Origin: Aureicoccus marinus | GTDB lineage: Bacteria > Bacteroidota > Bacteroidia > Flavobacteriales > Flavobacteriaceae | Assembly (NCBI RefSeq): GCF_002954325.1 | Contig: NZ_MQVX01000001.1 | Span: forward strand, 2,710,768-2,774,767 | DNA: 64,000 nt | Reading direction: 5' to 3' | Shown here: positions 1 to 64,000 of the stretch, piece after piece | How the letters are laid out: every line of letters begins with the position of its first letter | Position numbering within the stretch: position 1 is the stretch's first letter | Program-made: the position numbers and the translations under genes | Notes under the pieces: generated by a model | The model's input: the letters and a program-made list of their open reading frames with translations, nothing else | Database searches by the model: none | Told to the model about the DNA's origin: nothing

Positions 1-1
1 C

Positions 2-466
2 TCGGATCGCATGAGTCTACGACAGGCCGTCATGGAGGATCGCATCGATATTATTGCCACTGATCACGCGCCCCATACCTGGGAAGAAAAGCAGAACCCT
101 TATACTTCCGCACCTTCTGGTGGGCCTTTGGTTCAGCACGCATTACCCGCTCTTTGGGAAATGAAGAACGATATTCCGATTGCGAAATGGGTCGAAAAAA
201 TGGCCCACAATCCGGCCATCCGTTTCGAAATCGACCGCCGAGGCTATATCCGCGAGGGCTACTACGGCGACCTGGTGGAGGTCGATCCCACCACGTCTTG
301 GACGGTAGAAAAAGAAAATGTCTTGTACCAGTGCGGTTGGTCCCCATTTGAAGGCACCACCTTTGGGTCTAAGGTCAAAAGAACCTGGCTCAATGGCGTA
401 TGCGCCTATGATCAAGGAGAATTCATCGCTCCGGGAACGGGAATGCGGGTTACCTACAACCGATAG
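2..466 (+). CDS. pyrC: Dihydroorotase, C-terminal part (cut by window edge)
   Basis: This is the C-terminal 154 residues of a zinc-dependent dihydroorotase, the cytoplasmic enzyme that interconverts carbamoyl-aspartate and dihydroorotate in pyrimidine synthesis. The reading frame is open from base 2, so the true start lies outside the window. The motif ATDHAPH near the visible N-terminus carries the catalytic aspartate and metal-site histidine region typical of the amidohydrolase family. It is followed by a GGPLVQHALP segment and the usual C-terminal strand region (GDLVEVDP, then WSPFEG). A DUF4296 lipoprotein gene follows 18 bp downstream on the same strand, an arrangement I recall from other Flavobacteriaceae. 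The assignment is confident; only the missing N-terminus prevents checking the other metal ligands. Confidence 0.93.
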   Translation, partial: SDRMSLRQAVMEDRIDIIATDHAPHTWEEKQNPYTSAPSGGPLVQHALPALWEMKNDIPIAKWVEKMAHNPAIRFEIDRRGYIREGYYGDLVEVDPTTSWTVEKENVLYQCGWSPFEGTTFGSKVKRTWLNGVCAYDQGEFIAPGTGMRVTYNR

Positions 467-484
467 GAATAGTACCTTTACACC

Positions 485-943
485 ATGATGCAGAGCAAGC
501 GCATTGGATTTTACTTTTTGGGGCTGAGTTGTTGCCTCTTGATCGCTTGTGCCGAAAAGGTACTCGAAGAACCAGAGAACCTCATTGAGCCGAATACCAT
601 GATTGACATCATGTACGATTTGTCGGTTCTCAATGCGGTGCAAACCACCAGTCCCGGCACCCTGGCTCAATGGGACAAGGAGATCATGCAAATCATCTAT
701 GCTCGCTACGAGATCGACAGCACCCGTCTGGCAGACAGTGATGCCTACTACGCTTCCCTTCCAATTCAATACAAAGGCATGTACGACAGTGTGCAAAAGC
801 GCATAACTCTAGAGTCGGAAAAGCTGGAGGAAATCCGCCGTTTGCGAAACGAAAAAACCATGGAGGAACAAAAGAAGAAACCCCGCTTGGATTCCATTAT
901 GAAGGCCAATGGTGTCCCTCAGTCTGTTCGCCAAAAATCCTAG
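485..943 (+). CDS. DUF4296-type lipoprotein
   Basis: A 152-residue lipoprotein precursor. A hydrophobic signal segment (residues about 6-21) ends in the lipobox LIAC, giving a lipidated cysteine at about residue 22. The mature part is helical and rich in charge. Residues about 38-110 match the DUF4296 pattern as I know it (MIDIMYDLSVLNAV, then a tyrosine-rich helix), with a basic C-terminal tail. The function of this family is unknown; it is a small envelope protein common in Flavobacteriia and often found beside dihydroorotase. Two adjacent ATG codons are possible starts (485 or 488). Its stop overlaps the stop of the convergent epimerase gene by a few bases. Confidence 0.8.
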   Translation: MMQSKRIGFYFLGLSCCLLIACAEKVLEEPENLIEPNTMIDIMYDLSVLNAVQTTSPGTLAQWDKEIMQIIYARYEIDSTRLADSDAYYASLPIQYKGMYDSVQKRITLESEKLEEIRRLRNEKTMEEQKKKPRLDSIMKANGVPQSVRQKS

Positions 944-1953
944 GGTCTTTTCTTGTACTGCCGGTAAAGCCCTGTGTTTTTCATAATCTCCTCTTCGAGC
1001 GGAATGAATTCCACGTCCACCACTTCTTTAAGGGCCTCATTGCTGTAGGTCGTTGGTACCTGCAAACTTTTAAGAACTTCTGGAGGTAGCTGCCTCGTGC
1101 TCTTAAAAAAGAAAGCTTTCAGTCGGTCTAAGAAGGACAAAATCCCCAGGCTCCAGAGTGGTATTTGTACAAAGGACGGGTTTTTGTTAAGGCCTTTAGC
1201 GATATGCCGAAAGAGCTGTTTAAAATTCCACTGTTCCTGAAAGAGGATGAACCGGCGCGATTGGACTTTGGACTGCATCAGGGCCATCATAGCAGCAACC
1301 GTATTGTCGACACTGATAAAAGTCGCTTGTCCGGGAGGGTATATTTTGAGGCCTTTGTAAATACGAGAAATCAATAAATCACTGCCTTGGCCCCAGAAAC
1401 CGGTGCCCAGAATGACCCCTGGATTGACCACGACGGTTTCTAGTCCTTCTTGCTGCCCACGCCAGACCTCCAATTCGGCTTCCCATTTGCTTTGTCCATA
1501 GGCATAACTCTCGGTGGGATTCCATGGACTTTCTTCATTGACGGTGCCGCCATCTGCTTCTTTACCGGTAGCGGCAATGGAACTGACAAAAAGCAATCGC
1601 TTGACCCCCTTCATTAGGCAGACGTCAATCAGGCGGGAGGTGCTGCGCACATTGTTGCGGTAAAGGGCCTTTCGATCGGCGGGATCAAAAGAAACCATGC
1701 CTGCACAGTGGTAAACCTGTTCAATACTGGCTAGGGCTTCTTCCAGAGCAGGAATATCCAGCAGGTCGGACTGTACCCATTCGATTTTACTGAACTGATC
1801 CCCCTCAGAATCACCCAATAAGCGAAAGAGTTCCTTTGTTTTTTGGAGGCGCTCCGGGCGGCGAAAAAGGGCCCTTAGCGGTGTTGTTTGCTGGCTCAAA
1901 TAGAAGAGAAGATGAGAGCCCAATAAACCTGTTCCTCCGGTAACCAAAACCAT
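940..1953 (-). CDS. NAD-dependent epimerase/dehydratase (extended SDR)
   Basis: A 337-residue extended short-chain dehydrogenase/reductase. The N-terminus MVLVTGGTGLLGSH holds the GxxGxxG nucleotide-binding loop, and YAYGQSKW supplies the catalytic Tyr-x3-Lys pair. Family members act on nucleotide sugars, dihydroflavonol-like ketones or related carbonyl substrates; the substrate here cannot be read from sequence. An upstream in-frame start would make it 62 residues longer, but that extension runs into tyrS on the other strand and precedes the Rossmann fold. I therefore place the start at the ATG at 1951-1953, immediately before the first beta strand. It is divergent from tyrS with 42 bp between the starts. 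Confidence 0.87.
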   Translation of the reverse strand: MVLVTGGTGLLGSHLLFYLSQQTTPLRALFRRPERLQKTKELFRLLGDSEGDQFSKIEWVQSDLLDIPALEEALASIEQVYHCAGMVSFDPADRKALYRNNVRSTSRLIDVCLMKGVKRLLFVSSIAATGKEADGGTVNEESPWNPTESYAYGQSKWEAELEVWRGQQEGLETVVVNPGVILGTGFWGQGSDLLISRIYKGLKIYPPGQATFISVDNTVAAMMALMQSKVQSRRFILFQEQWNFKQLFRHIAKGLNKNPSFVQIPLWSLGILSFLDRLKAFFFKSTRQLPPEVLKSLQVPTTYSNEALKEVVDVEFIPLEEEIMKNTGLYRQYKKRP

Positions 1954-1967
1954 ACGCAAATGTAATT

Positions 1968-1975
1968 TATATTTG
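1968..1975 (+). promoter_or_regulatory. tyrS -7 promoter box (TATATTTG)
   Basis: The octamer TATATTTG is an exact match to the Bacteroidota sigma factor -7 consensus TAnnTTTG. It lies 20 bp before the tyrS ATG, a normal distance. I see no clear TTTG -33 element. Confidence 0.6.
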
Positions 1976-1995
1976 CGATCCAAAAGGCTGGAAAA

Positions 1996-3290
1996 ATGAA
2001 AGCAAACTTTGTAGAAGAATTGAAGTGGAGAGGCATGATCCACGATAGTATGCCGGGTACAGAAGAGCACTTGCTCGAAGAAATGCGCTCGGCCTATGTC
2101 GGTATTGATCCCACGGCTGATTCCCTGCACATCGGTCACCTGGTCAGTATCATGATGCTACGCCATTTTCAGGAAGCTGGACACCGTCCTGTAGCCCTGG
2201 TCGGTGGAGCTACGGGTATGATCGGAGATCCTTCGGGTAAGTCTGCAGAACGCAACCTTTTGGATGAGGCTACTTTGCGCCATAACGAAGACGCCCTAAA
2301 AAACAGCTTTCGCTCTTTTTGGATTTTGACAGCGATGTTCCAAATGCCGCCCAATTGGTGAACAACTACGACTGGATGAAGGACTTCAGCTTTTTGGCCT
2401 TTATCCGCGATGTGGGCAAGCACATTACGGTGAATTATATGATGTCCAAGGACTCGGTTAAAAAACGCTTGAGCGCCGAAGCCCAGGAAGGAATGTCCTT
2501 CACGGAGTTTACCTACCAACTGGTCCAGGGCTACGACTTTTTGCACCTCTTTCGGGAATTGGATTGCACCCTTCAAATGGGGGGCAGCGATCAGTGGGGA
2601 AACATCACCACGGGAACTGAACTGATTCGCCGCATCGGAGGCGGGAAGGGATTTGCTCTCACCTGTCCGCTGATCACCAAAGCCGATGGCAGCAAATTCG
2701 GAAAAACCGAAAGCGGAAATATCTGGCTGGATGCTAAGCGCACTTCGCCATACCGTTTCTACCAGTACTGGCTCAACACCTCGGATGTCGATGCGGAACG
2801 CTACATCAAAATATTTACTCTCTTGGGTAAAACGGAGATTGAAGACCTAATAAAAGCTCACCAGGAAGCTCCTCACCAGCGCGCCTTGCAAAAGCGATTG
2901 GCGGAAGAAGTCACCCTAATGGTACACGGAAAACAAGAGTTGGAAAATGCCCAGCAGGCGAGTCAGATTCTCTTCGGAAAGTCGACTTCCGAAAGTCTCA
3001 AGGCGCTCGACACCGAGACCTTCCTGGATGTTTTTGAAGGAGTGCCCCAGGCGGTGATCTCACGGGAAAAGCTGAATACTGGACTCGATATGATAGCCGC
3101 TTTGGCTGCAGAAACCGGTTTTTTGGCTTCCAATGGGGAGGCCCGACGAGAACTCAAGCAGAATTCTATTTCGGTCAATAAAACCAAAGTAAAAGAGGAT
3201 TACTCTATCAGCGCGGAAGATTTGATCGCAGACAAGTATGTTTTGCTACAACGCGGAAAGAAGAATTACTACGTCTTGATCGTCGAATAA
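1996..3290 (+). CDS. tyrS: Tyrosyl-tRNA synthetase (reading frame broken at about 2303)
   Basis: Class I aminoacyl-tRNA synthetase that charges tRNA-Tyr. The first part (1996 to about 2303) carries the HIGH signature (DSLHIGHL, residues 45-48). The second part, in another frame, carries the tyrosine/ATP-site segment (GGSDQWGN), the KMSKS equivalent KFGKT, and a C-terminal S4-like RNA-binding segment ([11 protein letters not shown]). The frame changes by one base in the six-A run at 2298-2303. Adding one A restores continuity ([14 protein letters not shown]) and gives 431 residues, the normal length. tyrS is essential and usually single-copy, so I treat the break as a sequence error. A pseudogene would require a second tyrS elsewhere. 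Confidence 0.93.
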
Positions 3291-3298
3291 GACGCTGA

Positions 3299-4285
3299 TT
3301 AGTCAGCGACCATCAGGTTGCAGCCCCTTATTTCTGCATGGTCAAATCGACCCAGCACTTCAAAGCCATTGGTGTGCCATCGGCCTAAATCCTGAGTAGC
3401 GATAAAGCTGCAGGAATGTTGATTGGCTAGATCGATGACGTTGATCCCTCCACTTTTGCCTTCAGTTGCTAAGCTGAGAGGATCCTCGGCATCCCGAATG
3501 AGTATTTTTTTCCAGGGAGGACTATTGAATAGTCCATTGCCCAAGCTGTAGCTCTGAGAAAGCAGCTCAGTCATTCCGTATTCAGAGTGGATAGCCTCCA
3601 AATTGAACGCCTCCTGAAGTTCTCCATGCAGTTCTTTGCGGATCATTTCTTTTCGTCGGCCTTTCATCCCCCCGGTTTCCATGACCGTGACTCCGGAGAG
3701 GTCCGGATGGTACTGTTCGGCCAGGTCCAGTAGCGCATAAGAAACCCCCAATAAGAGCACTAGGGTTTCACTTGTTTGGGCTTGCTCAATGCGGTTTAAG
3801 AGTTCCTTGTAATCACTCAGAAAGAACCCGCCCAAGGGGTTTTGGGAAAGGTCCAACAACTGATCCACCATATAGACCAGAGACGAATGCTGCTGCTCCA
3901 GGTAATTCGGCAGGAGGGCAAGAATACAATGCTCTTTGGGGTCCCCGTAAAAGAGCTCAAATGCTTTGATAAAACTTTGTTGGTAGTACGGGGCTTGGGC
4001 AACGCGATGTATACTGCGCTGCTGCGCCGTGGTACCACTGCTGCGGAATTCAAGCTCGTAAGGGCCCGGGTGACTGCTTACCTCTCGGGATTTGAAAAAG
4101 TCAATCGGTAAAAAGGGAATATCGTTCAGGTCAAAAGCCAGATTCGGGTCAAAGCCCAAATGCACACAGTATTCGCGATAAACCGGATTGTTGTGGTATT
4201 GGAATGCAACGGTACGCCGTACAGCTGACCAAAAATCGGCCTCGGTTCGAATACCAAATACTTGGGAGGGAGATAGGGCTTCCAC
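3299..4285 (-). CDS. LuxE-like acyl-protein synthetase / acyltransferase
   Basis: A 328-residue protein of the LuxE / acyl-adenylate-forming group. Indicators are FLPIDFFKS near residue 55, the Ser/Thr/Gly-rich nucleotide-binding segment SSGTTAQQRS near residue 85, and the conserved ETGGMKGRR and YGMTELLSQ motifs, the latter resembling the adenylate-forming enzyme motif YGxTE. LuxE activates fatty acids as acyl-AMP and transfers them to a protein cysteine. No LuxC or LuxD partner is nearby, so the acyl acceptor is unknown and a role in light production is not implied. The start is GTG (4283-4285). The gene lies 35 bp downstream of a small secretion-tail protein on the same strand and converges with tyrS. 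Confidence 0.75.
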   Translation of the reverse strand: MEALSPSQVFGIRTEADFWSAVRRTVAFQYHNNPVYREYCVHLGFDPNLAFDLNDIPFLPIDFFKSREVSSHPGPYELEFRSSGTTAQQRSIHRVAQAPYYQQSFIKAFELFYGDPKEHCILALLPNYLEQQHSSLVYMVDQLLDLSQNPLGGFFLSDYKELLNRIEQAQTSETLVLLLGVSYALLDLAEQYHPDLSGVTVMETGGMKGRRKEMIRKELHGELQEAFNLEAIHSEYGMTELLSQSYSLGNGLFNSPPWKKILIRDAEDPLSLATEGKSGGINVIDLANQHSCSFIATQDLGRWHTNGFEVLGRFDHAEIRGCNLMVAD

Positions 4286-4320
4286 TCCTCAAAATTACGG
4301 AAAAGCTTTTCGGGTAATAC

Positions 4321-4644
4321 TTACTTCACAACCAGCTTGCGGGTCATGGTGGTGTCGTTTTCTTTGACTTGTAAAACGTACACTCCAGGAAGTAGTTTCG
4401 AAATGTTCAGGGTATGACCTTGCAGGTTTTCTGCCATCACCATCTCGCCAAAGACATCAAATACCTTCACTTCTTTCGTTCCAACGATAGACGTTCGAAT
4501 GGTCACCTGATTCCCGTAAGCGGGATTTGGATACATTTTAAAAGTCTTGGGTGAGGTCTTGATCGGGCGATCGGCACTTGCGATTTCTTGCCCATGGGTC
4601 AGTAGAGGTAAGGCCATAATAATAAGGAAGAATAATTTTCTCAT
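4321..4644 (-). CDS. Small exported protein consisting mainly of a type IX secretion tail
   Basis: A 107-residue protein. A signal peptide (about residues 1-18, ending ...LLTHGQ) is followed by a short linker and then a type A Por-secretion C-terminal domain (FKMYPNPAYGN, VFDVFGEMV, LLPGVYVLQVKEND, RKLVVK at the end). This domain normally targets a cargo to the type IX system for secretion and surface attachment. Here only about 15 residues remain between signal and tail, so there is no cargo domain. A similar gene lies just upstream. The product could be a secreted peptide, or a relic of a larger protein; the intact frame and conserved tail argue for expression. Confidence 0.8.
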   Translation of the reverse strand: MRKLFFLIIMALPLLTHGQEIASADRPIKTSPKTFKMYPNPAYGNQVTIRTSIVGTKEVKVFDVFGEMVMAENLQGHTLNISKLLPGVYVLQVKENDTTMTRKLVVK

Positions 4645-4769
4645 TCAGTCTGATTTGGGTAAGCAAACTAAAAGTAGAAAGACTTCAGGCCTTGACCTAT
4701 TTATTGTTGTGAGGGGCTCAAAAGACGCTGTGTATAGCTTAAAAGGTGTGGTGTCCTAAAAGGGGAAAA

Positions 4770-5111
4770 TTAGCGGATGATCAGCTTGCGCGTAGCCGTT
4801 TTGTTGTTCTCGAAGACACGCAAGATGTACACCCCTTTATCCAGACGGCTGAGGTTGAGCTCACGACCCACCAGTTTCTGTTGCATCACTTGGGTCCCGA
4901 AAACGTCAAAAATCAAGATGTTCTTGGGAGCGTTGTTTCGGGTTTCGATGGTGATTCTGCCGTCTGTCACGGGGTTAGGAAAGAGTTTGAAGTCTTGAAT
5001 CTCTTCCGTAGAAGCCTTCCCTCGACTGCTGTTCATGGCAATAGAGCTATTCTGCGCATAAGTCAGCGTAGAAAAACAAGCCAATAAAAGTACGAGGTAG
5101 AGTTTCTTCAT
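4770..5111 (-). CDS. Small exported protein consisting mainly of a type IX secretion tail
   Basis: A 113-residue paralogue of the protein encoded at 4321-4644. It has a signal peptide (cleavage probably after ...LTYAQ, about residue 20), a 20-residue polar linker, and the type A sorting domain (FKLFPNPVTDGRI, LIFDVFGTQV, LDKGVYILRVFENN, ending RKLIIR). The tail is recognisable by the PNP start, VFDxxG middle and GxYxLRV end. No enzymatic or adhesive domain is present. A TAnnTTTG promoter box lies about 30 bp upstream of the ATG, so it probably has its own transcript. Confidence 0.8.
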   Translation of the reverse strand: MKKLYLVLLLACFSTLTYAQNSSIAMNSSRGKASTEEIQDFKLFPNPVTDGRITIETRNNAPKNILIFDVFGTQVMQQKLVGRELNLSRLDKGVYILRVFENNKTATRKLIIR

Positions 5112-5139
5112 ATAAGATTGGGTGACAAAGAGTGTGCCA

Positions 5140-5147
5140 CAAATATA
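5140..5147 (-). promoter_or_regulatory. -7 promoter box for the small secretion-tail gene (TATATTTG on minus strand)
   Basis: Read on the minus strand this is TATATTTG, matching the Bacteroidota -7 consensus TAnnTTTG. It lies about 29 bp upstream of the ATG at 5111. No convincing -33 element is visible. Confidence 0.5.
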
Positions 5148-5242
5148 AATTTTTTTACGAATTGATTATAAGCTGGTTAGGGCTTTCGGGCGGTTTTTCG
5201 ATGAACCGCAAGGATTTGACCCAAATTTTAACAAAAAACAAA

Positions 5243-5266
5243 AACCCCGGCCAGATGACCGGGGTT
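5243..5266 (-). terminator. Rho-independent terminator after the beta-helix lipoprotein gene
   Basis: An 8-bp perfect stem (AACCCCGG / CCGGGGTT) with an 8-base loop. On the minus strand it is followed by a T-rich stretch. It sits 26 bp past the stop of the gene ending at 5292 and should end the receptor/beta-helix transcript. Confidence 0.85.
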
Positions 5267-5291
5267 CCTTGAATTGATAAACTAAACGCTC

Positions 5292-8045
5292 TTAGTTCGT
5301 TGCCCAGCTGAATGTAGAGATGTCTACAGTAGCAGCTGCGTTGTATGCATTTTGTGGGTCAGCATCAGCTCCTTCGATCTGAATATTGGCGAAGGATCCC
5401 TGATCTGGGTTAGCCAATTCAACAGAAGTAGCGTATCCGCTCAAAGAAAGTCCAGTGATAGTAGCACCAGAAGCTTTTTTGAACTGAAGCGCTGTACCGT
5501 TTACAGAAGAAACAGCGGTAAAGTTGGCAAGGGTTGGGTTGCCATTTGCTCCATCCGCCTCAACAGCCGTGGAGAAAGCTACATCGTGAACAACATAGGT
5601 ATTGGTCAAAGTACCGTTCCATCCTTCTGTCCAGTCAACAGCATCATCTTCGTTGTTTTCTAGGTAGAAGTTAGAAGCAGAAACCGTTCCACCGAAGAAC
5701 TCCACACCATCGTCTGTTCCATTCAAGATAGCCACGTTATCGATAGTCGTACCAGAACCAACAGCGTAAAGAGAAAGACCGTTGAACTGAGACTCCGAGT
5801 TGATCTGAGCACCAGCGTAGTTGATGATCAAGTAATCGATGTTTCCAGAGCTGTCTTCTGCGTTGTCTCCTCCGTATTGGATTTGACCTACTTCAGCGAT
5901 TGCATTTACTCCTTCCGTGGTTGGAGCGTTTCCAGCGATCACCAATCCACCCCAGCTTCCAGGAGTTTGAGTTGTAGAAGTCAAAGTAACAGGGCTACTC
6001 GCTGTTCCTTGGATATCGATAGCAGCACCTTGCTGAACGACGATGTAGGTTGAAGTAGATTCACCAACAGTCAAATCAGCAGTGATGGTTGTACCCGCAG
6101 GGATCGTCAAAGTAGCTCCTGATTCAACACTGAAGGTATTGCTCAAGAAGTAAGCGATACTTGCGTCCAGGGTCAAGTCAGAAGAAAGAGATCCTGTCAA
6201 GATTTGAGTCTCAACTTCTGAACCATCTGCCCAGCTGAACATAGAAACATCCACAGTGGCATCAGCCAAGTAAGAGTTAGCAGGATTCGCGTCAGCTCCA
6301 TCGATTTGGATGTTGGCGAAAGATCCCTGATCCGGGTTAGCCAATTCAACAGAAGTTGCGTATCCAGTCAAAGACAAACCGGTGATGGTTGCACCAGAAG
6401 CTTTCTTGAATTGAAGTGCAGTACCACCGACAGTAGATACAGCCGTAAAGTTGGCAAGGGTTGGGTTGCCATTTGCTCCATCCGCCTCAACAGCAGTAGA
6501 GAAAGCACCAGTATGTAGAACATAAGCGTTGGTCAAAGTTCCATTCCAACCTTCTGTCCAGTCTACGGCATCATCTTCGTTGTTTTCTAGGTAGAAGTTG
6601 GAGGCAGAAACTGTTCCACCGAAGAACTCCACACCGTCATCTGTACCGTTCAAGATCGCAACGTTGTCGATCGTTGTTCCAGAACCAACCGCGTAGAGAG
6701 TCAAACCATTGAATTGAGACTCGGAGTTGATTTGAGCACCAGCGTAGTTGATGATCAGGTAATCGATATTACCAGAGCTATCGGCATCTTCCGTACCACC
6801 GTATTGAATTTGACCTACTTCAGCAATAGCATTCACTCCTTCTGTAGTGGTTGCATCTCCAGCGATAACCAATCCACCCCAGCTACCAGGAGCTTCTGTA
6901 GAAGAGGTCATCACAACAGGGTTACTTGCAGAACCCTGTACATCGATTTCAGCACCTTTCTGAATAACGATATAAGTAGAAGTAGACTCGCCAGTTTCCA
7001 ACTCGGCAACAATCCTTGTTCCTGCAGGAATAGTCAGTTTTGCTCCGGCTTCAACACTGTAGGTTCCATTAAGGAAGTAAGTAACTCCAGCGTTCAACGT
7101 ACGGTCAGAAGTCTGTGATCCACTCAAGATGTCCACAGATCCAGAATTCTCGCTCGCCCAGCTAAAGCCAGATCCGTCTTCTGAAGAAGAAGAGTAGCTT
7201 GCAGAAGGATCAGCAGAAGCACCATCGATGATGATGTTGTCAAAAGATCCTTGCTCTGGGTTAGCCAATTCAACATTGGTGTCATAGCCGGTCAAAGTAA
7301 GACCGTTAATCGTGGCTCCAGAAGCTTTCTTAAACTGAAGGGCTGTACCTCCAATTTTTGAAGAAGTTCCGGCAGAAATGGCAGTGAAGTTAGAAATAGT
7401 AGGGTTGCCATTAGCTCCATCCGCTTCGATAGCCGTTGAGAAGTCATTGATGGTGTGCAGAACATAAGTGTTAGCCAAGGTTCCGTTCCATCCTTCTGTC
7501 CAGTCTACCGAATCATCTTCGTTATTTTCTAAGTACAAATTCGTAGCAGAAACAGTTCCTCCAAAGAATTCAACACCATCGTCCGTTCCGTTCATGATGG
7601 CAACGTTGCTAATGGTTGTTCCAGAACCTACAGCATATAGGGTCAAACCATTGAACTGAGATTCAGAGTTGATTTGAGCACCAGCGTAGTTGATCACAAG
7701 GTAGTTGATGGAACCTGAGCTGTCTGTGTCTTCTGTTCCCCCGTAAGAGATGCCTCCAACTTCGGCAGTAGCGTTTACTCCCTCCGTAGTGGTAGCGTTT
7801 CCGGCAATCACAAGACCTCCCCAGTTTCCTGGAGTTTGTGCAGCTGAAGTCATGACAACAGGGTTGTTGGCAGTACCCTGAATGACAATATTCGCTCCTT
7901 GTTGAACCACAATATAAACGTTGGTTCCTGTGGCGGCGGTAATGGTGGTTCCTGCAGGGATGGTTAAGGTGACTCCTGCGGTAACACTCATGGTACCGTT
8001 TAATTGGTAATCTACATTCGGATCAAGAGTGGTGTCCTGATCGAT
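5292..8045 (-). repeat. Three tandem in-gene repeats of about 0.92 kb
   Basis: Repeat 1 spans about 7131-8045, repeat 2 about 6201-7130 and repeat 3 about 5292-6200. Repeats 2 and 3 are almost identical in protein over long stretches and very similar in DNA; repeat 1 is somewhat more diverged. This suggests a recent duplication and makes the array prone to recombination or assembly collapse. Confidence 0.88.
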
Positions 8046-8240
8046 AGAGCTTGGTAGAGCGTTGTTGACTGGGCAGGCGTTGGTACAAGTTCCGCCGCAG
8101 TCCACACCCTGCTCTCCAGGATCTTGAACTCCGTTGCTACACAAGTCAACGGGATCCCCGTCGTCCTGCTTACATCCAACAAAAAGTACACTCAGCGCGG
8201 TGAGAAGGACGGCAGAGGTCTTTAAAACATTCGATTTCAT
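5292..8240 (-). CDS. Large lipoprotein of three tandem beta-helix repeats
   Basis: A 982-residue lipoprotein with a signal peptide and lipobox LFVGC (Cys23). Residues 30-57 form a cysteine-rich segment with the pattern NGxxDxGExGxDCGGxC, found near the N-terminus of several Bacteroidota surface proteins. Three repeats of about 305 residues follow (about 66-370, 371-680, 681-982). Each contains TLTIPAGT, GSWGGLVIAG, NYAGAQINSESQFNGL, GTDDGVEFFGGTVSA and ENNEDDxVDWTEGWNGTL, consistent with a right-handed parallel beta-helix rich in Asp/Asn that could bind metal or glycan. The 49-bp gap to the upstream TonB-dependent receptor gene suggests one transcript, making this the likely surface partner of the receptor. 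The ligand is unknown. Confidence 0.85.
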   Translation of the reverse strand: MKSNVLKTSAVLLTALSVLFVGCKQDDGDPVDLCSNGVQDPGEQGVDCGGTCTNACPVNNALPSSIDQDTTLDPNVDYQLNGTMSVTAGVTLTIPAGTTITAATGTNVYIVVQQGANIVIQGTANNPVVMTSAAQTPGNWGGLVIAGNATTTEGVNATAEVGGISYGGTEDTDSSGSINYLVINYAGAQINSESQFNGLTLYAVGSGTTISNVAIMNGTDDGVEFFGGTVSATNLYLENNEDDSVDWTEGWNGTLANTYVLHTINDFSTAIEADGANGNPTISNFTAISAGTSSKIGGTALQFKKASGATINGLTLTGYDTNVELANPEQGSFDNIIIDGASADPSASYSSSSEDGSGFSWASENSGSVDILSGSQTSDRTLNAGVTYFLNGTYSVEAGAKLTIPAGTRIVAELETGESTSTYIVIQKGAEIDVQGSASNPVVMTSSTEAPGSWGGLVIAGDATTTEGVNAIAEVGQIQYGGTEDADSSGNIDYLIINYAGAQINSESQFNGLTLYAVGSGTTIDNVAILNGTDDGVEFFGGTVSASNFYLENNEDDAVDWTEGWNGTLTNAYVLHTGAFSTAVEADGANGNPTLANFTAVSTVGGTALQFKKASGATITGLSLTGYATSVELANPDQGSFANIQIDGADANPANSYLADATVDVSMFSWADGSEVETQILTGSLSSDLTLDASIAYFLSNTFSVESGATLTIPAGTTITADLTVGESTSTYIVVQQGAAIDIQGTASSPVTLTSTTQTPGSWGGLVIAGNAPTTEGVNAIAEVGQIQYGGDNAEDSSGNIDYLIINYAGAQINSESQFNGLSLYAVGSGTTIDNVAILNGTDDGVEFFGGTVSASNFYLENNEDDAVDWTEGWNGTLTNTYVVHDVAFSTAVEADGANGNPTLANFTAVSSVNGTALQFKKASGATITGLSLSGYATSVELANPDQGSFANIQIEGADADPQNAYNAAATVDISTFSWATN

Positions 8241-8289
8241 AAATAGTGGTTTAGATGAAAAAAAAGGAGGCTAAGTAAAAAACAGGTGA

Positions 8290-11217
8290 TTAAAAGTTGT
8301 AGTTGAAACCTAGGCTAATCGTTCTTCCCAAGTTGTAGGAACGAACGGTAACTTCTTCTTCTACGCGTTGAGCATTTAGACGTTGGTCAATTGGTAGAGG
8401 AGCGAGGTCCCGAATATTTCTTAGAATAAGTTGTGTTTGACGGATGTCTGGATTTAAGAGGTTTCGACCGGTAAGACGTACTTGCCAATGCTCTCCCAAA
8501 TCCTTGGTTACTGTCGCGTCGAGTACGACAAATCCTTTTTCAACGATCGCGTCATCGTAAAAGATGTCGCGGTTGATCTGATCGGTGGGAACACCCAATG
8601 CGAAGATCTTGTCAGATGCATAGTTGGCCGTTAGAGAAACTCCAAAAGGGTTTACTCCCGCAGTATTGAAGTTCAGGCTACTGTTGATGATGTAGTCAGG
8701 AGCACCCTGAAGATTGGTCTTGCTAATGGTCTTGTAGCGGAAGCTACGGATTAGTGCACCTGATTCCGTGCGCTGCTCAATGAGGTCCTGGTTGGTCCAC
8801 ATGCGTGTCGCATTGAACACCATACTCAGTTCGTTCCCTGTAGCTTCTCCTTCTTCATTCGTCGTGGCCTTAATCAGGTCCAATTTGGTTTCTAGTTCCA
8901 GACCAACCACCTCGGCTCTTTCTGAAGTGTTGAAGTAAGAGAACACACCAGCAGATCCTCTGTCACGAACACGGTTGATCGGGTCTTTGATGTCCTTGTA
9001 AAAAGCAGCAACAGAAATCAATTGTCCTGGAGTAGGGAACCATTCCCACTTCAAATCGTAGTTGAAATCAATTGAAGCTTCTACATCCGGGTTACCACGA
9101 GTGACCTGCCCTACGGGAGATACATATTCAAAGGGAGCAATTTCTTTGAACTCTGGCAGAGTAATGGTACGGCTAGCCGCAAAGCGGATAGCTTGTTGTT
9201 CGTTCAAGCTGTACTTGATGTTCAACGCCGGGTAGAAGTTGTTGTACTCCTGGTTGCTTTCGCCCACACGCAAGGCCAAGTTACCCACATCGTAGTTGAC
9301 GTTGATCTGGTCGCGTTGGTAGCGGAAGCCCGCATTGAAGTTCCACTTGTTGTTCAAGTTGATATTGAAATCAGCGAAAGCGGCCTGCGATTCCAGGCGC
9401 CCGGAATAGATATCTGCATTGTCACCGTTCGCATTAGCTCCTAGCACATTTAATTGCAACAGGCCATTACTGAAGTTGGAAGCTGTAAAAATGGATCCCA
9501 AATCGTCCAAGCTGCTTGCCGTTACGGTATTGAAGTTACGCTCTTCAACTCCGACAAACTCCGAGTAAAAGTCTCTTTCTTTATTTCGGTAGGCTGCTCC
9601 AACCTCAATTTTGAAGGCGGTTTCTTCCTTGTCGATCAGGTTGATTACATCCTTGATGTAACCATTGTATTCGATATCTTCAATTTGCTGAGCAGATTTT
9701 CTTTGCTGAAAACCACCGGTGAATCCTAGCTGAATACTCTCAGCGCCCGGGTTGGTAGGATCAAAAACTTCTCCTGGAGCAAGGTCTTCTGGCTCGCGAG
9801 GGTTGAAGTTCACCTCGTTGCGAATACGGTTAGGCTCGTCCGCGTACAACAGGTTGTATCCAACGGCCCATTCCAGGTTGTGTTTATCATTCAGTTTGTG
9901 GGTACCGGCCAATTGGGTAACCAAAAGCTGGGTACGCTTCACGTTTTGGTCGCGGATAAACTGAGAGATCGAATCGTTGTTCAGATCGTCTTCTTCAAAA
10001 ATGGTCGAGTTTCCGGCGCGTCCTCCTTCAAATACGTTTTCGGCGTATTTGTTAATGAAGAAGGTGGTGGATTTCAACTTGTTTTTATCGTTGATAAACC
10101 AAGTCAAATCAGCTAAGGCTGAGTTGACAATTTCAGAAGTGTAGTTGGTTGCATCGGTAATCGTGTCTTCCAAAGCATTTCCTCTGAACTGACGGAATAC
10201 ACCTTGTTGGTAACCGTTAGAACGACCATGAGAAGCGGTAACCAAAACCGCTAATTTATTGTCGAAGAATTTCTTTCCTGCAGCGATAGAAGCGGTATAG
10301 TTTACCGGATTATCCAGGGTTTGGGTATTCCAACCCTGACTGATGACTTGCTCGCGAATGGAGCGCGGACGCAAGTAAAAGCCCAAGGTGGCATCGTTGA
10401 TATTGGGTGAAATACGGAAGTTGTCAAATACCCCTTCTTGGCTAACGTTTGTATTTACTCCAGAAGAAAGACTAACCTGTAAAAGGTTATCTCCTTGCAG
10501 TTCACGAGAAGAAACATTGATCACGCCGGACGCCTGATCCGCTGAGTTAAGAGCGGAGTAGGTCTTACTCACACTAACATTTTGGATTACCCTAGTTGGG
10601 AAGAGATTCAGGCTGATGTTTTTGCGTTCTACATCATCAGAAGGAACAGGAAGTCCGTTCAAAGTAGTCGACAGGTAGCGGTCTCCAAGCCCACGGACAA
10701 AGATGTCTCCCGAACCTTGACTTGCCGTAACCCCAGAGATTTTAGTGGTGGCTTTGGCTGCATCCGAAACGGCCAATTTACCGAGTTCTTGTGCCCCAAT
10801 ACTTTCAACAACGGTGACGGCTTTCTTTTGAGAAATCAATTGAGCGACTTGAGAATCCTGTCGACGAACGACGGTTACAACGACCTCTTCTAGTTGTTCG
10901 GCCGACGCACTCATGCTCACATTGACTTCAGAAATTTTACCGGCTTCCACAACAACATCGACCACTTCACGGGTTTCGTAACCAACGTAGCTGAAGACAA
11001 CGGTATAGGTGCCTGGCTCAAGTCCAGAGATTTCATACAAACCATCAAAGTCAGAAGTGGTCCCTTGAGTAGTCCCTTTAATTAGGACGTTGGCGAAGGC
11101 CAGGGGTTCATCATTAAAGTCAGCGTCAGTCATCTTTCCGGCAATGCTTCCGGTGGATTCCTGTGCAATAGCCAGGGAGGAAATGATAAAGGCTAGAGCG
11201 GTTATAAGTGTTCTCAT
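8290..11217 (-). CDS. TonB-dependent receptor with N-terminal carboxypeptidase-like domain
   Basis: A 975-residue outer-membrane receptor. A signal peptide (1-18) is followed by a carboxypeptidase-regulatory-like beta domain (about 20-105, GSIAGKMTD ... FANVLIKGTTQGT ... SYVGYETREV), a plug domain (about 120-245, with FVRGLGDRYLSTTLNG), and a 22-strand-type barrel ending in an aromatic residue (LGFNYNF). Such receptors import scarce ligands using TonB energy. It is not of the SusC subclass, and its partner is a beta-helix lipoprotein rather than SusD. The divergent two-component system and the phased repeats upstream suggest PhoB-like control, so phosphate or a phosphorylated compound is a reasonable guess for the ligand, not a proven one. 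Confidence 0.9.
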   Translation of the reverse strand: MRTLITALAFIISSLAIAQESTGSIAGKMTDADFNDEPLAFANVLIKGTTQGTTSDFDGLYEISGLEPGTYTVVFSYVGYETREVVDVVVEAGKISEVNVSMSASAEQLEEVVVTVVRRQDSQVAQLISQKKAVTVVESIGAQELGKLAVSDAAKATTKISGVTASQGSGDIFVRGLGDRYLSTTLNGLPVPSDDVERKNISLNLFPTRVIQNVSVSKTYSALNSADQASGVINVSSRELQGDNLLQVSLSSGVNTNVSQEGVFDNFRISPNINDATLGFYLRPRSIREQVISQGWNTQTLDNPVNYTASIAAGKKFFDNKLAVLVTASHGRSNGYQQGVFRQFRGNALEDTITDATNYTSEIVNSALADLTWFINDKNKLKSTTFFINKYAENVFEGGRAGNSTIFEEDDLNNDSISQFIRDQNVKRTQLLVTQLAGTHKLNDKHNLEWAVGYNLLYADEPNRIRNEVNFNPREPEDLAPGEVFDPTNPGAESIQLGFTGGFQQRKSAQQIEDIEYNGYIKDVINLIDKEETAFKIEVGAAYRNKERDFYSEFVGVEERNFNTVTASSLDDLGSIFTASNFSNGLLQLNVLGANANGDNADIYSGRLESQAAFADFNINLNNKWNFNAGFRYQRDQINVNYDVGNLALRVGESNQEYNNFYPALNIKYSLNEQQAIRFAASRTITLPEFKEIAPFEYVSPVGQVTRGNPDVEASIDFNYDLKWEWFPTPGQLISVAAFYKDIKDPINRVRDRGSAGVFSYFNTSERAEVVGLELETKLDLIKATTNEEGEATGNELSMVFNATRMWTNQDLIEQRTESGALIRSFRYKTISKTNLQGAPDYIINSSLNFNTAGVNPFGVSLTANYASDKIFALGVPTDQINRDIFYDDAIVEKGFVVLDATVTKDLGEHWQVRLTGRNLLNPDIRQTQLILRNIRDLAPLPIDQRLNAQRVEEEVTVRSYNLGRTISLGFNYNF

Positions 11218-11270
11218 TTTAAGTTAAGTAAATTTCGATGGCAAAGAACGATAGGGGAAGTAAAAGCCGG

Positions 11271-11340
11271 GTTACTCTCATGTTAAGAGTGGATTTTATC
11301 AGGGTTACCTTAGTGTTAGAAGATTAAATCAACGTTAAGG
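11271..11340. promoter_or_regulatory. Phased GTTA direct repeats: probable response-regulator operator
   Basis: GTTA motifs begin at 11271, 11282, 11304 and 11315. The spacing is 11 bp between the first two, 22 bp across a degenerate unit (ATTTTATCAGG at 11293), then 11 bp again. Another GTTAAGG lies at 11334, off phase. OmpR/PhoB-family regulators bind direct repeats spaced one helical turn apart. The array lies between the TonB receptor gene and the response-regulator gene, just upstream of the latter's -7 box. Confidence 0.6.
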
Positions 11341-11359
11341 ATAGCTGCTGACTTCTGAT

Positions 11360-11367
11360 TATCTTTA
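11360..11367 (+). promoter_or_regulatory. Possible -7 box of the two-component operon (TATCTTTA)
   Basis: TATCTTTA differs from TAnnTTTG in the last base only. It lies 45 bp upstream of the chosen ATG at 11412 and about 20 bp after the last GTTA motif, so a regulator bound to the repeats would sit at activating positions. Confidence 0.4.
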
Positions 11368-11411
11368 CTTTTATGGCAGCAGGCCCTCGGGCTTGTAAAC
11401 GATTATACGTC

Positions 11412-12098
11412 ATGAATAAAAAGGACATTAAGATCCTACTGGTCGACGATGAACCAGATATCTTGGAAATTGTGAGCTACAACCTTTCGTCCGAAGGGTA
11501 CCAGGTCTATACCGCTAAAAACGGAGTAGAGGGGGTAGCCAAAGCCAAAAAGAAGCAACCTCATTTGATCATCCTCGATGTGATGATGCCCGAAATGGAC
11601 GGGATTGAAGCCTGCGAAATGATGCGCGCTACGCCTGGGCTAGAAAACACCATCATTACTTTCTTGACCGCTCGTGGAGAAGACTATTCCCAGTTAGCCG
11701 GATTCGATGCCGGAGCCGATGATTATATTACCAAACCCATTAAACCCAAGGTTTTAGTAGGGAAGGTAAAGGCCCTTTTACGTCGCCTCAAGGAAGACAA
11801 AAACGAAGTGGAAGACATCGTTGAGGTGGGCGATATCATTATCAACCGGGAAGAGTACAAGATTGTCAATAAGGGGGTCGAAATCATTCTTCCCCGCAAA
11901 GAGTTTGAGTTGTTGGCCCTGCTTACTTCCAAGCCCAGTAAAGTGTTCAAACGAGAAGTGATTTTGGACAAGGTATGGGGCAACGAGGTTGTTGTCGGAG
12001 GTCGTACCATCGACGTTCACATCCGGAAGCTCCGTGAAAAAATTGGCGATCACCACTTCAAAACCGTCAAGGGCGTCGGGTATAAGTTCGTGCTCTAA
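11412..12098 (+). CDS. OmpR/PhoB-family response regulator
   Basis: A 228-residue DNA-binding response regulator. The receiver domain (residues 6-120) has the acidic pair Asp12/Asp13, phosphoacceptor Asp56 (ILDVMMPEMDG), the switch Thr in FLTAR and Lys108 in ITKPIKP. The C-terminal winged helix (about 135-226) ends with the typical VDVHIRKLREK-like segment (TIDVHIRKLREKIG) and the TVKGVGYKF wing. I chose the ATG at 11412 because the receiver begins three residues later; an in-frame start 39 bp upstream adds a poorly conserved leader. Its stop overlaps the kinase start (TAATG). Likely target sites are the phased GTTA repeats upstream, which would mean autoregulation plus control of the divergent receptor. 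Confidence 0.93.
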   Translation: MNKKDIKILLVDDEPDILEIVSYNLSSEGYQVYTAKNGVEGVAKAKKKQPHLIILDVMMPEMDGIEACEMMRATPGLENTIITFLTARGEDYSQLAGFDAGADDYITKPIKPKVLVGKVKALLRRLKEDKNEVEDIVEVGDIIINREEYKIVNKGVEIILPRKEFELLALLTSKPSKVFKREVILDKVWGNEVVVGGRTIDVHIRKLREKIGDHHFKTVKGVGYKFVL

Positions 12099-13156
12099 TG
12101 GCCGCTGCAGAGATTAGAAAATCGTACCGATTTGCGATTCGTTCATCGCTCTTCATCACCCTGCTGTTGGGTTTCTTGGTCTATTTCTTGCTCAAGGCCT
12201 TCGGCATGGTAGACATGGGCTTTTTCTGTGTCTTTCTGATCCTCTGTTTTTCGTGCTGTTTTTTGATCATTCAGTCCCGGATAGAGCGCTTTATCTACCG
12301 TCGGGTTAAAAAGATTTACGACGACGTTTCCCTATTAGAAAGTACCGACTTTCGCACTAAGAGCATCACCACCGACATGAAAACCCTGACGGAGGAGATC
12401 GAAAAATTCGCCGAAGACAAAAAGGTAGAAATTGACACCCTGAAGATTCGGGAAGAGTACCGCAAAGAATTTCTCGGTAACATTGCACACGAACTGAAGA
12501 CTCCGCTTTTCACTGTGCAAGGCTATATTTTGACCTTGCTCGATGGAGCGATGAGCGATAAAAAGGTAAGAGAAAAGTACCTCGAAAGAGCCAACAAAGG
12601 GGTAGAGCGGCTGATCTACATTGTGAAGGACCTGGATTTGATTACCAAGCTGGAGGTCGGAGATTTGAACCTTGATAAAGAAGAGTTTGATATTCTTGAG
12701 GTGATTCAAAGCGTTTTTGATTTACTCGAGATGAAGGCGTCTAAAAAGCGCATCAGCCTTACCTTCGATATGGAGTATTCGGAACCGGTCATGGTCTATG
12801 CTGACCAGGAGAAGGTGCAACAGGTCATTACCAATCTCTTGGTGAACTCCATCAAATACGGAAACGAAAAGGGAACGACTGAAGTCAGTGTAGAAAACCT
12901 GATCGCCAACAAGGTGATCGTTCGGGTGACGGACAACGGGGAAGGCATTCCTAAGCAACACATCCCTCGTCTGTTTGAGCGTTTCTACCGAGTCGATAAG
13001 AGCGGTAGTCGCAAAGAAGGAGGTTCTGGATTAGGTCTCGCTATTGTAAAGCATATCGTGGAAGCCCATGGAGAGCGCATCTATGTAGAAAGTGAGGAAG
13101 AAGTCGGTTCTGAATTCTCTTTTACGCTGGAGAAAATGGAGAATAAGAAATCATAA
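12098..13156 (+). CDS. PhoR-like sensor histidine kinase
   Basis: A 352-residue membrane kinase, cognate partner of the preceding regulator. Two closely spaced membrane helices (about 16-35 and 41-58) leave almost no periplasmic loop, so sensing is likely within the membrane, in the cytoplasm or through a partner, as proposed for PhoR. The HisKA domain contains the phosphoacceptor His131 (GNIAHELKTPL). The ATPase domain has the N box (NLLVNSIKYG), G1 (DNGEGIP), F box (FERFYR) and G2 (GSGLGLAIVKHI). Its 3' end overlaps the convergent glycosyltransferase gene by about 76 bp. Confidence 0.92.
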   Translation: MAAAEIRKSYRFAIRSSLFITLLLGFLVYFLLKAFGMVDMGFFCVFLILCFSCCFLIIQSRIERFIYRRVKKIYDDVSLLESTDFRTKSITTDMKTLTEEIEKFAEDKKVEIDTLKIREEYRKEFLGNIAHELKTPLFTVQGYILTLLDGAMSDKKVREKYLERANKGVERLIYIVKDLDLITKLEVGDLNLDKEEFDILEVIQSVFDLLEMKASKKRISLTFDMEYSEPVMVYADQEKVQQVITNLLVNSIKYGNEKGTTEVSVENLIANKVIVRVTDNGEGIPKQHIPRLFERFYRVDKSGSRKEGGSGLGLAIVKHIVEAHGERIYVESEEEVGSEFSFTLEKMENKKS

Positions 13157-14192
13157 TCCAACTGAACTTGCAGCCCAGTAAAGCCTTTATAGTGTGCTAC
13201 TCTTTCTAATTCTTTTAGGCTAAAACTATCTTGACTGCAGTACGGAATAAGTTGTTGGTCCTCCAGACGCTCGGCTAAGTACACCTGTTCGTATTGACCA
13301 GGAGTAGGAATAAAAAAGGCTTTTTGCCTAATTTAGCCAAATCCATCACCGTTGTGTAACCGGAACGAGAAATAATCAGCTCGCTGGAATTCAGAGCCTT
13401 CTCCAGTTCTTCCGATTGCATAAAGTTCACCAGTTCTATACTTCCGCGAGGGGTTGTTATAACCTTCTTCGTCTTCTCATCTTCAATTTTCCCTCGTACA
13501 AATAAGACGTGCCCTTCAAACGCATGGAGTTCTACCATTAGTTTCTCTTCAAGGAAGGTTCGTTGTGGTTCGGGGCCAGAGAGCAAGACCATGAGAGGGT
13601 ATTTTTTGGGCAGATCCCTTTTTTCGAAACGACTCAGCGGACCGGTATACCGTATCGAAAATCGTGGATTTTTTAGATGACCCAATCGACCTGTTAAGTT
13701 CGGTTCACGATCAAAATCAGGTACCCAACACTCTTTAAACCGGCGAATTACTTCTTGATGAAAAGTGGAACTTATCCAGGTAGTGCTACCCGAAAGCACA
13801 TTCAATTGATGCGAGATAAAGACCGAGGGAACCTTTCTGCTCAACGCCCCCATACGGTTATCTGAAATGAGACCGTCGATTTCTTCCTGAACAATCAGCT
13901 TCTCGATCGCAAGTCGTTCTTTGGCCATGGCCGCGAGCAGTTTAGGTGAATCAAAGATCATCTTGAGTTTAAAGAACTGTCCTTTAGATGCGTACTTCAC
14001 ATTGTAGGAGGGGAGCTCAAAAGCAGGTAGTTCAGGGAATTCGTGTTTGAGTAAGCGGAGGGCAACTCCGTCGGAAGCCAAGTAAACAAGGACACCTCTT
14101 TGGATAAGGGCATGGATAAGAGGAATACAGCGCGTAGCGTGCCCTAATCCCCAATTTAAGGGAGCAACGAGTATTTTTTTCCCTTTTAACAC
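13081..14192 (-). CDS. MurG-like glycosyltransferase (reading frame broken at about 13312-13317)
   Basis: A GT-B-fold glycosyltransferase of about 370 residues once the frame is restored. The N-terminus has the nucleotide-sugar transferase motif NWGLGHATRCIPL, as in MurG and UDP-glucuronosyltransferase-like enzymes. The C-terminal half has LIISRSGYTTVMDLA, the donor-binding region. The frame breaks in the six-base run at 13312-13317. Adding one T on the coding strand joins KKPFF to IPTPGQYEQVYLAERL, and IPxPGQxEQ is the conserved donor-site segment, so the second piece clearly belongs to this gene. The start is GTG at 14192. The substrate is unknown. The 3' end overlaps the histidine kinase gene on the other strand. 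Confidence 0.85.
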
Positions 14193-14245
14193 GGGTGCAA
14201 ATTAGCAAAAGGCTAAAAGCCTCATGTACGGAAAATGTTATGAAA

Positions 14246-14274
14246 TTGGCATTTAAAATTAATGGCTAGTTTTG
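14246..14274 (+). promoter_or_regulatory. trmB promoter (TTGG ... TAGTTTTG)
   Basis: TAGTTTTG (14267-14274) matches the -7 consensus TAnnTTTG. A TTGG at 14246-14249 lies 17 bp before it as a partial -33 element. The GTG start of trmB is 22 bp downstream. Confidence 0.5.
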
Positions 14275-14296
14275 ACCCCCAGAAGAAGGTGGACAA

Positions 14297-14971
14297 GTGG
14301 GAAGCAAGAACAAACTCAAAAGATTTAAGGAGAACGAAGGATTTCAGAATGTGATCCAACCCACCCGGGAAGAAGTCACGGGAGGCTTCGTTCACAAAGG
14401 AAAATGGGAAAAGGAATTCGGCCGGAAGGTACCCTTGATCCTTGAATTGGGGTGTGGAAAGGGTGAATACACGGTTGGCTTGGCCCGCCAGCATCCAGAC
14501 AAAGACTTTGTGGGGATTGATATCAAGGGTGCCCGCTTTTGGAGAGGGGCCAAAACCGCTCTGGAAGAAGGCCTGACCAATGTGCGTTTTGTTCGTACCC
14601 AAATTGAGCTGATTGATCTGATTTTTGGAGAGGGCGAGGTCGACGAAATCTGGATCACCTTCCCCGATCCGCAAATCAAGTACAGACGCACCAAACACCG
14701 CTTAACCGGCTTGGAATTTTGGAAGAAGTACCAAGCGGTCTTGCGTGCAGACGGACTGGTTCACTTAAAAACCGACAGCGAGTTCTTGCATGGTTATACA
14801 CTGGGTTTACTGCATGCCAAGGGAGCCGAAATCATCTATGCCAATCACGATGTGTATCAGCATCGGGAAGCCCCAGAAGAAGCACTGAAAATTCAGACCT
14901 TTTACGAAAATCAGTATCTTGAACAAGAGAAACCGATAACCTACATCCAGTTTAGGATCCCTGGCCAATGA
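14297..14971 (+). CDS. trmB: tRNA (guanine-N7-)-methyltransferase
   Basis: A 224-residue S-adenosylmethionine-dependent methyltransferase that makes m7G46 in the tRNA variable loop. The SAM-binding site is ILELGCGKGEYT, followed by FVGIDIKGARFW. The family-specific catalytic segment ITFPDPQIKYRRTKHRLT is clear. The length is normal for the family. The start is GTG at 14297; I see no in-frame ATG between an upstream stop and the conserved region. It overlaps the next gene by 4 bp (ATGA), heading a three-gene operon. Confidence 0.92.
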   Translation: MGSKNKLKRFKENEGFQNVIQPTREEVTGGFVHKGKWEKEFGRKVPLILELGCGKGEYTVGLARQHPDKDFVGIDIKGARFWRGAKTALEEGLTNVRFVRTQIELIDLIFGEGEVDEIWITFPDPQIKYRRTKHRLTGLEFWKKYQAVLRADGLVHLKTDSEFLHGYTLGLLHAKGAEIIYANHDVYQHREAPEEALKIQTFYENQYLEQEKPITYIQFRIPGQ

Positions 14972-15609
14972 CCCATTTGCTTATTCTGTTTTTTGCGACC
15001 TTTTCGGCCGCCTTTATGGCTACGGTTCCTCCAGGTCTTCTCAATATGAATGCTGCTAAAACCAGTGTCGAAAAAGGCAAATGGAACGGCATAGTTTTCA
15101 GTTTGGGGGTGAGCAGTACCATTATCGTTCAGGCCTATATCTCGGTCTTGATTTCGAAATTCCTCTACAACAACCCGGATGTTATCGATATTTTGTTGAA
15201 GGCCGCCTTGGTGGTGTTCGCTTTCTTTACCCTGTATTTCTTTTTCAAGGCGCGGAGTAAAAAAGTCAAGTCCCCAGAAGAACTGGCCCGTCGAGGCAGC
15301 AAGAAGAACAGTTTTTTTAAGGGGATTCTCTTGGCTTCCCTGAACTTTCTGACCATCCCTTATTATGCCGGGATCCACGCTATGTGGAACAAGACCGGGT
15401 GGATTCAGTTCAAGCAGGAAGATATTTTGGTCTTTGTTTTGGCCGCAGGTGCCGGTACCTTTTCGGTACTCTACCTCTACACCTTCTATTTCAATAAAAT
15501 GGAGACCCGGACCAACCGCTTTTCGAAGAACAGCAACTACATCATCAGCCTGTTGATGCTTGTTTTGTTGGCCATTACCCTGATTCGAATCATGTATAGA
15601 GATATGTAA
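14968..15609 (+). CDS. LysE/RhtB-family exporter
   Basis: A 213-residue inner-membrane protein with about six hydrophobic segments and the LysE-family N-terminus (FSAAFMATVPPGLLNMNAA). Family members export amino acids or other small metabolites. A basic cytoplasmic loop lies near residues 90-115 (KARSKKVKSPEELARRGSKK). Substrate specificity is not predictable. It overlaps trmB by 4 bp and abuts the next gene without a gap, so all three are probably co-translated. Confidence 0.82.
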   Translation: MTHLLILFFATFSAAFMATVPPGLLNMNAAKTSVEKGKWNGIVFSLGVSSTIIVQAYISVLISKFLYNNPDVIDILLKAALVVFAFFTLYFFFKARSKKVKSPEELARRGSKKNSFFKGILLASLNFLTIPYYAGIHAMWNKTGWIQFKQEDILVFVLAAGAGTFSVLYLYTFYFNKMETRTNRFSKNSNYIISLLMLVLLAITLIRIMYRDM

Positions 15610-15954
15610 ATGGCAGGCAAGAACGATTCTTTTTTTGAACGGGTTTATCAGGTGGTACGGCACATTCCTGAAGGGAGGGTGACCACCTATGGCGCCATTG
15701 CCAAATACCTGGGAGCGGCTCGCAGTGCCCGTATGGTCGGCTGGGCGATGAACAACAGCCATACTTTGGAAGTACCGGCTCATCGGGTCGTCAATCGTCA
15801 AGGCCTTTTGACCGGAAAACACCATTTTGGAGGGACCAATGTGATGCAGCAGCTCCTGGAAGAAGAAGGGGTAATGATCCAAGGCGACCAGGTCCAGAAA
15901 ATGGATGAAATCTTGTGGGATCCATCAGCCGAGTTGGCCCCTGACCTCTACTGA
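15610..15954 (+). CDS. Alkyltransferase-like protein (ATL), no active-site cysteine
   Basis: A 114-residue single-domain protein of the O6-alkylguanine-DNA alkyltransferase superfamily. It has the DNA-binding helix-turn-helix (VTTYGAIAKYLGAARSARMVGWAM) and the active-site loop. In repair enzymes the loop reads PCHR; here it is PAHR (Ala57), followed by VVNRQGLLTGKHHFGG. The cysteine acceptor is therefore absent, so the protein cannot remove alkyl groups directly. Known ATL proteins bind O6-alkylguanine and hand it to nucleotide excision repair, and I infer that role. It is the last gene of the trmB operon. Confidence 0.87.
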   Translation: MAGKNDSFFERVYQVVRHIPEGRVTTYGAIAKYLGAARSARMVGWAMNNSHTLEVPAHRVVNRQGLLTGKHHFGGTNVMQQLLEEEGVMIQGDQVQKMDEILWDPSAELAPDLY

Positions 15955-15996
15955 GTTAGACGCGCGTATTTGCGCTGAATTCTAGCCCTTATACGT

Positions 15997-16004
15997 TATC
16001 TTTG
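15997..16004 (+). promoter_or_regulatory. mrp -7 promoter box (TATCTTTG)
   Basis: TATCTTTG matches TAnnTTTG exactly and lies 25 bp upstream of the mrp ATG. A TTTG at 15969-15972 could be the -33 element, although the 24-bp spacer is longer than usual. Confidence 0.55.
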
Positions 16005-16029
16005 CACTTCTAATACACTCCATAGGTAG

Positions 16030-17168
16030 ATGAAGTTTACGAAGCAACAAGTACTGGATGCACTGCAAAAAATTACCGTCCCCGGAGAAGGGGCCGATAT
16101 GGTGAGCAGTGGTGCAGTAAAAAATGTTCAAGTATTTGGTGATGAGGTGGTTGTGGATATCGTGATCAGCAACCCCAGTTTGCAGGCCAGGAAGAAAACC
16201 GAGGTAGAAATCCTGAAGGTTGTTCACCAGGAGGTGTACGAGAAAGCCAAGATCAAAGTCAATATCAAGGTAGAGGCTCCCGAAAAGAAGCCCAGTAATA
16301 TCCTTAAAGGCAAACCCATTCCTGGGATTCAGAATATTGTGGCTGTTGCTCCGGGAAAGGGGGCGTTGGAAAGTCTACCATTACAGCCAATTTGGCGGTA
16401 ACCCTGGCCCAGATGGGCTTTTCTGTGGGTATTCTGGATGCCGATATTTACGGGCCTTCTATGCCTTTGATGTTCGATGTGGAAGACCAAAAACCCATCG
16501 CCGTTGAGGTAGAGGGCAAATCGAAAATGGCTCCGGTCGAAAACTTTGGAGTGAAGATTTTATCGATTGGGTTTTTTACCCAACCCAACCAAGCGGTGAT
16601 CTGGAGAGGACCCATGGCTGCAAAAGCGCTGAATCAAATGATTTTTGATGCCGCCTGGGACAAGTTGGATTTTCTTCTCTTGGATTTACCTCCCGGAACA
16701 GGGGATATTCACCTGAGTATTATGCAATCCCTTCCCGTGACGGGAGCGGTGGTGGTAAGTACTCCTCAGCAGGTGGCTTTGGCTGATGCTCGAAAAGGGG
16801 TAGCCATGTTCCAGCAAGAAGCCATTCAGGTTCCCGTGCTCGGAATCGTCGAAAACATGGCCTACTTTACACCAGAAGAGCTGCCGAATAACAAATATCA
16901 TATTTTCGGTGAGTCAGGTGCCCGAAATTTGGCGGATGACCTGAAGGTTCCTTTCTTAGGAGAGATTCCTTTGGTTCAGAGTGTACGAGAAGCCGGAGAC
17001 TTTGGCAGACCTGCTGCGCTTCAGGAAGGTACTGCTGTTCGGGCGGCCTTTGAAGAAATGACCCGATCAGTGGTGACTGAAGTGGTTCGCCGTAACGAGG
17101 ATTTGCCTCCTACGGAAGCGATAAAAATTACAACGATGGCGGGTTGTTCTGCCGTTAAAAAGAACTGA
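16030..17168 (+). CDS. mrp: Mrp/ApbC-type P-loop iron-sulfur carrier (frame broken at about 16359-16363)
   Basis: A cytoplasmic ATPase that binds and transfers iron-sulfur clusters. The N-terminal part (residues about 1-95) is a MIP18/DUF59 domain. The P-loop domain follows, with LDADIYGPSMP, IWRGPMAAKALNQ and LLLDLPPGTGDIH. The frame breaks exactly in the deviant Walker A: the five-G run at 16359-16363 lacks one G, and adding it gives PGKGGVGKSTITANLAV, the family signature. The restored length is 379 residues, which is normal. Because the break is in a homopolymer inside the most conserved motif, a sequence error is the best explanation. It heads an operon with a NifU-like protein, a reductase and a ferredoxin. 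Confidence 0.92.
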
Positions 17169-17169
17169 T

Positions 17170-17415
17170 ATGACTTTGACAGCAGATGAATTAAGAGCCA
17201 AAGTAGAGGAAGCCCTGACTGAAATCCGTCCGTTTTTACAAAACGATGGAGGGGATATCGAACTGGTCGAAATAGAGAATGACTCGCTGGTTAAGGTTCG
17301 CCTTAAAGGCAACTGCATCGGTTGCAGTGTAAACCAGATGACTTTGAAGAGTGGGGTCGAAATGACCATTCAAAAGTACGCTCCACAAATCGAGAAGGTC
17401 ATCAATTTGGATTAA
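17170..17415 (+). CDS. NifU-like C-terminal domain iron-sulfur scaffold protein
   Basis: An 81-residue protein consisting of a single NifU C-terminal (Nfu) domain. The motif CIGC (Cys49 and Cys52) in GNCIGCSVNQMTLKSGVE is the cluster-binding CxxC, and FLQNDGGDIELVEIEN is the conserved strand-helix start of the domain. Nfu proteins carry 4Fe-4S or 2Fe-2S clusters between assembly machinery and target enzymes, working with P-loop proteins such as Mrp, which is encoded one base upstream. Confidence 0.9.
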   Translation: MTLTADELRAKVEEALTEIRPFLQNDGGDIELVEIENDSLVKVRLKGNCIGCSVNQMTLKSGVEMTIQKYAPQIEKVINLD

Positions 17416-17455
17416 GCCTACAACAGGTTTAAACGACAATTTTAAAGACACCTAC

Positions 17456-18562
17456 ATGTCCACTGAACATCTGCAAGCACCTACTTCAGATCAGATTTCG
17501 GAACCCATAGAAACGGATATCCTGATTATCGGGGCAGGTCCTACTGGTTTGTTCGCTGTCTTTGAGGCCGGATTGTTGCAACTCAAATGCCACTTGATTG
17601 ATGCTTTGCCACAACCGGGCGGGCAGTGCAGTGAGTTGTATCCCAAGAAACCCATTTACGATATTCCTGGATTCCCCGAGGTGTTGGCCGGTGACCTGGT
17701 CGACAACCTCATGGAACAAATCAAGCCCTTTCAACCGGGCTTTACTTTAGGTGAAAGAGCAGATACCCTGGAAGAACTCGAAGACGGAAAATTCCTGGTC
17801 ACCACCAATAAAGGAACAAAGCATATCGCTTCTGCAGTGGCTATTGCCGGTGGTTTGGGAAGCTTTGAACCCCGTAAGCCCTTGCTTGAAAACCTCGGGC
17901 AATTCGAGGACAAGGGAGTTGCTTATATTATCCGTGATCCGGAGTACTACCGGGGCAAAAAAGTGATTATCGCTGGGGGAGGTGACTCCGCTTTAGACTG
18001 GACCATTTTTTTGGCGGATTTGGCCGAAGAACTCACCTTGGTGCACCGTCGCAATGAATTCCGGGGCGCCTTGGATTCCGTCGAGAAAGTACAACAGCTC
18101 AAAAACGAGGGAAAGGTCAAACTGATCACGCCCGCCGAAGTCGTAGCCCTCAAAGGGGAAAGTCACTTGGAAGGTGTTCAGGTCAAGAAGACCGATACCG
18201 ATGAAGTCATTGATCTGGACGTCGAGGAGTTTGTTCCCCTCTTTGGTTTATCTCCTAAACTCGGCCCCTTGGCCGATTGGGGTCTCGAGATCGAAAAGAA
18301 CGCCATCAAAGTCAACAACAGCTTGGATTACCAGACCAACCGGCCTGGGGTCTATGCCATTGGAGACGTCAATACGTATCCCGGGAAGCTCAAACTTATC
18401 CTTTGTGGCTTTCACGAAGCAACCCTGATGGTGCAGAGCGCCTATCAGCGCATCTTTCCGGACAAGCGCTACGTGCTAAAGTACACCACTGTTGGTGGAG
18501 TAACCGGCTTTGACGGAAGCAAAAAAGAAGCTCCAAAGGCTGTCGTAAAGAAGATTGAGTAA
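17456..18562 (+). CDS. Ferredoxin-NADP+ reductase, thioredoxin-reductase-like type
   Basis: A 368-residue FAD enzyme. The FAD site is IIGAGPTGLF (residues 24-33) with LPQPGGQCSELYP. The NADPH domain has IIAGGGDSALDW (about 171-183) and the phosphate-binding VHRRNEFR. A second FAD contact is YAIGDVNTYPGK near residue 301. The redox-active CxxC of true thioredoxin reductases is missing, as in the YumC-type reductases that transfer electrons between NADPH and ferredoxin. A ferredoxin gene begins 2 bp after its stop, so the partner is presumably that protein. Confidence 0.9.
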   Translation: MSTEHLQAPTSDQISEPIETDILIIGAGPTGLFAVFEAGLLQLKCHLIDALPQPGGQCSELYPKKPIYDIPGFPEVLAGDLVDNLMEQIKPFQPGFTLGERADTLEELEDGKFLVTTNKGTKHIASAVAIAGGLGSFEPRKPLLENLGQFEDKGVAYIIRDPEYYRGKKVIIAGGGDSALDWTIFLADLAEELTLVHRRNEFRGALDSVEKVQQLKNEGKVKLITPAEVVALKGESHLEGVQVKKTDTDEVIDLDVEEFVPLFGLSPKLGPLADWGLEIEKNAIKVNNSLDYQTNRPGVYAIGDVNTYPGKLKLILCGFHEATLMVQSAYQRIFPDKRYVLKYTTVGGVTGFDGSKKEAPKAVVKKIE

Positions 18563-18564
18563 TC

Positions 18565-18897
18565 GTGGAGGATATTCGCATTCGCATAGTGGATCGTCAG
18601 GGGGAAGAGCATTGGGTTGATGCTCCCGTCGATATGAACATGAACCTGATGGAACTCGTTCGCTCCTACGAACTGGCGGAGGAAGGCACCATTGGAATCT
18701 GCGGAGGTATGGCCATGTGCGCCTCCTGTCAATGCTACATCCTCAAGAGCCCGGTCGACCTGTCTGAGCGTTCGGATGACGAAGAAGCCATGCTTTCGGA
18801 GGCCTTCAATGTACAAGACAACAGCCGTCTGGGCTGCCAAATCTTTGTACAGCCGGAACTAGATGGACTCGAAATTGGGCTAGCTCCAGAAGACTAG
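18565..18897 (+). CDS. 2Fe-2S ferredoxin (adrenodoxin-like)
   Basis: A 110-residue ferredoxin with four cluster ligands in adrenodoxin spacing: Cys46, Cys52, Cys55 and Cys91 (CGGMAMCASC and RLGCQI). The start is GTG at 18565, two bases after the reductase stop; the next in-frame ATGs fall inside the first helix and would remove the beta-grasp N-terminus. The acidic composition is typical of electron carriers that dock to basic reductase surfaces. It probably accepts electrons from the reductase encoded upstream. The end overlaps the convergent ABC exporter gene by 4 bp. Confidence 0.9.
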   Translation: MEDIRIRIVDRQGEEHWVDAPVDMNMNLMELVRSYELAEEGTIGICGGMAMCASCQCYILKSPVDLSERSDDEEAMLSEAFNVQDNSRLGCQIFVQPELDGLEIGLAPED

Positions 18898-20629
18898 ATT
18901 CTCGCTTGGTAGGTGAACAGGTTGTAGTACCGGCCCTCTTTGGCGATCAACTCATCGTGTGTTCCTCTCTCGGCAATATGCCCCCCTTCAATAACCAAAA
19001 TATGATCTGCCGAGCGAATTGTACTTAAGCGGTGCGCAATTACAAAGGTGGTTCGGCCTTTGGTGAGTTCGGCTAAACTCTTCTGAATCAAGGTTTCACT
19101 TTCGGTATCCAGGTTCGAAGTGGCTTCATCTAAAATGAGGATTCTAGGGTTGGCCAAGATCGCTCTCGCAATAGCCAGGCGTTGGCGCTGCCCTCCCGAC
19201 AGCTTTACGCCTCGTTCTCCGATGAGGGTATCCAGTCCATCCTCAAAGCGATCTGTGAATTCATCCACATAGGCTGCTTTCACCGCCCCTTCAAGTTCTT
19301 CTTCCGTTGCCTCAGGACGCGGAAAGAGAATGTTCTCTCGAATGGTCCCTTCAAAAAGAAAATCATCTTGCAGGACCACTCCCAAGTGCTGGCGGTAGCT
19401 GGACAACTGGGATTGAGCCAGGTCCTTGCCGTCAACAAGCACCTGCCCAGAATCCGGTTGAAGAAAGCTTGCGGCTAGTCCTGCTATGGTGGTTTTGCCC
19501 GAGCCAGAACTCCCTACCAAGGCCACGACTTCCCCAGGCTGAACATCAAAGTTGATCCCGTGAAGGACTTCTTTGTCTTCCTCATAAGAAAAGTGGATGT
19601 TGTTGAACTGCACCCGTCCTTCGATTTGATCAAAGGTCAGATCTCGACCGCTTTCATCCGCCTCGGACGCCGTATTCATCAATTCTTCCGTTCGGTCCAA
19701 ACCGGCTAGGGCTTCCGTCAGTTGACTTCCGATATTACTCATTTGAACGATAGGAGCAATCATCAGACCCAATAGAAAGGTAAAGGACAGAAAATCTCCT
19801 TCAGTTAACTCCCCTTGGATGTAGTAGTAACCCCCCAAGCCCAGTATTCCCGTGGTGGCAACCCCAATTAAAAAAGTGCTGAACTGGTCATCGCAGCGGT
19901 CCAGGTCAAGCTCTTTTTTACATTTTGGAATAGGCGATCGACCCCTTCTTCAAAGATTCGGGTTTCGGATCTTTCTGCATTAAAACCTTTGATAACGCGA
20001 ATACCCCCAAGAGTCTCGGTCAAGCGTCCGGTCACTTCTGCATTGAGTTTCCCTCGGTTGCGAAAAATGGGTCGAATAACCTTAAAAATGCGCAAGGCGA
20101 TCAAAGCGAAGATGCTTATCGGAACTAAGGTGAACAGGGTCATGGGAACCGATATTTGTAGCAGGAGGACCAAAGTTACAACCGCTGTGATGGAACCTCC
20201 CACCAATTGAACTAGACCTGTTCCAATTAAATTGCGAACCCCTTCAACATCTGTCATGATTCGGGATACCAATTCGCCTGACTTTGTATTGTCGAAGAAT
20301 CGGAGAGGCAAGGACAAGACCTTTTTTTGCACCTGGGCCCGGAGTTCCGAGATCAAAAATTGGGCCTGAACACTAAGAATCCGAGTCAATAGAAAAGAGG
20401 TGATGGATTGCACTAGAATCGCCAACATAACCACCAAAACCAGAATCTTGAGCTCATCGGTGTCCTTATTGGGGAGGATCTCATCAAAGAGTGATTTGAT
20501 AGAAATCGGACCGACGAAGCTGGCTGCCCGGCTGATAACGATAAGAATTAGACCGATCAGCACCAAGCCTCTTCTGGGCCAAATGATGGTGCGAAATGCC
20601 TTGAGAATACTTACGCGGTTGTTGCTCAT
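18894..20629 (-). CDS. ABC exporter, fused membrane and ATPase domains (frame broken at about 19870-19875)
   Basis: A half-size type IV (MsbA-like) ABC exporter of about 578 residues after frame repair. The N-terminal part has about six membrane helices with the coupling-helix region GRLTETLGGIRVIKGF. The C-terminal ATPase has Walker A LVGSSGSGKTT, signature LSGGQRQR, Walker B ILILDEATS and the His switch VIAHRLST. The frame breaks in the six-A run at 19870-19875; one more base gives SSALFLIGVATTGILGLGGYYY, a continuous fifth/sixth helix region. The start is ATG at 20629; a TTG two codons earlier is less likely. Possible cargo is lipid or a hydrophobic compound; it presumably acts as a dimer. 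Confidence 0.9.
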
Positions 20630-20785
20630 TTTCAAGAGTTAAGTAAATGCAAAGGTACGCCTCTTTCCCGAAAAGGAATTGCAGGCCCAACCGGAACGGA
20701 CCCACTACAGAGGTTTGTCATTTCGGTAGAAAGGGAGTAATTTTCATCTCATTCATTTGCCTGCCTGACGGCTTAAAATCACTTT

Positions 20786-23014
20786 ATGAAAACGCTTCGA
20801 TCGCTCCTTGCTCCTCTTGCCCTACTGCTCCTTGTTTCTTGTGTCAAAAAATCCCCTCAAACCGAGGTCGACAAGTGGATGGAACAGGCAGATCGCATAA
20901 AGATTACCCGAGACGACTACGGGGTGCCTCATATTTATGGAATCAGTGATGCCGACGCTGTTTTTGGTCTACTCTATGCCCAATGCGAAGACGATTTTGC
21001 ACGGGTAGAGCGCAATTATATTTGGGCTACGGGACGCTTGGCCGAGATTGAAGGGGAAGAAGCGCTCTACAGCGATTTACGGGCCAAGATGTTTATGAGT
21101 GAAGAAGAGGCCAAGGACCTGTATAAGAAGAGTCCGGTTTGGCTGAAAGAATTGTGCAACGCCTTTGCTGATGGGATCAATTACTACCTGCACACCCATC
21201 CTGAGGTAGAGCCCGAACTGATCACGCGTTTTGAGCCCTGGATGCCCTTTTACTTTAGTGAGGGTTCTATTGGGGGCGATATTGAGCGTGTTTCTACCCG
21301 CAAGATCAAAGCGTTTTATGAGCAAAGCCCAATCGAATACCTGGAAGAGCAAGAACAGGTCGCTCTTTTTGAAAGAGCGGCAGCACCGGATGTGGTTTTA
21401 AAGGAGCCACAGGGATCCAATGGTATTGCCATTTCGGGTGAGCTCACCGAATCCGGGAACACTCTTTTACTCATCAACCCCCACACCTCCTTTTATTTTC
21501 GGGGCGAAGTTCATGTGGTGAGCAAAGAAGGCCTCAATGCCTATGGAGCGGTGACCTGGGGGCAGTTCTTTGTCTACCAGGGCTTCAATGAAAAAACAGG
21601 ATGGATGCACACCTCGACCTACACCGATGTGATCGATGAATTTGTGGAAAGGGTGAAAGAAAGAGGCGATGGGCTCGTCTATCAATATGGGGACGAGTGG
21701 AGAGAAGTCGAGAGTGATACCGTGGTTTTAAAATATTCGAGCGATAAAGGAATTCAGGAAAGAGCCTTTCCGATTTACCGAACCCACCACGGCCCGGTGA
21801 CGCATGCCGAAAATGGCCAATGGACCTCTACTGCGCTCATGTGGGAACCCTTGACGGCTCTGCAGCAGTCTTACATCCGAACCAAGCAGACGGGTTATGA
21901 AGGATTCCGCAAGATGATGGACCTCAAAACCAACTCTTCCAACAACACGGTTTATGCCGATGCGGAAGGGAATATTGCTTACTTCCACGGAAATTACATT
22001 CCGATTCGCGATACCCAATTCGATTATACACAGCCGGTAGACGGGAGTGATCCCAGAACCGATTGGCAAGGACTGCACCCCGTGGAGGAACACATAACCT
22101 TACTCAACCCCCAAAATGGTTGGCTGCAAAATTGTAACTCCACCCCCTTTACGGCCGCTTTGGAGTTTAGTCCTAAGAAGGAGGATTACCCGGATTATAT
22201 GTCTCGTGCTCCCGAAAACTTTAGGGGGATCCACGCTATAGCCTTAATGAAAGGCCGAAAAAACCATACCCTGGACGGTCTGATTACCTTGGCGCACGAT
22301 CCGTTTTTACCCGCTTTTGAAGCACTTATTCCCGGATTGGTCTCGGCCTACGAAGCTCAATCGCCGGGATACAAAGCCCAACACCCTGAAATGGAAAAGG
22401 CCATCAAGGTGTTAGAAGAGTGGGATTTTACCACTGGAGTGGATCAAGTGGGGATGACCCTGGCTCATTCCTACGGGACCCGTTACTTCCGGGAAGGGGA
22501 GCGCCCTGAATCGGTCAAAAGCAGTATGGAACTCCTGCAGTATTGGGGAGAAGCCAGTCCGCGTGAAGAACGCTTACAAGTGTTTGCAAACACTTTGAAG
22601 CAATTAAAAGAGGATTTTGGAGATTGGGCTCAGCCTTGGGGAGAAGTGAACCGCTATCAACGCCTAAATGGCGATCTGAGACAGGCCTTTGACGACGACA
22701 AACCCAGTACAGCGATTGGACTGGCCAGCGGTCGCTGGGGTGCTTTAGCGGCCTATGGTGCACGCTATACCAACGGGACGAAGAAGATCTACGGTACCCG
22801 TGGAAACAGCTTTGTAGCCGTGGTAGAATTCGGGGAAAAAGTAAAAGCCAAGAGCATCCTTGCCGGAGGACAAAGCGGTGATCCAAAGAGTCCTCATTTT
22901 GAGGATCAACTCGAAGGCTATGCCAATCAAAAATTTAAGGAGGTCGCTTTTTACAAGGAAGATGTCAAAGCCCGCGCGGTAGAAACCTATAAGCCCGGGG
23001 AGCGCAAGCCTTAG
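20786..23014 (+). CDS. Penicillin acylase family (Ntn hydrolase) lipoprotein
   Basis: A 742-residue lipoprotein precursor (lipobox LLVSC, Cys19) of peptidase family S45. The alpha-chain region has YGVPHIYG and the AQCEDDFARVERNYI helix. The self-cleavage site is probably Gly210-Ser211 in EPQGSNGIAIS, making Ser211 the N-terminal nucleophile of the beta chain. Further family marks are NPHTSFYFRGEVHVVS, TWGQFFVYQGFNEKTGWMHT and GNIAYFHGNYIPIRD. Members hydrolyse amide bonds of penicillins, acyl-homoserine lactones or cyclic lipopeptides; the substrate here is unknown. It acts in the envelope. The gene stands alone with 150 bp to the divergent ABC exporter. Confidence 0.88.
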   Translation: MKTLRSLLAPLALLLLVSCVKKSPQTEVDKWMEQADRIKITRDDYGVPHIYGISDADAVFGLLYAQCEDDFARVERNYIWATGRLAEIEGEEALYSDLRAKMFMSEEEAKDLYKKSPVWLKELCNAFADGINYYLHTHPEVEPELITRFEPWMPFYFSEGSIGGDIERVSTRKIKAFYEQSPIEYLEEQEQVALFERAAAPDVVLKEPQGSNGIAISGELTESGNTLLLINPHTSFYFRGEVHVVSKEGLNAYGAVTWGQFFVYQGFNEKTGWMHTSTYTDVIDEFVERVKERGDGLVYQYGDEWREVESDTVVLKYSSDKGIQERAFPIYRTHHGPVTHAENGQWTSTALMWEPLTALQQSYIRTKQTGYEGFRKMMDLKTNSSNNTVYADAEGNIAYFHGNYIPIRDTQFDYTQPVDGSDPRTDWQGLHPVEEHITLLNPQNGWLQNCNSTPFTAALEFSPKKEDYPDYMSRAPENFRGIHAIALMKGRKNHTLDGLITLAHDPFLPAFEALIPGLVSAYEAQSPGYKAQHPEMEKAIKVLEEWDFTTGVDQVGMTLAHSYGTRYFREGERPESVKSSMELLQYWGEASPREERLQVFANTLKQLKEDFGDWAQPWGEVNRYQRLNGDLRQAFDDDKPSTAIGLASGRWGALAAYGARYTNGTKKIYGTRGNSFVAVVEFGEKVKAKSILAGGQSGDPKSPHFEDQLEGYANQKFKEVAFYKEDVKARAVETYKPGERKP

Positions 23015-23685
23015 TTCTGGCTCTCGTCTTCTGATTTTTCTTCCAAAGGATTCTCAAGTGTCGGCGTCTTGACCACAATGATGCTGGCTTTGGAATTGGT
23101 AGAAAGGTACCAGCCGTTGTTATAGAGTACCTGATTCTTGTCGTCTGTGATGACAAACTGTGAAGTGTTCAGGCCTTCAAAGCCTTGATTCAGTGCCTGA
23201 AATTCAATCGTATTAAAGCCTTCTTTCAGCTCAATTCTCAAGGTCTTGAAGGACCCGGTCAATACCTTGTTGTACTCGATAATGTCTTTGTTGAGAATGG
23301 TCATGACCCGATCGCCATCAATACGGCCGTGATCGCGCAAATGCAACACCACAAATTTGGATTTGGTCTTGATGTCTCCGAGATAGACATTCCCGGTAGG
23401 CTTGTTCTTAGCACCTTCCCCTTGGGCAATCTTGGGATCGATCTTCATGCCATTACCCGCCTGAACGAGTTTTTTCTGCGGCAACATCGAAACTCCTTTT
23501 TTCTCCTTGACCAATTTTTCGTCCAGGACAGAAGGAATGCGCAAAGCCGTTCCTGAACTGGAGGGCAAGGCATCCAATTTTTTCTTCTTGTTGATCTCCA
23601 GAGGTTTGGTCGTCGGGATGTCTCCTTGAGCCATAACAGCTCCGAAGCTGGCAAGAAAAAGAAGGCTAAAAATGATTCTCTTCAT
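23011..23685 (-). CDS. Secreted protein of unknown function
   Basis: A 224-residue protein with a signal peptide (about 1-20, ending ...GAVMAQ). Residues 20-105 are basic and probably disordered (repeated Lys-rich pieces such as INKKKKLDAL). Residues about 105-205 look like one beta-sandwich domain with VVLHLRDHGRIDGDRVMTI, LKEGFNTIEFQALNQG and QVLYNNGWYLSTNSKASI. The phrase DHGRIDGDRV recurs, as I recall, in uncharacterised Bacteroidota envelope proteins. I do not recognise a function. Its stop overlaps that of the convergent acylase gene by 4 bp, and 227 bp separate it from the divergent GAF gene. Confidence 0.65.
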   Translation of the reverse strand: MKRIIFSLLFLASFGAVMAQGDIPTTKPLEINKKKKLDALPSSSGTALRIPSVLDEKLVKEKKGVSMLPQKKLVQAGNGMKIDPKIAQGEGAKNKPTGNVYLGDIKTKSKFVVLHLRDHGRIDGDRVMTILNKDIIEYNKVLTGSFKTLRIELKEGFNTIEFQALNQGFEGLNTSQFVITDDKNQVLYNNGWYLSTNSKASIIVVKTPTLENPLEEKSEDESQN

Positions 23686-23912
23686 AGCATTTGCAGTTTA
23701 CAAGGGTAAATTTAGTCGCGCAAAATCCCTTGAACTAAATCTAAATTAGCAAAAACCGAGCCACCAGTCTGTAAATGAGCTGTTAATTGTCTCAAATTTT
23801 CGATCTACCGTTTTTAGGTGCTTAAACGGAGTTTTTGTCCGTTGGTGTTATTTCTCGATTGATCTGGTGTATGAATTGTAACTTTAGGTACGTTTATTCG
23901 TCTAAGTACACC

Positions 23913-26288
23913 ATGGCAGCGAAGTTTATAGGAGAATCTCCATTACAGCATTTGGTGAGCTTTAATAAATGGCTCACCTACTACGACGAGAAGGCCAATA
24001 GCGATGATCCTTTGCAAGCGAAATACGCGAGAAGGATCTTGAAAGCAGTTGAGCCTTATCCAGAGTTGCGCGAAGGTTTTTCGGATCTCAGTTTACTCGA
24101 AAAACACAAGGGTCTGATTCGTTTGATTCTCCATGAGGCCTTCTCCCCAGTATTGACTCAGAACGAGATCAAGACGGCGGCTGTCGCTTTTGACGATATT
24201 ACCTTCAACAGTTCCCAGCGCTTCGAGAAGATTCTCGGAGAGGCCGGACCGGAGTTCCAGCTGCAAATCCAGAACATGCCGGAAGGCATACACTACATCA
24301 TCCAATCGGTAGTGATCTTGAATTTCTACTATGGATTCAATATCGATTTTAAACGACCGATGTTCTACAGCATCCCGAATGCTGATGGGGTGATGAAGCA
24401 CTACCGCATACTGTATAACGCTGACTTTATGGAGGTCATCCCGACCAAGAAAGCCAAGAAGTTAGGGAAGAAAGACCTGGACGTGCTGCTCGAAAACTTT
24501 GAAGATCTGGAGCTTTGGAAGAAGAAAATCCCACCCAACAGTTTTATCGGGAAGGGATTTGTGATTTCCAATATGTTCGACGTAACCGCTGAGCATTCGA
24601 TTTCGGAGATCAAATCCACCTTAATTGGCGGTAAAAAGAGAGATAACGAGGACTTTATGGATGGTTTCCAGGAAACCTTCCGCTCCCTGTTCAACCTCCC
24701 TAACATACAGGTGGGCTTTACCGGATACGAAGAAGAGAGCAACCGTTTTTTTCGCATTTACGGAAAAGGGATGGACAGCTATATTCTCAACGGAAAAGAG
24801 AAGGAGTATTGTGACGATATGCTCTGTGAGTATTCGGCCGATAAAATCCTGGGTGATATGTCGTACTACGCCATTTCGAACCTGAAGAAATCCTACCAGA
24901 GGTCAGAGAGGACCCAACCGTATAAATCCCTTTACGAACAGGGATTCAAGAGTGCCATCCTCGCACCTATTGCCGATGGAGGAAAGCTCTTAGGGGTTTT
25001 GGAGATTGTATCGACCAAAACCAACGAACTCAATAGCATCAACACCATCAAATTGGATGATGTGATGCCCTTTATCGTTTCTGCGGTATTGCGCTCCATT
25101 GAAGAGGAAGAAAACCGCATTGATGCAATCATCCAGCACGAGTGCACCACGGTACACGATTCGGTCTTCTGGCGCTTTAAAGAAGAGGCCAAACGTTTTA
25201 TGGAGCAGCAGCAACAGGGGAATAATCCAGTTTTTGAAGAGATTTCCTTTAAGGATGTTTACCCGCTCTACGGGCAGATTGATATAAAGGATTCTTCCAA
25301 ACAAAGAAATATTGCGGTCCAACGGGATTTGGTGATTCAGTTGTCTGAAATAAAGACCATTCTGTCTTTCGCGATTAAAACCCTTCAGTTACCGATTTAC
25401 GAGGAACTTCAATTCCGAGTGGGAAGCTATTTGGAAGAGATCAGTGAAAATCTATTGACCAACAGTGAGCAGGCCATTGCCGACTTTGTCAAGGAAGAAA
25501 TCAATCCTATTTTTGAACACTTGATGGGGCAAGATGCAGCCCTGACCCAGGCCATTGAGACCTACTACAGTCATATCGACGATTCGACAGAGTCTTATTA
25601 CGATCACCGCCGCAACTACGATCAAAGTGTGACGCGCATCAACCGCAAGCTCGCGTCCTTACTCGATAAGAAGCAGGAGGAAGCGCAGCAGATGTTTCCG
25701 CACTATTACGAGCGCTACAAAACAGACGGGGTAGAGCACAACCTCTACATCGGAAGTTCGATTTCGCAAAGCAAAAAATTCGATCCAATCTACCTCAGTA
25801 ATCTTCGCCTTTGGCAGTTGCAGGTGATGGTCGAAATGGAGAACGCACATTACGCCTTAAAACCGGATTTGCCGGTCAAGTTGGATGTCGCCTCTCTGAT
25901 GTTGGTATACAGCACCTCTTTGGCCATTCGTTTTCGGATGGATGAAAAGCGTTTTGATGTAGACGGGACTTACAACGCCCGATATGAGATTATCAAAAAG
26001 CGGATCGATAAAGCCCTGATCAAAGGGACCCGAGAGCGTCTGACCCAAAAAGGAAAGCTTTCCATCGTCTACTCCCAGAAGAAAGACGAGCGGGAGTATC
26101 TGCGGTATATCCATTTTCTGAAGGCGAAGGGCTACTTTACAGACCAGATCGAAATTCTGGAACTCCAGGGTTTACAAGGAGTTTCTGGATTAAAGGCGAT
26201 CCGTGCCGAGATCCTTTACAAGAAAGACAAAGGGGAAGAGCAGACCTACACCTACGCCGATTTGATGCAGGAGTTGGAACTGGATTAA
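23913..26288 (+). CDS. Large cytoplasmic GAF-domain protein
   Basis: A 791-residue protein without signal peptide or membrane helix. A GAF-like segment lies near residues 335-420 (YEQGFKSAILAPIADGGKLLGVLEIVS followed by LDDVMPFIVSAVLRSIEEEENRI). The flanking regions are long, helical and unlike any output domain I know; no kinase, cyclase or DNA-binding motif is visible. The distal part contains a stretch of helices (YDQSVTRINRKLASLLDKKQEEAQQ). The start chosen is the ATG at 23913; the extra 26 residues of a longer frame do not look like coding sequence. A TAACTTTA 27 bp upstream is a near match to the -7 consensus. A signalling role is only inferred from GAF. Confidence 0.7.
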   Translation: MAAKFIGESPLQHLVSFNKWLTYYDEKANSDDPLQAKYARRILKAVEPYPELREGFSDLSLLEKHKGLIRLILHEAFSPVLTQNEIKTAAVAFDDITFNSSQRFEKILGEAGPEFQLQIQNMPEGIHYIIQSVVILNFYYGFNIDFKRPMFYSIPNADGVMKHYRILYNADFMEVIPTKKAKKLGKKDLDVLLENFEDLELWKKKIPPNSFIGKGFVISNMFDVTAEHSISEIKSTLIGGKKRDNEDFMDGFQETFRSLFNLPNIQVGFTGYEEESNRFFRIYGKGMDSYILNGKEKEYCDDMLCEYSADKILGDMSYYAISNLKKSYQRSERTQPYKSLYEQGFKSAILAPIADGGKLLGVLEIVSTKTNELNSINTIKLDDVMPFIVSAVLRSIEEEENRIDAIIQHECTTVHDSVFWRFKEEAKRFMEQQQQGNNPVFEEISFKDVYPLYGQIDIKDSSKQRNIAVQRDLVIQLSEIKTILSFAIKTLQLPIYEELQFRVGSYLEEISENLLTNSEQAIADFVKEEINPIFEHLMGQDAALTQAIETYYSHIDDSTESYYDHRRNYDQSVTRINRKLASLLDKKQEEAQQMFPHYYERYKTDGVEHNLYIGSSISQSKKFDPIYLSNLRLWQLQVMVEMENAHYALKPDLPVKLDVASLMLVYSTSLAIRFRMDEKRFDVDGTYNARYEIIKKRIDKALIKGTRERLTQKGKLSIVYSQKKDEREYLRYIHFLKAKGYFTDQIEILELQGLQGVSGLKAIRAEILYKKDKGEEQTYTYADLMQELELD

Positions 26289-26294
26289 GGCGAC

Positions 26295-27500
26295 CTAAAG
26301 TGCTAAACGGTCCGGACCAAAGAAGTGGAAAGCCACGCCAAAGGCAATCACCGTAACAATCATTCCCACCATAAAGATATTATAGGTAACGCGCAGTATT
26401 CGGTATTTGCGCTCCAGTACTTTTCCCAAGAAATAGAGGTCTTTAGTCAAGGTTGCGTAGACATAATCCTTGTCTTTGACCAATTCCGTGATGGCCCATT
26501 CGTAATCGTTCAGACTCATTTTATGAAAATTCCCGAAAAACAGCAGATTGACCTTGCGGTCTTTAACGTCTTGGTGGGTAAATTCTCCTGAAGTGATATT
26601 GGGTCGTGTAGCCAGAATTGAGAGCACCATCGAAACTACACTGAAGAGAACAAAGATCACCGTTGGGTAGATCAAGTAGGTGTTGGAAGGATTGTCCAAT
26701 TTTGGGATGAGATTGGCCAAGACCAAAGAGATGATGATGGCGTTTACCGAAAGCAAGATATTGGCCTTGGTATCTGCAATATCACTCAGTTTCAAGTGGT
26801 TTTTTAAGGTCACCCGATAAAGGGTTTGTATACTTCGGTCAGGACTATCGCTTTTGAATTTTGCCTTAAGGGCTTCTTTTTTGGCGATCTCTATTTCGGC
26901 CTTCTTCTCTTTTAATAATTGTTTCAGGTTCTTGTCTTTGCCTTTCTGCCAAGCGTTACGGGCATACTCGGTATAGTATTGGTGCTCTTTTTTGAAAAAC
27001 GCAATGTTCACGTCCAACCATTCCTCATGAGTATGGTACTCTAAATCGAGTAGGGCCAATTCCTCACGCAGGTAGTCGGTGGTTTCCCAATAGGTTTTCT
27101 TGGCAAAGTGAGAACAGTCGGCGTCCCGGATGATTTTTTCGAGCTCGGTTTCGGGTTCAAAATACCGTTGGGTGGCTAGAATAAGCCGCTTGACCAGTGC
27201 AGTGCCTTCGGCTGAATATCCCTGTTGAGATAAAAAGTCTTCCGCCAGTACGCAGCCCATTTCTTCGTGATTGTCCAAACTGACGGTAAAGCCGGTGTCG
27301 TGAAACCAGGCCGCTAGAAGCAAGGCTTCCCCTTCCTCTTCGGTGATTCCACAGGCATTGATCAATTCTTTAGTACTTTTAACCACGCGCTGGGTATGCT
27401 TTAGGTTGTGGTATAAATACCGCTCGTCTAAATGATTTTCCAGCAAATCGGTCACATGCTGTTTAGCTAATTGAATAATTTCGGACTGATTGTCTAACAT
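26295..27500 (-). CDS. HD phosphohydrolase fused to a Pycsar-effector-like membrane domain
   Basis: A 401-residue protein. Residues about 10-190 form an HD domain: His31/His35 (YHNLKHTQ), His67-Asp68 (WFHDTGF) and Asp126/Asp128 (IRDADCSHF), as in metal-dependent nucleotide phosphohydrolases. A charged helical linker (190-222) leads to a DUF5706/PycTM-like domain (about 225-395) with the signature LKLSDIADTKANILLSVNAIIISL and membrane helices near 246-265, 277-297 and 372-394. PycTM proteins are membrane-killing effectors of pyrimidine cyclase (Pycsar) phage defence, but no cyclase gene is nearby and the HD fusion is atypical for a defence effector. A house-keeping nucleotide-signalling role is possible. 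The start at 27500 leaves 36 bp to the divergent gene. Confidence 0.82.
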   Translation of the reverse strand: MLDNQSEIIQLAKQHVTDLLENHLDERYLYHNLKHTQRVVKSTKELINACGITEEEGEALLLAAWFHDTGFTVSLDNHEEMGCVLAEDFLSQQGYSAEGTALVKRLILATQRYFEPETELEKIIRDADCSHFAKKTYWETTDYLREELALLDLEYHTHEEWLDVNIAFFKKEHQYYTEYARNAWQKGKDKNLKQLLKEKKAEIEIAKKEALKAKFKSDSPDRSIQTLYRVTLKNHLKLSDIADTKANILLSVNAIIISLVLANLIPKLDNPSNTYLIYPTVIFVLFSVVSMVLSILATRPNITSGEFTHQDVKDRKVNLLFFGNFHKMSLNDYEWAITELVKDKDYVYATLTKDLYFLGKVLERKYRILRVTYNIFMVGMIVTVIAFGVAFHFFGPDRLAL

Positions 27501-27536
27501 ATAGGGCAAATTACAAATAAAATAGGACCTCACTTT

Positions 27537-30500
27537 ATGAAGTTTCTTCTCAGAATCCTACCTCTTCTGTTGCTTAGCGCCTGCGCTACTCAGAAGACCA
27601 AATACGCCAGTCAGTCGAACTGGAAGGCCGAAACTAACGCTACTCAAAGCGCCAAAAGCTCACCTCTGCTGCACCGGATGTACCTGGTAGGAGATGCGGG
27701 TTTAACCAAAGAAGGCCGCGATATGAATGCGGTTTTGGAGAGTTTGAAAGAGCACCTCGCAACGGACGCGGAGGCGGGGAGTGTTTTTTATCTGGGTGAT
27801 AATATTTACCCAGCCGGAATGCCTAAAAAAGCAAAAAAGAGTTACAAAGATGCCAAACACCAGCTAGACGCTCAACTCCTGGCCGTTCAGGATTTCAAGG
27901 GCAAGGTGGTGTTTATACCCGGGAACCACGACTGGTACAGCAACGGTTTGAAGGGCCTAAAAAGACAAGAGGACTATCTCGAGAAAAAGCGCAAGCAGAA
28001 AGAGATTTTTGCCCCTGAAAATGGCTGTCCACTCGAAAAAATAAAGCTGAACGATCAGGTGATTGTTTTGGCCATCGACACCCAATGGTACATCACCAAT
28101 TGGAATAACCACCCGGGGATAAATGACGATTGTGATATCAAGAGTCGCGAAGCCTTTTTGGAAGAGGTCGAAAGCCAAATCAAAAAGAACCGTGACAAAA
28201 CGGTAATTCTCGCCTTGCACCATCCGCTGATGACCTACGGCTCTCATGGGGGCTACTTTTCTGCCGGACAGCACCTCTTTCCGGTAGGGGGTATTCCTTT
28301 GCCAGGACTGGGTTCTTTCTTGCAATTGCTGCGCCGCAGCAGTGGGGCATCCAATGCCGATATGTCTCATCCGCGCTACTGGGAGTTGCGAAAGCGCCTT
28401 CTAACCCTGGCCCAGTACTCCGAACGGGTGGTTTTGGTATCTGGTCACGAGCATACCCTTCAGTACAATAAAGAGGCCAATACGCCTCAAATAGTAAGTG
28501 GCTCTGGAGCCAAAAAGGGCTTTACGGTTATGCGCAAAGGAAGCCTCTTTTCCACAGGGAAAAGGGGCTACGCACGCTTATCCATATACGCCAATGGGCA
28601 GACCGAAGTGGAGTTCTTTACTGTAGCGGATAATACCGCCAGAGAAAAGGTGTACCAAACCCAGGTACTGAAGGCCTTTAAACCACTTTTGAATTCCCGC
28701 TTTACCCAAACCAATTTTCCTTCCACTCAAAAAGCTTCTGTCTACAGTGCAGAGGAAGTCGATAAGAGTGGATTTCACCGAGGGATGTGGGGTGAACGCT
28801 ACCGCAAGTATTACGGAGTCGAGGTCGAAGCTCCGGTCGCTTTACTCGATACACTTTACGGTGGTTTAACTCCAGTCAGAAAAGGAGGAGGACACCAATC
28901 CAAATCCCTCCGATTGCAGCATGCAGACGGGCGTCAATTCGTTTTGCGTGCCTTGCGCAAAAGCGCAGAGCTTTACTTGCAAGCCATTGCTTTTAAAGAC
29001 CAGTACATTGTCGGAGACTTTGAGGGTACGGTGACCGAAGGAATCATTCAGGATTTTTATACCGGTTCTCACCCTTATGCACCTTTTACGGTAGCACCAC
29101 TGGCCAAAAAGCTGGGAATCAACCACACTAATCCGAAGTTAGTCTATGTTCCAAAACACGCGGCTCTGGGAGGATTTGTCGAGGATTTTGGAGATGAGCT
29201 TTACATGATCGAGGAACACGTGTCCGGTGGTCACACCAGCTCTTCTTTTGGAGATGCCAAGGAGATATTAAGTTCGGATGACCTGATCTTAAAACTCCGC
29301 AAAGACGAAGATTTTCAACTGGACCGAAAAGCTTACATAAGGGCCCGTCTTTTCGATATGGTATTAGGAGATTGGGATAGGCACCCGGACCAGTGGCGAT
29401 GGGCCGAATACAAGAATCCAAAGGGCGGCAAAATCTATAAACCAATTCCGCGTGATCGCGACCAGGCCTTTTCTCGAATGGGGAATGGCTGGTTGGTTGG
29501 TTGGGCCACGCGTGTGGTTCCTTCTCTGCGCTTGTTTGAAGGCTTTGAGGAAGAAATACGCAATGTTCGAGGCCTGAACTCTTCCCCCAAGACCTTTGCG
29601 TTGGATATTTCTCTACTCAGTGGAACCTCCTGGGAGGATTGGGAGGAGCAAGCCCGTTTTATTCAGGAACAACTGGATGCCAAGACCATCGCTCAAGGGT
29701 GGGAAAACCTTCCAGTTGAGGTGAGGGACCAAACCCAACAAGAGTGGCAGGCCTATTTGGTCAACCGCATAGGGCAGCTGCAGTCCACTGCCCGAGAGTA
29801 CTACGCGGTTCTTCATCGCTTTGGGGTGGTTCGAGGTACCGACAAAGACGATTTCTTCCGAATCAGTACGCAAGGAGATCACTTATTGGTTGAAGGTTAC
29901 CGCATCAAAAAAGAAGGCAACGAGCTCTTTTTTAGTAATCGCTTTGACCCTAAACTGACCAAAGAAGTGTGGGTTTATGCTTTGGACGATGAGGATCGTT
30001 TTGAAGTACTTTCGAACCCTACCTCTATCAAGCTGCGGTTGATTGGTGGTCAGGGTAAAGACGATTATGCTGTGGCCAAGAGAGCCCGTGGGGTTCATAT
30101 TTACGATCAAAAATCGAAAAAGAACAACTACAAAAAAGTGGCTTCTGGACGGGTACACAAAACAGACCGCTACTTGTTAAACACCTACCGTCCTGATTTG
30201 GTGAAGGACAATGGTTTTCAGTTACTTCCCTTACTCGGATTTAATCCGGATGAAGGCATGCTGGTTGGAATCAATACAGCGATTATTCGCAGTGGTTTCA
30301 ACAAGCCCTATAGGGCTAAACACCGGTTGAGTGCAGGGTATTATTGGGCCAATAATGGTTTTGATTTGCAGTATAAAGGACACTTTACCCGGGTCTTTGG
30401 CTCAGCAGGCCTCGAATTAGAAGGCCGCTTTACAAGCCCCAATTACAGTAGAAACTTTTTTGGGTTTGGAAACGAAACTCCCAATAATGACGAAGAACTT

Positions 30501-31246
30501 GATCTGGATTTTAACCGGGTCCGTACCCGAATTTTACAAGGAGAGGCGCGCCTACTCTGGCAGGGTGATTTGGGATCGAGAACCTGGTTGGGAGCCGGAG
30601 TCCATTCCTACCAGATTGAAGCCAGCCCGGACCGATTTATCGGTGACTTTTTACAAGCCAACCCCTTGTCTAGAACCCAGTCCTTTGTCAAGTTTTCAGC
30701 AGGCTATCACGTTGCCAATCTGGACAACGCAGCCTTCCCTTCTCGAGGAATGGTCTTTGGCTTAGCAGGGGCCTACTACCAGAACATCGAAGGTGACGGG
30801 GGTAACTTCGCCAGCATCCTACCAGAGATTACCTTCTATCAGTCTCTGCTTGGCCAGGGTCAGGTGGTGTTGGCGACTAAACTCCAAGGGCAGCAAAACA
30901 TAGGGGATGACTACCTCTTTTATCAATCGGCCCAACTTGGAGGACGAACCGGATTGAGGGGCTTCCGATTTGAGCGTTTTAGTGGGAAATCGTCTTTCTC
31001 GCACAGTTCAGATGTGCGTTGGATTTGGGGGAAACGCCGTACGGGTTTACTTCCAATACGTCCGGGGATTTTCGCCGGTGTCGATTATGCCGAGTCTGGG
31101 TCCCAGGAGATGATTCCAGACGTTGGCATAATTCTTACGGTGGCGGATTTTTTATAGAAGGAGCCGAGATGCTTACCGCTCAGTTGAGCGTATTTAACAG
31201 CACGGATGGAGCCCGTTTTGTTTTCGGCTTCCAGCTGGGTCTCTAG
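27537..31246 (+). CDS. Metallophosphoesterase / kinase-like / outer-membrane barrel protein (frame broken at about 31089)
   Basis: A giant envelope protein of about 1236 residues after frame repair. A lipobox LLSAC lies at residues 11-15. Residues 48-360 are a calcineurin-type phosphoesterase: GDAG (Asp53), GDN (87-89), GNHD (129-132), HH (228-229) and GHEH (303-306). Residues about 460-700 resemble a kinase-like fold: FVLRALRK (Lys475), MIEEHVSG, GDWDRHPDQ (611-619) and RDRDQAF (639-645). From about 880 the sequence is a BamA/surface-antigen-like barrel (LPLLGFNPDEGMLVG ... TGLRGFRFERFSGKS). One G is missing near 31089; adding it gives DYGRVWVPGDDSRRWHNSYGG and a proper C-terminal strand ending FVFGFQLGL. 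The substrate is unknown. Confidence 0.82.
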
Positions 31247-31248
31247 GG

Positions 31249-32145
31249 CTATTTCAGGGTATAGCGGTACAGAAAGCGGCCTCTGGATTGGGACTGTTCA
31301 TCACTGATCAGTAGGGTATTCTCGTCCTCAAAGCAGACGGATTCCATTTGGGTAGGCCAAAGAAGATCGACCATCTTTAAGTTGGATTGAGGCAGGGCCG
31401 AGAAATCTGGATTCTCGATCAGCCACATCTTTCCGTAGCCCATCAGAACAAGTAGCTTCCCAGAAGGAGAGAGTGCCGCAGAAGTGATCTTGCAGTAGCG
31501 CTCCGTGGTGCAGGTGACAAAGCTTCCCAAGTATTCAGCCTCGTATTTCCCCGCTTTCGCAGGAATGCGGTAAATAAGAGATTCCCCGCTAAAGGGTTTG
31601 GTCCTGTTTTTTGTAAACAGGTAAAAGAAGCCTTGGTGGTATAAGAAAGCCTCGGTATCGTACAGGCGCTTTTTGGCTTTGGGAGGAAAGTCCTTTTGTT
31701 CCGGAAAAGAGAAGGCTATTTTTTCGGCCTCGATCTTATCGCCCTTTTCGGTTTCTGGAGACGGTAGAAGGTAGATCGCCAGGTCTTTGCGGGCATTGTC
31801 GTTATTCCCGAAGTCACCGATGTACAATTCTCCGTTCGGACCTTGGGCAAGGTCTTCCCAGTCCTTGTTTATGGCATTCTTTACGCGGAACGACTTGACC
31901 AGTTCACCGCTGAAGTTGACGGCGTAAATTTCATCCCGGTTGCCGTTGTCTTCAATAACCCATACCTGTTCGCCTTTAAAATAAGCCAAGCCTGAATTCT
32001 CGTTGAGTTTGGAAGGCAACTTACTCAAAACCTGAAGCTGAGGGTTTTGAGGCTGAGGTTCCTGAGCACATCCCGACAAAAAACTCCCGAAGGCCATCAG
32101 TAACAGCATCGTAGAGCAAGTGCGAAATGTCGCTGATTTATTCAT
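31249..32145 (-). CDS. Beta-propeller lipoprotein of unknown function
   Basis: A 298-residue lipoprotein with signal peptide and lipobox FLSGC. The mature part has repeated strand pairs of a propeller: NENSGLAYFKGEQVWVIEDNGNRDEIYAV, NKDWEDLAQGPNGELYIGDFGNN, RLYDTEAFLYHQGFFYLFTKNR, ITSAALSPSGKLLVLMGYGK and MESVCFEDENTLLISDEQ, about five or six blades. DWEDLA and GDFGNN recur in a family of secreted propellers of unknown role. It overlaps the upstream gene by 8 bp (start at 32145), so it is the last gene of the minus-strand operon. Its stop is 2 bp from the stop of the convergent phosphoesterase gene. Confidence 0.72.
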   Translation of the reverse strand: MNKSATFRTCSTMLLLMAFGSFLSGCAQEPQPQNPQLQVLSKLPSKLNENSGLAYFKGEQVWVIEDNGNRDEIYAVNFSGELVKSFRVKNAINKDWEDLAQGPNGELYIGDFGNNDNARKDLAIYLLPSPETEKGDKIEAEKIAFSFPEQKDFPPKAKKRLYDTEAFLYHQGFFYLFTKNRTKPFSGESLIYRIPAKAGKYEAEYLGSFVTCTTERYCKITSAALSPSGKLLVLMGYGKMWLIENPDFSALPQSNLKMVDLLWPTQMESVCFEDENTLLISDEQSQSRGRFLYRYTLK

Positions 32146-33049
32146 TGGATTCCTCTGTTTTAAGGGGCAAGAAGACCTCGGCTTTCCAGCTTAGGGCGTT
32201 ACCTCCCATATTGGGGTTGTTGTAGAAGAACTCAATAGGGGTATTTTCTACCGCTATTCCATTGCGTTCTGCGTAATTCTGCAAAGCGTACCAAGCCCGG
32301 TCTGAGGTGATGTAATTGCCGTTGTATTCCGCCTTGAGCACTTTCTTGCTGAAGAGCCGTTTGTATTTGATTTCTGGGTGGTTTGGAAGCCTCTCTGAAC
32401 GGATGATCGGAAAGCAAAAATTGTAGTAGATGCTATCGTTGGTTTGGTTCCACTTGGTTACTTCGATAAAGGGAAGACCATTGAGTTGAACTTCATTTTC
32501 GGCCAAAACCTGGCTCAGCAGGGGCTGGTGTTTCATCATCATCGCCGCCTTTTCCCACTGGGTGGAGGCCACAGGAATATAGGCGCAAAAAGTCGTTCCC
32601 AGCTCTTCTTCTCCCAGGAAGGTCACGCGTGTGTTATTGAGGTGATCCTTGAGGCGGGTCCTAAAATCCGTCACATTTTGCAGGGTTCTCTGTTCCAGGG
32701 CTGTGGTCGAGAACGGCGAGGCCAAGCGGTTCGAAACAGAGTTGTTCTTGTCCGTGACGTAGAGCACGATCTGTGTCGTTGAATCGGTTTTTTGATTGAG
32801 TTCCCAACGGTATTGGTGCAAGGAATCTCCGTAGGGCAATAGTTGGATCAGTTCGGTCAAGTCATCCCCTTGAGCAATCCCTTGATCCGTAGGCAGGGAC
32901 TTATCCCAGGCCTTGAGGGTTTGGTTGATGGTTCCGGGCAAGGCTTTTACCTCCCAGCGTGCGCGCGCATCATAGGGACGAAGGAAGAGGTACCACAGAA
33001 GACTGCCTAGAACAAGGGCTAAGGCGACCAATGCGATTTTTTTCTTCAT
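32138..33049 (-). CDS. Membrane-anchored GyrI/AraC-effector-binding-like protein
   Basis: A 303-residue protein. An N-terminal membrane helix (about 5-23) anchors it with the rest outside or in the periplasm. Residues 30-145 resemble an SRPBCC-like beta-rich domain without clear motifs. Residues about 150-300 match the effector-binding domain found after AraC-type regulators and in GyrI: two related halves, the second ending RAWYALQNYAERNGIAVENTPIEFFYNNPN. Free-standing forms bind small hydrophobic ligands, but the ligand here cannot be predicted. It lies 8 bp downstream of the haloperoxidase-type gene and overlaps the propeller gene, so all are probably one transcript. Confidence 0.65.
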   Translation of the reverse strand: MKKKIALVALALVLGSLLWYLFLRPYDARARWEVKALPGTINQTLKAWDKSLPTDQGIAQGDDLTELIQLLPYGDSLHQYRWELNQKTDSTTQIVLYVTDKNNSVSNRLASPFSTTALEQRTLQNVTDFRTRLKDHLNNTRVTFLGEEELGTTFCAYIPVASTQWEKAAMMMKHQPLLSQVLAENEVQLNGLPFIEVTKWNQTNDSIYYNFCFPIIRSERLPNHPEIKYKRLFSKKVLKAEYNGNYITSDRAWYALQNYAERNGIAVENTPIEFFYNNPNMGGNALSWKAEVFLPLKTEESNE

Positions 33050-33057
33050 GACAGAAT

Positions 33058-34395
33058 TTAGTTTGTAATGTTCAACTTAGAAACGACGAGTTTACCCAGG
33101 CTCTGACCTTGATCAACTCCAACTTCCACCGCAGCGCGGTAGTGGATACCTCCGTACATACGGCTTATAGCTGCTTCCTGAGCGGCCGCTCTAAACGAAG
33201 TAAAAGAGCGCATCGGCAGACCGTAGGGCAATTCGGTGTCGTCATCAAAGGTAAAGTTATCTCCAAACAAATCGGTTAAGGCTTCAGAAGCTGCACCGGA
33301 TACAACGCTGTGACCACTGGTGTACTCTGGGAAAGGAGGTGTTTGAAGTACAGGCTCCCAACTGTCATCGATGTGCTGGTTGATCAAGGTCTCCGGACGG
33401 ATCAAATTTGAACGGTACTTCTCGTCCCAGCAGCTGATAAAGGCATCAAAGATGGCAATAGAGGTCTGGGTGTAGGCGGTAACGGTCTTGTTAAAATCCG
33501 AATTGGTCTTGCGGGCAGCAATCTTGGTGATACCGATCCAGTGAGCACCCGGGGTGATCTTTTTGGTCGCCAGCATCAAGTGGCCACGAACAACCGAAAC
33601 GTACGGGTTGCAATCCCAAAAACGAGCGATGGCAATTTCTTCAGAACTATCCCCTTCTGCGGTGATTCTGTTACTGATATCATAGACCTCTTGAAGTTCT
33701 TTGTAAAAGTCCGACTCTTTTTCTAGAGAGAAGGCTGGCGGAGGCAGGGGTTTGAACTGAGCTGCGGAGTCGATGGCGAAAGGTCGAATCTTAGACCAAT
33801 GAGGCTCAATCCCATCCATATAGGCCGGAGGAGTCGGTTGCCAACGAGAAGGATCGTCCGTATTCACACTGAATTTTGGCATGGTACGGGTCTGCTTGTA
33901 AAAGTCGCCATCCATCCATTGCTTGATGTGGTTTACAACAACCATAGCATGGGCCTTAGAGGCCTCAAACTGTTTTTTATTGGTCTTCCCCCAAAGCGCG
34001 TACAAACTGTCTTGGTAAGAAGTCATACGGTCTTCAGAAAAAATCAAGGCCTTGCTCACTTCCATGTGGGCGATAAGCGCCGCCAGTCTTGGATTCAGGT
34101 TGGCGGTATCTTTTGCTTGTGGCACGGATCCCAATTCTCGAACGCGACCAGCCAAAGAAGGCAAACCGGCTTCACTTTGCGCTAGGATCTCATAGGCCGC
34201 AATATTGGGATAGGCGTAAATACGGCTGGCAACAGGAGGCGAAAAAATATCGTGAACCATGATCTCGGTCACTTTATCCACCGCTGAGTGGTAGTCTTCA
34301 GCTCCTAAGACGATGTCTTCATCTTCTGAACAGGAGGTCGCCAAAAACAAGGCGAACAATCCGAGGAAGGAAAGAGTTGATAAACGCGTTTTCAT
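33058..34395 (-). CDS. Vanadium-dependent haloperoxidase / PAP2-type lipoprotein
   Basis: A 445-residue lipoprotein (lipobox FLATSC, Cys22) of the vanadium haloperoxidase/PAP2 superfamily. The three phosphate/vanadate-site motifs are present in order: K-x6-RP (KYRSNLIRP), SGH (PEYTSGHSVVSG) and SR-x5-H (SRMYGGIH). The Asp that usually follows the last His by four residues is replaced by Ala (HYRAAVEVG). Members either oxidise halides with peroxide or hydrolyse phosphate esters; this sequence cannot decide which. It lies 38 bp downstream of three ASPIC/UnbV genes, and the two families are, to my knowledge, often neighbours in Bacteroidota. Confidence 0.85.
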   Translation of the reverse strand: MKTRLSTLSFLGLFALFLATSCSEDEDIVLGAEDYHSAVDKVTEIMVHDIFSPPVASRIYAYPNIAAYEILAQSEAGLPSLAGRVRELGSVPQAKDTANLNPRLAALIAHMEVSKALIFSEDRMTSYQDSLYALWGKTNKKQFEASKAHAMVVVNHIKQWMDGDFYKQTRTMPKFSVNTDDPSRWQPTPPAYMDGIEPHWSKIRPFAIDSAAQFKPLPPPAFSLEKESDFYKELQEVYDISNRITAEGDSSEEIAIARFWDCNPYVSVVRGHLMLATKKITPGAHWIGITKIAARKTNSDFNKTVTAYTQTSIAIFDAFISCWDEKYRSNLIRPETLINQHIDDSWEPVLQTPPFPEYTSGHSVVSGAASEALTDLFGDNFTFDDDTELPYGLPMRSFTSFRAAAQEAAISRMYGGIHYRAAVEVGVDQGQSLGKLVVSKLNITN

Positions 34396-34433
34396 GAATA
34401 AGTACTTTATTTAGTTAGGATGCCTTCTGGCGT

Positions 34434-37400
34434 TTACGGTTGTTTATTGTTGTCGATTTTATAGACTTCAGCCGCGGCGTTATTAAAGACGGCTAAAATA
34501 TAGGATGCTCCGTTTTTCTCTAAACGACGCAAATGGCGCAGGCTTTTTTGTTGCCAGTCCAAACCTAGGGAGCTCCCGAGCTGGTAGTTACCTGGAGCCT
34601 TCCACAGGGCGCCCGGGAAGGAATCGAAACGGCCTTGGTAAGGCTTAACTCCAAAGTAGTTTCCTCCCATCAGCACTTCGTATTGCTGGTCTCCGTCAAA
34701 GTCGTAAACCAACATGTCCATAATCGGAGACAACTGCATTGGCCAGTCAAAAGGAACAAACTCGTAGCGGCCATTGTTATTCTTCAGTATTCCACTGCGT
34801 AATTCGTCCACTTCCCATATAGTGGCCTTTTTCAAGGCTTCTTTTCCGAGTATATCAGAAATGGACTGACCGGCAAAGGCGGTATAAGAGGTGTATTTTT
34901 TACGCAAAGAAACCATCTGACTACCCAAATCGTCCAAGCCTGTTATCGGATAGTATTTTCCGTCCTTGCTGATTCCGGTGATCGCCTCGGTTTGCCCATT
35001 GTCATCAAAGTCTGCCGTAAACAGTTTTAGGGGCTCTTCTTCAGAGGCCTTGAATTTGGTGTTGGTTCCCCAGTTACCCAGCAAGAAATCTTCGTCCCCA
35101 TCTTGGTCAAAATCCAAAACCGCAACACTTTGCCAAAGACCCCTTGGGCCGTCAAAATCTTCTTCTTCTTTTAATTTGTTACCGTCCCAGACGTACTTTT
35201 TGGGAGCCATCCATTCCCCAACAACAACGATACCTGCGGGCTTGTCATTTCTGTCTCTGCCCAAGTCAACGGCAGCAGTAGGCATGCCGTCAAAGCTGAA
35301 TCGTTGGGCGATGGAGAAGCGACCTCCGTTATTGAGAAGGAGGTAGGATTCAGCAGGGAGTCCAAAGCGCCCTGTATTGGTCTGATTACCGACCCAAAGA
35401 TCTACATCTCCGTCATCGTCAATATCTGCGCTCAGCAGTACCGAGGTATTGGAGAAGTAGTCAGCGAGCTCACTCTTGGTAAAGGTAGAATCGCTTTGTT
35501 GGTAGTAGCTGTCTTTCAGAGCAGGGGCCTTTCCGAAGAAGTCTGCTCCCCCTGAGCCGGCAATGATATCCACTTGCCCATTGGCATCGAAATCCTCGGC
35601 AACCAGACTTACCCATTCCTGAATGGAATCTGCAGCGAGGGCAGCAGGTACTTCGGCGGCAGAAAAGGCCGAGTCGTTCTCCATAAAGAGTTGGGGAGGA
35701 AAGAATTTAGACCCTCCAAAGAGTATGTCCTTTTTCCCGTCCTGATTAAAGTCAGCCTGTACCAGGGCCGGTCCGCGATCGGAAACACTGTAAGGGATGA
35801 GCTTTTCGCGGTTAAAGTGGGAATAATTGTCTTCTTTATGCGTAAACGCAATACCGAGCTGGTCCCCCTGCAGTTGAAATAGGGGCGCTTTAGTCGGTTT
35901 TGCCGAAGGAAGCTTCCCAGTAGGATTGTAACGAACCACCAGGTGTTGTCCTGCTTTTTGGGCCCGAAGCTTTTGAAGATCTCCCCCGGGCCAGACAATT
36001 TGGACGGAGTCCACTTGCGTGGCTTCTCCTAATCCAAAGAAGAGGCGAGGTTCGGATGAGGCCTGGAACCCTCGGTTAGGGAAGAGCTCTCTGTAGTGGG
36101 CTTTCCCGTTGATATAGGCCGTAACCTGGGCGCCAATACCCCATTGATTCATCCCTGTTCCTTGGAGCTGCAGGGCCAAAAAGTTTCCTTTTTTCTTTCC
36201 GGTATTGATGTAAAGACTCGCCGCTTCGTTCAAGTTGTTGGTCACCAGGTCCAAATCTCCGTCGCGATCCAGATCGGCCCAGGCAGCAGAGTTTGAAACT
36301 TTGGCGCCTTTAGGCAGCCAATCGGAAGAGCGGTCTGCAAATTGAAAGGCCTCCTGCCCTTCGAAGACATAATTTTCGACATAACCATCCGGCATTAAGT
36401 CCAGGGCTTCCTGATCGATGATGCGGGTGTTGTCAATTTTATTTTTGATCTGATCATTCGAAACGAAACGAATAAAATCCAGGTCATTCGGACGCTGAGG
36501 AATCCCGTTCGAAATAAAGAGATCCTGTTTGCCGTCCAGGTTGTAGTCGGCAAAAAGGGCACCCCAACTCCAGTCGGTAGCGGCAACACCGCTGCTCAGG
36601 GCGGTTTCCAAAAACCCGCCTTTTTCCTGATTGACAAAAAGCATGTTCCGGGTGAATTGGTAGTGGTAACCAAATTGCTCGATTCGCATGCGCTGGGTCT
36701 GAATGTTATCGTCTCCTTCCGTGCTCTTCAATGCTTTTTCAGATTCCGGCAACATGTCTAACGAAATCAAATCCGGCCGGCCATCGTAGTTGAGGTCGGC
36801 CGCGTCATTCCCCATCGAAAACCGACTGCTGTGTCCAAAATAATCCCGCAGTGATTCTGTAAATGTACCGTCTCCGTTGTTGATATAGAAGTAATCGTCT
36901 TCATGGAAGTCGTTCCCCACGTAGAGATCGGGGTACCCGTCCTTGTTGAAATCCGAAACCGTTAAACCCAGGCCATAGGCATTGATTCCGCCGTAGATAC
37001 CCGCCTCTTCGCTAATGTCCGTAAAACGGCCATCGTCATTGCGCAAGAGTTTGTCCCCTGTTTCGTAAATTCTTTCTTCTCTTAAATCAACCCGACCAAA
37101 GGACTCTTGGGTGTGAACAGCATGGTTCAGCAAGTAGAGGTCGAGATCTCCGTCCAGGTCAAAATCAAAGAAGGCAGCAGAACTGCTGTAGGAGTCATGG
37201 TCCAGGCCATAACGGGCAGACTCTTCTTTAAATGTTCCGTCTTTTTGGTTGATGTAGAGTTCATTGTGACCTCGAAAGCCTTGAATACCAACAACGGCAC
37301 AGACATAAATGTCAAGCCAGCCGTCCCCGTTCACATCAGCCATCACGCTTCCGGTATTCCAGCTGCTTTTGCCTTCCACTCCTGCAGTTTCGCTCACATT

Positions 37401-37702
37401 TTCGAACTCCAAATCCCCTTTGTTCAGGTAGAGTTGATTGGGCCCCTGGTTGGCGGTGAAGAAAATATCGGGAAGGCTGTCGTTGTTGATGTCTCCGATG
37501 GCCACTCCGCCCCCGTTGTAGTAGTATAGATAATCTAGGATGCTGATGTCCTGATCGGGAAGGAGGTTATTGCTAAAGTCCACCCCACTTTTCGCAGGAG
37601 ACCGCAATTCAAAGAGTTGATCTCCTCGAGAACATTGGGCAAAAAGCAGAGCGAGAAAAAGAATCCCCCTACAAAGGAGAATATGGTCTTATTGAAGCGC
37701 AT
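34434..37702 (-). CDS. ASPIC/UnbV-VCBS repeat lipoprotein, third of three (frame broken at about 37665-37669)
   Basis: About 1089 residues after frame repair. The long open frame starts inside the protein. The true N-terminus lies in another frame: from the ATG at 37702, one extra G in the five-base run at 37665-37669 gives a signal peptide with lipobox LLFAQC joined to FELRSPAKSGVDFSN. The N-terminal half carries FG-GAP/VCBS calcium-binding repeats (DINNDSLPD, DVNGDGWLD, DFDLDGDLD, DFNKDGYPD). An ASPIC/UnbV domain lies near the middle (LFPNRGFQASSEPRLFFGLGE ... VDSVQIVWPGG), followed by more FG-GAP repeats. Such proteins probably form surface beta-propellers that bind polymers. The corrected start overlaps the upstream paralogue by 14 bp. 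Confidence 0.86.
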
Positions 37703-40700
37703 AAACTCGAGGTGCATTATCGTTAATCGCCGCTATAAAATAGGCTTGACCGTTTTTGTCTTGGAAACGTGCCAGATGCTTGACTTCTTCTTTGATAAAC
37801 AAACCGCTTTCTGCATAGTTTTGCCAGCTGAATTGCCCTGTCCCATCTCCGAGAAGAACGTGTCCGTAGCTTGCGTCAAGTCGAGAGAATTGGGGCTTAA
37901 ACTCGTAGTTATTCCCCGCCATGATTAGGTCGGTGTTCCCATCTCCATTGACATCAGCGCACTGAATCCCGCATACACAGGACAACTGCACTGGGGAAGG
38001 TAATTCCTGAATGCGGAAGTTTCCGTTCCCTTCGTTAAAGGCAATCAATGAGGCCGAGTACTTGGCTGTCTTGACAATCGCTTGCTCCATCACCTGAGGC
38101 GCGAAAAGCTCTTGTACCGTTCGGCCAGCGTAGTCAGAGGCCTTGAGGTTCTCTTTCTTCAAAGAAACCAGCTGTCCGGTCAATTCTCTTTTTTGGTGGA
38201 TAGGGAAGTCCTTTCCGTCTCGAGAGATGGCTGTGATTTGCTCAATGGTTCCGTTGTTATCAAAATCGTGGATGTAGAGCTTCATCGGTCTTTCGGGAAC
38301 CGCAGGGTAGTGCAGGTTCTTTCCTTGGTTACCCAAAACCAAATCCAGGTCTCCATCGCCATCGAGGTCACTGGCCTCGACCGAGTTCCACCATCCGCTC
38401 AAGTCGTCAAGCGTACCAGGCACCCTAGAGAGTCGGCGAGTGTTGTTTTTAAACCAGATTGGAGTTCCCCATTCGGATACGGTGACCAAATCCGCGATTT
38501 CGTCTCCATCCATATCGGCCCAGACAGCGCTGGTGATCATTCCAGCATCTTTCAAGTCAAAGGCTAAGCGTTCCGTACTGTTTCTGAATTCTCCATTTCC
38601 GGTATTTTCCAGGAAGAGGTGATCCGGGTTTACCCCATAGGTGCCAGCGACAGAACGGGAACCGATAAAGACATCCATGTCTCCATCCTGGTCAAAGTCG
38701 TAAGGTGCTACAACCGACATGTTCTTGAAGGTGCTGGGCAATGCTTTTTCAGAAAGCTCCAGGCGTCCCTTCCCGTTGTTTAAATACAGGCGGGGGCGGT
38801 AACGTCTGAACTGATCCGCTTGGTTTCCTCCACTGGCGACCAACAAATCGAGATCTCCATCTTGGTCGGCGTCAAAGGCCGCGGCTGCGGTGTCCTCGTA
38901 ATTTCTATCCTTGTCCAGAGCGGGCTGAACACTGGGCTGTAAACGGCCTCTTCCCTGGTGAAAATAGACCTGTCCCGGTTGATCCATTGCTCCCCCGACA
39001 AAGACGTCTTCGTGCCCGTCTCCGTTAAAGTCTCCGGTCGCCAACGCCGGGCCTTCCTGCGAGAGTTTTTGGTAGATAAGGCCTTCGTAATCGAAGTCGC
39101 TGTAGTTGTTTTCTTTATGTGAAATCAGCTTTTGGTCGACTTGTGCCAAAAGGGTTTGTGCTTTTGCGGGAGCCGGGATAACATAGGAAGCCAGGTCGGC
39201 ATTGTACTCCAACTGCAGCAACTGATTGGCCTTTACATCGGTCAAGAGTTGTGTTTTTTGGTCAGGCCAGATGACACGAATGGAATCCAGTTGAGCCACC
39301 TTGCCCAATCCCTGGTGTAAACGGTAATCCATGGAAGACTGGAATCCTCTCGATGGAATCAATTCTTGTCGTACCTCTTGCTCATCGAAATAGAAGACCA
39401 CTGTACTGCCCAAGGCATAGGGGTTTTTATCTACTCCTTTTAGCGCGACCTGGATGGAGTTGTTGCCCAGCTTTTCGGTTTTGTTCTCGTAGACGTAGGC
39501 TTCTGTATTGACATTGTTGATCACCAGGTCCAGATCTCCATCGTTGTCTAAATCTCCATAAGCGGCTCCATTCGACATGGTCGGCATCTCAAAGCCCCAT
39601 TTTTCGTTCGCATTTTCAAAGGTGATATCCCCCTTGTTGCGGTAGGCGTAGTTCGGCTGAGGCTTGATCGGCATTTTAGCAATAATAGAATCGATGGACT
39701 CCTTGCGGCCAGTCAAAGCCATTTTTTGGATGATTTCATTTGCGAAGAAGTCCACAAAATCGAGGTCGGTAAGATCGTGGTTGATCCCGTTGGTGATAAA
39801 AATATCATTCAAACCATCGTTGTCCATATCAAAAATCAGCCCAGCCCAGCTCCAGTCGGTGGCTTCGACACCACTGAAATAAGCCACCTCAGAAAAACTG
39901 CCGTTACCGTTGTTCAGTTGGAGGGTGTTCTGAATGTACTGCTGAGAGAAGTCCTTACTTTGCTTGAGTTTAAAGACGTTATAGCCTTCAAACTCCATAA
40001 CCGACTTGACCCTTTTTTCTTCCTCCGGCAACATATCGGTTATAAAAATGTCGTTTTGCCCATCGTTGTTGATGTCGGCAATATCGATTCCCATGGCCGA
40101 AAGACTCAGGTGGGAGGTGTAGTTTTTGATTTCTTCAGAAAAGGTCCCGTCTTTTTGGTTGATGTAGAGGTAGTCCCTTTCGTAAAAGTCATTGGAAACG
40201 TAGATGTCCGGATAAAGATCGTGGTTGATGTCGGTTACAAGAACCCCTAAACCAAAGCCAATCAAACTACCGTAGATCCCGGCATCCTCGCTCACATCGG
40301 TAAAGACACCGTCGTCGTTGCGCAGAAGCATATCCCCAACGCCTTTAAAAATATGAGGAACTCCTTCCCAGTCCTGAGCGCGCACCTCGCGTTGCTCTGC
40401 GTAACCCAAGCTACTTACCGGGATATTACTGTTGTTAAGGATGTAGGCGTCCAAGTCTCCATCGAGATCGTAATCAAAGAAACTGGCGTGGGTGGAGAAA
40501 CCTGTTTTGGCCAGGTTGTATTGCTCCGCCATCTCTTTAAAGGTTCCATCTCCTTGATTGATATAGAGATCATTGTCGTGGTTGTTTCCTTCCAGGTTTC
40601 CGGCGTTGCTGACATAGATGTCTAACCAGCCATCGGCATTGATATCGGCCATCACCACTCCAGTCGACCAAGGTTTATTACCGGCCACTCCTGCCTTTTC

Positions 40701-41027
40701 GGTAACGTCCTCAAACTTCATATCCCCTTTGTTGATATAGAGGCGATTGGTCTCCATATTTCCGGTGAAGTAGATGTCTTGGAGTCCATCGTTATTCACG
40801 TCTCCAATGGCCACACCACCCCCGTTGTAAAAGTTGCGGTATTTGAAAATATTGAAGTCCTTCTGATTTTCGACGGCATTGACAAAGTCAATGCCGGATT
40901 CTTCCGGGGAAAGCAGGCTAAAAAGGGTGTCCTTTTTTTCGACGGGAACTTGCTCCTCGTCGTCACTACAAGCCATAAAGAGAGCGGTACACAAGACTAC
41001 AGCTCCAAATCGTTTGAGTTCTTTCAT
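37689..41027 (-). CDS. ASPIC/UnbV-VCBS repeat lipoprotein, second of three
   Basis: A 1112-residue lipoprotein (lipobox LFMAC). Its architecture is that of the two neighbours: FG-GAP repeats with Asp-rich calcium loops (DVNNDGLQD, DINADGWLD, DYDLDGDLD, DINHDLYPD), an ASPIC/UnbV domain (LIPSRGFQSSMDYRLHQGLGK ... LDSIRVIWPDQ) and a second set of FG-GAP repeats (DFNGDGHED, DADQDGDLD, DLDGDGDLD). The three paralogues share gene order, length and the opening phrase NGGGVAIGD or close variants, which indicates tandem duplication. The function is unknown; carbohydrate or polymer binding at the cell surface is an inference. The start overlaps the end of the upstream copy by 4 bp. Confidence 0.88.
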   Translation of the reverse strand: MKELKRFGAVVLCTALFMACSDDEEQVPVEKKDTLFSLLSPEESGIDFVNAVENQKDFNIFKYRNFYNGGGVAIGDVNNDGLQDIYFTGNMETNRLYINKGDMKFEDVTEKAGVAGNKPWSTGVVMADINADGWLDIYVSNAGNLEGNNHDNDLYINQGDGTFKEMAEQYNLAKTGFSTHASFFDYDLDGDLDAYILNNSNIPVSSLGYAEQREVRAQDWEGVPHIFKGVGDMLLRNDDGVFTDVSEDAGIYGSLIGFGLGVLVTDINHDLYPDIYVSNDFYERDYLYINQKDGTFSEEIKNYTSHLSLSAMGIDIADINNDGQNDIFITDMLPEEEKRVKSVMEFEGYNVFKLKQSKDFSQQYIQNTLQLNNGNGSFSEVAYFSGVEATDWSWAGLIFDMDNDGLNDIFITNGINHDLTDLDFVDFFANEIIQKMALTGRKESIDSIIAKMPIKPQPNYAYRNKGDITFENANEKWGFEMPTMSNGAAYGDLDNDGDLDLVINNVNTEAYVYENKTEKLGNNSIQVALKGVDKNPYALGSTVVFYFDEQEVRQELIPSRGFQSSMDYRLHQGLGKVAQLDSIRVIWPDQKTQLLTDVKANQLLQLEYNADLASYVIPAPAKAQTLLAQVDQKLISHKENNYSDFDYEGLIYQKLSQEGPALATGDFNGDGHEDVFVGGAMDQPGQVYFHQGRGRLQPSVQPALDKDRNYEDTAAAAFDADQDGDLDLLVASGGNQADQFRRYRPRLYLNNGKGRLELSEKALPSTFKNMSVVAPYDFDQDGDMDVFIGSRSVAGTYGVNPDHLFLENTGNGEFRNSTERLAFDLKDAGMITSAVWADMDGDEIADLVTVSEWGTPIWFKNNTRRLSRVPGTLDDLSGWWNSVEASDLDGDGDLDLVLGNQGKNLHYPAVPERPMKLYIHDFDNNGTIEQITAISRDGKDFPIHQKRELTGQLVSLKKENLKASDYAGRTVQELFAPQVMEQAIVKTAKYSASLIAFNEGNGNFRIQELPSPVQLSCVCGIQCADVNGDGNTDLIMAGNNYEFKPQFSRLDASYGHVLLGDGTGQFSWQNYAESGLFIKEEVKHLARFQDKNGQAYFIAAINDNAPRVYALQ

Positions 41028-44000
41028 TCTCCAGTACTATTACGAAATACCTGCAGCGGACCATCGTTGATTCCGACCAGGTAATAGGTATCCTTGTTTG
41101 AGTTAAGGCGAGCGATTTGACGCGCTGCACCATATGTCCAGGGAGTCTTATCGACTACCCAGCTATTGGTCTGATTGTTAAGGTGTAAAATTAAACCATG
41201 TTGGGCATCTAACCTACCCAGCTGTGTGCTAATTTGGTGCAGATTCCCCACCAAGTAGATGGCCAAATCTCCGTTGGTTGCTTCGGCGTGTAGATCGAAG
41301 ACGGGGCTGCTCTGTGCCAGTTGAGGCCAGGCCTCAAAAACCCATCCGGATTCTCCCTTTTTACGGAGCGTCCCCGAACGCAGTTCATTCACTTGAAGAA
41401 CCTCCGCCAGGGCGAGCGCTTCTTTACCAAAGAGCTCTTCCATACTCGCCGAAGCAAAGTCTTCGTATGACAAGAACTTCTTGTTCAAAAAGGGCATTTG
41501 CTTCACCAAATCGTCTTTGGACGAAAAAGGGGTTTCGGTTCCTTGGAGGTAATAGGTAATGAGGGGTTCCACACTGCCGTTCTTGTCGAAATCACTGCGG
41601 TAGAGTCGTAGGGGCTGATCGGCATTGGCTTCCCATTTGCTGTTCAGTCCCCAGTTGCCCAGCAGGACTTCTGGGGTTCCATCTCCATCGAGATCCTGTA
41701 ATTCAATACTGTTCCACAAGCCTTTAAGCTCTGTCCATTCCGATGGGGTGGAGTAAACCAGTTGAGATCCGTTGTTCAGGTAGAGTTGTGGGCTACTCCA
41801 GTGACCGACGACCAACAGGTCGGGCGTTCCATTGTTGTCCCAGTCCACCCAGGCCTGATCAGTGAGAATACCGGCTTGCATCAATTGAGGAGACCAGCGC
41901 TCACTCACATCTTCAAAACCTTCTCCTGTGTTGCGAAGCAGGTAATGGCGTTGTGCTTTTCCGAAGGCTCCGCCAAAGGCATGACCCGTTAAGAACAGAT
42001 CTGCTTTTCCGTCTTGGTCAAAGTCAATGCTTTCTATGGAGCTGCTTTGCAGGCTTATTTTTGGAAGGTAGCCTGCAGCCTCTGTAAGTTGCCCTTTTTG
42101 GTTCAGGTATACACGAGGCTCGAGGGCGGATCCCTTTTGAAATTCGTTTCCGGCACTGCCGACCACCAGATCCAGCCAGCCATCTCCATTGGCATCGAAG
42201 AAGTGGGCTGCCGTGTCTTCGTTCAGCCCCTTTTCTTCAAAATCGGGCATGTTTTGTTTTTCAAAACCGTTTTCCGTCTGAAAATAGAGTTCGCTGGCTT
42301 GGGCCTTGGCTCCACCGATAAAAACGTCTTCCAGGCCGTCTTGGTTCACATCTGCGACGGCGATACAAGGCCCTTGGTTGGAACCGGCAAAAGGGATTAA
42401 GGGAGAACGATCAAAGTCCAGGGTAGCGTTGTCGCGGTGCTCAAATGGAATCACAGAATCGAGCAGCTGTAATCCTGTTGGGTTGGAGGTCGTTTGATCG
42501 GCCAAAGGAGAATCACTTTGATAGGTGACCTTCGCCAATTGGTTGATTCCACTTGGCATCCAGTTTTGAACACGTCCATCAGGCCAGTGAATTCGTAAAG
42601 AATCGATTTGTTCTTCCTGCCCTAGCCCAAAATGTAAACGGTTGGAGTTTGATGACAAATAACTGTTGCCTGGGAACAGGGCCCGGTTTTGGGTTTCACC
42701 GTTTGAAAATAACTGTACCCGCACCCCAATACCTTGGCTGTTATTCTTTGGGCCTTGAAAAGCGAGTTGTAGCCAATTGCCCTGTGAGATTGTGTTTTCG
42801 AGGAGTTCAACCGGAGAGTTGGTGTTGCTCACCACAAGATCCAAATCTCCATCGTTATCTAAATCCACTTGGATGGCTCCCTGACTCATGGAGTTTTCAC
42901 CGGACAGCCAGTTACTGGTCTGGTTGCTAAAAGTAAGGTCTCCCTGGTTGCGAAAAACATAGTTCGGAGTGGCTTTGGCCGGAATTTCTTCAATCAATGG
43001 CAGGTCTTTTTCTTGCATGCCCGCGTCCAGTCTTTTTTGGATCTGATCGTTGGCGATGAAATTGATAAAGTCCATGTTGTTGGTGGCCCCCTGAATTCCG
43101 TTCGATATAAATAAGTCTTCCCACCCATCCTGATCAAAATCACCTGCTACCGCCCCCCAGGACCATTCGGTGGCTGCTACCCCACTGAGAAAGGCAATTT
43201 CTGAGAACTTTTCTTCTCCCAGATTCAAATGCAAAGTGTTTTGCATGAATTGAGGATGGTAGCCTCGCTTGAGGTACTGTTGGTATATAGGGAAGGGGTA
43301 CTCCAATCCTGAAGTCTTATAGGTCAATAGGTCTTCCGGAAGCATGTCGAGGGAAAACAGATCAAACAGTCCATCCCGGTTGAGATCAAAGATGGTGTTT
43401 CCCATAGAGAAATGCGTAGTGTGCCCAAGTACATTGTCATTTTGTGCGAGCAATTCTTCAAAGCGCCCGTCACCGGTATTCTTGTAGAAATAATCGTTTT
43501 CAAAAAAGTCATTGCCCACATAGAGGTCTGGCAGGCCATCATCGGTCAGGTACCCTACCGAAAGACCCAATCCATACCCGGTTTTACCCTGGTAGATACC
43601 TGAACGGGTACTGACGTCAACAAATCGACCATTTTTATTCTCGTACAGGCGATCACCGGAACGCGGGTCAAAGCCCATGCGTTGATCTCCTCGGCCATAA
43701 GTGCGGTTGGGGTGTACGGAGTGGTTGAGTAAGAAGGCATCGAGATCGCCGTCACCATCCATATCAAAAAAGGCTGAATGGGTGGCGTAGCCGGAAAAAT
43801 TCAATCCGTATTTGGCTCCTTCTTCTTTGAACTGCGGAGTTCCATCAGCATTGTTCCCTTGATTGATGTAGAGGAGGTTATTCCCTTTCAGTTTTTCATA
43901 GCCTGCTACCCGGCAGATATAGATGTCGAGTAATCCATCTCCGTTGATGTCCACCTGATTCACTCCGGTGGTCCAACCTTCTTGTTGGTCCAGACCGGCT

Positions 44001-44308
44001 TCGACGGTTACCTTCTTGAACTTCCAATCTCCCTGGTTCAGGTAGAGCTCATCCGCTACCTCATTACCGCCAAAAAAGAGATCGATATAACCGTCTTGAT
44101 TGAAGTCTCCGGCAGCTACACCACTTCCGTTGTAGTAATAGAGGTAGTTTAGGATATTCAGCTCAGGACGGGGAGTCAGCTGGTTGATAAAATCAACATC
44201 AGTCTTGGAGGCCCGATGGGAGGTGAATCCGGCTTTATCTTCGTTTTGGCAGGCTGTTATGAGGAGCAGTAAACTGCTTAAAAATATGGGTAATCCTTTC
44301 CTTTTCAT
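41024..44308 (-). CDS. ASPIC/UnbV-VCBS repeat lipoprotein, first of three
   Basis: A 1094-residue lipoprotein with signal peptide and lipobox LITAC when started at the ATG at 44308. A longer in-frame start 60 bp upstream would put 20 polar residues before the signal peptide and is rejected. FG-GAP loops include DFNQDGYID, DINGDGLLD and DMDGDGDLD. The ASPIC/UnbV domain reads LFPGNSYLSSNSNRLHFGLGQ ... IDSLRIHWPDG. It is the first gene of the minus-strand operon that continues through two paralogues, the haloperoxidase-type protein and two small envelope proteins. A TATATTTC at 44327-44334 (minus strand) is a one-mismatch -7 box. Confidence 0.88.
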   Translation of the reverse strand: MKRKGLPIFLSSLLLLITACQNEDKAGFTSHRASKTDVDFINQLTPRPELNILNYLYYYNGSGVAAGDFNQDGYIDLFFGGNEVADELYLNQGDWKFKKVTVEAGLDQQEGWTTGVNQVDINGDGLLDIYICRVAGYEKLKGNNLLYINQGNNADGTPQFKEEGAKYGLNFSGYATHSAFFDMDGDGDLDAFLLNHSVHPNRTYGRGDQRMGFDPRSGDRLYENKNGRFVDVSTRSGIYQGKTGYGLGLSVGYLTDDGLPDLYVGNDFFENDYFYKNTGDGRFEELLAQNDNVLGHTTHFSMGNTIFDLNRDGLFDLFSLDMLPEDLLTYKTSGLEYPFPIYQQYLKRGYHPQFMQNTLHLNLGEEKFSEIAFLSGVAATEWSWGAVAGDFDQDGWEDLFISNGIQGATNNMDFINFIANDQIQKRLDAGMQEKDLPLIEEIPAKATPNYVFRNQGDLTFSNQTSNWLSGENSMSQGAIQVDLDNDGDLDLVVSNTNSPVELLENTISQGNWLQLAFQGPKNNSQGIGVRVQLFSNGETQNRALFPGNSYLSSNSNRLHFGLGQEEQIDSLRIHWPDGRVQNWMPSGINQLAKVTYQSDSPLADQTTSNPTGLQLLDSVIPFEHRDNATLDFDRSPLIPFAGSNQGPCIAVADVNQDGLEDVFIGGAKAQASELYFQTENGFEKQNMPDFEEKGLNEDTAAHFFDANGDGWLDLVVGSAGNEFQKGSALEPRVYLNQKGQLTEAAGYLPKISLQSSSIESIDFDQDGKADLFLTGHAFGGAFGKAQRHYLLRNTGEGFEDVSERWSPQLMQAGILTDQAWVDWDNNGTPDLLVVGHWSSPQLYLNNGSQLVYSTPSEWTELKGLWNSIELQDLDGDGTPEVLLGNWGLNSKWEANADQPLRLYRSDFDKNGSVEPLITYYLQGTETPFSSKDDLVKQMPFLNKKFLSYEDFASASMEELFGKEALALAEVLQVNELRSGTLRKKGESGWVFEAWPQLAQSSPVFDLHAEATNGDLAIYLVGNLHQISTQLGRLDAQHGLILHLNNQTNSWVVDKTPWTYGAARQIARLNSNKDTYYLVGINDGPLQVFRNSTGE

Positions 44309-44478
44309 TCTGTTCTTCCGCGGGCGAAATATAAGGATTCTCGAGGGATCGGACTTTTGATTTTGCAAAACTTTTTAGGCTGTTTATCCTGCAATAATGA
44401 TTTTAAACAAGAAGAGGAAAAGCGGGCATTGAAAAATCAAAAAAAGCCTAAATTGCGATTCAACCAATTAATGAATTT

Positions 44479-46152
44479 ATGGGAAATATAGCCGTATGGG
44501 ATGTTGTGGTGATCGCCGGATACTTTTTGCTGGTCTTTGGAATCGCCTGGTTTGTAACTGTTAAAGAAAAGAGTGGTGCCAGTTCGAAGGATTACTTCCT
44601 CGGAGGCCGCAATCTCGGGTGGTTCGCCATCGGTGCCTCGCTTTTTGCCAGTAACATTGGATCAGAGCACCTAATTGGACTTTCCGGTGCAGGAGCACGG
44701 GGTGCTTTCCCGGAAGCCCAGTTCGAGATTTTAGCGGCTCTTATTCTTCTCCTTCTCGGATGGGTTTTTGTGCCCTTCTACATTAAGAGTGGGGTCTTTA
44801 CCATGCCAGAATTCCTGGAGAAGCGCTACAACAAGGGATCGAGAATGTACCTCTCTCTTGTATCCATCATCTCTTATGTACTGACAAAAATTTCCTTTAC
44901 CATATTCGCCGGGGCGCTAGTCTTTGAGGTCTTGCTTGGGATTGAATTTTGGACCGGAGCGCTGATCACCGTTATTGCCACAGGTATTTATACGGTTTTC
45001 GGAGGGCTCAAAGCGGTGGTGTATACCGATATGGTGCAGTCTATCATCTTTATTTTAGGAGGCGTAGCTTGTACATACTATGGTCTTGAAGCCATTGGGG
45101 GCTGGGATAACGTAATGCTCGCTATCGAAGCCAACGCTCCAGAGCCTGATACCTTTATGAGTTTATGGCGAAATAAAGAATACCCCTGGACGGGGGTTTT
45201 GTTAGGGGCACCGATCTTGGGGATTTGGTACTGGTGTACAGATCAGTTTATTGTGCAACGAGTCCTTTCTGCGAAGAATGTCAATGTAGCTCGCCAAGGA
45301 ACCATTTTTGGGGCTGTTTTGAAGCTTCTTCCGCTTTTCATCTTTGTAATTCCTGGTATTGTAGCCTATGCGCTTTCCGTTACCGAATTCCCTGATTTAT
45401 TTACGGTAGCTAATCCGATCACGGGAGAGGTAAAAACAACGACAGATGCGGCCCTTCCTGCTTTGATTTTGCGGGTACTCCCTGTAGGGATTAAAGGTTT
45501 AGTGGTCGCTGGATTTTTGGCGGCCTTAATGAGTTCCCTTTCCAGTGTGTTTAATAGCACCTCTACTTTATTCACCTTTGATTTTTATATGCAATGGAAG
45601 CCGAATGCTTCTGAGAAGGAGTTGGTCAACGTAGGACGTCTAGCTACCGTAGTATTGGTTTTGGTAGGATTGGCTTGGATTCCATTCATGCAGGCCTTGA
45701 CTGAAGGGGGAGGAATCTACCGCTACCTGCAAAGTGTACAGGCCTATATATCACCGCCAATTGCAGCGGCCTTCTTGCTCGGAATCTTCTACAAGAAGAT
45801 CAATGGTAAGGGAGCCTTGGCTGCTCTTTGGACTGGTTTTGTTTTGGGAATCGGGCGTTTAGTCTTGGAGTATATGAGTCAGGAAAGTGGACTGAAAATT
45901 GACGAGACTTCCTTGCTCGGTACTTTGGTGACGATGAACTTCTTGCACTACGCCATCTTCCTCTTTGTGGTGAGCATTGCTGTAATGGTTACCGTTAGTT
46001 TAAGTACTACGAAAACAGCGAAAGAAGTAGATCCGGTCTTGGTCTATCAAAAGAATGCGGAAGATAAGCTGTCTTTGTGGACCAACAAGGAGTTCTACTT
46101 GACCCTGGCCATTATCGCCGTAGTCCTTGTGATGTGGGTGTGGTTCTGGTAA
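44479..46152 (+). CDS. Sodium/sugar symporter, SGLT type (SSS family)
   Basis: A 557-residue inner-membrane protein with about 14 hydrophobic helices. The SSS/SGLT marks are DYFLGGRNLGWFAIGASLFASNIGSEH near the N-terminus, FGGLKAVVYTDMVQ, WYWCTDQFIVQRVLSAKN and the helix ALMSSLSSVFNSTSTLF, which carries the Na+-site serines. The sequence resembles sugar-transporting members such as the Vibrio SGLT. Next to a maltose/starch locus it most plausibly imports glucose freed by GH97 or GH13 enzymes; other hexoses are possible. It is convergent with the GH97 gene and shares a terminator with it. Confidence 0.9.
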   Translation: MGNIAVWDVVVIAGYFLLVFGIAWFVTVKEKSGASSKDYFLGGRNLGWFAIGASLFASNIGSEHLIGLSGAGARGAFPEAQFEILAALILLLLGWVFVPFYIKSGVFTMPEFLEKRYNKGSRMYLSLVSIISYVLTKISFTIFAGALVFEVLLGIEFWTGALITVIATGIYTVFGGLKAVVYTDMVQSIIFILGGVACTYYGLEAIGGWDNVMLAIEANAPEPDTFMSLWRNKEYPWTGVLLGAPILGIWYWCTDQFIVQRVLSAKNVNVARQGTIFGAVLKLLPLFIFVIPGIVAYALSVTEFPDLFTVANPITGEVKTTTDAALPALILRVLPVGIKGLVVAGFLAALMSSLSSVFNSTSTLFTFDFYMQWKPNASEKELVNVGRLATVVLVLVGLAWIPFMQALTEGGGIYRYLQSVQAYISPPIAAAFLLGIFYKKINGKGALAALWTGFVLGIGRLVLEYMSQESGLKIDETSLLGTLVTMNFLHYAIFLFVVSIAVMVTVSLSTTKTAKEVDPVLVYQKNAEDKLSLWTNKEFYLTLAIIAVVLVMWVWFW

Positions 46153-46173
46153 TGAACGAATAAATTGAAATAA

Positions 46174-46200
46174 AAAACCCGGCCTTTCGAGCCGGGTTTT
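46174..46200. terminator. Bidirectional terminator between the symporter and GH97 genes
   Basis: A 10-bp stem (AAAACCCGGC / GCCGGGTTTT) with a 7-base loop. It is followed by T residues on the plus strand and by a T run on the minus strand. It sits between the convergent stops at 46152 and 46210 and can serve both genes. Confidence 0.88.
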
Positions 46201-46209
46201 TCTTTGGGA

Positions 46210-48333
46210 TTATTTTCCTTCTATCGGAGTGAGGCTGATGGCCAATCCTCCGCCCGAAGCGAGTTTAAAGAACTCCATCGAATTGCTGTTGACGATGCGC
46301 TCTTCGATTTGCAGTTCATTGGGGTTTGTTTTGTAATCCGCATTTCTTCCGTCTTGGTACAGACGCGCCCGGTAGGACTGGTTAGGCATCAGGAAATCGA
46401 AATTGATGACAATGTCTCTGGCCTTTGCATCGGTGATACTGCCGACGAACCAGCGATCTCCGTTACGCTCTTTACGAGCAATAGTAACGTACTCGCCGAC
46501 TTCTCCATTCAAGGTGATACTCTTTTCCCAGTCAACAGCGACATCGCGAATAAAGCCAAAGGCCATACTGCCCTCGTAGTTCTCCGGAAAGTCACAGGCC
46601 ATTTGAATGGGGCTGTAGAGCACCACGTACAAGGCCAATTGCTGAGCCAGTGTTGTGTTGACGCGGTTATCGGGCTTCTCTTGCAACATAATATCAAAGA
46701 CACCAGGGGTGAAGTCAATAGGTCCAGCCAGCATACGGGTAAAGGCTACAATGGGCAGGTGTTCTACCGGGTTACCACCTTCACTGGACCAGGCATTGAA
46801 TTCCTGACCCCGTAGCCCTTCTCTGGAGATAGCGTTGGGGTAGGTTCTGCGTATCCCTGTGGCCTTGATAGGTTCGTGGGCATTGATCGCAATCTGGTAC
46901 TTCGCAGCGGTCTCCAGCACCTTGCGGTAATGATTGACCATCCACTGTCCGTGGTGGTATTCTCCTTTCGGAATGATTTTACCGACATATCCGGTTTTTA
47001 CAGAACCAATACCGTATTTTTTCATCAAGGCATAGGCGGTATCCATTTGTTGTTCGTAGGTTTTGACTGCAGAGGAAGTTTCGTGGTGCATGATGATCTC
47101 TACCCCTCTTTCCTTAGCGTAGTTGGTCACTTCCTCCAGATCGTAATCGGGATAGGAGGTCACAAAGTCAAAGACGCCTTCTCTGTCCTCAAATCCGATC
47201 CACTCTTCCCAGCCCGTATTCCAGCCTTCTACGAGTACCCCTTTGATGCCATTCGCTGCAGCAAAGTCGATATAGCGCTTGGTGTTTGCGGTAGTCGCTC
47301 CGTGTTTGCCGTGGGCTTTCCCGGTATCGATCCAGTTCTTGTTGGTATCCTTAGTCATTCCGTAATCCCAACGCGAAGTGTTCATGTGCATTTCCCACCA
47401 AATACCGACATACTTCTTCGGTTCTATCCAGGAGACGTCGCCCAGTTTATTGGGCTCATTCAAATTGACGACTAATCTAGAATCGATTAGATCCGTGGCC
47501 TGGTCTGCTATTTGAACCATTCTCCAGGGAGTAGCGAAAGGGAGGGCCCGACTAACTTTATAGGGTCTATTTTCAGAGCCGACCAAAATACTTTTGAGTT
47601 GAAGGGATTCCTTATCAACGCCCAGGGTCATTCCGGAGTAGTCTGTTAGATTCGCTTCGTGGAAGCTGAGGTGAATGCCACTACCGGTACGCAGGGTAAC
47701 AGGTGTATTCACTGCATTATTGGGAATATAGGTAGCGGCTAGATCCGGATGATCTCGTTTTGATAGAGCATCGATCTCCGATACCTTGGACTTGGTGTAA
47801 AGGTGTTCATAGATGTCCCAGTCACCAGGGATCCACCAGGCGGTGTGATCACCCGTCAAAGAGAATTCGGTGTTCTCTTCTAGAATTTTAAGGCTGTCAA
47901 TTCCCTCTTGTTCCGGAAAGGCGTATCGAAAAGCGACGCCGTCGTCGTAGGCTCTAAAGTAAAGTTCCATCTGTCGGGCATTCTCATCGGTCTCTTGAAG
48001 AACGAGCTGTAGTTCCGTATAGTGGTTGCGAACCTCGGTTTGTTCGCCCCAGGGCATGGGCCAGGTATCGTCATGCGTGCTGATGGTGGCTGTTTGAATC
48101 ATCAGGTTTTGACCAATCGGATCGGCTTCGTAGAGGTCAAAAGAAAGCCATGAAGTATCGAGGACCATGGCGTTATCGTGAAAAACAGCATAGCCTATGC
48201 GTCCTTTGGAGGACTGGATAATTTGGATCCTGTTGTTTTTGGAAGGAGAACTGACGGAGATGCTCTGTGGTTCTTGAGAACAACTACCAAGAAGTATAGC
48301 CGTGAATATTACGGGAAGTATTTTCTTAATCAT
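46210..48333 (-). CDS. susB: GH97 alpha-glucosidase, SusB-like inverting type
   Basis: A 707-residue lipoprotein (lipobox LLGSC, Cys18) of glycoside hydrolase family 97. It has an N-terminal beta-sandwich (residues 20-300), a TIM barrel (about 305-590) and a C-terminal beta domain. Three glutamates sit at 418 (HHET), 487 (AHEP) and 511 (RGQEFNAW). Their spacing of 69 and 24 equals that of the catalytic glutamates of Bacteroides SusB as I remember them (439, 508, 532), pointing to the inverting mechanism that releases beta-glucose from alpha-glucosides. It acts in the periplasm or at the outer membrane on imported malto-oligosaccharides. It lies downstream of susD, behind a terminator hairpin. 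Confidence 0.92.
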   Translation of the reverse strand: MIKKILPVIFTAILLGSCSQEPQSISVSSPSKNNRIQIIQSSKGRIGYAVFHDNAMVLDTSWLSFDLYEADPIGQNLMIQTATISTHDDTWPMPWGEQTEVRNHYTELQLVLQETDENARQMELYFRAYDDGVAFRYAFPEQEGIDSLKILEENTEFSLTGDHTAWWIPGDWDIYEHLYTKSKVSEIDALSKRDHPDLAATYIPNNAVNTPVTLRTGSGIHLSFHEANLTDYSGMTLGVDKESLQLKSILVGSENRPYKVSRALPFATPWRMVQIADQATDLIDSRLVVNLNEPNKLGDVSWIEPKKYVGIWWEMHMNTSRWDYGMTKDTNKNWIDTGKAHGKHGATTANTKRYIDFAAANGIKGVLVEGWNTGWEEWIGFEDREGVFDFVTSYPDYDLEEVTNYAKERGVEIIMHHETSSAVKTYEQQMDTAYALMKKYGIGSVKTGYVGKIIPKGEYHHGQWMVNHYRKVLETAAKYQIAINAHEPIKATGIRRTYPNAISREGLRGQEFNAWSSEGGNPVEHLPIVAFTRMLAGPIDFTPGVFDIMLQEKPDNRVNTTLAQQLALYVVLYSPIQMACDFPENYEGSMAFGFIRDVAVDWEKSITLNGEVGEYVTIARKERNGDRWFVGSITDAKARDIVINFDFLMPNQSYRARLYQDGRNADYKTNPNELQIEERIVNSNSMEFFKLASGGGLAISLTPIEGK

Positions 48334-48360
48334 TATCGAATAGGATTTGGTCTAAAATAA

Positions 48361-48386
48361 AAAAACCGCTCCAACAGGAGCGGTTT
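48361..48386 (-). terminator. Terminator after susD
   Basis: A 10-bp stem (AAACCGCTCC / GGAGCGGTTT) with an AACA loop. On the minus strand it is followed by a T-rich tract. It lies 22 bp beyond the susD stop and 28 bp before the GH97 start, so GH97 transcription depends on read-through or on its own promoter. Confidence 0.85.
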
Positions 48387-48408
48387 CTTGTATGAGTAAA
48401 CTCTAGGA

Positions 48409-50013
48409 TTAGTATCCAGGATTCTGTACCAAGTTTGGATTAGAAAGCAAAGCGTTGGTTGGAATAGGGAATACAGAACGATTTGCATTTCCGATAGCTC
48501 CAGCATCTTTGAATTCCCAATCTCTTGTGAATTGACCGAAACGGATCATGTCCGTACGACGTACGAACTCAACATAAAGCTCACGTCCACGCTCAGCCAA
48601 TAGGTCTGCTTCAGATACAGCACCGATAGGAGCAGCACCACGAAGAACACGTAGTTCGTTAACCATTGCAGTTGGATCACCTCCAGAACGCATCATCGCC
48701 TCAGCTTTCATCAAGTGAGCGTCAGAGTAGCGGAAAAGGATTTGATGATCGTCGAAAGCTCCGTAACGAGCAGCGTACTTCTGTACACGAACACCAGTTC
48801 TTTCGTTGTTACCAACTAGACCTGGGAAAGCCTTCGTGAATACCAATGGGTTACCAGGACGGTCATTCAATGGAGAACCATCAAGAGCGTACTGTTGTCC
48901 AATTAGGAAACCAAGACCAACGTTAGATCCATCTTCGAAACCTCCATTGTCAGAAGTTCCAGCAGCTCCTGAGAAAGGAGTACCAGCAGAGGGAACCCAT
49001 CCGCGACGCTCTTCCTGACCGTCTAGAGGAGTACCATCCAATTCACCGCGGTTGCTGTCTCCAGCACCTTCGAACATGTCATAGAATTCAGCTAGTGTAG
49101 AGAATCCATTCCATCCACCACCAGAAATACCAGTAGAGTTGTAGTGAAGACCGTTAAAGATACGGTTACCAACAGCAGCTCGGACCCACATGATGGTCTC
49201 TGTGTCAGCGCTACGACGGAATAGTTCGAAGTAACCAGCTTGTAGTCCAAAACCATCAGCAGCAATAGCATCAACCAAAGAAATCACTTCAGCCATATCA
49301 GCGGAATCAGGAGTACCTGAGCCGTTGTAGATGTGCTTGTTTAAGAGAACACGCGCTTTCAAGAAACGAGCGGCAGCTTTAGAAGCAAAACGCAAGTCAT
49401 CTTGAGAAAGAGCAGCAGTTGCAGGAAGACCAGCAATGGCGTCATCAAGATCAGCCAAAACAAAATCCAAAGCCTCAGTTCTAGAAAGAACGCGAGGGTT
49501 GATTTCTGGTCCTTCGTCTACTTCACGGAAAGGAAGTACACCCCACATGTCCATAACTACCCATGCACGGTATGCACGGATGAACTTAGCACCAGCAACT
49601 ACTTCAGCAGAAGCGTTTGAACGAGGATCGATAATTTCCGTAGCACGGAAAACAGACTCGTTAAACTGGTTCCAAGTGTTCAGGATAAACTGGTGAGTTG
49701 GAGTCCAGGTGTGCGCATGAAGTGTTCTCCAGATACCGTTATCACCCCAGTCAGTTCCACGCGTAGGAACCAACTGCTCGTCTGTAGTTACTTCTTGCAG
49801 TGCAAAGAAGTTAGCCTGATCACCGTGTTGTCCGTAAAAATCGTTGTACAACTGGTCCAATGAGGACGCGGGATCAGTTACTCCAGTAAACCCAGCGTTG
49901 TCTTCCGGAGGGAAAATGGAGTCTGATTCTTCGATTTCCAAGTCTGTACAGGAAACCGCGAGTAGTGCGCTAAAGGCAACACCCCAAACAAATTTGAAAT
50001 TGTTTCTTTTCAT
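48409..50013 (-). CDS. susD: SusD-family glycan-binding lipoprotein
   Basis: A 534-residue lipoprotein (lipobox LAVSC) of the SusD/RagB family. The N-terminal TPR-like helical region includes LDQLYNDFYGQHGDQANFFALQEVTTDEQLVPTRGTDW, and the C-terminal region ends in the characteristic NELRVLRGA ... ELYVEFVRRTDMIRFGQF ... VFPIPTNALLSNPNLVQNPGY. SusD caps the SusC barrel and delivers starch oligosaccharides to it. It starts 16 bp downstream of susC. No susE or susF-like gene is present. The substrate (starch/maltodextrin) is inferred from the GH97, GH13 and GH65 neighbours. Confidence 0.95.
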   Translation of the reverse strand: MKRNNFKFVWGVAFSALLAVSCTDLEIEESDSIFPPEDNAGFTGVTDPASSLDQLYNDFYGQHGDQANFFALQEVTTDEQLVPTRGTDWGDNGIWRTLHAHTWTPTHQFILNTWNQFNESVFRATEIIDPRSNASAEVVAGAKFIRAYRAWVVMDMWGVLPFREVDEGPEINPRVLSRTEALDFVLADLDDAIAGLPATAALSQDDLRFASKAAARFLKARVLLNKHIYNGSGTPDSADMAEVISLVDAIAADGFGLQAGYFELFRRSADTETIMWVRAAVGNRIFNGLHYNSTGISGGGWNGFSTLAEFYDMFEGAGDSNRGELDGTPLDGQEERRGWVPSAGTPFSGAAGTSDNGGFEDGSNVGLGFLIGQQYALDGSPLNDRPGNPLVFTKAFPGLVGNNERTGVRVQKYAARYGAFDDHQILFRYSDAHLMKAEAMMRSGGDPTAMVNELRVLRGAAPIGAVSEADLLAERGRELYVEFVRRTDMIRFGQFTRDWEFKDAGAIGNANRSVFPIPTNALLSNPNLVQNPGY

Positions 50014-50029
50014 TAGTTCAATTTTTTAA

Positions 50030-53000
50030 TTAAAAGGTTGCGTTAAGACCAAATGTAATAGTACGTGGTCGTGGGAAACCAGTGTAATCGATACCTGCAG
50101 TTGGGATTCCGTTTAGAAGGTCTCCACCACCTGGCTGAACGCTGATTTCGGGATCAAGTCCAGAGTAGTCCGTGATCACGAAAAGGTTTTGTCCAGTTAC
50201 AGATAGACGAAGGCTCTTAAGAGCTCCTTCACCTGATAGAGGCCAAGTGTACCCGATGGTTGCGTTCTGTAGACGAATAAAATCACCTTTTTCCAAGAAA
50301 CGAGTAGAAACTTCAGCAGCAGCATTAGCTCCTTCCAGGTTTCCAGACGTTGGGCCGAATAGCTCAGGAACAACATCTCTAGTAACGTTTCTTGCGTTAG
50401 CAATAGCACCAGCAGTAAAGAAGGCGTTAGCAGTGTTGTTGTAGATAGAGAATCCGAACTGTCCAGTCAAGTAAGCCGCGAAATCCCAGTTTTTGTAACG
50501 GATGTTAGTAGAGAAACCAGCGTTGATGTCTGGAAGAGCATCTTCTCCAACGAAAGTTTGGTTATCACCAATTGGCTGTCCGTTTCCGTCGAACCCTTGG
50601 AAATCACGCAAGAAGTAAGAGAATAGTGGTTGACCACCAGCAAGGATCTGAGCAAAGGCCAAAGAAAGACCCTGTCCACGAATTGTACCTGAAGGAATAA
50701 GACCTCCAAAGTCTTGCAATTCATTCTCGTTGTATGCAATGTTGAATGCAGCATCCCAAGTGAAATCCTCCGTCTGTACAATTCCGTAATCCAAGTTAAA
50801 TTCAATACCCTGGTTCAATACAGTAGCATCTAGGTTTTGGAAGAATCGTGGTTGAGGAGATGGCTGAGCCGCCTCAATGTTTAACAAGATATCAGTCGTT
50901 TCCTTACGGTAAACATTGATCGTACCGCTCAAACGGTCGTTCATGAATCCAAAGTCAAGACCGATGTTGAAGTCAGTTGTTTGCTCCCACTTCAAATCTG
51001 GGTTAGCAAATGTTACAGGAACAAGACCAGGAGCGTTGACGTTTCCACCATCGTCGATTCCAGCTCCAGCGTAACGTTCACGACGGATGAATCCACCGTA
51101 ACCTAGCCCTTCTTGGTTACCCACGATACCAGCACCTAAACGTAGCTTAAGTGTTGAGAAAGCATCTCCGATGAAATCTTCCTCGTGCAACTGCCATGCA
51201 AAAGCACCAGATGGGAAGTAACCGTATTGGTTGTTACCACCAAAACGAGAAGAACCATCCGCACGAATTGTACCCGTAAGGATGTATTTGTCAGCGATCG
51301 TGTAGTTCACACGAGCAAAGAATGATTGAAGCTCATCCGTGTTGTTGAAACGATCTGCAAACAATGCGCGAACATTGGCAGCAGGCTTAACAGCAACGTC
51401 AGTAACAGGTCCTCCACCCATTGGGCTAGATAGTCTGTTTACAAATACGTCACCGGAGCGACCATCCCAACCGTACTGTTGGTAAGTACCATCGATGTTA
51501 GCTTCAGTAGCAACAACGGCATCAAAAATGTCTTGTTGCATCATGTTCAAATCCGTAGAGTTGAAACCAAAGGCAGAAGCGTTACGACCACTTGTTTGGA
51601 AATCTTGGAAAGAGTAACCAACAACTGCATCGATACGAGAGTTACCAAAGTCTTTCTGGTAGTTCAATGTCAATTCCATCAAACGGTTAGCGATAGACAA
51701 TTGGTTGTAGTTTCCACGACCGTTACCGAAGATGTTACCATCTAGGTTACGAGCCAAAGAACTACCAACACCGTAAGCATCTGCTTCAGATTGATCATAA
51801 CCCAAGTTCAACTTAGCAGAAAGCTCATCGTTGATCTTGTAGTTCAAAGATCCGTTTACGAGTAAACGGTTTGTTGTTGTCTCATTCTGAGTATAAGCCA
51901 ACATATTAGCGGGGCTAATTTGTCCTCCTGAATCGAAGTCAGGGTTAGTTGGCCAAGTTGGGTTTGCAGAGTAAGCAGCACCCAATAAATCCCCACGGAA
52001 ACCAGCAGACCCAGAAAGTGGTGGAGCTTCGTCGTTAACTTGAGAGATAGTGGCATTCAAGTTAACAGTTAACTTATCGTCTAGGAAACGGTGAGTAGCA
52101 TTCACACGTCCGGTTATTCTTTCAAGAGATGATTTCTCGATCACACCAAATTGCTTTCCGTAACCAAAAGTAGCTCGTACGTTACCCTTTCCGTAGGTGT
52201 GAGAGTAAGACAAGTTATTGTTGGTAGAAGCAGCACGACGAGTAGCAAAATCCTGCCAATCCGTATCGTTGCCAAAATCCTGAGCAGCAGCCAGGTTGTT
52301 GTTGCCTTGGTTGATACGAGCAAGACCAAGAGCGTCTAGGAATTGTGTTCTGTTCAACAGATCGTATTCTTTTGCTGGCTCAGCAACACTCACGTTAGAG
52401 CTAAACTCAAAAACACCTCCTGTTGCAGCACGTCCCGTTTTCGTTGTAATGATTACAACACCATTCGCACCACGAGAACCGTAAATAGCAGTAGCAGAAG
52501 CATCTTTCAAGATAGAGATACTTTCGATATCGCCTGGGTTCAAGAAGTTCAGTGGGTTACGAGGAGCGCTACTACCAAAACCTACTCCGGCAGTTGAAGC
52601 TGTAGCACCACCACTTAATGGCACCCCATCAACGACGAAAAGCGGGTTGTTGTTCGAACGTACAGAGTTCGTACCACGAATTCTCAATTCAACTCCAGCT
52701 CCAGGTTCACCACTTGTTTGGGTGATCTGTACACCAGCAGTTTTACCTTGGATCAACTGTTCTGGAGAAGCAATTACCCCAGTGTTGAAGTCCTCTGCGG
52801 TAACCGCGCTAACAGAACCTGTCGCATCCTTTACAGTAGTCGAACCATAACCAATGATTACAACCTCCCCGAGCTGAGTAGCATCTTCTTGAAGGGTAAC
52901 ATCAATTGTAGATCTTCCGCCAGCTGCAACCTCTTGTGTTGCATAACCGATGTAACTGAATACCAAAACGGCATCGCTTCCGACATTGTTGAGGGTGTAA

Positions 53001-53173
53001 TTACCATCAAAATCGGTCTGCGTTCCGTTAGAGGTACCTTTTACCAGGACACTTGCTCCCGGCAAAGGACCATTGGCATCAGATACCGTTCCTGACACCG
53101 TCTGTGCACTCACAGCCGAAAAGCACAGAAATGCCCCCAGCGCAAACAGACTTTTTAGTAACGTAATCTTCAT
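50030..53173 (-). CDS. susC: SusC/RagA-family TonB-linked outer-membrane transporter
   Basis: A 1047-residue outer-membrane importer. It has a signal peptide (1-23), a carboxypeptidase-like domain (about 25-100, GPLPGASVLVKGTSNGTQTDFDG), the TonB-linked segment LGEVVIIGYG, a plug domain (about 115-235, LRIRGTNSVRSNNNPLFVVDG), and a long barrel ending TFGLNATF. It takes up oligosaccharides handed over by SusD. The 200-nt leader between the predicted promoter (53384-53391) and the ATG contains two LacI-type palindromes, so expression is probably controlled by the divergent LacI regulator. Confidence 0.95.
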   Translation of the reverse strand: MKITLLKSLFALGAFLCFSAVSAQTVSGTVSDANGPLPGASVLVKGTSNGTQTDFDGNYTLNNVGSDAVLVFSYIGYATQEVAAGGRSTIDVTLQEDATQLGEVVIIGYGSTTVKDATGSVSAVTAEDFNTGVIASPEQLIQGKTAGVQITQTSGEPGAGVELRIRGTNSVRSNNNPLFVVDGVPLSGGATASTAGVGFGSSAPRNPLNFLNPGDIESISILKDASATAIYGSRGANGVVIITTKTGRAATGGVFEFSSNVSVAEPAKEYDLLNRTQFLDALGLARINQGNNNLAAAQDFGNDTDWQDFATRRAASTNNNLSYSHTYGKGNVRATFGYGKQFGVIEKSSLERITGRVNATHRFLDDKLTVNLNATISQVNDEAPPLSGSAGFRGDLLGAAYSANPTWPTNPDFDSGGQISPANMLAYTQNETTTNRLLVNGSLNYKINDELSAKLNLGYDQSEADAYGVGSSLARNLDGNIFGNGRGNYNQLSIANRLMELTLNYQKDFGNSRIDAVVGYSFQDFQTSGRNASAFGFNSTDLNMMQQDIFDAVVATEANIDGTYQQYGWDGRSGDVFVNRLSSPMGGGPVTDVAVKPAANVRALFADRFNNTDELQSFFARVNYTIADKYILTGTIRADGSSRFGGNNQYGYFPSGAFAWQLHEEDFIGDAFSTLKLRLGAGIVGNQEGLGYGGFIRRERYAGAGIDDGGNVNAPGLVPVTFANPDLKWEQTTDFNIGLDFGFMNDRLSGTINVYRKETTDILLNIEAAQPSPQPRFFQNLDATVLNQGIEFNLDYGIVQTEDFTWDAAFNIAYNENELQDFGGLIPSGTIRGQGLSLAFAQILAGGQPLFSYFLRDFQGFDGNGQPIGDNQTFVGEDALPDINAGFSTNIRYKNWDFAAYLTGQFGFSIYNNTANAFFTAGAIANARNVTRDVVPELFGPTSGNLEGANAAAEVSTRFLEKGDFIRLQNATIGYTWPLSGEGALKSLRLSVTGQNLFVITDYSGLDPEISVQPGGGDLLNGIPTAGIDYTGFPRPRTITFGLNATF

Positions 53174-53251
53174 AAAAAGTAATTTTAAGTTTAGTTAATT
53201 CAATTCAAGTTTTAAACATATATAAAAAAAGTGTTAAAGAACCATTACCCT

Positions 53252-53279
53252 GTTAAAACGTTTAACGAAAACGGTTTCG
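53252..53279. promoter_or_regulatory. Two adjoining LacI-type operator palindromes
   Basis: Palindrome 1 is GTTAAAACGTTTAAC (53252-53266) and palindrome 2 is CGAAAACGGTTTCG (53266-53279). Both have the central CG of LacI/GalR operators; the second fits GNAANCGNTTNC exactly. They share one base and lie in the 368-bp gap between susC and lacI, about 80-105 bp before the susC ATG. The divergent LacI protein is the obvious candidate ligand. The rest of the gap (53174-53541) is AT-rich and holds the two promoter boxes listed separately; I see no other gene in it. Confidence 0.7.
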
Positions 53280-53383
53280 TGTTAATAAATCTAAAAACTT
53301 GGAGTTTTGGTAATTCTACACTCAAATTATTACGACATCTGCAAATAAAGCAATTTATCCTAAAATATTGCCTTGCTCACCTA

Positions 53384-53391
53384 CAAATATA
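53384..53391 (-). promoter_or_regulatory. susC -7 promoter box (TATATTTG on minus strand)
   Basis: Read on the minus strand it is TATATTTG, an exact TAnnTTTG match. Transcription would start near 53377 and make a leader of about 200 nt that includes both operator palindromes. No exact TTTG at -33. Confidence 0.5.
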
Positions 53392-53481
53392 GTTTTTTTT
53401 GTTAGCGAAAATTTAAGGTTTTATCGTGGGTTGCGTGAACTAAGTGTTAAAATAACGTCATCTGAAGCCCTCGGAAATCCG

Positions 53482-53489
53482 TAGATTTG
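53482..53489 (+). promoter_or_regulatory. lacI -7 promoter box (TAGATTTG)
   Basis: TAGATTTG matches TAnnTTTG exactly and lies 58 bp upstream of the proposed TTG start of the regulator gene. No clear -33 element is visible. Confidence 0.45.
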
Positions 53490-53547
53490 AGTTTAGCGTG
53501 TAGTGCTTTTGTAGTAGTTCCCGCTCTAATCAATCAAATATTTGGCT

Positions 53548-54567
53548 TTGAAACAGAAGATCACCTTAAAGCACATTGCCAAGGAACTAAACGTGTCGAT
53601 TTCGACCGTTTCTAAAGCCTTGAAGAACAGCGAGGAAATTAGTCGGGATACCAAAGAAAAGATCCAGGCCTTTGCCCGCTTATACAATTACAAGCCCAAT
53701 AATATCGCGATTAGCCTCAAGAACAAGCGCACCAAAAACATCGGTGTGGTCATTCCCGATATTGTCCACCATTTCTTTACCACTGTCATTCGAGGTATAG
53801 AGCAGTACGCCAATCAAAAGGAATACAATGTCATTGTCTGCCTGTCCGATGAATCCTTTGACAAGGAAGTCATTAATATGGAAATGCTAGCAAACGGAAG
53901 CATTGATGGTTTTATCATGTCGCTTTCTTCAGGCACACAGCGCAAAAACGACTACGAACATTTACAACAGGTCGTCGAACAGGGAATCCCCCTTGTACTC
54001 TTTGATCGGGTCACAGACCAAATTGCTTGTGATAAGGTTGTCATCGATGATCAGATGGGTGCTTATAAAGCGGTGAAGAGACTGCTTTCTAGCGGAAGAA
54101 AGCGTGTAGGGCTGATCACCACAGAAGATTACTTGAGCGTGAGTTATAAGCGCAACCTGGGGTACGAAAAAGCGCTGGCCGAGTTTGGCGTTGAGTACCA
54201 AGATGAATTGGTGCTCAAATTACCCTCCATGGAAGTGGACGAACAAAGAATAGCAGATTTCCTGAAAAATGCCCGACCTGATGCTGTGCTATCAGTCAAT
54301 GAAATTTTCGGTATAACCGCCATGAGACTTATTCGAGATCAGGGTCGTAAAGTTCCAAATGACATTTCGGTGATTGGCTTTACCGACGGACTTCTGTCTC
54401 AGTATGCAAATCCCAGCTTGAGCGCTATCAGACAGCACGGAGAGGAAATGGGCCGGGAGGCTGCCAAAATGCTTATCGAAAAAGTAGAAGGCCTGACGGA
54501 CTCCGAGTCTTTTGTGACCAAAATTTTAGAGCCCACTCTCATCGAACGTGACTCGACAATTAATTAA
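53548..54567 (+). CDS. LacI-family transcriptional regulator of the maltose locus
   Basis: A 339-residue regulator. The N-terminal helix-turn-helix is ITLKHIAKELNVSISTVSKALKN with hinge LKNKRTKNIGVV. The C-terminal periplasmic-binding-protein-like domain (about 60-335) binds an effector sugar. No ATG is available; the TTG at 53548 gives MKQKITLK, which fits family N-termini, and a TTG two codons earlier (53542) is the alternative. Encoded divergently from susC with two operator palindromes between them, and 43 bp upstream of the GH65 gene, it probably senses maltose or a maltose derivative and controls both arms. Confidence 0.9.
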   Translation: MKQKITLKHIAKELNVSISTVSKALKNSEEISRDTKEKIQAFARLYNYKPNNIAISLKNKRTKNIGVVIPDIVHHFFTTVIRGIEQYANQKEYNVIVCLSDESFDKEVINMEMLANGSIDGFIMSLSSGTQRKNDYEHLQQVVEQGIPLVLFDRVTDQIACDKVVIDDQMGAYKAVKRLLSSGRKRVGLITTEDYLSVSYKRNLGYEKALAEFGVEYQDELVLKLPSMEVDEQRIADFLKNARPDAVLSVNEIFGITAMRLIRDQGRKVPNDISVIGFTDGLLSQYANPSLSAIRQHGEEMGREAAKMLIEKVEGLTDSESFVTKILEPTLIERDSTIN

Positions 54568-54610
54568 GTTTGCCAAGCGATTTACGCCCGAACATCAGCT
54601 TACCACAAAC

Positions 54611-56924
54611 ATGAATCAAGACTACATCATCGCGGACCCTTGGTCCATCGTAGAAGAGGGTTTTAATCCGGAGCGGGTTCAGTCCTCTGAGAGTTTATTT
54701 AGCCTCGGGAACGGTGCCATGGGGCAGCGTGCAAATTTTGAAGAAAACTATAGCGGGGAGACCTTTCAAGGAAGCTACATCGGTGGGGTGTACTACCCGG
54801 ACAAAACCAAAGTGGGATGGTGGAAGAACGGTTACCCGGAATACTTTGCCAAGGTTCTTAATGCACCCAATTGGATTGGAATTCGCTGGTGGTTTGACGG
54901 AGAGGAGTTGGATTTAGCGCAGTGTTCTGAAGTCACCGATTTTCGACGTGAATTAAACATGCAGGAAGGCTGGTACAGTCGAACCTTTAAAGCCCAACTG
55001 GCCAACGGAAAAAAGATCGAGGTGAAGGCCACCCGTTTTTTAAGTCTGGAACTGGAAGAAATTGGAGCGATACGCTACGAGGTTTACCTTCCGGAAGAAG
55101 GAGCAGAGGTGAAGGCCATGCCCTACCTGGACAGTGGGATCAAGAACAAAGACAGCAACTGGGATGATGACTTTTGGCATACGGACTCAGTTGAGGTAAA
55201 CGAGAATAGGGCTTATATAGGTTCCCATACCCTGAAGACCGAATTCCATGTCTGTACCTATATGCAGGCGGAGCTAAAGCTGGATGGAACCCCTATCACT
55301 CGAAAAGGGGAAGAAACCGAGGAGGAAAAGGCCGCCTTTGTTTTTGAAACAACAGCAAACGCAGGTCAGCGATTAGTACTTGATAAATTCGGAGGATACA
55401 CCGTTAGCCGAAATCATCCGGTGGATGGATTGCAAAAGGCCGCTGACGCTGCCTTGAATGAAACCCAGGATAAGGGATACGAGGCCCTCCTAGAAATGCA
55501 GAAAAAGCATTGGGCGTCTGTCTGGGACATGAGCGATATTGTTATCGATGGTGATACCAAAGCCCAACAGGGTATCCGTTTCAATATTTTTCAATTAAAC
55601 CAAACCTATTCCGGTAAGGACTCGGGCTTGAATATTGGACCAAAAGGATTTACGGGCGAAAAATACGGAGGTAGTACCTACTGGGATACCGAAGCCTACT
55701 GTTTGCCTTTTTATATGGTGACCAAAAACCAGCAGGTCGCACGGAATCTCTTGAAATACCGCTACGATCAACTGGACCGGGCTATCGAGAATGCGCAAAA
55801 GCTCGGTTTCAAAAATGGGGCTGCGCTTTACCCCATGGTGACCATGAATGGGGAAGAATGCCATAACGAATGGGAAATCACCTTTGAGGAGATCCATCGC
55901 AACGGAGCTATTGCCTTCGCCATCTTCAACTACATTCGGTATACCGGAGATTACACCTATATGCCAGAGATGGGTCTTGAAGTGCTTATCGGGATTGCTC
56001 GGTTCTGGGCACAACGTTCATTTTTCGGAGTACCGTCAGAAGTATGTCATGCTCGGGGTGACAGGTCCGAATGAATACGAAAACAACATCAACAACAATT
56101 GGTACACCAACTACCTCGCGCAGTGGTGCCTCAAATATGCCAGAGAGCAAGTTGGTAAAGTCAAAGAAGGTTATCCGGAAGACTATACCCGAATTTCAGG
56201 GGTAACCCGCCTCAATGAACAGGAACTGTTGAAATGGGATGAGATCGCGAGCGAAATGTATTTCCCCTATTCAGAAAAGCAGGAAGTGTTCCTGCAGCAA
56301 GACGGCTTTTTGGATAAAGAAATGATCAGGGTGAGTGATCTTCCATCGGATCAGCGGCCGATCAATCAGAAGTGGAGCTGGGACCGTATTCTTCGCAGCC
56401 CTTATATCAAGCAAGCGGACGTGCTGCAGGGTTTCTACTTCTTTGAAGATCATTTTTCGAAAGAGCAGCTGGAGAAGCATTTTGATTTTTACGAGCCCTT
56501 TACCGTTCATGAATCTTCCCTTTCTCCTTGTGTCCACAGTATTCAGGCAGCTAAACTCGGTCGAATGGAGCAGGCCTATGCCTTTTACCTGAGAACGTCG
56601 CGTTTAGATTTGGACGATTACAACAAGGAAGTGGAAGAGGGTTTGCACATCACGTCCATGGCCGGGACCTGGCTGAGTATAGTCGAAGGATTCGGAGGCA
56701 TGCGATTACTGGAAGACAAACTTCACTTTGAGCCCCAGATCCCACAAGAATGGACGTCCTATTCCTTTAAGTTGAATTTCCGCGGCCGGGTGATTCGGGT
56801 TTCGGTTTCGCATCAGGGTTGCAGCTTCTATCTGGAAGGAGCGGAAGAAATGTCTATTCGGGTTAATGGAGAGCGCCTGGTTCTTCAACCTGGAGTCGAA
56901 ACAAACGCAAAACAGGGAGTATGA
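54611..56924 (+). CDS. GH65 maltose phosphorylase-like enzyme (frame broken at about 56015)
   Basis: A cytoplasmic glycoside phosphorylase of about 771 residues after repair; no signal peptide. It would split maltose with phosphate into beta-glucose 1-phosphate and glucose. The N-terminal beta-sandwich (residues 1-270, ESLFSLGNGAMGQRANFEE) precedes the (alpha/alpha)6 barrel with GPKGFTGEKYGGSTYWDTEAY and, beyond the break, VTGPNEYENN, which carries the catalytic Glu. The frame shifts near 56015: inserting two bases (GT) gives FWAQRVHFSEYRQKYVML; deleting one T of the next run would also work but loses a residue. The start is ATG 54611; a longer frame overlapping lacI is rejected. No beta-phosphoglucomutase gene is present to use the product. 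Confidence 0.9.
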
Positions 56925-58801
56925 TCGGCAGGGCACGACACGGAGTTCTACTTGTTGTGCTATGTGGCCTACTGTTTCAGGGGGCTTTTGCTCAAATCGA
57001 TAAGGCGGAACCACCCTATTGGTGGGTGGGCTTCCAGCAGAAGAAAGTTCAACTTTTGCTGCACGGTAAAGACCTTGGTCGTTATGAACTGCGTCTTGAA
57101 CACCCCACGGTAAAGATTCTTGAGGTCCATCGGGCCAAGAGCCTGAATTATCTCTTTGTAGATCTTTTCATCGGCCCGGATACCGAAGCCGGAGAACTCG
57201 TCTTTGAACTCAAAGCCCCGGGCAAGCGGAAACGCAAATGGAAATATGAGCTCAAAACCCGTAAAACTGAGGCGACTAAAATTGAGGGCTTTGATTCTTC
57301 GGATGTACTTTACCTGATCACCCCTGACCGTTTTGTCAATGCCAATCCAGGCAATGATCGGGTTGCAGGGATGCTGGAACAAGGGGTGAATCGCCAAGAT
57401 GATTACGCACGCCACGGCGGTGATATTGCAGGAATTATCCAGGCATTGCCCTATCTAGAGCAAATGGGTTTTACGGCGCTCTGGTCGTCTCCCTTACTCG
57501 AGAATAATATGCCGGAGCAATCGTATCACGGTTATGCGATTACGGATTATTACAAAGTAGATCCCCGATTTGGAGAATTAAAGGATTATGTAGAATTGGC
57601 AGAAGCCTGCCAAGAACGAGGGATCAAACTGATCATGGACCAGGTGGCCAACCACTGTGGACGTCATCATTGGTGGATGAAGGATCTGCCTTTTGAGGAC
57701 TGGGTCAATCAACAGGATCGGTTTGAAGCCGGTCTTCCCTTGTCCAATTCGAATCACCGACGTACGACTCACCAGGATCCCTATGCTTCTCAAGCCGATC
57801 GCCAAGGCATGACCAAAGGATGGTTTGTAGAGGCAATGCCCGATCTCAATCAGGAAAACCCTTTACTGGCCGAATACCTCATTCAAAACAGTATTTGGTG
57901 GATTGAGACCCTTCAATTGGGAGGTATCCGTCAAGACACCTATCCGTATCCCGACAAGGAGTTTATGTCGGTATGGGCTGGCCGAATTCTTCAGGAGTAT
58001 CCCGACTTTTCTATTGTTGGAGAGGAATGGAGTTACAACCCCCTTTTGGTGGGTTATTGGCAAGAGGGTGCGAAGAATGCAGATGGATACCACTCAAATC
58101 TTCCGTCTACAATGGACTTTCCGATGCAAAAAGCCTTGACTGAGGCCTTGGTAGAAGAAGAAAGATGGGACCGAGGCTTGATCAAGTTGTACGAGGGCTT
58201 AGCCAATGATTTCTATTATCCCAATCCCAAAGCGCTCATGCTTTTTTCGGATAACCATGATATGGACCGTATCGCGACTCAACTAAAAGAAGATCCCGAT
58301 TTGGTTCGTATGGCCTTGGCTTTTTTGTTGATCAGTCCGCGCATACCCCAGCTCTATTACGGCACAGAAATCCTGATGCAGAATTCGGCAAAACCAGGTG
58401 ATCACGGATTGATACGGACGGATTTTCCTGGAGGATGGCAAGGAGACGCGATCAGTGCTATTGAAGGAAAGGGTCTGACACAAGAACAACGGAAAACACA
58501 GGACTACCTCAAAAGACTTTTGCAGTTCAGGAAGAATGCCCCCGTGATTCACAAGGGAGGTACAACTCATTTTGCTCCAGAAAAAGGAACTTATGTTTTG
58601 TTCCGTCATTACCAGGATGAAGTGGTCCTGTTGATTTTGAACAAGAATGAAACCCCCACCGAAATTTCCCTGGACCGTTTTGATGAAATGAAGTTGCAAG
58701 GTAGATCTTACCTCGACGTTATAGGGCAAACACAAGGGGAGTTTGGTGATCGCCTCTTGCTGTCTCCAAAATCAGCGACTATATTGCATTTCAAAAGCTA
58801 A
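56921..58801 (+). CDS. GH13 cyclomaltodextrinase/neopullulanase-like enzyme, exported
   Basis: A 626-residue protein with a signal peptide (about 1-24). Residues 25-120 look like the N-terminal cyclomaltodextrinase beta domain. The GH13 barrel has region I DQVANH (240-245), region II with nucleophile Asp339 (GIRQDTYPYP), region III with Glu368 (VGEEW) and region IV with Asp447 (FSDNHD). A C-terminal beta domain follows (YVLFRHYQDEVVLLILNKNE). It likely cleaves alpha-1,4 links of maltodextrins, cyclodextrins or pullulan in the periplasm, like SusA. The start overlaps the GH65 stop by 4 bp (ATGA), indicating coupled translation. Confidence 0.92.
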   Translation: MIGRARHGVLLVVLCGLLFQGAFAQIDKAEPPYWWVGFQQKKVQLLLHGKDLGRYELRLEHPTVKILEVHRAKSLNYLFVDLFIGPDTEAGELVFELKAPGKRKRKWKYELKTRKTEATKIEGFDSSDVLYLITPDRFVNANPGNDRVAGMLEQGVNRQDDYARHGGDIAGIIQALPYLEQMGFTALWSSPLLENNMPEQSYHGYAITDYYKVDPRFGELKDYVELAEACQERGIKLIMDQVANHCGRHHWWMKDLPFEDWVNQQDRFEAGLPLSNSNHRRTTHQDPYASQADRQGMTKGWFVEAMPDLNQENPLLAEYLIQNSIWWIETLQLGGIRQDTYPYPDKEFMSVWAGRILQEYPDFSIVGEEWSYNPLLVGYWQEGAKNADGYHSNLPSTMDFPMQKALTEALVEEERWDRGLIKLYEGLANDFYYPNPKALMLFSDNHDMDRIATQLKEDPDLVRMALAFLLISPRIPQLYYGTEILMQNSAKPGDHGLIRTDFPGGWQGDAISAIEGKGLTQEQRKTQDYLKRLLQFRKNAPVIHKGGTTHFAPEKGTYVLFRHYQDEVVLLILNKNETPTEISLDRFDEMKLQGRSYLDVIGQTQGEFGDRLLLSPKSATILHFKS

Positions 58802-58804
58802 GTC

Positions 58805-60691
58805 ATGCGGCGTACTCTGCTACTTCTGATAGGCGTATTCCTTGCGTCTTGTCAGTCAGGAAAGGATCAAAAAGAGGATGTAAAACAAGAGCCTATGCGC
58901 ACACCGGAAGCCCGAAAAGAAGTGGTTTATCAAGTCTTCACCCGTTTGTTCGGAAATACCAAAACAGCCAATGTGCCCTGGGGTACCGCAGAACAAAATG
59001 GAGTGGGAAAGTTTTCTGATTTTAACGAAAAGGCCTTGGCCGAAATCAAAGACTTGGGGGTTACTTATATCTGGTATACCGGGGTTCCTCACCATGCGCT
59101 GATCCAGGATTACACCGCCTACGGCATTAGCAATGACGATCCAGATGTAGTGAAGGGCAGAGCTGGTTCTCCTTATGCGGTAAAGGATTACTACAATGTC
59201 AACCCTGATTTGGCTGATGATCCTGCAAAACGGCTGGAAGAATTTAAGGCCTTGATCGACCGCACTCATGCGGCTGGAATGAAAGTGCTCATCGATATTG
59301 TTCCTAACCATGTGGCCCGAAATTATGAAGGCAAAACAAACCCCAATGGGGTAGAGGATTTTGGTGCGCAGGACCGTACCCATATGGAATACCACAAAGA
59401 CAATAATTTCTACTACATACCGGGTTCTGCTTTTGCAGTGCCGAATTGGGAGGGCGGTTACCAGCCCTTAGGCGGTGAGAAGAATCCCCTGTCAGATTCC
59501 CGATTTAAGGAGGTTCCTGCAAAATGGACGGGGAATGGGGCCCGTTCCGTTCAGCCAGGGATGAACGATTGGTACGAAACGGTGAAAGTGAACTACGGTG
59601 TTCGTCCTGATGGAACAAGAGACTTTCCGGATTTGCCGGAAGGTTATGAATACAAAGGGTACCAAGCCCATGCTGATTTTTGGGCCGATAAAGAGCTGCC
59701 CAATTCCTGGGACAAGTTCCGGGATATTGCGGAATACTGGTTGGACATGGGCGTCGATGGCTTCCGTTTTGATATGGCCGAAATGGTGCCAGTGGAGTTT
59801 TGGAGTTATATGAATTCCGCCATCAAGCTAAAAAATCCTGATGCCTTTTTATTGGCTGAGGTGTACAATCCAGATCTCTACCGGGCTTATATCCGCAAAG
59901 GAAAGATGGATTATCTCTACGACAAGGTAGAGTTGTACGACAGCATCAAACACATTGTGAAGGGCTATGGCTGGACGGATCATATCCCGGTAGTTCAAAA
60001 GGGTCTAAAAGATATCGAACACCACATGCTTCACTTCCTGGAGAATCACGACGAGCAGCGCATTGCCAGTCCTGATTTTGCAGGTAAAGCGGAACTGGCC
60101 AAACCGGCGATGGTGGTCTCGGCGACGATTAGCACCTCGCCGACCATGATCTATTTTGGTCAAGAAGTGGGGGAGCCCGGAAAGGAACAGGCTGGATTTG
60201 GAAGCCCGACACGCACGTCTATCTTTGATTATATCGGAGTGCCCCATCACCAACGATGGATGAATGAAGGGGCCTTTGACGGGGGGCAGCTGAGTGCAGA
60301 AGAAAAGTCCCTGCGCGATTTTTACAAGCGACTCTTGAACTTTACGATCAATAGTCCTGCTTTGATGGGTGAATACCAAGACCTGCATTTCTTCAACAAA
60401 GAGTTAAACGCCAAATACGACCACCGAATTTTAACCTATGCCCGCTGGTCCACGGGGGAGGAATTACTGGTGGTGACCAACTTTGACGAAAAGAAGTCCT
60501 ATCAGCTCGATCTCAAAGTGCCACAGGAATTACTCCGCAAGTGGAAGCTTTCTCCAGGCAAATACTCCTTGGAAGAACAGCTGTACGGATCAGTAAAAAG
60601 TGAACTCTTAGTACCTGCAGGGGGAGCCGGAGAGTTTAGGATAGAATTGCAACCCCTGGAATCTCGTATTTTTAAACTTTTAAGACCTTAA
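58805..60691 (+). CDS. GH13 alpha-amylase lipoprotein
   Basis: A 628-residue lipoprotein (lipobox LASC, Cys16) of glycoside hydrolase family 13. Catalytic regions are complete: DIVPNH (164-169), nucleophile Asp323 (GFRFDMAEM), acid/base Glu352 (LLAEVY) and Asp416 (LENHDEQR). A long insertion (about 185-290) follows the third barrel strand, and a C-terminal beta domain closes the protein. Lipidation suggests a surface role like SusG, trimming starch for SusC/SusD import, although a periplasmic orientation is possible. It begins 3 bp after the preceding GH13 gene and belongs to the same transcript. Confidence 0.92.
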   Translation: MRRTLLLLIGVFLASCQSGKDQKEDVKQEPMRTPEARKEVVYQVFTRLFGNTKTANVPWGTAEQNGVGKFSDFNEKALAEIKDLGVTYIWYTGVPHHALIQDYTAYGISNDDPDVVKGRAGSPYAVKDYYNVNPDLADDPAKRLEEFKALIDRTHAAGMKVLIDIVPNHVARNYEGKTNPNGVEDFGAQDRTHMEYHKDNNFYYIPGSAFAVPNWEGGYQPLGGEKNPLSDSRFKEVPAKWTGNGARSVQPGMNDWYETVKVNYGVRPDGTRDFPDLPEGYEYKGYQAHADFWADKELPNSWDKFRDIAEYWLDMGVDGFRFDMAEMVPVEFWSYMNSAIKLKNPDAFLLAEVYNPDLYRAYIRKGKMDYLYDKVELYDSIKHIVKGYGWTDHIPVVQKGLKDIEHHMLHFLENHDEQRIASPDFAGKAELAKPAMVVSATISTSPTMIYFGQEVGEPGKEQAGFGSPTRTSIFDYIGVPHHQRWMNEGAFDGGQLSAEEKSLRDFYKRLLNFTINSPALMGEYQDLHFFNKELNAKYDHRILTYARWSTGEELLVVTNFDEKKSYQLDLKVPQELLRKWKLSPGKYSLEEQLYGSVKSELLVPAGGAGEFRIELQPLESRIFKLLRP

Positions 60692-60703
60692 TACTCCACA
60701 ACA

Positions 60704-61447
60704 ATGAAAAAATACCTTGGATTGGTTTTAGTCATGATGATGTTTACCTCCTGTCAAAAAAGAGACTTTAAAGTAATCGGCCACCGCGGAGCCATGGGCT
60801 ATGTGACCGAGAATTCCCTTCCTTCTATTCAAAAAGCGATGGATATGGGAGTCGACATGATCGAAATTGATGTGTTTGAAATCAAGAGTAAAGAGGTTGT
60901 GGTCTTTCATGATGAGGAACTCGACGCTCTGACCAATGGAAGCGGTAGAATAGAAGATTACAACATCTTTGAGCTAAGGCAATTGCAACTCAAAGGCGGT
61001 CATGAAATTCCTATGCTCCAGGATGTGATGAAGTTGATTGACAACAAGGTTCCTTTGAATATTGAACTCAAAGGAAAGAATACCGCTCCAAGAGTTCAGA
61101 GCATTGTCAAGAACTATATTGAGCGCCAAGGCTGGTCAAAAGAAAATATCGTCATCAGTAGTTTTCACTGGGATGCCCTAAGAGAAATGCGAAGATTGGA
61201 TCCCGATATCGCCATCGCAGTCTTGACAGAAGAAGACCCCTTGGAAGCCTTGGATGTGGCTAAGGAGCTAAAGGCTATTGCCATTAATCCTTGGTTCAAA
61301 AACCTGACCCGAGAACAGGTGCAAGCCATTCAGGAAGCTGGATTTATGGTCTACACCTACACGGTAAACGAACCAAAAGACATTGCCCGGATGAAAGAAT
61401 GGCAAGTTGACGGTATTTTTACTAACTACCCGGACAGAGCCCAGTGA
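60704..61447 (+). CDS. ugpQ: Glycerophosphodiester phosphodiesterase lipoprotein
   Basis: A 247-residue lipoprotein (lipobox FTSC, Cys17) with a GDPD TIM barrel. The active-site residues are His27-Arg28 (GHRGAMGYVTENS), Glu36, Glu54/Asp56 (IEIDV) and His69 (VFHDE). It hydrolyses glycerophosphodiesters to glycerol 3-phosphate and an alcohol, here in the envelope. It follows the amylase by 12 bp and overlaps the next gene by 4 bp, so it is transcribed with the maltose genes although its substrate is unrelated; glycerol facilitator and kinase genes are close by on the other strand. Confidence 0.93.
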   Translation: MKKYLGLVLVMMMFTSCQKRDFKVIGHRGAMGYVTENSLPSIQKAMDMGVDMIEIDVFEIKSKEVVVFHDEELDALTNGSGRIEDYNIFELRQLQLKGGHEIPMLQDVMKLIDNKVPLNIELKGKNTAPRVQSIVKNYIERQGWSKENIVISSFHWDALREMRRLDPDIAIAVLTEEDPLEALDVAKELKAIAINPWFKNLTREQVQAIQEAGFMVYTYTVNEPKDIARMKEWQVDGIFTNYPDRAQ

Positions 61448-62714
61448 TCCACGACTTAGTGGTCATAGGAGGGGGGGCGGCCGGATTTTATGCGGCAGCC
61501 ATCCTTCGCGAACAATCACCAAAAGCGCGAATCCTTATTTTGGAGAGAGGAAAAGAAGTGCTCACCAAAGTCAAGGTATCTGGGGGGGACGCTGTAATGT
61601 AACCCATGCTGCTTTTGAGGTTCCTGAACTAAGCACTAATTATCCCAGAGGGCAACGCGAATTGGTAGGCCCCTTTTATCACTACGGCCCCCTTCAGACA
61701 CTGGAATTTTTTGAAAGAAGGGGAGTACAGCTTAAAACAGAAGAAGACGGTCGTATTTTTCCTGTTTCTGATCAATCCCAAACGATAATTGACTGCTTGG
61801 TTTCGGCAGCTTCGGGCCCCTTTACTGAAGTTTTAAAGGGCCATTCTGTACAGCAATTTCAATGGAATGAGAAGGAAGAGTTGTGGAGGGTCCAAACCAA
61901 AGAAGTGGCCTTCTCATCCCGGTATGTTCTGGTCGCCACAGGCAGCAATCCCAAAATTTGGGACTTGCTTTCGCAAATGAATTTGAAGCTAGTGGATCCG
62001 GTTCCTTCCCTCTTCACTTTTAGAATCAAAGACGCCCTTTTGGAAGGTCTCGCCGGGATTAGTCAGGAAGTGTCGTTAAGTGTGGTGTTGCGGCAACGTA
62101 CTGCGGTCGAAATACCCAATCGCTTCCCTAAGGTTTTAGAGGCTTCAGGGCCTTTACTGATTACCCACAAAGGCGTGAGCGGTCCTGCTGTTTTACGCTT
62201 ATCTGCCTGGGGAGCCTTGCCACTGTATCTACTGAATTATCAATTCCAGTTTGAAGTGAATTGGCTGCCTCAACTAGGCCGTGATGACCTGCAAAATGAG
62301 ATCGAGAAAAGAAAGTCTGAGCAGCCTAAAAAACAACTTCACGGAACACCATTGAGCGGACTGACCAAACGTCTTTGGCAACGGCTTTGTAAGGAAGCAG
62401 GAATTGTTCCTGAACACCGGTGGGTCGATTTAAACGGCAAGCAGGTGGATCGATTGATTGAGCAACTACAGACGACCACTTTTCAGGTCAACGGCAAGAA
62501 TACCTTCAAGGAGGAGTTCGTCACCGCGGGTGGGGTGGATTTAAAGGAAATCGATTTTAAGCGTTTCGAATCCAAGAAATGGCCCGGACTCTACTTTGCC
62601 GGCGAGGTGCTGAATATCGATGCAATCACCGGAGGGTTTAATTTTCAAAATGCCTGGACGGGCGCCTACTTAGCAGCCCTGAGCATTGCCGAAAAGTCGA
62701 ATGTCGACGCCTAA
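61444..62714 (+). CDS. BaiN/HI0933-like flavoprotein (frame broken at about 61582-61588)
   Basis: An FAD-dependent oxidoreductase of about 423 residues after repair. The N-terminal FAD site LVVIGGGAAGFYAA begins at the GTG at 61444, which overlaps the ugpQ stop. The frame then breaks in a seven-G run; an eighth G gives KVKVSGGGRCNVTHA, the family hallmark GGGRCN. The C-terminus has FAGEVLNIDAITGGFNFQNAWTGAYLA, the second FAD-binding signature. Without the repair the visible frame starts inside unrelated codons. Members reduce unsaturated substrates or act on unknown ones; the physiological substrate is not known. Its end overlaps the convergent facilitator gene by 4 bp. Confidence 0.9.
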
Positions 62715-63463
62715 AACGGAAGGTTTCCTTCCAGATAGTGATTTAGACCAGCAGCGAGTAGTCCGCCAAGAGCAGGTCCAACAACGGGTATCCAGGAATA
62801 GCCCCAATTGCTATGCGTCTTTCCTTTGATGGGTACGATAGCGTGGATAATCCGAGGGCCTAGATCACGGGCCGGATTAATGGCATAACCGGTTGTACCG
62901 CCCAAGCTCAATCCGATAGCCCAAACCAAAAAGGCTACAGGGATTGCGCCTACTGAACCCAATCCAATCAGTGCGTTTGAATCCACGATTTTGGCATCCG
63001 AAAAGTAGAGTACAACAAAGACCAAAACGAAGGTTCCAATAGCTTCGCTGAATAGATTACTGAGGGTATTTGGTACAGCGGGATCTGTACAGAAACTTCC
63101 TCTCACTAAGCCCGCGTCTTTGGTGGCGTTGTAATGATCTCTGTAAAGCAGCCAAACCAAAAAGGCACCCAGCATGGCTCCAATAAATTGAGCCCCTACA
63201 TAGGTGGGTACATCGTAGAGTGAAAACTCTCCGGCAAAGGCCAGACCTAAAGTAACGGCCGGATTCAGGTGAGCTCCACTGTAGGGGCCGGCCACAACCA
63301 CTCCGATATAGACCGCCATGGCCCAACCGGTGGTGATGACCATCCATCCATCTCCTTGACCCCGGTTACCCTTGGTCTTTTCGAGCAAAACATTGGCATT
63401 AACTCCACACCCTAGTAGGATGAGCAAAAACGTTCCGAGAATTTCAGCGGTAAAGGCAGTCAT
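62711..63463 (-). CDS. glpF: Glycerol facilitator (MIP/aquaglyceroporin)
   Basis: A 250-residue inner-membrane channel with six helices and two half-helices. The NPA boxes are at 67-69 (HLNPAVT) and 196-198 (INPARD). The Asp directly after NPAR (Asp200) is typical of glycerol facilitators rather than water-only aquaporins. It allows passive entry of glycerol, which the kinase encoded 33 bp upstream would trap as glycerol 3-phosphate. Both lie on the minus strand with the kinase first, so they probably form one transcript. Confidence 0.93.
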   Translation of the reverse strand: MTAFTAEILGTFLLILLGCGVNANVLLEKTKGNRGQGDGWMVITTGWAMAVYIGVVVAGPYSGAHLNPAVTLGLAFAGEFSLYDVPTYVGAQFIGAMLGAFLVWLLYRDHYNATKDAGLVRGSFCTDPAVPNTLSNLFSEAIGTFVLVFVVLYFSDAKIVDSNALIGLGSVGAIPVAFLVWAIGLSLGGTTGYAINPARDLGPRIIHAIVPIKGKTHSNWGYSWIPVVGPALGGLLAAGLNHYLEGNLPF

Positions 63464-63496
63464 ATCAGTTTGGTTTTGATTGCAAAAATGAATGTT

Positions 63497-64000
63497 TTAG
63501 GCTTTACTCCAAAATAGAACCGTTTCAATGGCCCGATCCCACTGAGCGAGTAATTGCTCCATGGAAGAGCGATCTGGATTGGCTTCAAAGGTTTGGTCCT
63601 TCTCCCAAATACGCTCGATTTCTTCTGTATTGCTCCAATAACCTACGGCCAACCCAGCCAAAAAGGCAGCGCCACTAACGGTCGTTTCGACCATTTTTGG
63701 TCTGACCACAGACACCCCGAGTACATCGGCTTGAATTTGCATCAGGAGGTTGTTCACACTAGCTCCCCCATCCACACGCAGTTCTTTGATTTTTACGCCC
63801 GAATCAGCCTCCATAGCGCTGAGGATATCGCGGGTTTGCAAGGCGATCGCTTCTAAGGCCGCCCGAGCAATATGGCCTTTGTGACTTCCCCGGTTGAGCC
63901 CGAGGATTTGACCTTTGGCCTGCTGGTTCCAATGCGGCGCCCCAAGGCCTACAAAGGCGGGAACCAAGACCACGCCGTCCGAAGACTCAACGGAAGAGGC
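63497..64000 (-). CDS. glpK: Glycerol kinase, C-terminal part (cut by window edge)
   Basis: The C-terminal 167 residues of an FGGY-family glycerol kinase; the frame is open to the window edge (ASSVESSDG precedes the first internal GTG), so the start lies outside. Visible motifs are LVPAFVGLGAPHW and the FGGY signature region VDGGASVNNLLMQIQADVLG, followed by TTVSGAAFLAGLAVG. The enzyme phosphorylates glycerol with ATP in the cytoplasm. The C-terminus (EKDQTFEANPDRSS) is typical. Gene order kinase then facilitator fits a glp operon. Confidence 0.93.
   Translation of the reverse strand, partial: ASSVESSDGVVLVPAFVGLGAPHWNQQAKGQILGLNRGSHKGHIARAALEAIALQTRDILSAMEADSGVKIKELRVDGGASVNNLLMQIQADVLGVSVVRPKMVETTVSGAAFLAGLAVGYWSNTEEIERIWEKDQTFEANPDRSSMEQLLAQWDRAIETVLFWSKA

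Follow-up and report, generated by a model that had tools for sequence, protein, structure and literature searches.

The window, a stretch of 64,000 nucleotides of the Aureicoccus marinus genome, contains a gene for a TonB-dependent receptor (TBDT) followed by a gene for a large lipoprotein. The features of this locus are as follows:

5231..5264, minus strand: terminator-like hairpin (CCCCGG..CCGGGG plus a T run), read from the sequence
5292..8240, minus strand: lipoprotein of the ElpS/FII family, 982 aa, an intact ORF, with three parallel beta-helix units of ~305 aa
8241..8289, minus strand: 49-bp gap between the receptor and lipoprotein genes, for which one transcription unit is expected
8290..11217, minus strand: TonB-dependent receptor, 975 aa, an intact ORF assigned by Pfam barrel and plug domains, AlphaFold and PDB comparison
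11271..11337, minus strand: Pho-box-like array of three 11-bp TAA(C/T) direct-repeat pairs
11373..12098, plus strand: PhoB-like response regulator, transcribed divergently to the receptor gene, best model PhoB TIGR02154
12098..13156, plus strand: PhoR-like sensor histidine kinase
13275..14192, minus strand: glycosyltransferase (GT; PF04101), the same kind of neighbour as Fjoh_0541

Pfam searches recognize CarboxypepD_reg, Plug (PF07715) and TonB barrel (PF00593) domains in the receptor, which scores 66.9 bits against the SusC/RagA model TIGR04056, far below the cut-off of 368. Its AlphaFold model (pLDDT 80.6) matches BtuB/FhuA-type transporters in the PDB (Z 25-28), with an alignment to BtuB over 535 residues (Z 28.5). 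This is a non-SusC receptor, kin to the Fjoh_0545-type and Caulobacter Cc0171-type receptors. The hairpin beyond the lipoprotein gene resembles an intrinsic terminator and probably closes the receptor-lipoprotein unit. Farther downstream, on the same minus strand, lie genes for two ~110-aa proteins (4321-4644 and 4770-5111) that amount to hardly more than a signal peptide and a T9SS type A sorting domain; many relatives likewise carry one or two of these genes after the lipoprotein gene, beside homologs of the ORF 3299-4285 and TyrRS.

The gene limits given in the preliminary description proved exact, and its three ~305-residue beta-helix repeats were confirmed. Unit alignment places the boundaries at residues ~63-366, 372-675 and 681-982, with 73-83% identity among the units in protein and 70-78% in DNA, and AlphaFold, run on an alignment of 38 relatives, predicts three all-beta domains (mean pLDDT 88.4). 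Single units align with parallel beta-helix proteins (Z about 18-21), mostly across stretches of 230-265 residues and at 6-17% identity; Foldseek and VIA returned such general beta-helix matches and no clear nearest structural family, and searches of Pfam, NCBIfam and the PDB sequences yielded no match to the lipoprotein. The SusD domains PF07980 and PF14322 were not found on it with the same Pfam library that detects a true SusD at 48409-50013 in the window; together with the failure of the receptor to pass the SusC model, this supports the earlier view of a non-SusD partner. Judged by eye, the N-terminus carries the lipobox LFVG-C followed by the acidic CKQDDGD, and relatives have CSxDD-type starts; the acidic residues after the Cys suggest that the lipoprotein would be exposed on the surface or released. 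The N-terminal cysteine cluster (C..NGVQDPGEQGVDCGGTC..AC), also pointed out previously, is present but belongs to a Maribacter-like group and is missing from most relatives. Elsewhere in this genome, an unrelated lipoprotein (L002:1486-1677) has the signal peptide in common with it and likewise carries a Cys-rich linker (TCTDGIQNGDETGVDCGGSSCAPC), so the cluster is a clade-specific, modular linker, and we set it aside as a functional site.

A scan of bacterial genomes yielded 80 related loci, in 79 of which the lipoprotein gene is immediately preceded by a receptor homolog on the same strand, usually 30-70 bp away; in the 80th, the contig starts inside the lipoprotein. The receptor also accompanies 19 of 20 one-unit lipoproteins (upstream in 14, downstream in 5, none in 1), and a same-strand receptor is present at 26 of the 29 phylum-wide loci, for which only 1.5-kb flanks were used. 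Strong co-occurrence in other genomes thus bears out the proposal, for which this check had been suggested, that the receptor and the surface lipoprotein form a pair. The pair is further present in 6/6 plasmid-borne relatives from alpha- and gammaproteobacteria and other Bacteroidota. Within the family, 107 of 120 genomes carry a lipoprotein homolog, as do 130 of 198 genomes drawn from the whole phylum; the listed members of one Bacteroidota family with small genomes of 2.1-2.8 Mb (group f16) all lack it. A few homologs (L166/L195, L185 and L198) have no recognized receptor nearby, and 18 TAAC arrays of the kind described below sit directly before a lipoprotein gene; taken together, these cases suggest that the lipoprotein may act without the receptor.

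Most of the lipoproteins at the 80 loci consist of two units, and 13 consist of three. On the receptor tree, changes between two and three units require 2 events, compared to a mean of about 12 in shuffles, and the three-unit form appears in two separate clades; thus, the third unit was gained twice independently, and the number of units follows the lineage of the receptor. Such a pattern fits a linked pair but also simple vertical inheritance. Forms with a single unit are common, so the basic function does not require three. A 7-residue insertion at residues 593-599 of the receptor, found in 8/13 three-unit pairs versus 0/65 two-unit pairs, was considered as an interface signal and dropped because it tracks one clade and is absent from the second three-unit clade.

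A similar arrangement is known from Flavobacterium johnsoniae, where PUSIV comprises, in this order, a GT (Fjoh_0541), OprP (0542), PhoR (0543), PhoB (0544), a Tbdt (0545) and FII (0546) (PMC8115612). Both loci show the order GT-PhoR-PhoB-TBDT-pectin-lyase-fold lipoprotein, and the gene in the place of our response regulator is called PhoB in F. johnsoniae; unlike PUSIV, the window lacks an OprP gene separating the GT from the sensor, and its lipoprotein has three units. The identity with FII was judged from gene order and fold only. Nutrient-limitation proteomics for F. johnsoniae has already been published (PMC8115612): upon Pi depletion, Fjoh_0545 and Fjoh_0546 change by 8.0 and 9.9 log2 units, respectively, and they are induced by depletion of Pi but not of N or Fe. 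Fjoh_0541 is Pi-induced as well and has been filed under lipid remodelling.

FI, FII and FIII are related to ElpS of Caulobacter (PMC8115612). In Caulobacter crescentus, ElpS (CC0170) and CC0171 likewise constitute a lipoprotein-TBDT pair under phosphate/PhoB control (PMC2996285), and elpS is expressed in a manner that requires both phosphate starvation and PhoB. Unlike in the usual Bacteroidota loci, with the order receptor-lipoprotein and no type II secretion (T2SS) genes, the order there is lipoprotein-receptor beside the T2SS. The two types are linked, by unit homology and receptor orthology, through relatives in Sphingomonas, Indioceanicola and Alteromonas. Plasmids of the former two carry lipoprotein-receptor-T2SS genes, and the order in Alteromonas is phoB-phoR-PstS-oxygenase-lipoprotein-receptor; the partner receptors of Sphingomonas and Alteromonas match only the receptor 8290-11217 in the A. 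marinus genome. The T2SS-linked alphaproteobacterial lipoproteins are matched by the unit HMM and tblastn (82-91 bits; E 6e-13 and 1e-22) and carry the same DDGxEFFGG / DD..D / ExD signature. Induction of relatives by phosphate starvation through PhoB has been reported (PMC8115612, PMC5172544), and pairs of this type have been described before as induced by Pi starvation (PMC8115612; PMC2996285). The pair in the window belongs to this known phosphate-starvation system, widespread in Bacteroidota and Proteobacteria.

The intergenic region of the window fits this regulation. The array pairs lie at 11337-11323, 11318-11304 and 11285-11271, and upstream of 78 receptor genes, TAAC spacings of 11, 22, 33 and 44 bp occur in 108, 38, 84 and 65 pairs, respectively, compared to about 1 in shuffles. 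The two-pair TAAC pattern occurs twice in the 3.05-Mb genome and not at all in the reversed control; the second array is located ~80 bp before a gene for a plcP-like PF12850 metallophosphoesterase (L089:520-1419, minus strand; G000:C1:823866-824762). In F. johnsoniae, plcP is one of the Pi-induced genes of lipid remodelling, and the repeat precedes plcP homologs in 18 of 30 genomes, compared to 3.5% of random stretches. Across 60 genomes, 47 of 130 arrays are followed by a lipoprotein homolog at a distance of no more than 6 kb, where 0.085% would be expected. Judging from the sequence, PhoB may bind this array, which is a usable candidate for the Pho box of Flavobacteriaceae. The core TTTAACA from DAP-seq of R. 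anatipestifer PhoP resembles the array, but this is a likeness of motif only and was set aside.

By our count from the locus table, the response regulator is divergently upstream in 39 of the 80 loci. Although it matches TIGR02154 with E 2e-62, it stays below the cut-off, and its scores against the two curated PhoB models, its top-scoring families, are 210 and 205 bits versus cut-offs of 296 and 270 bits, respectively. In the A. marinus genome, for which completeness is estimated at 87% although one contig makes up nearly all of it, we found a PIT-type phosphate transporter but no PhoU, no PstS over the cut-off and no PhoX.

The explanation that we favour, and consider probable, is that the pair is a PhoB-controlled outer-membrane phosphorus-acquisition unit of the ElpS/FII kind in a triple-unit form. 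Under phosphate starvation, the PhoR/PhoB-like pair would activate the divergent promoter via the 11-bp direct repeats, a step suggested by the motif, its position and the induction reported for the locus in F. johnsoniae. The lipoprotein, presumably directed to the cell surface by the acidic signal after its Cys, would capture a phosphorus-containing ligand, probably via a ladder of conserved carboxylates with bound metal ions, and pass it to the receptor beneath for TonB-energized import; the tandem units might raise capacity or avidity. Capture, hand-over and import are proposed by analogy to BtuB/BtuG and SusC/SusD. Our model for how the pair may work is BtuB of Bacteroides thetaiotaomicron, a TBDT capped by the non-SusD surface lipoprotein BtuG (PMC10404256), which, unlike what we propose here, binds B12, and we claim no homology between the lids. 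SusC/SusD and PusC/PusD also combine a TBDT with a surface lipoprotein, and PusCD is Pi-induced too, but the partner in the window is non-SusD and the receptor non-SusC. The capture-import reading is weakened by reports from Caulobacter that elpS deletion left phosphatase activity as it was, that cell phosphate did not change and that cc0171 is expressed constitutively, and by the scores of the response regulator below the curated PhoB cut-offs.

The Asp-rich loops of the preliminary description are real and conserved. Among 181 units from multi-unit lipoproteins, 20 from one-unit forms and 9 from proteobacteria, D173, D220, D221, E224, D242, D243, D246, E272 and D274 are kept throughout. In the model, E224, D246 and E272/D274 occupy equivalent strands (223-226, 243-249 and 269-276) in successive coils, with K/R304 after the next, and the strand register suggests that the conserved acids form one surface. 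Such a site might also belong to a surface hydrolase or lyase, either a pectin-lyase-fold enzyme or a metal-dependent phosphoesterase, which would free phosphorus compounds from polymers or cell walls for import by the receptor, a reading that we consider possible but rather doubtful. The invariant acids D220/D221/E224, D242/D243/D246 and E272/D274, with a K/R at 304 after them, sit on matching strands of successive coils, at the place of the active site in GH28 enzymes, and polygalacturonases, PL6 lyases and alginate epimerases have this same fold; FI and FII have been modelled on polygalacturonase (Lidbury et al.). However, the resemblance to GH28 and PL6 consists of the common fold and a partial acid pattern, with no Pfam or other family-level enzyme match, and this fold is common to many non-enzymes including NosD. 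Moreover, no His or Arg is conserved in the unit core across the phyla compared, and neither refolded nor immunoprecipitated ElpS showed phosphatase activity. Given structural matches that are general to beta-helices and of low identity, we make no enzyme assignment.

The Caulobacter data have led to the proposal that ElpS activates phosphatases; accordingly worded for the window, the lipoprotein would be a phosphatase activator or scaffold, on the surface or in the medium, and the receptor merely co-regulated. Overexpression of elpS raised the phosphatase activity of the supernatant, ElpS is released by proteolysis, and orphan copies of the lipoprotein exist, but the almost constant presence of one receptor subfamily next to it in two phyla and the tracking of the receptor tree by unit number make this explanation unlikely. 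Phosphatases induced by Pi stress, such as PhoX, are metal enzymes, and the pair could supply them with Ca, Fe or Zn instead of importing a phosphorus compound. The acid-rich conserved site would suit metals and the receptor fold resembles that of metal-chelate and B12 transporters; nevertheless, the response of the F. johnsoniae genes to Pi rather than Fe depletion and the lack of a PhoX match in the A. marinus genome render a metal supply quite improbable. Finally, although glycans are often bound by beta-helix folds, an ordinary SusCD-like carbohydrate-uptake pair with an unusual lid is highly improbable given the phosphate-linked regulation and the absence of adjoining glycan enzymes, and SusCD membership is rejected on the domain evidence.

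To return to phosphorus acquisition by the pair, the coexistence of PhoB/PhoR-like genes and the pair with the missing PhoU, PstS and PhoX would fit a stand-in for Pst uptake. A speculative extension, which we consider rather doubtful, is that the pair represents a phylum-spanning class of importers of the lid type, whose beta-helix, lined with carboxylates, captures the phosphorus compound through metal ions and hands it to the TonB receptor, replacing high-affinity Pst uptake. In the literature searched, which includes few subscription papers, no paper names a ligand of ElpS or FII. The conserved acid site offers a target for mutagenesis, and the comparison indicates genomes that may depend on the pair without Pst or PhoU. 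As far as this literature goes, the variation in unit number, the promoter array with its second target and the cross-phylum acid signature are new, as is the link at the receptor level between the ElpS/CC0171 and PUSIV FII/TBDT literatures, which ties two separately studied pairs by receptor as well as by lipoprotein.

Two other regions of the window were noted. The ORF at 27537-31157 (plus strand) encodes 1206 aa with a metallophosphoesterase domain near the start and no other Pfam match. The region 34434-53173 (minus strand), which encodes three tandem ~1100-aa FG-GAP/UnbV-ASPIC proteins, with a GH97 enzyme and a true SusD/TBDT pair next to them, has the look of a polysaccharide-utilisation locus.
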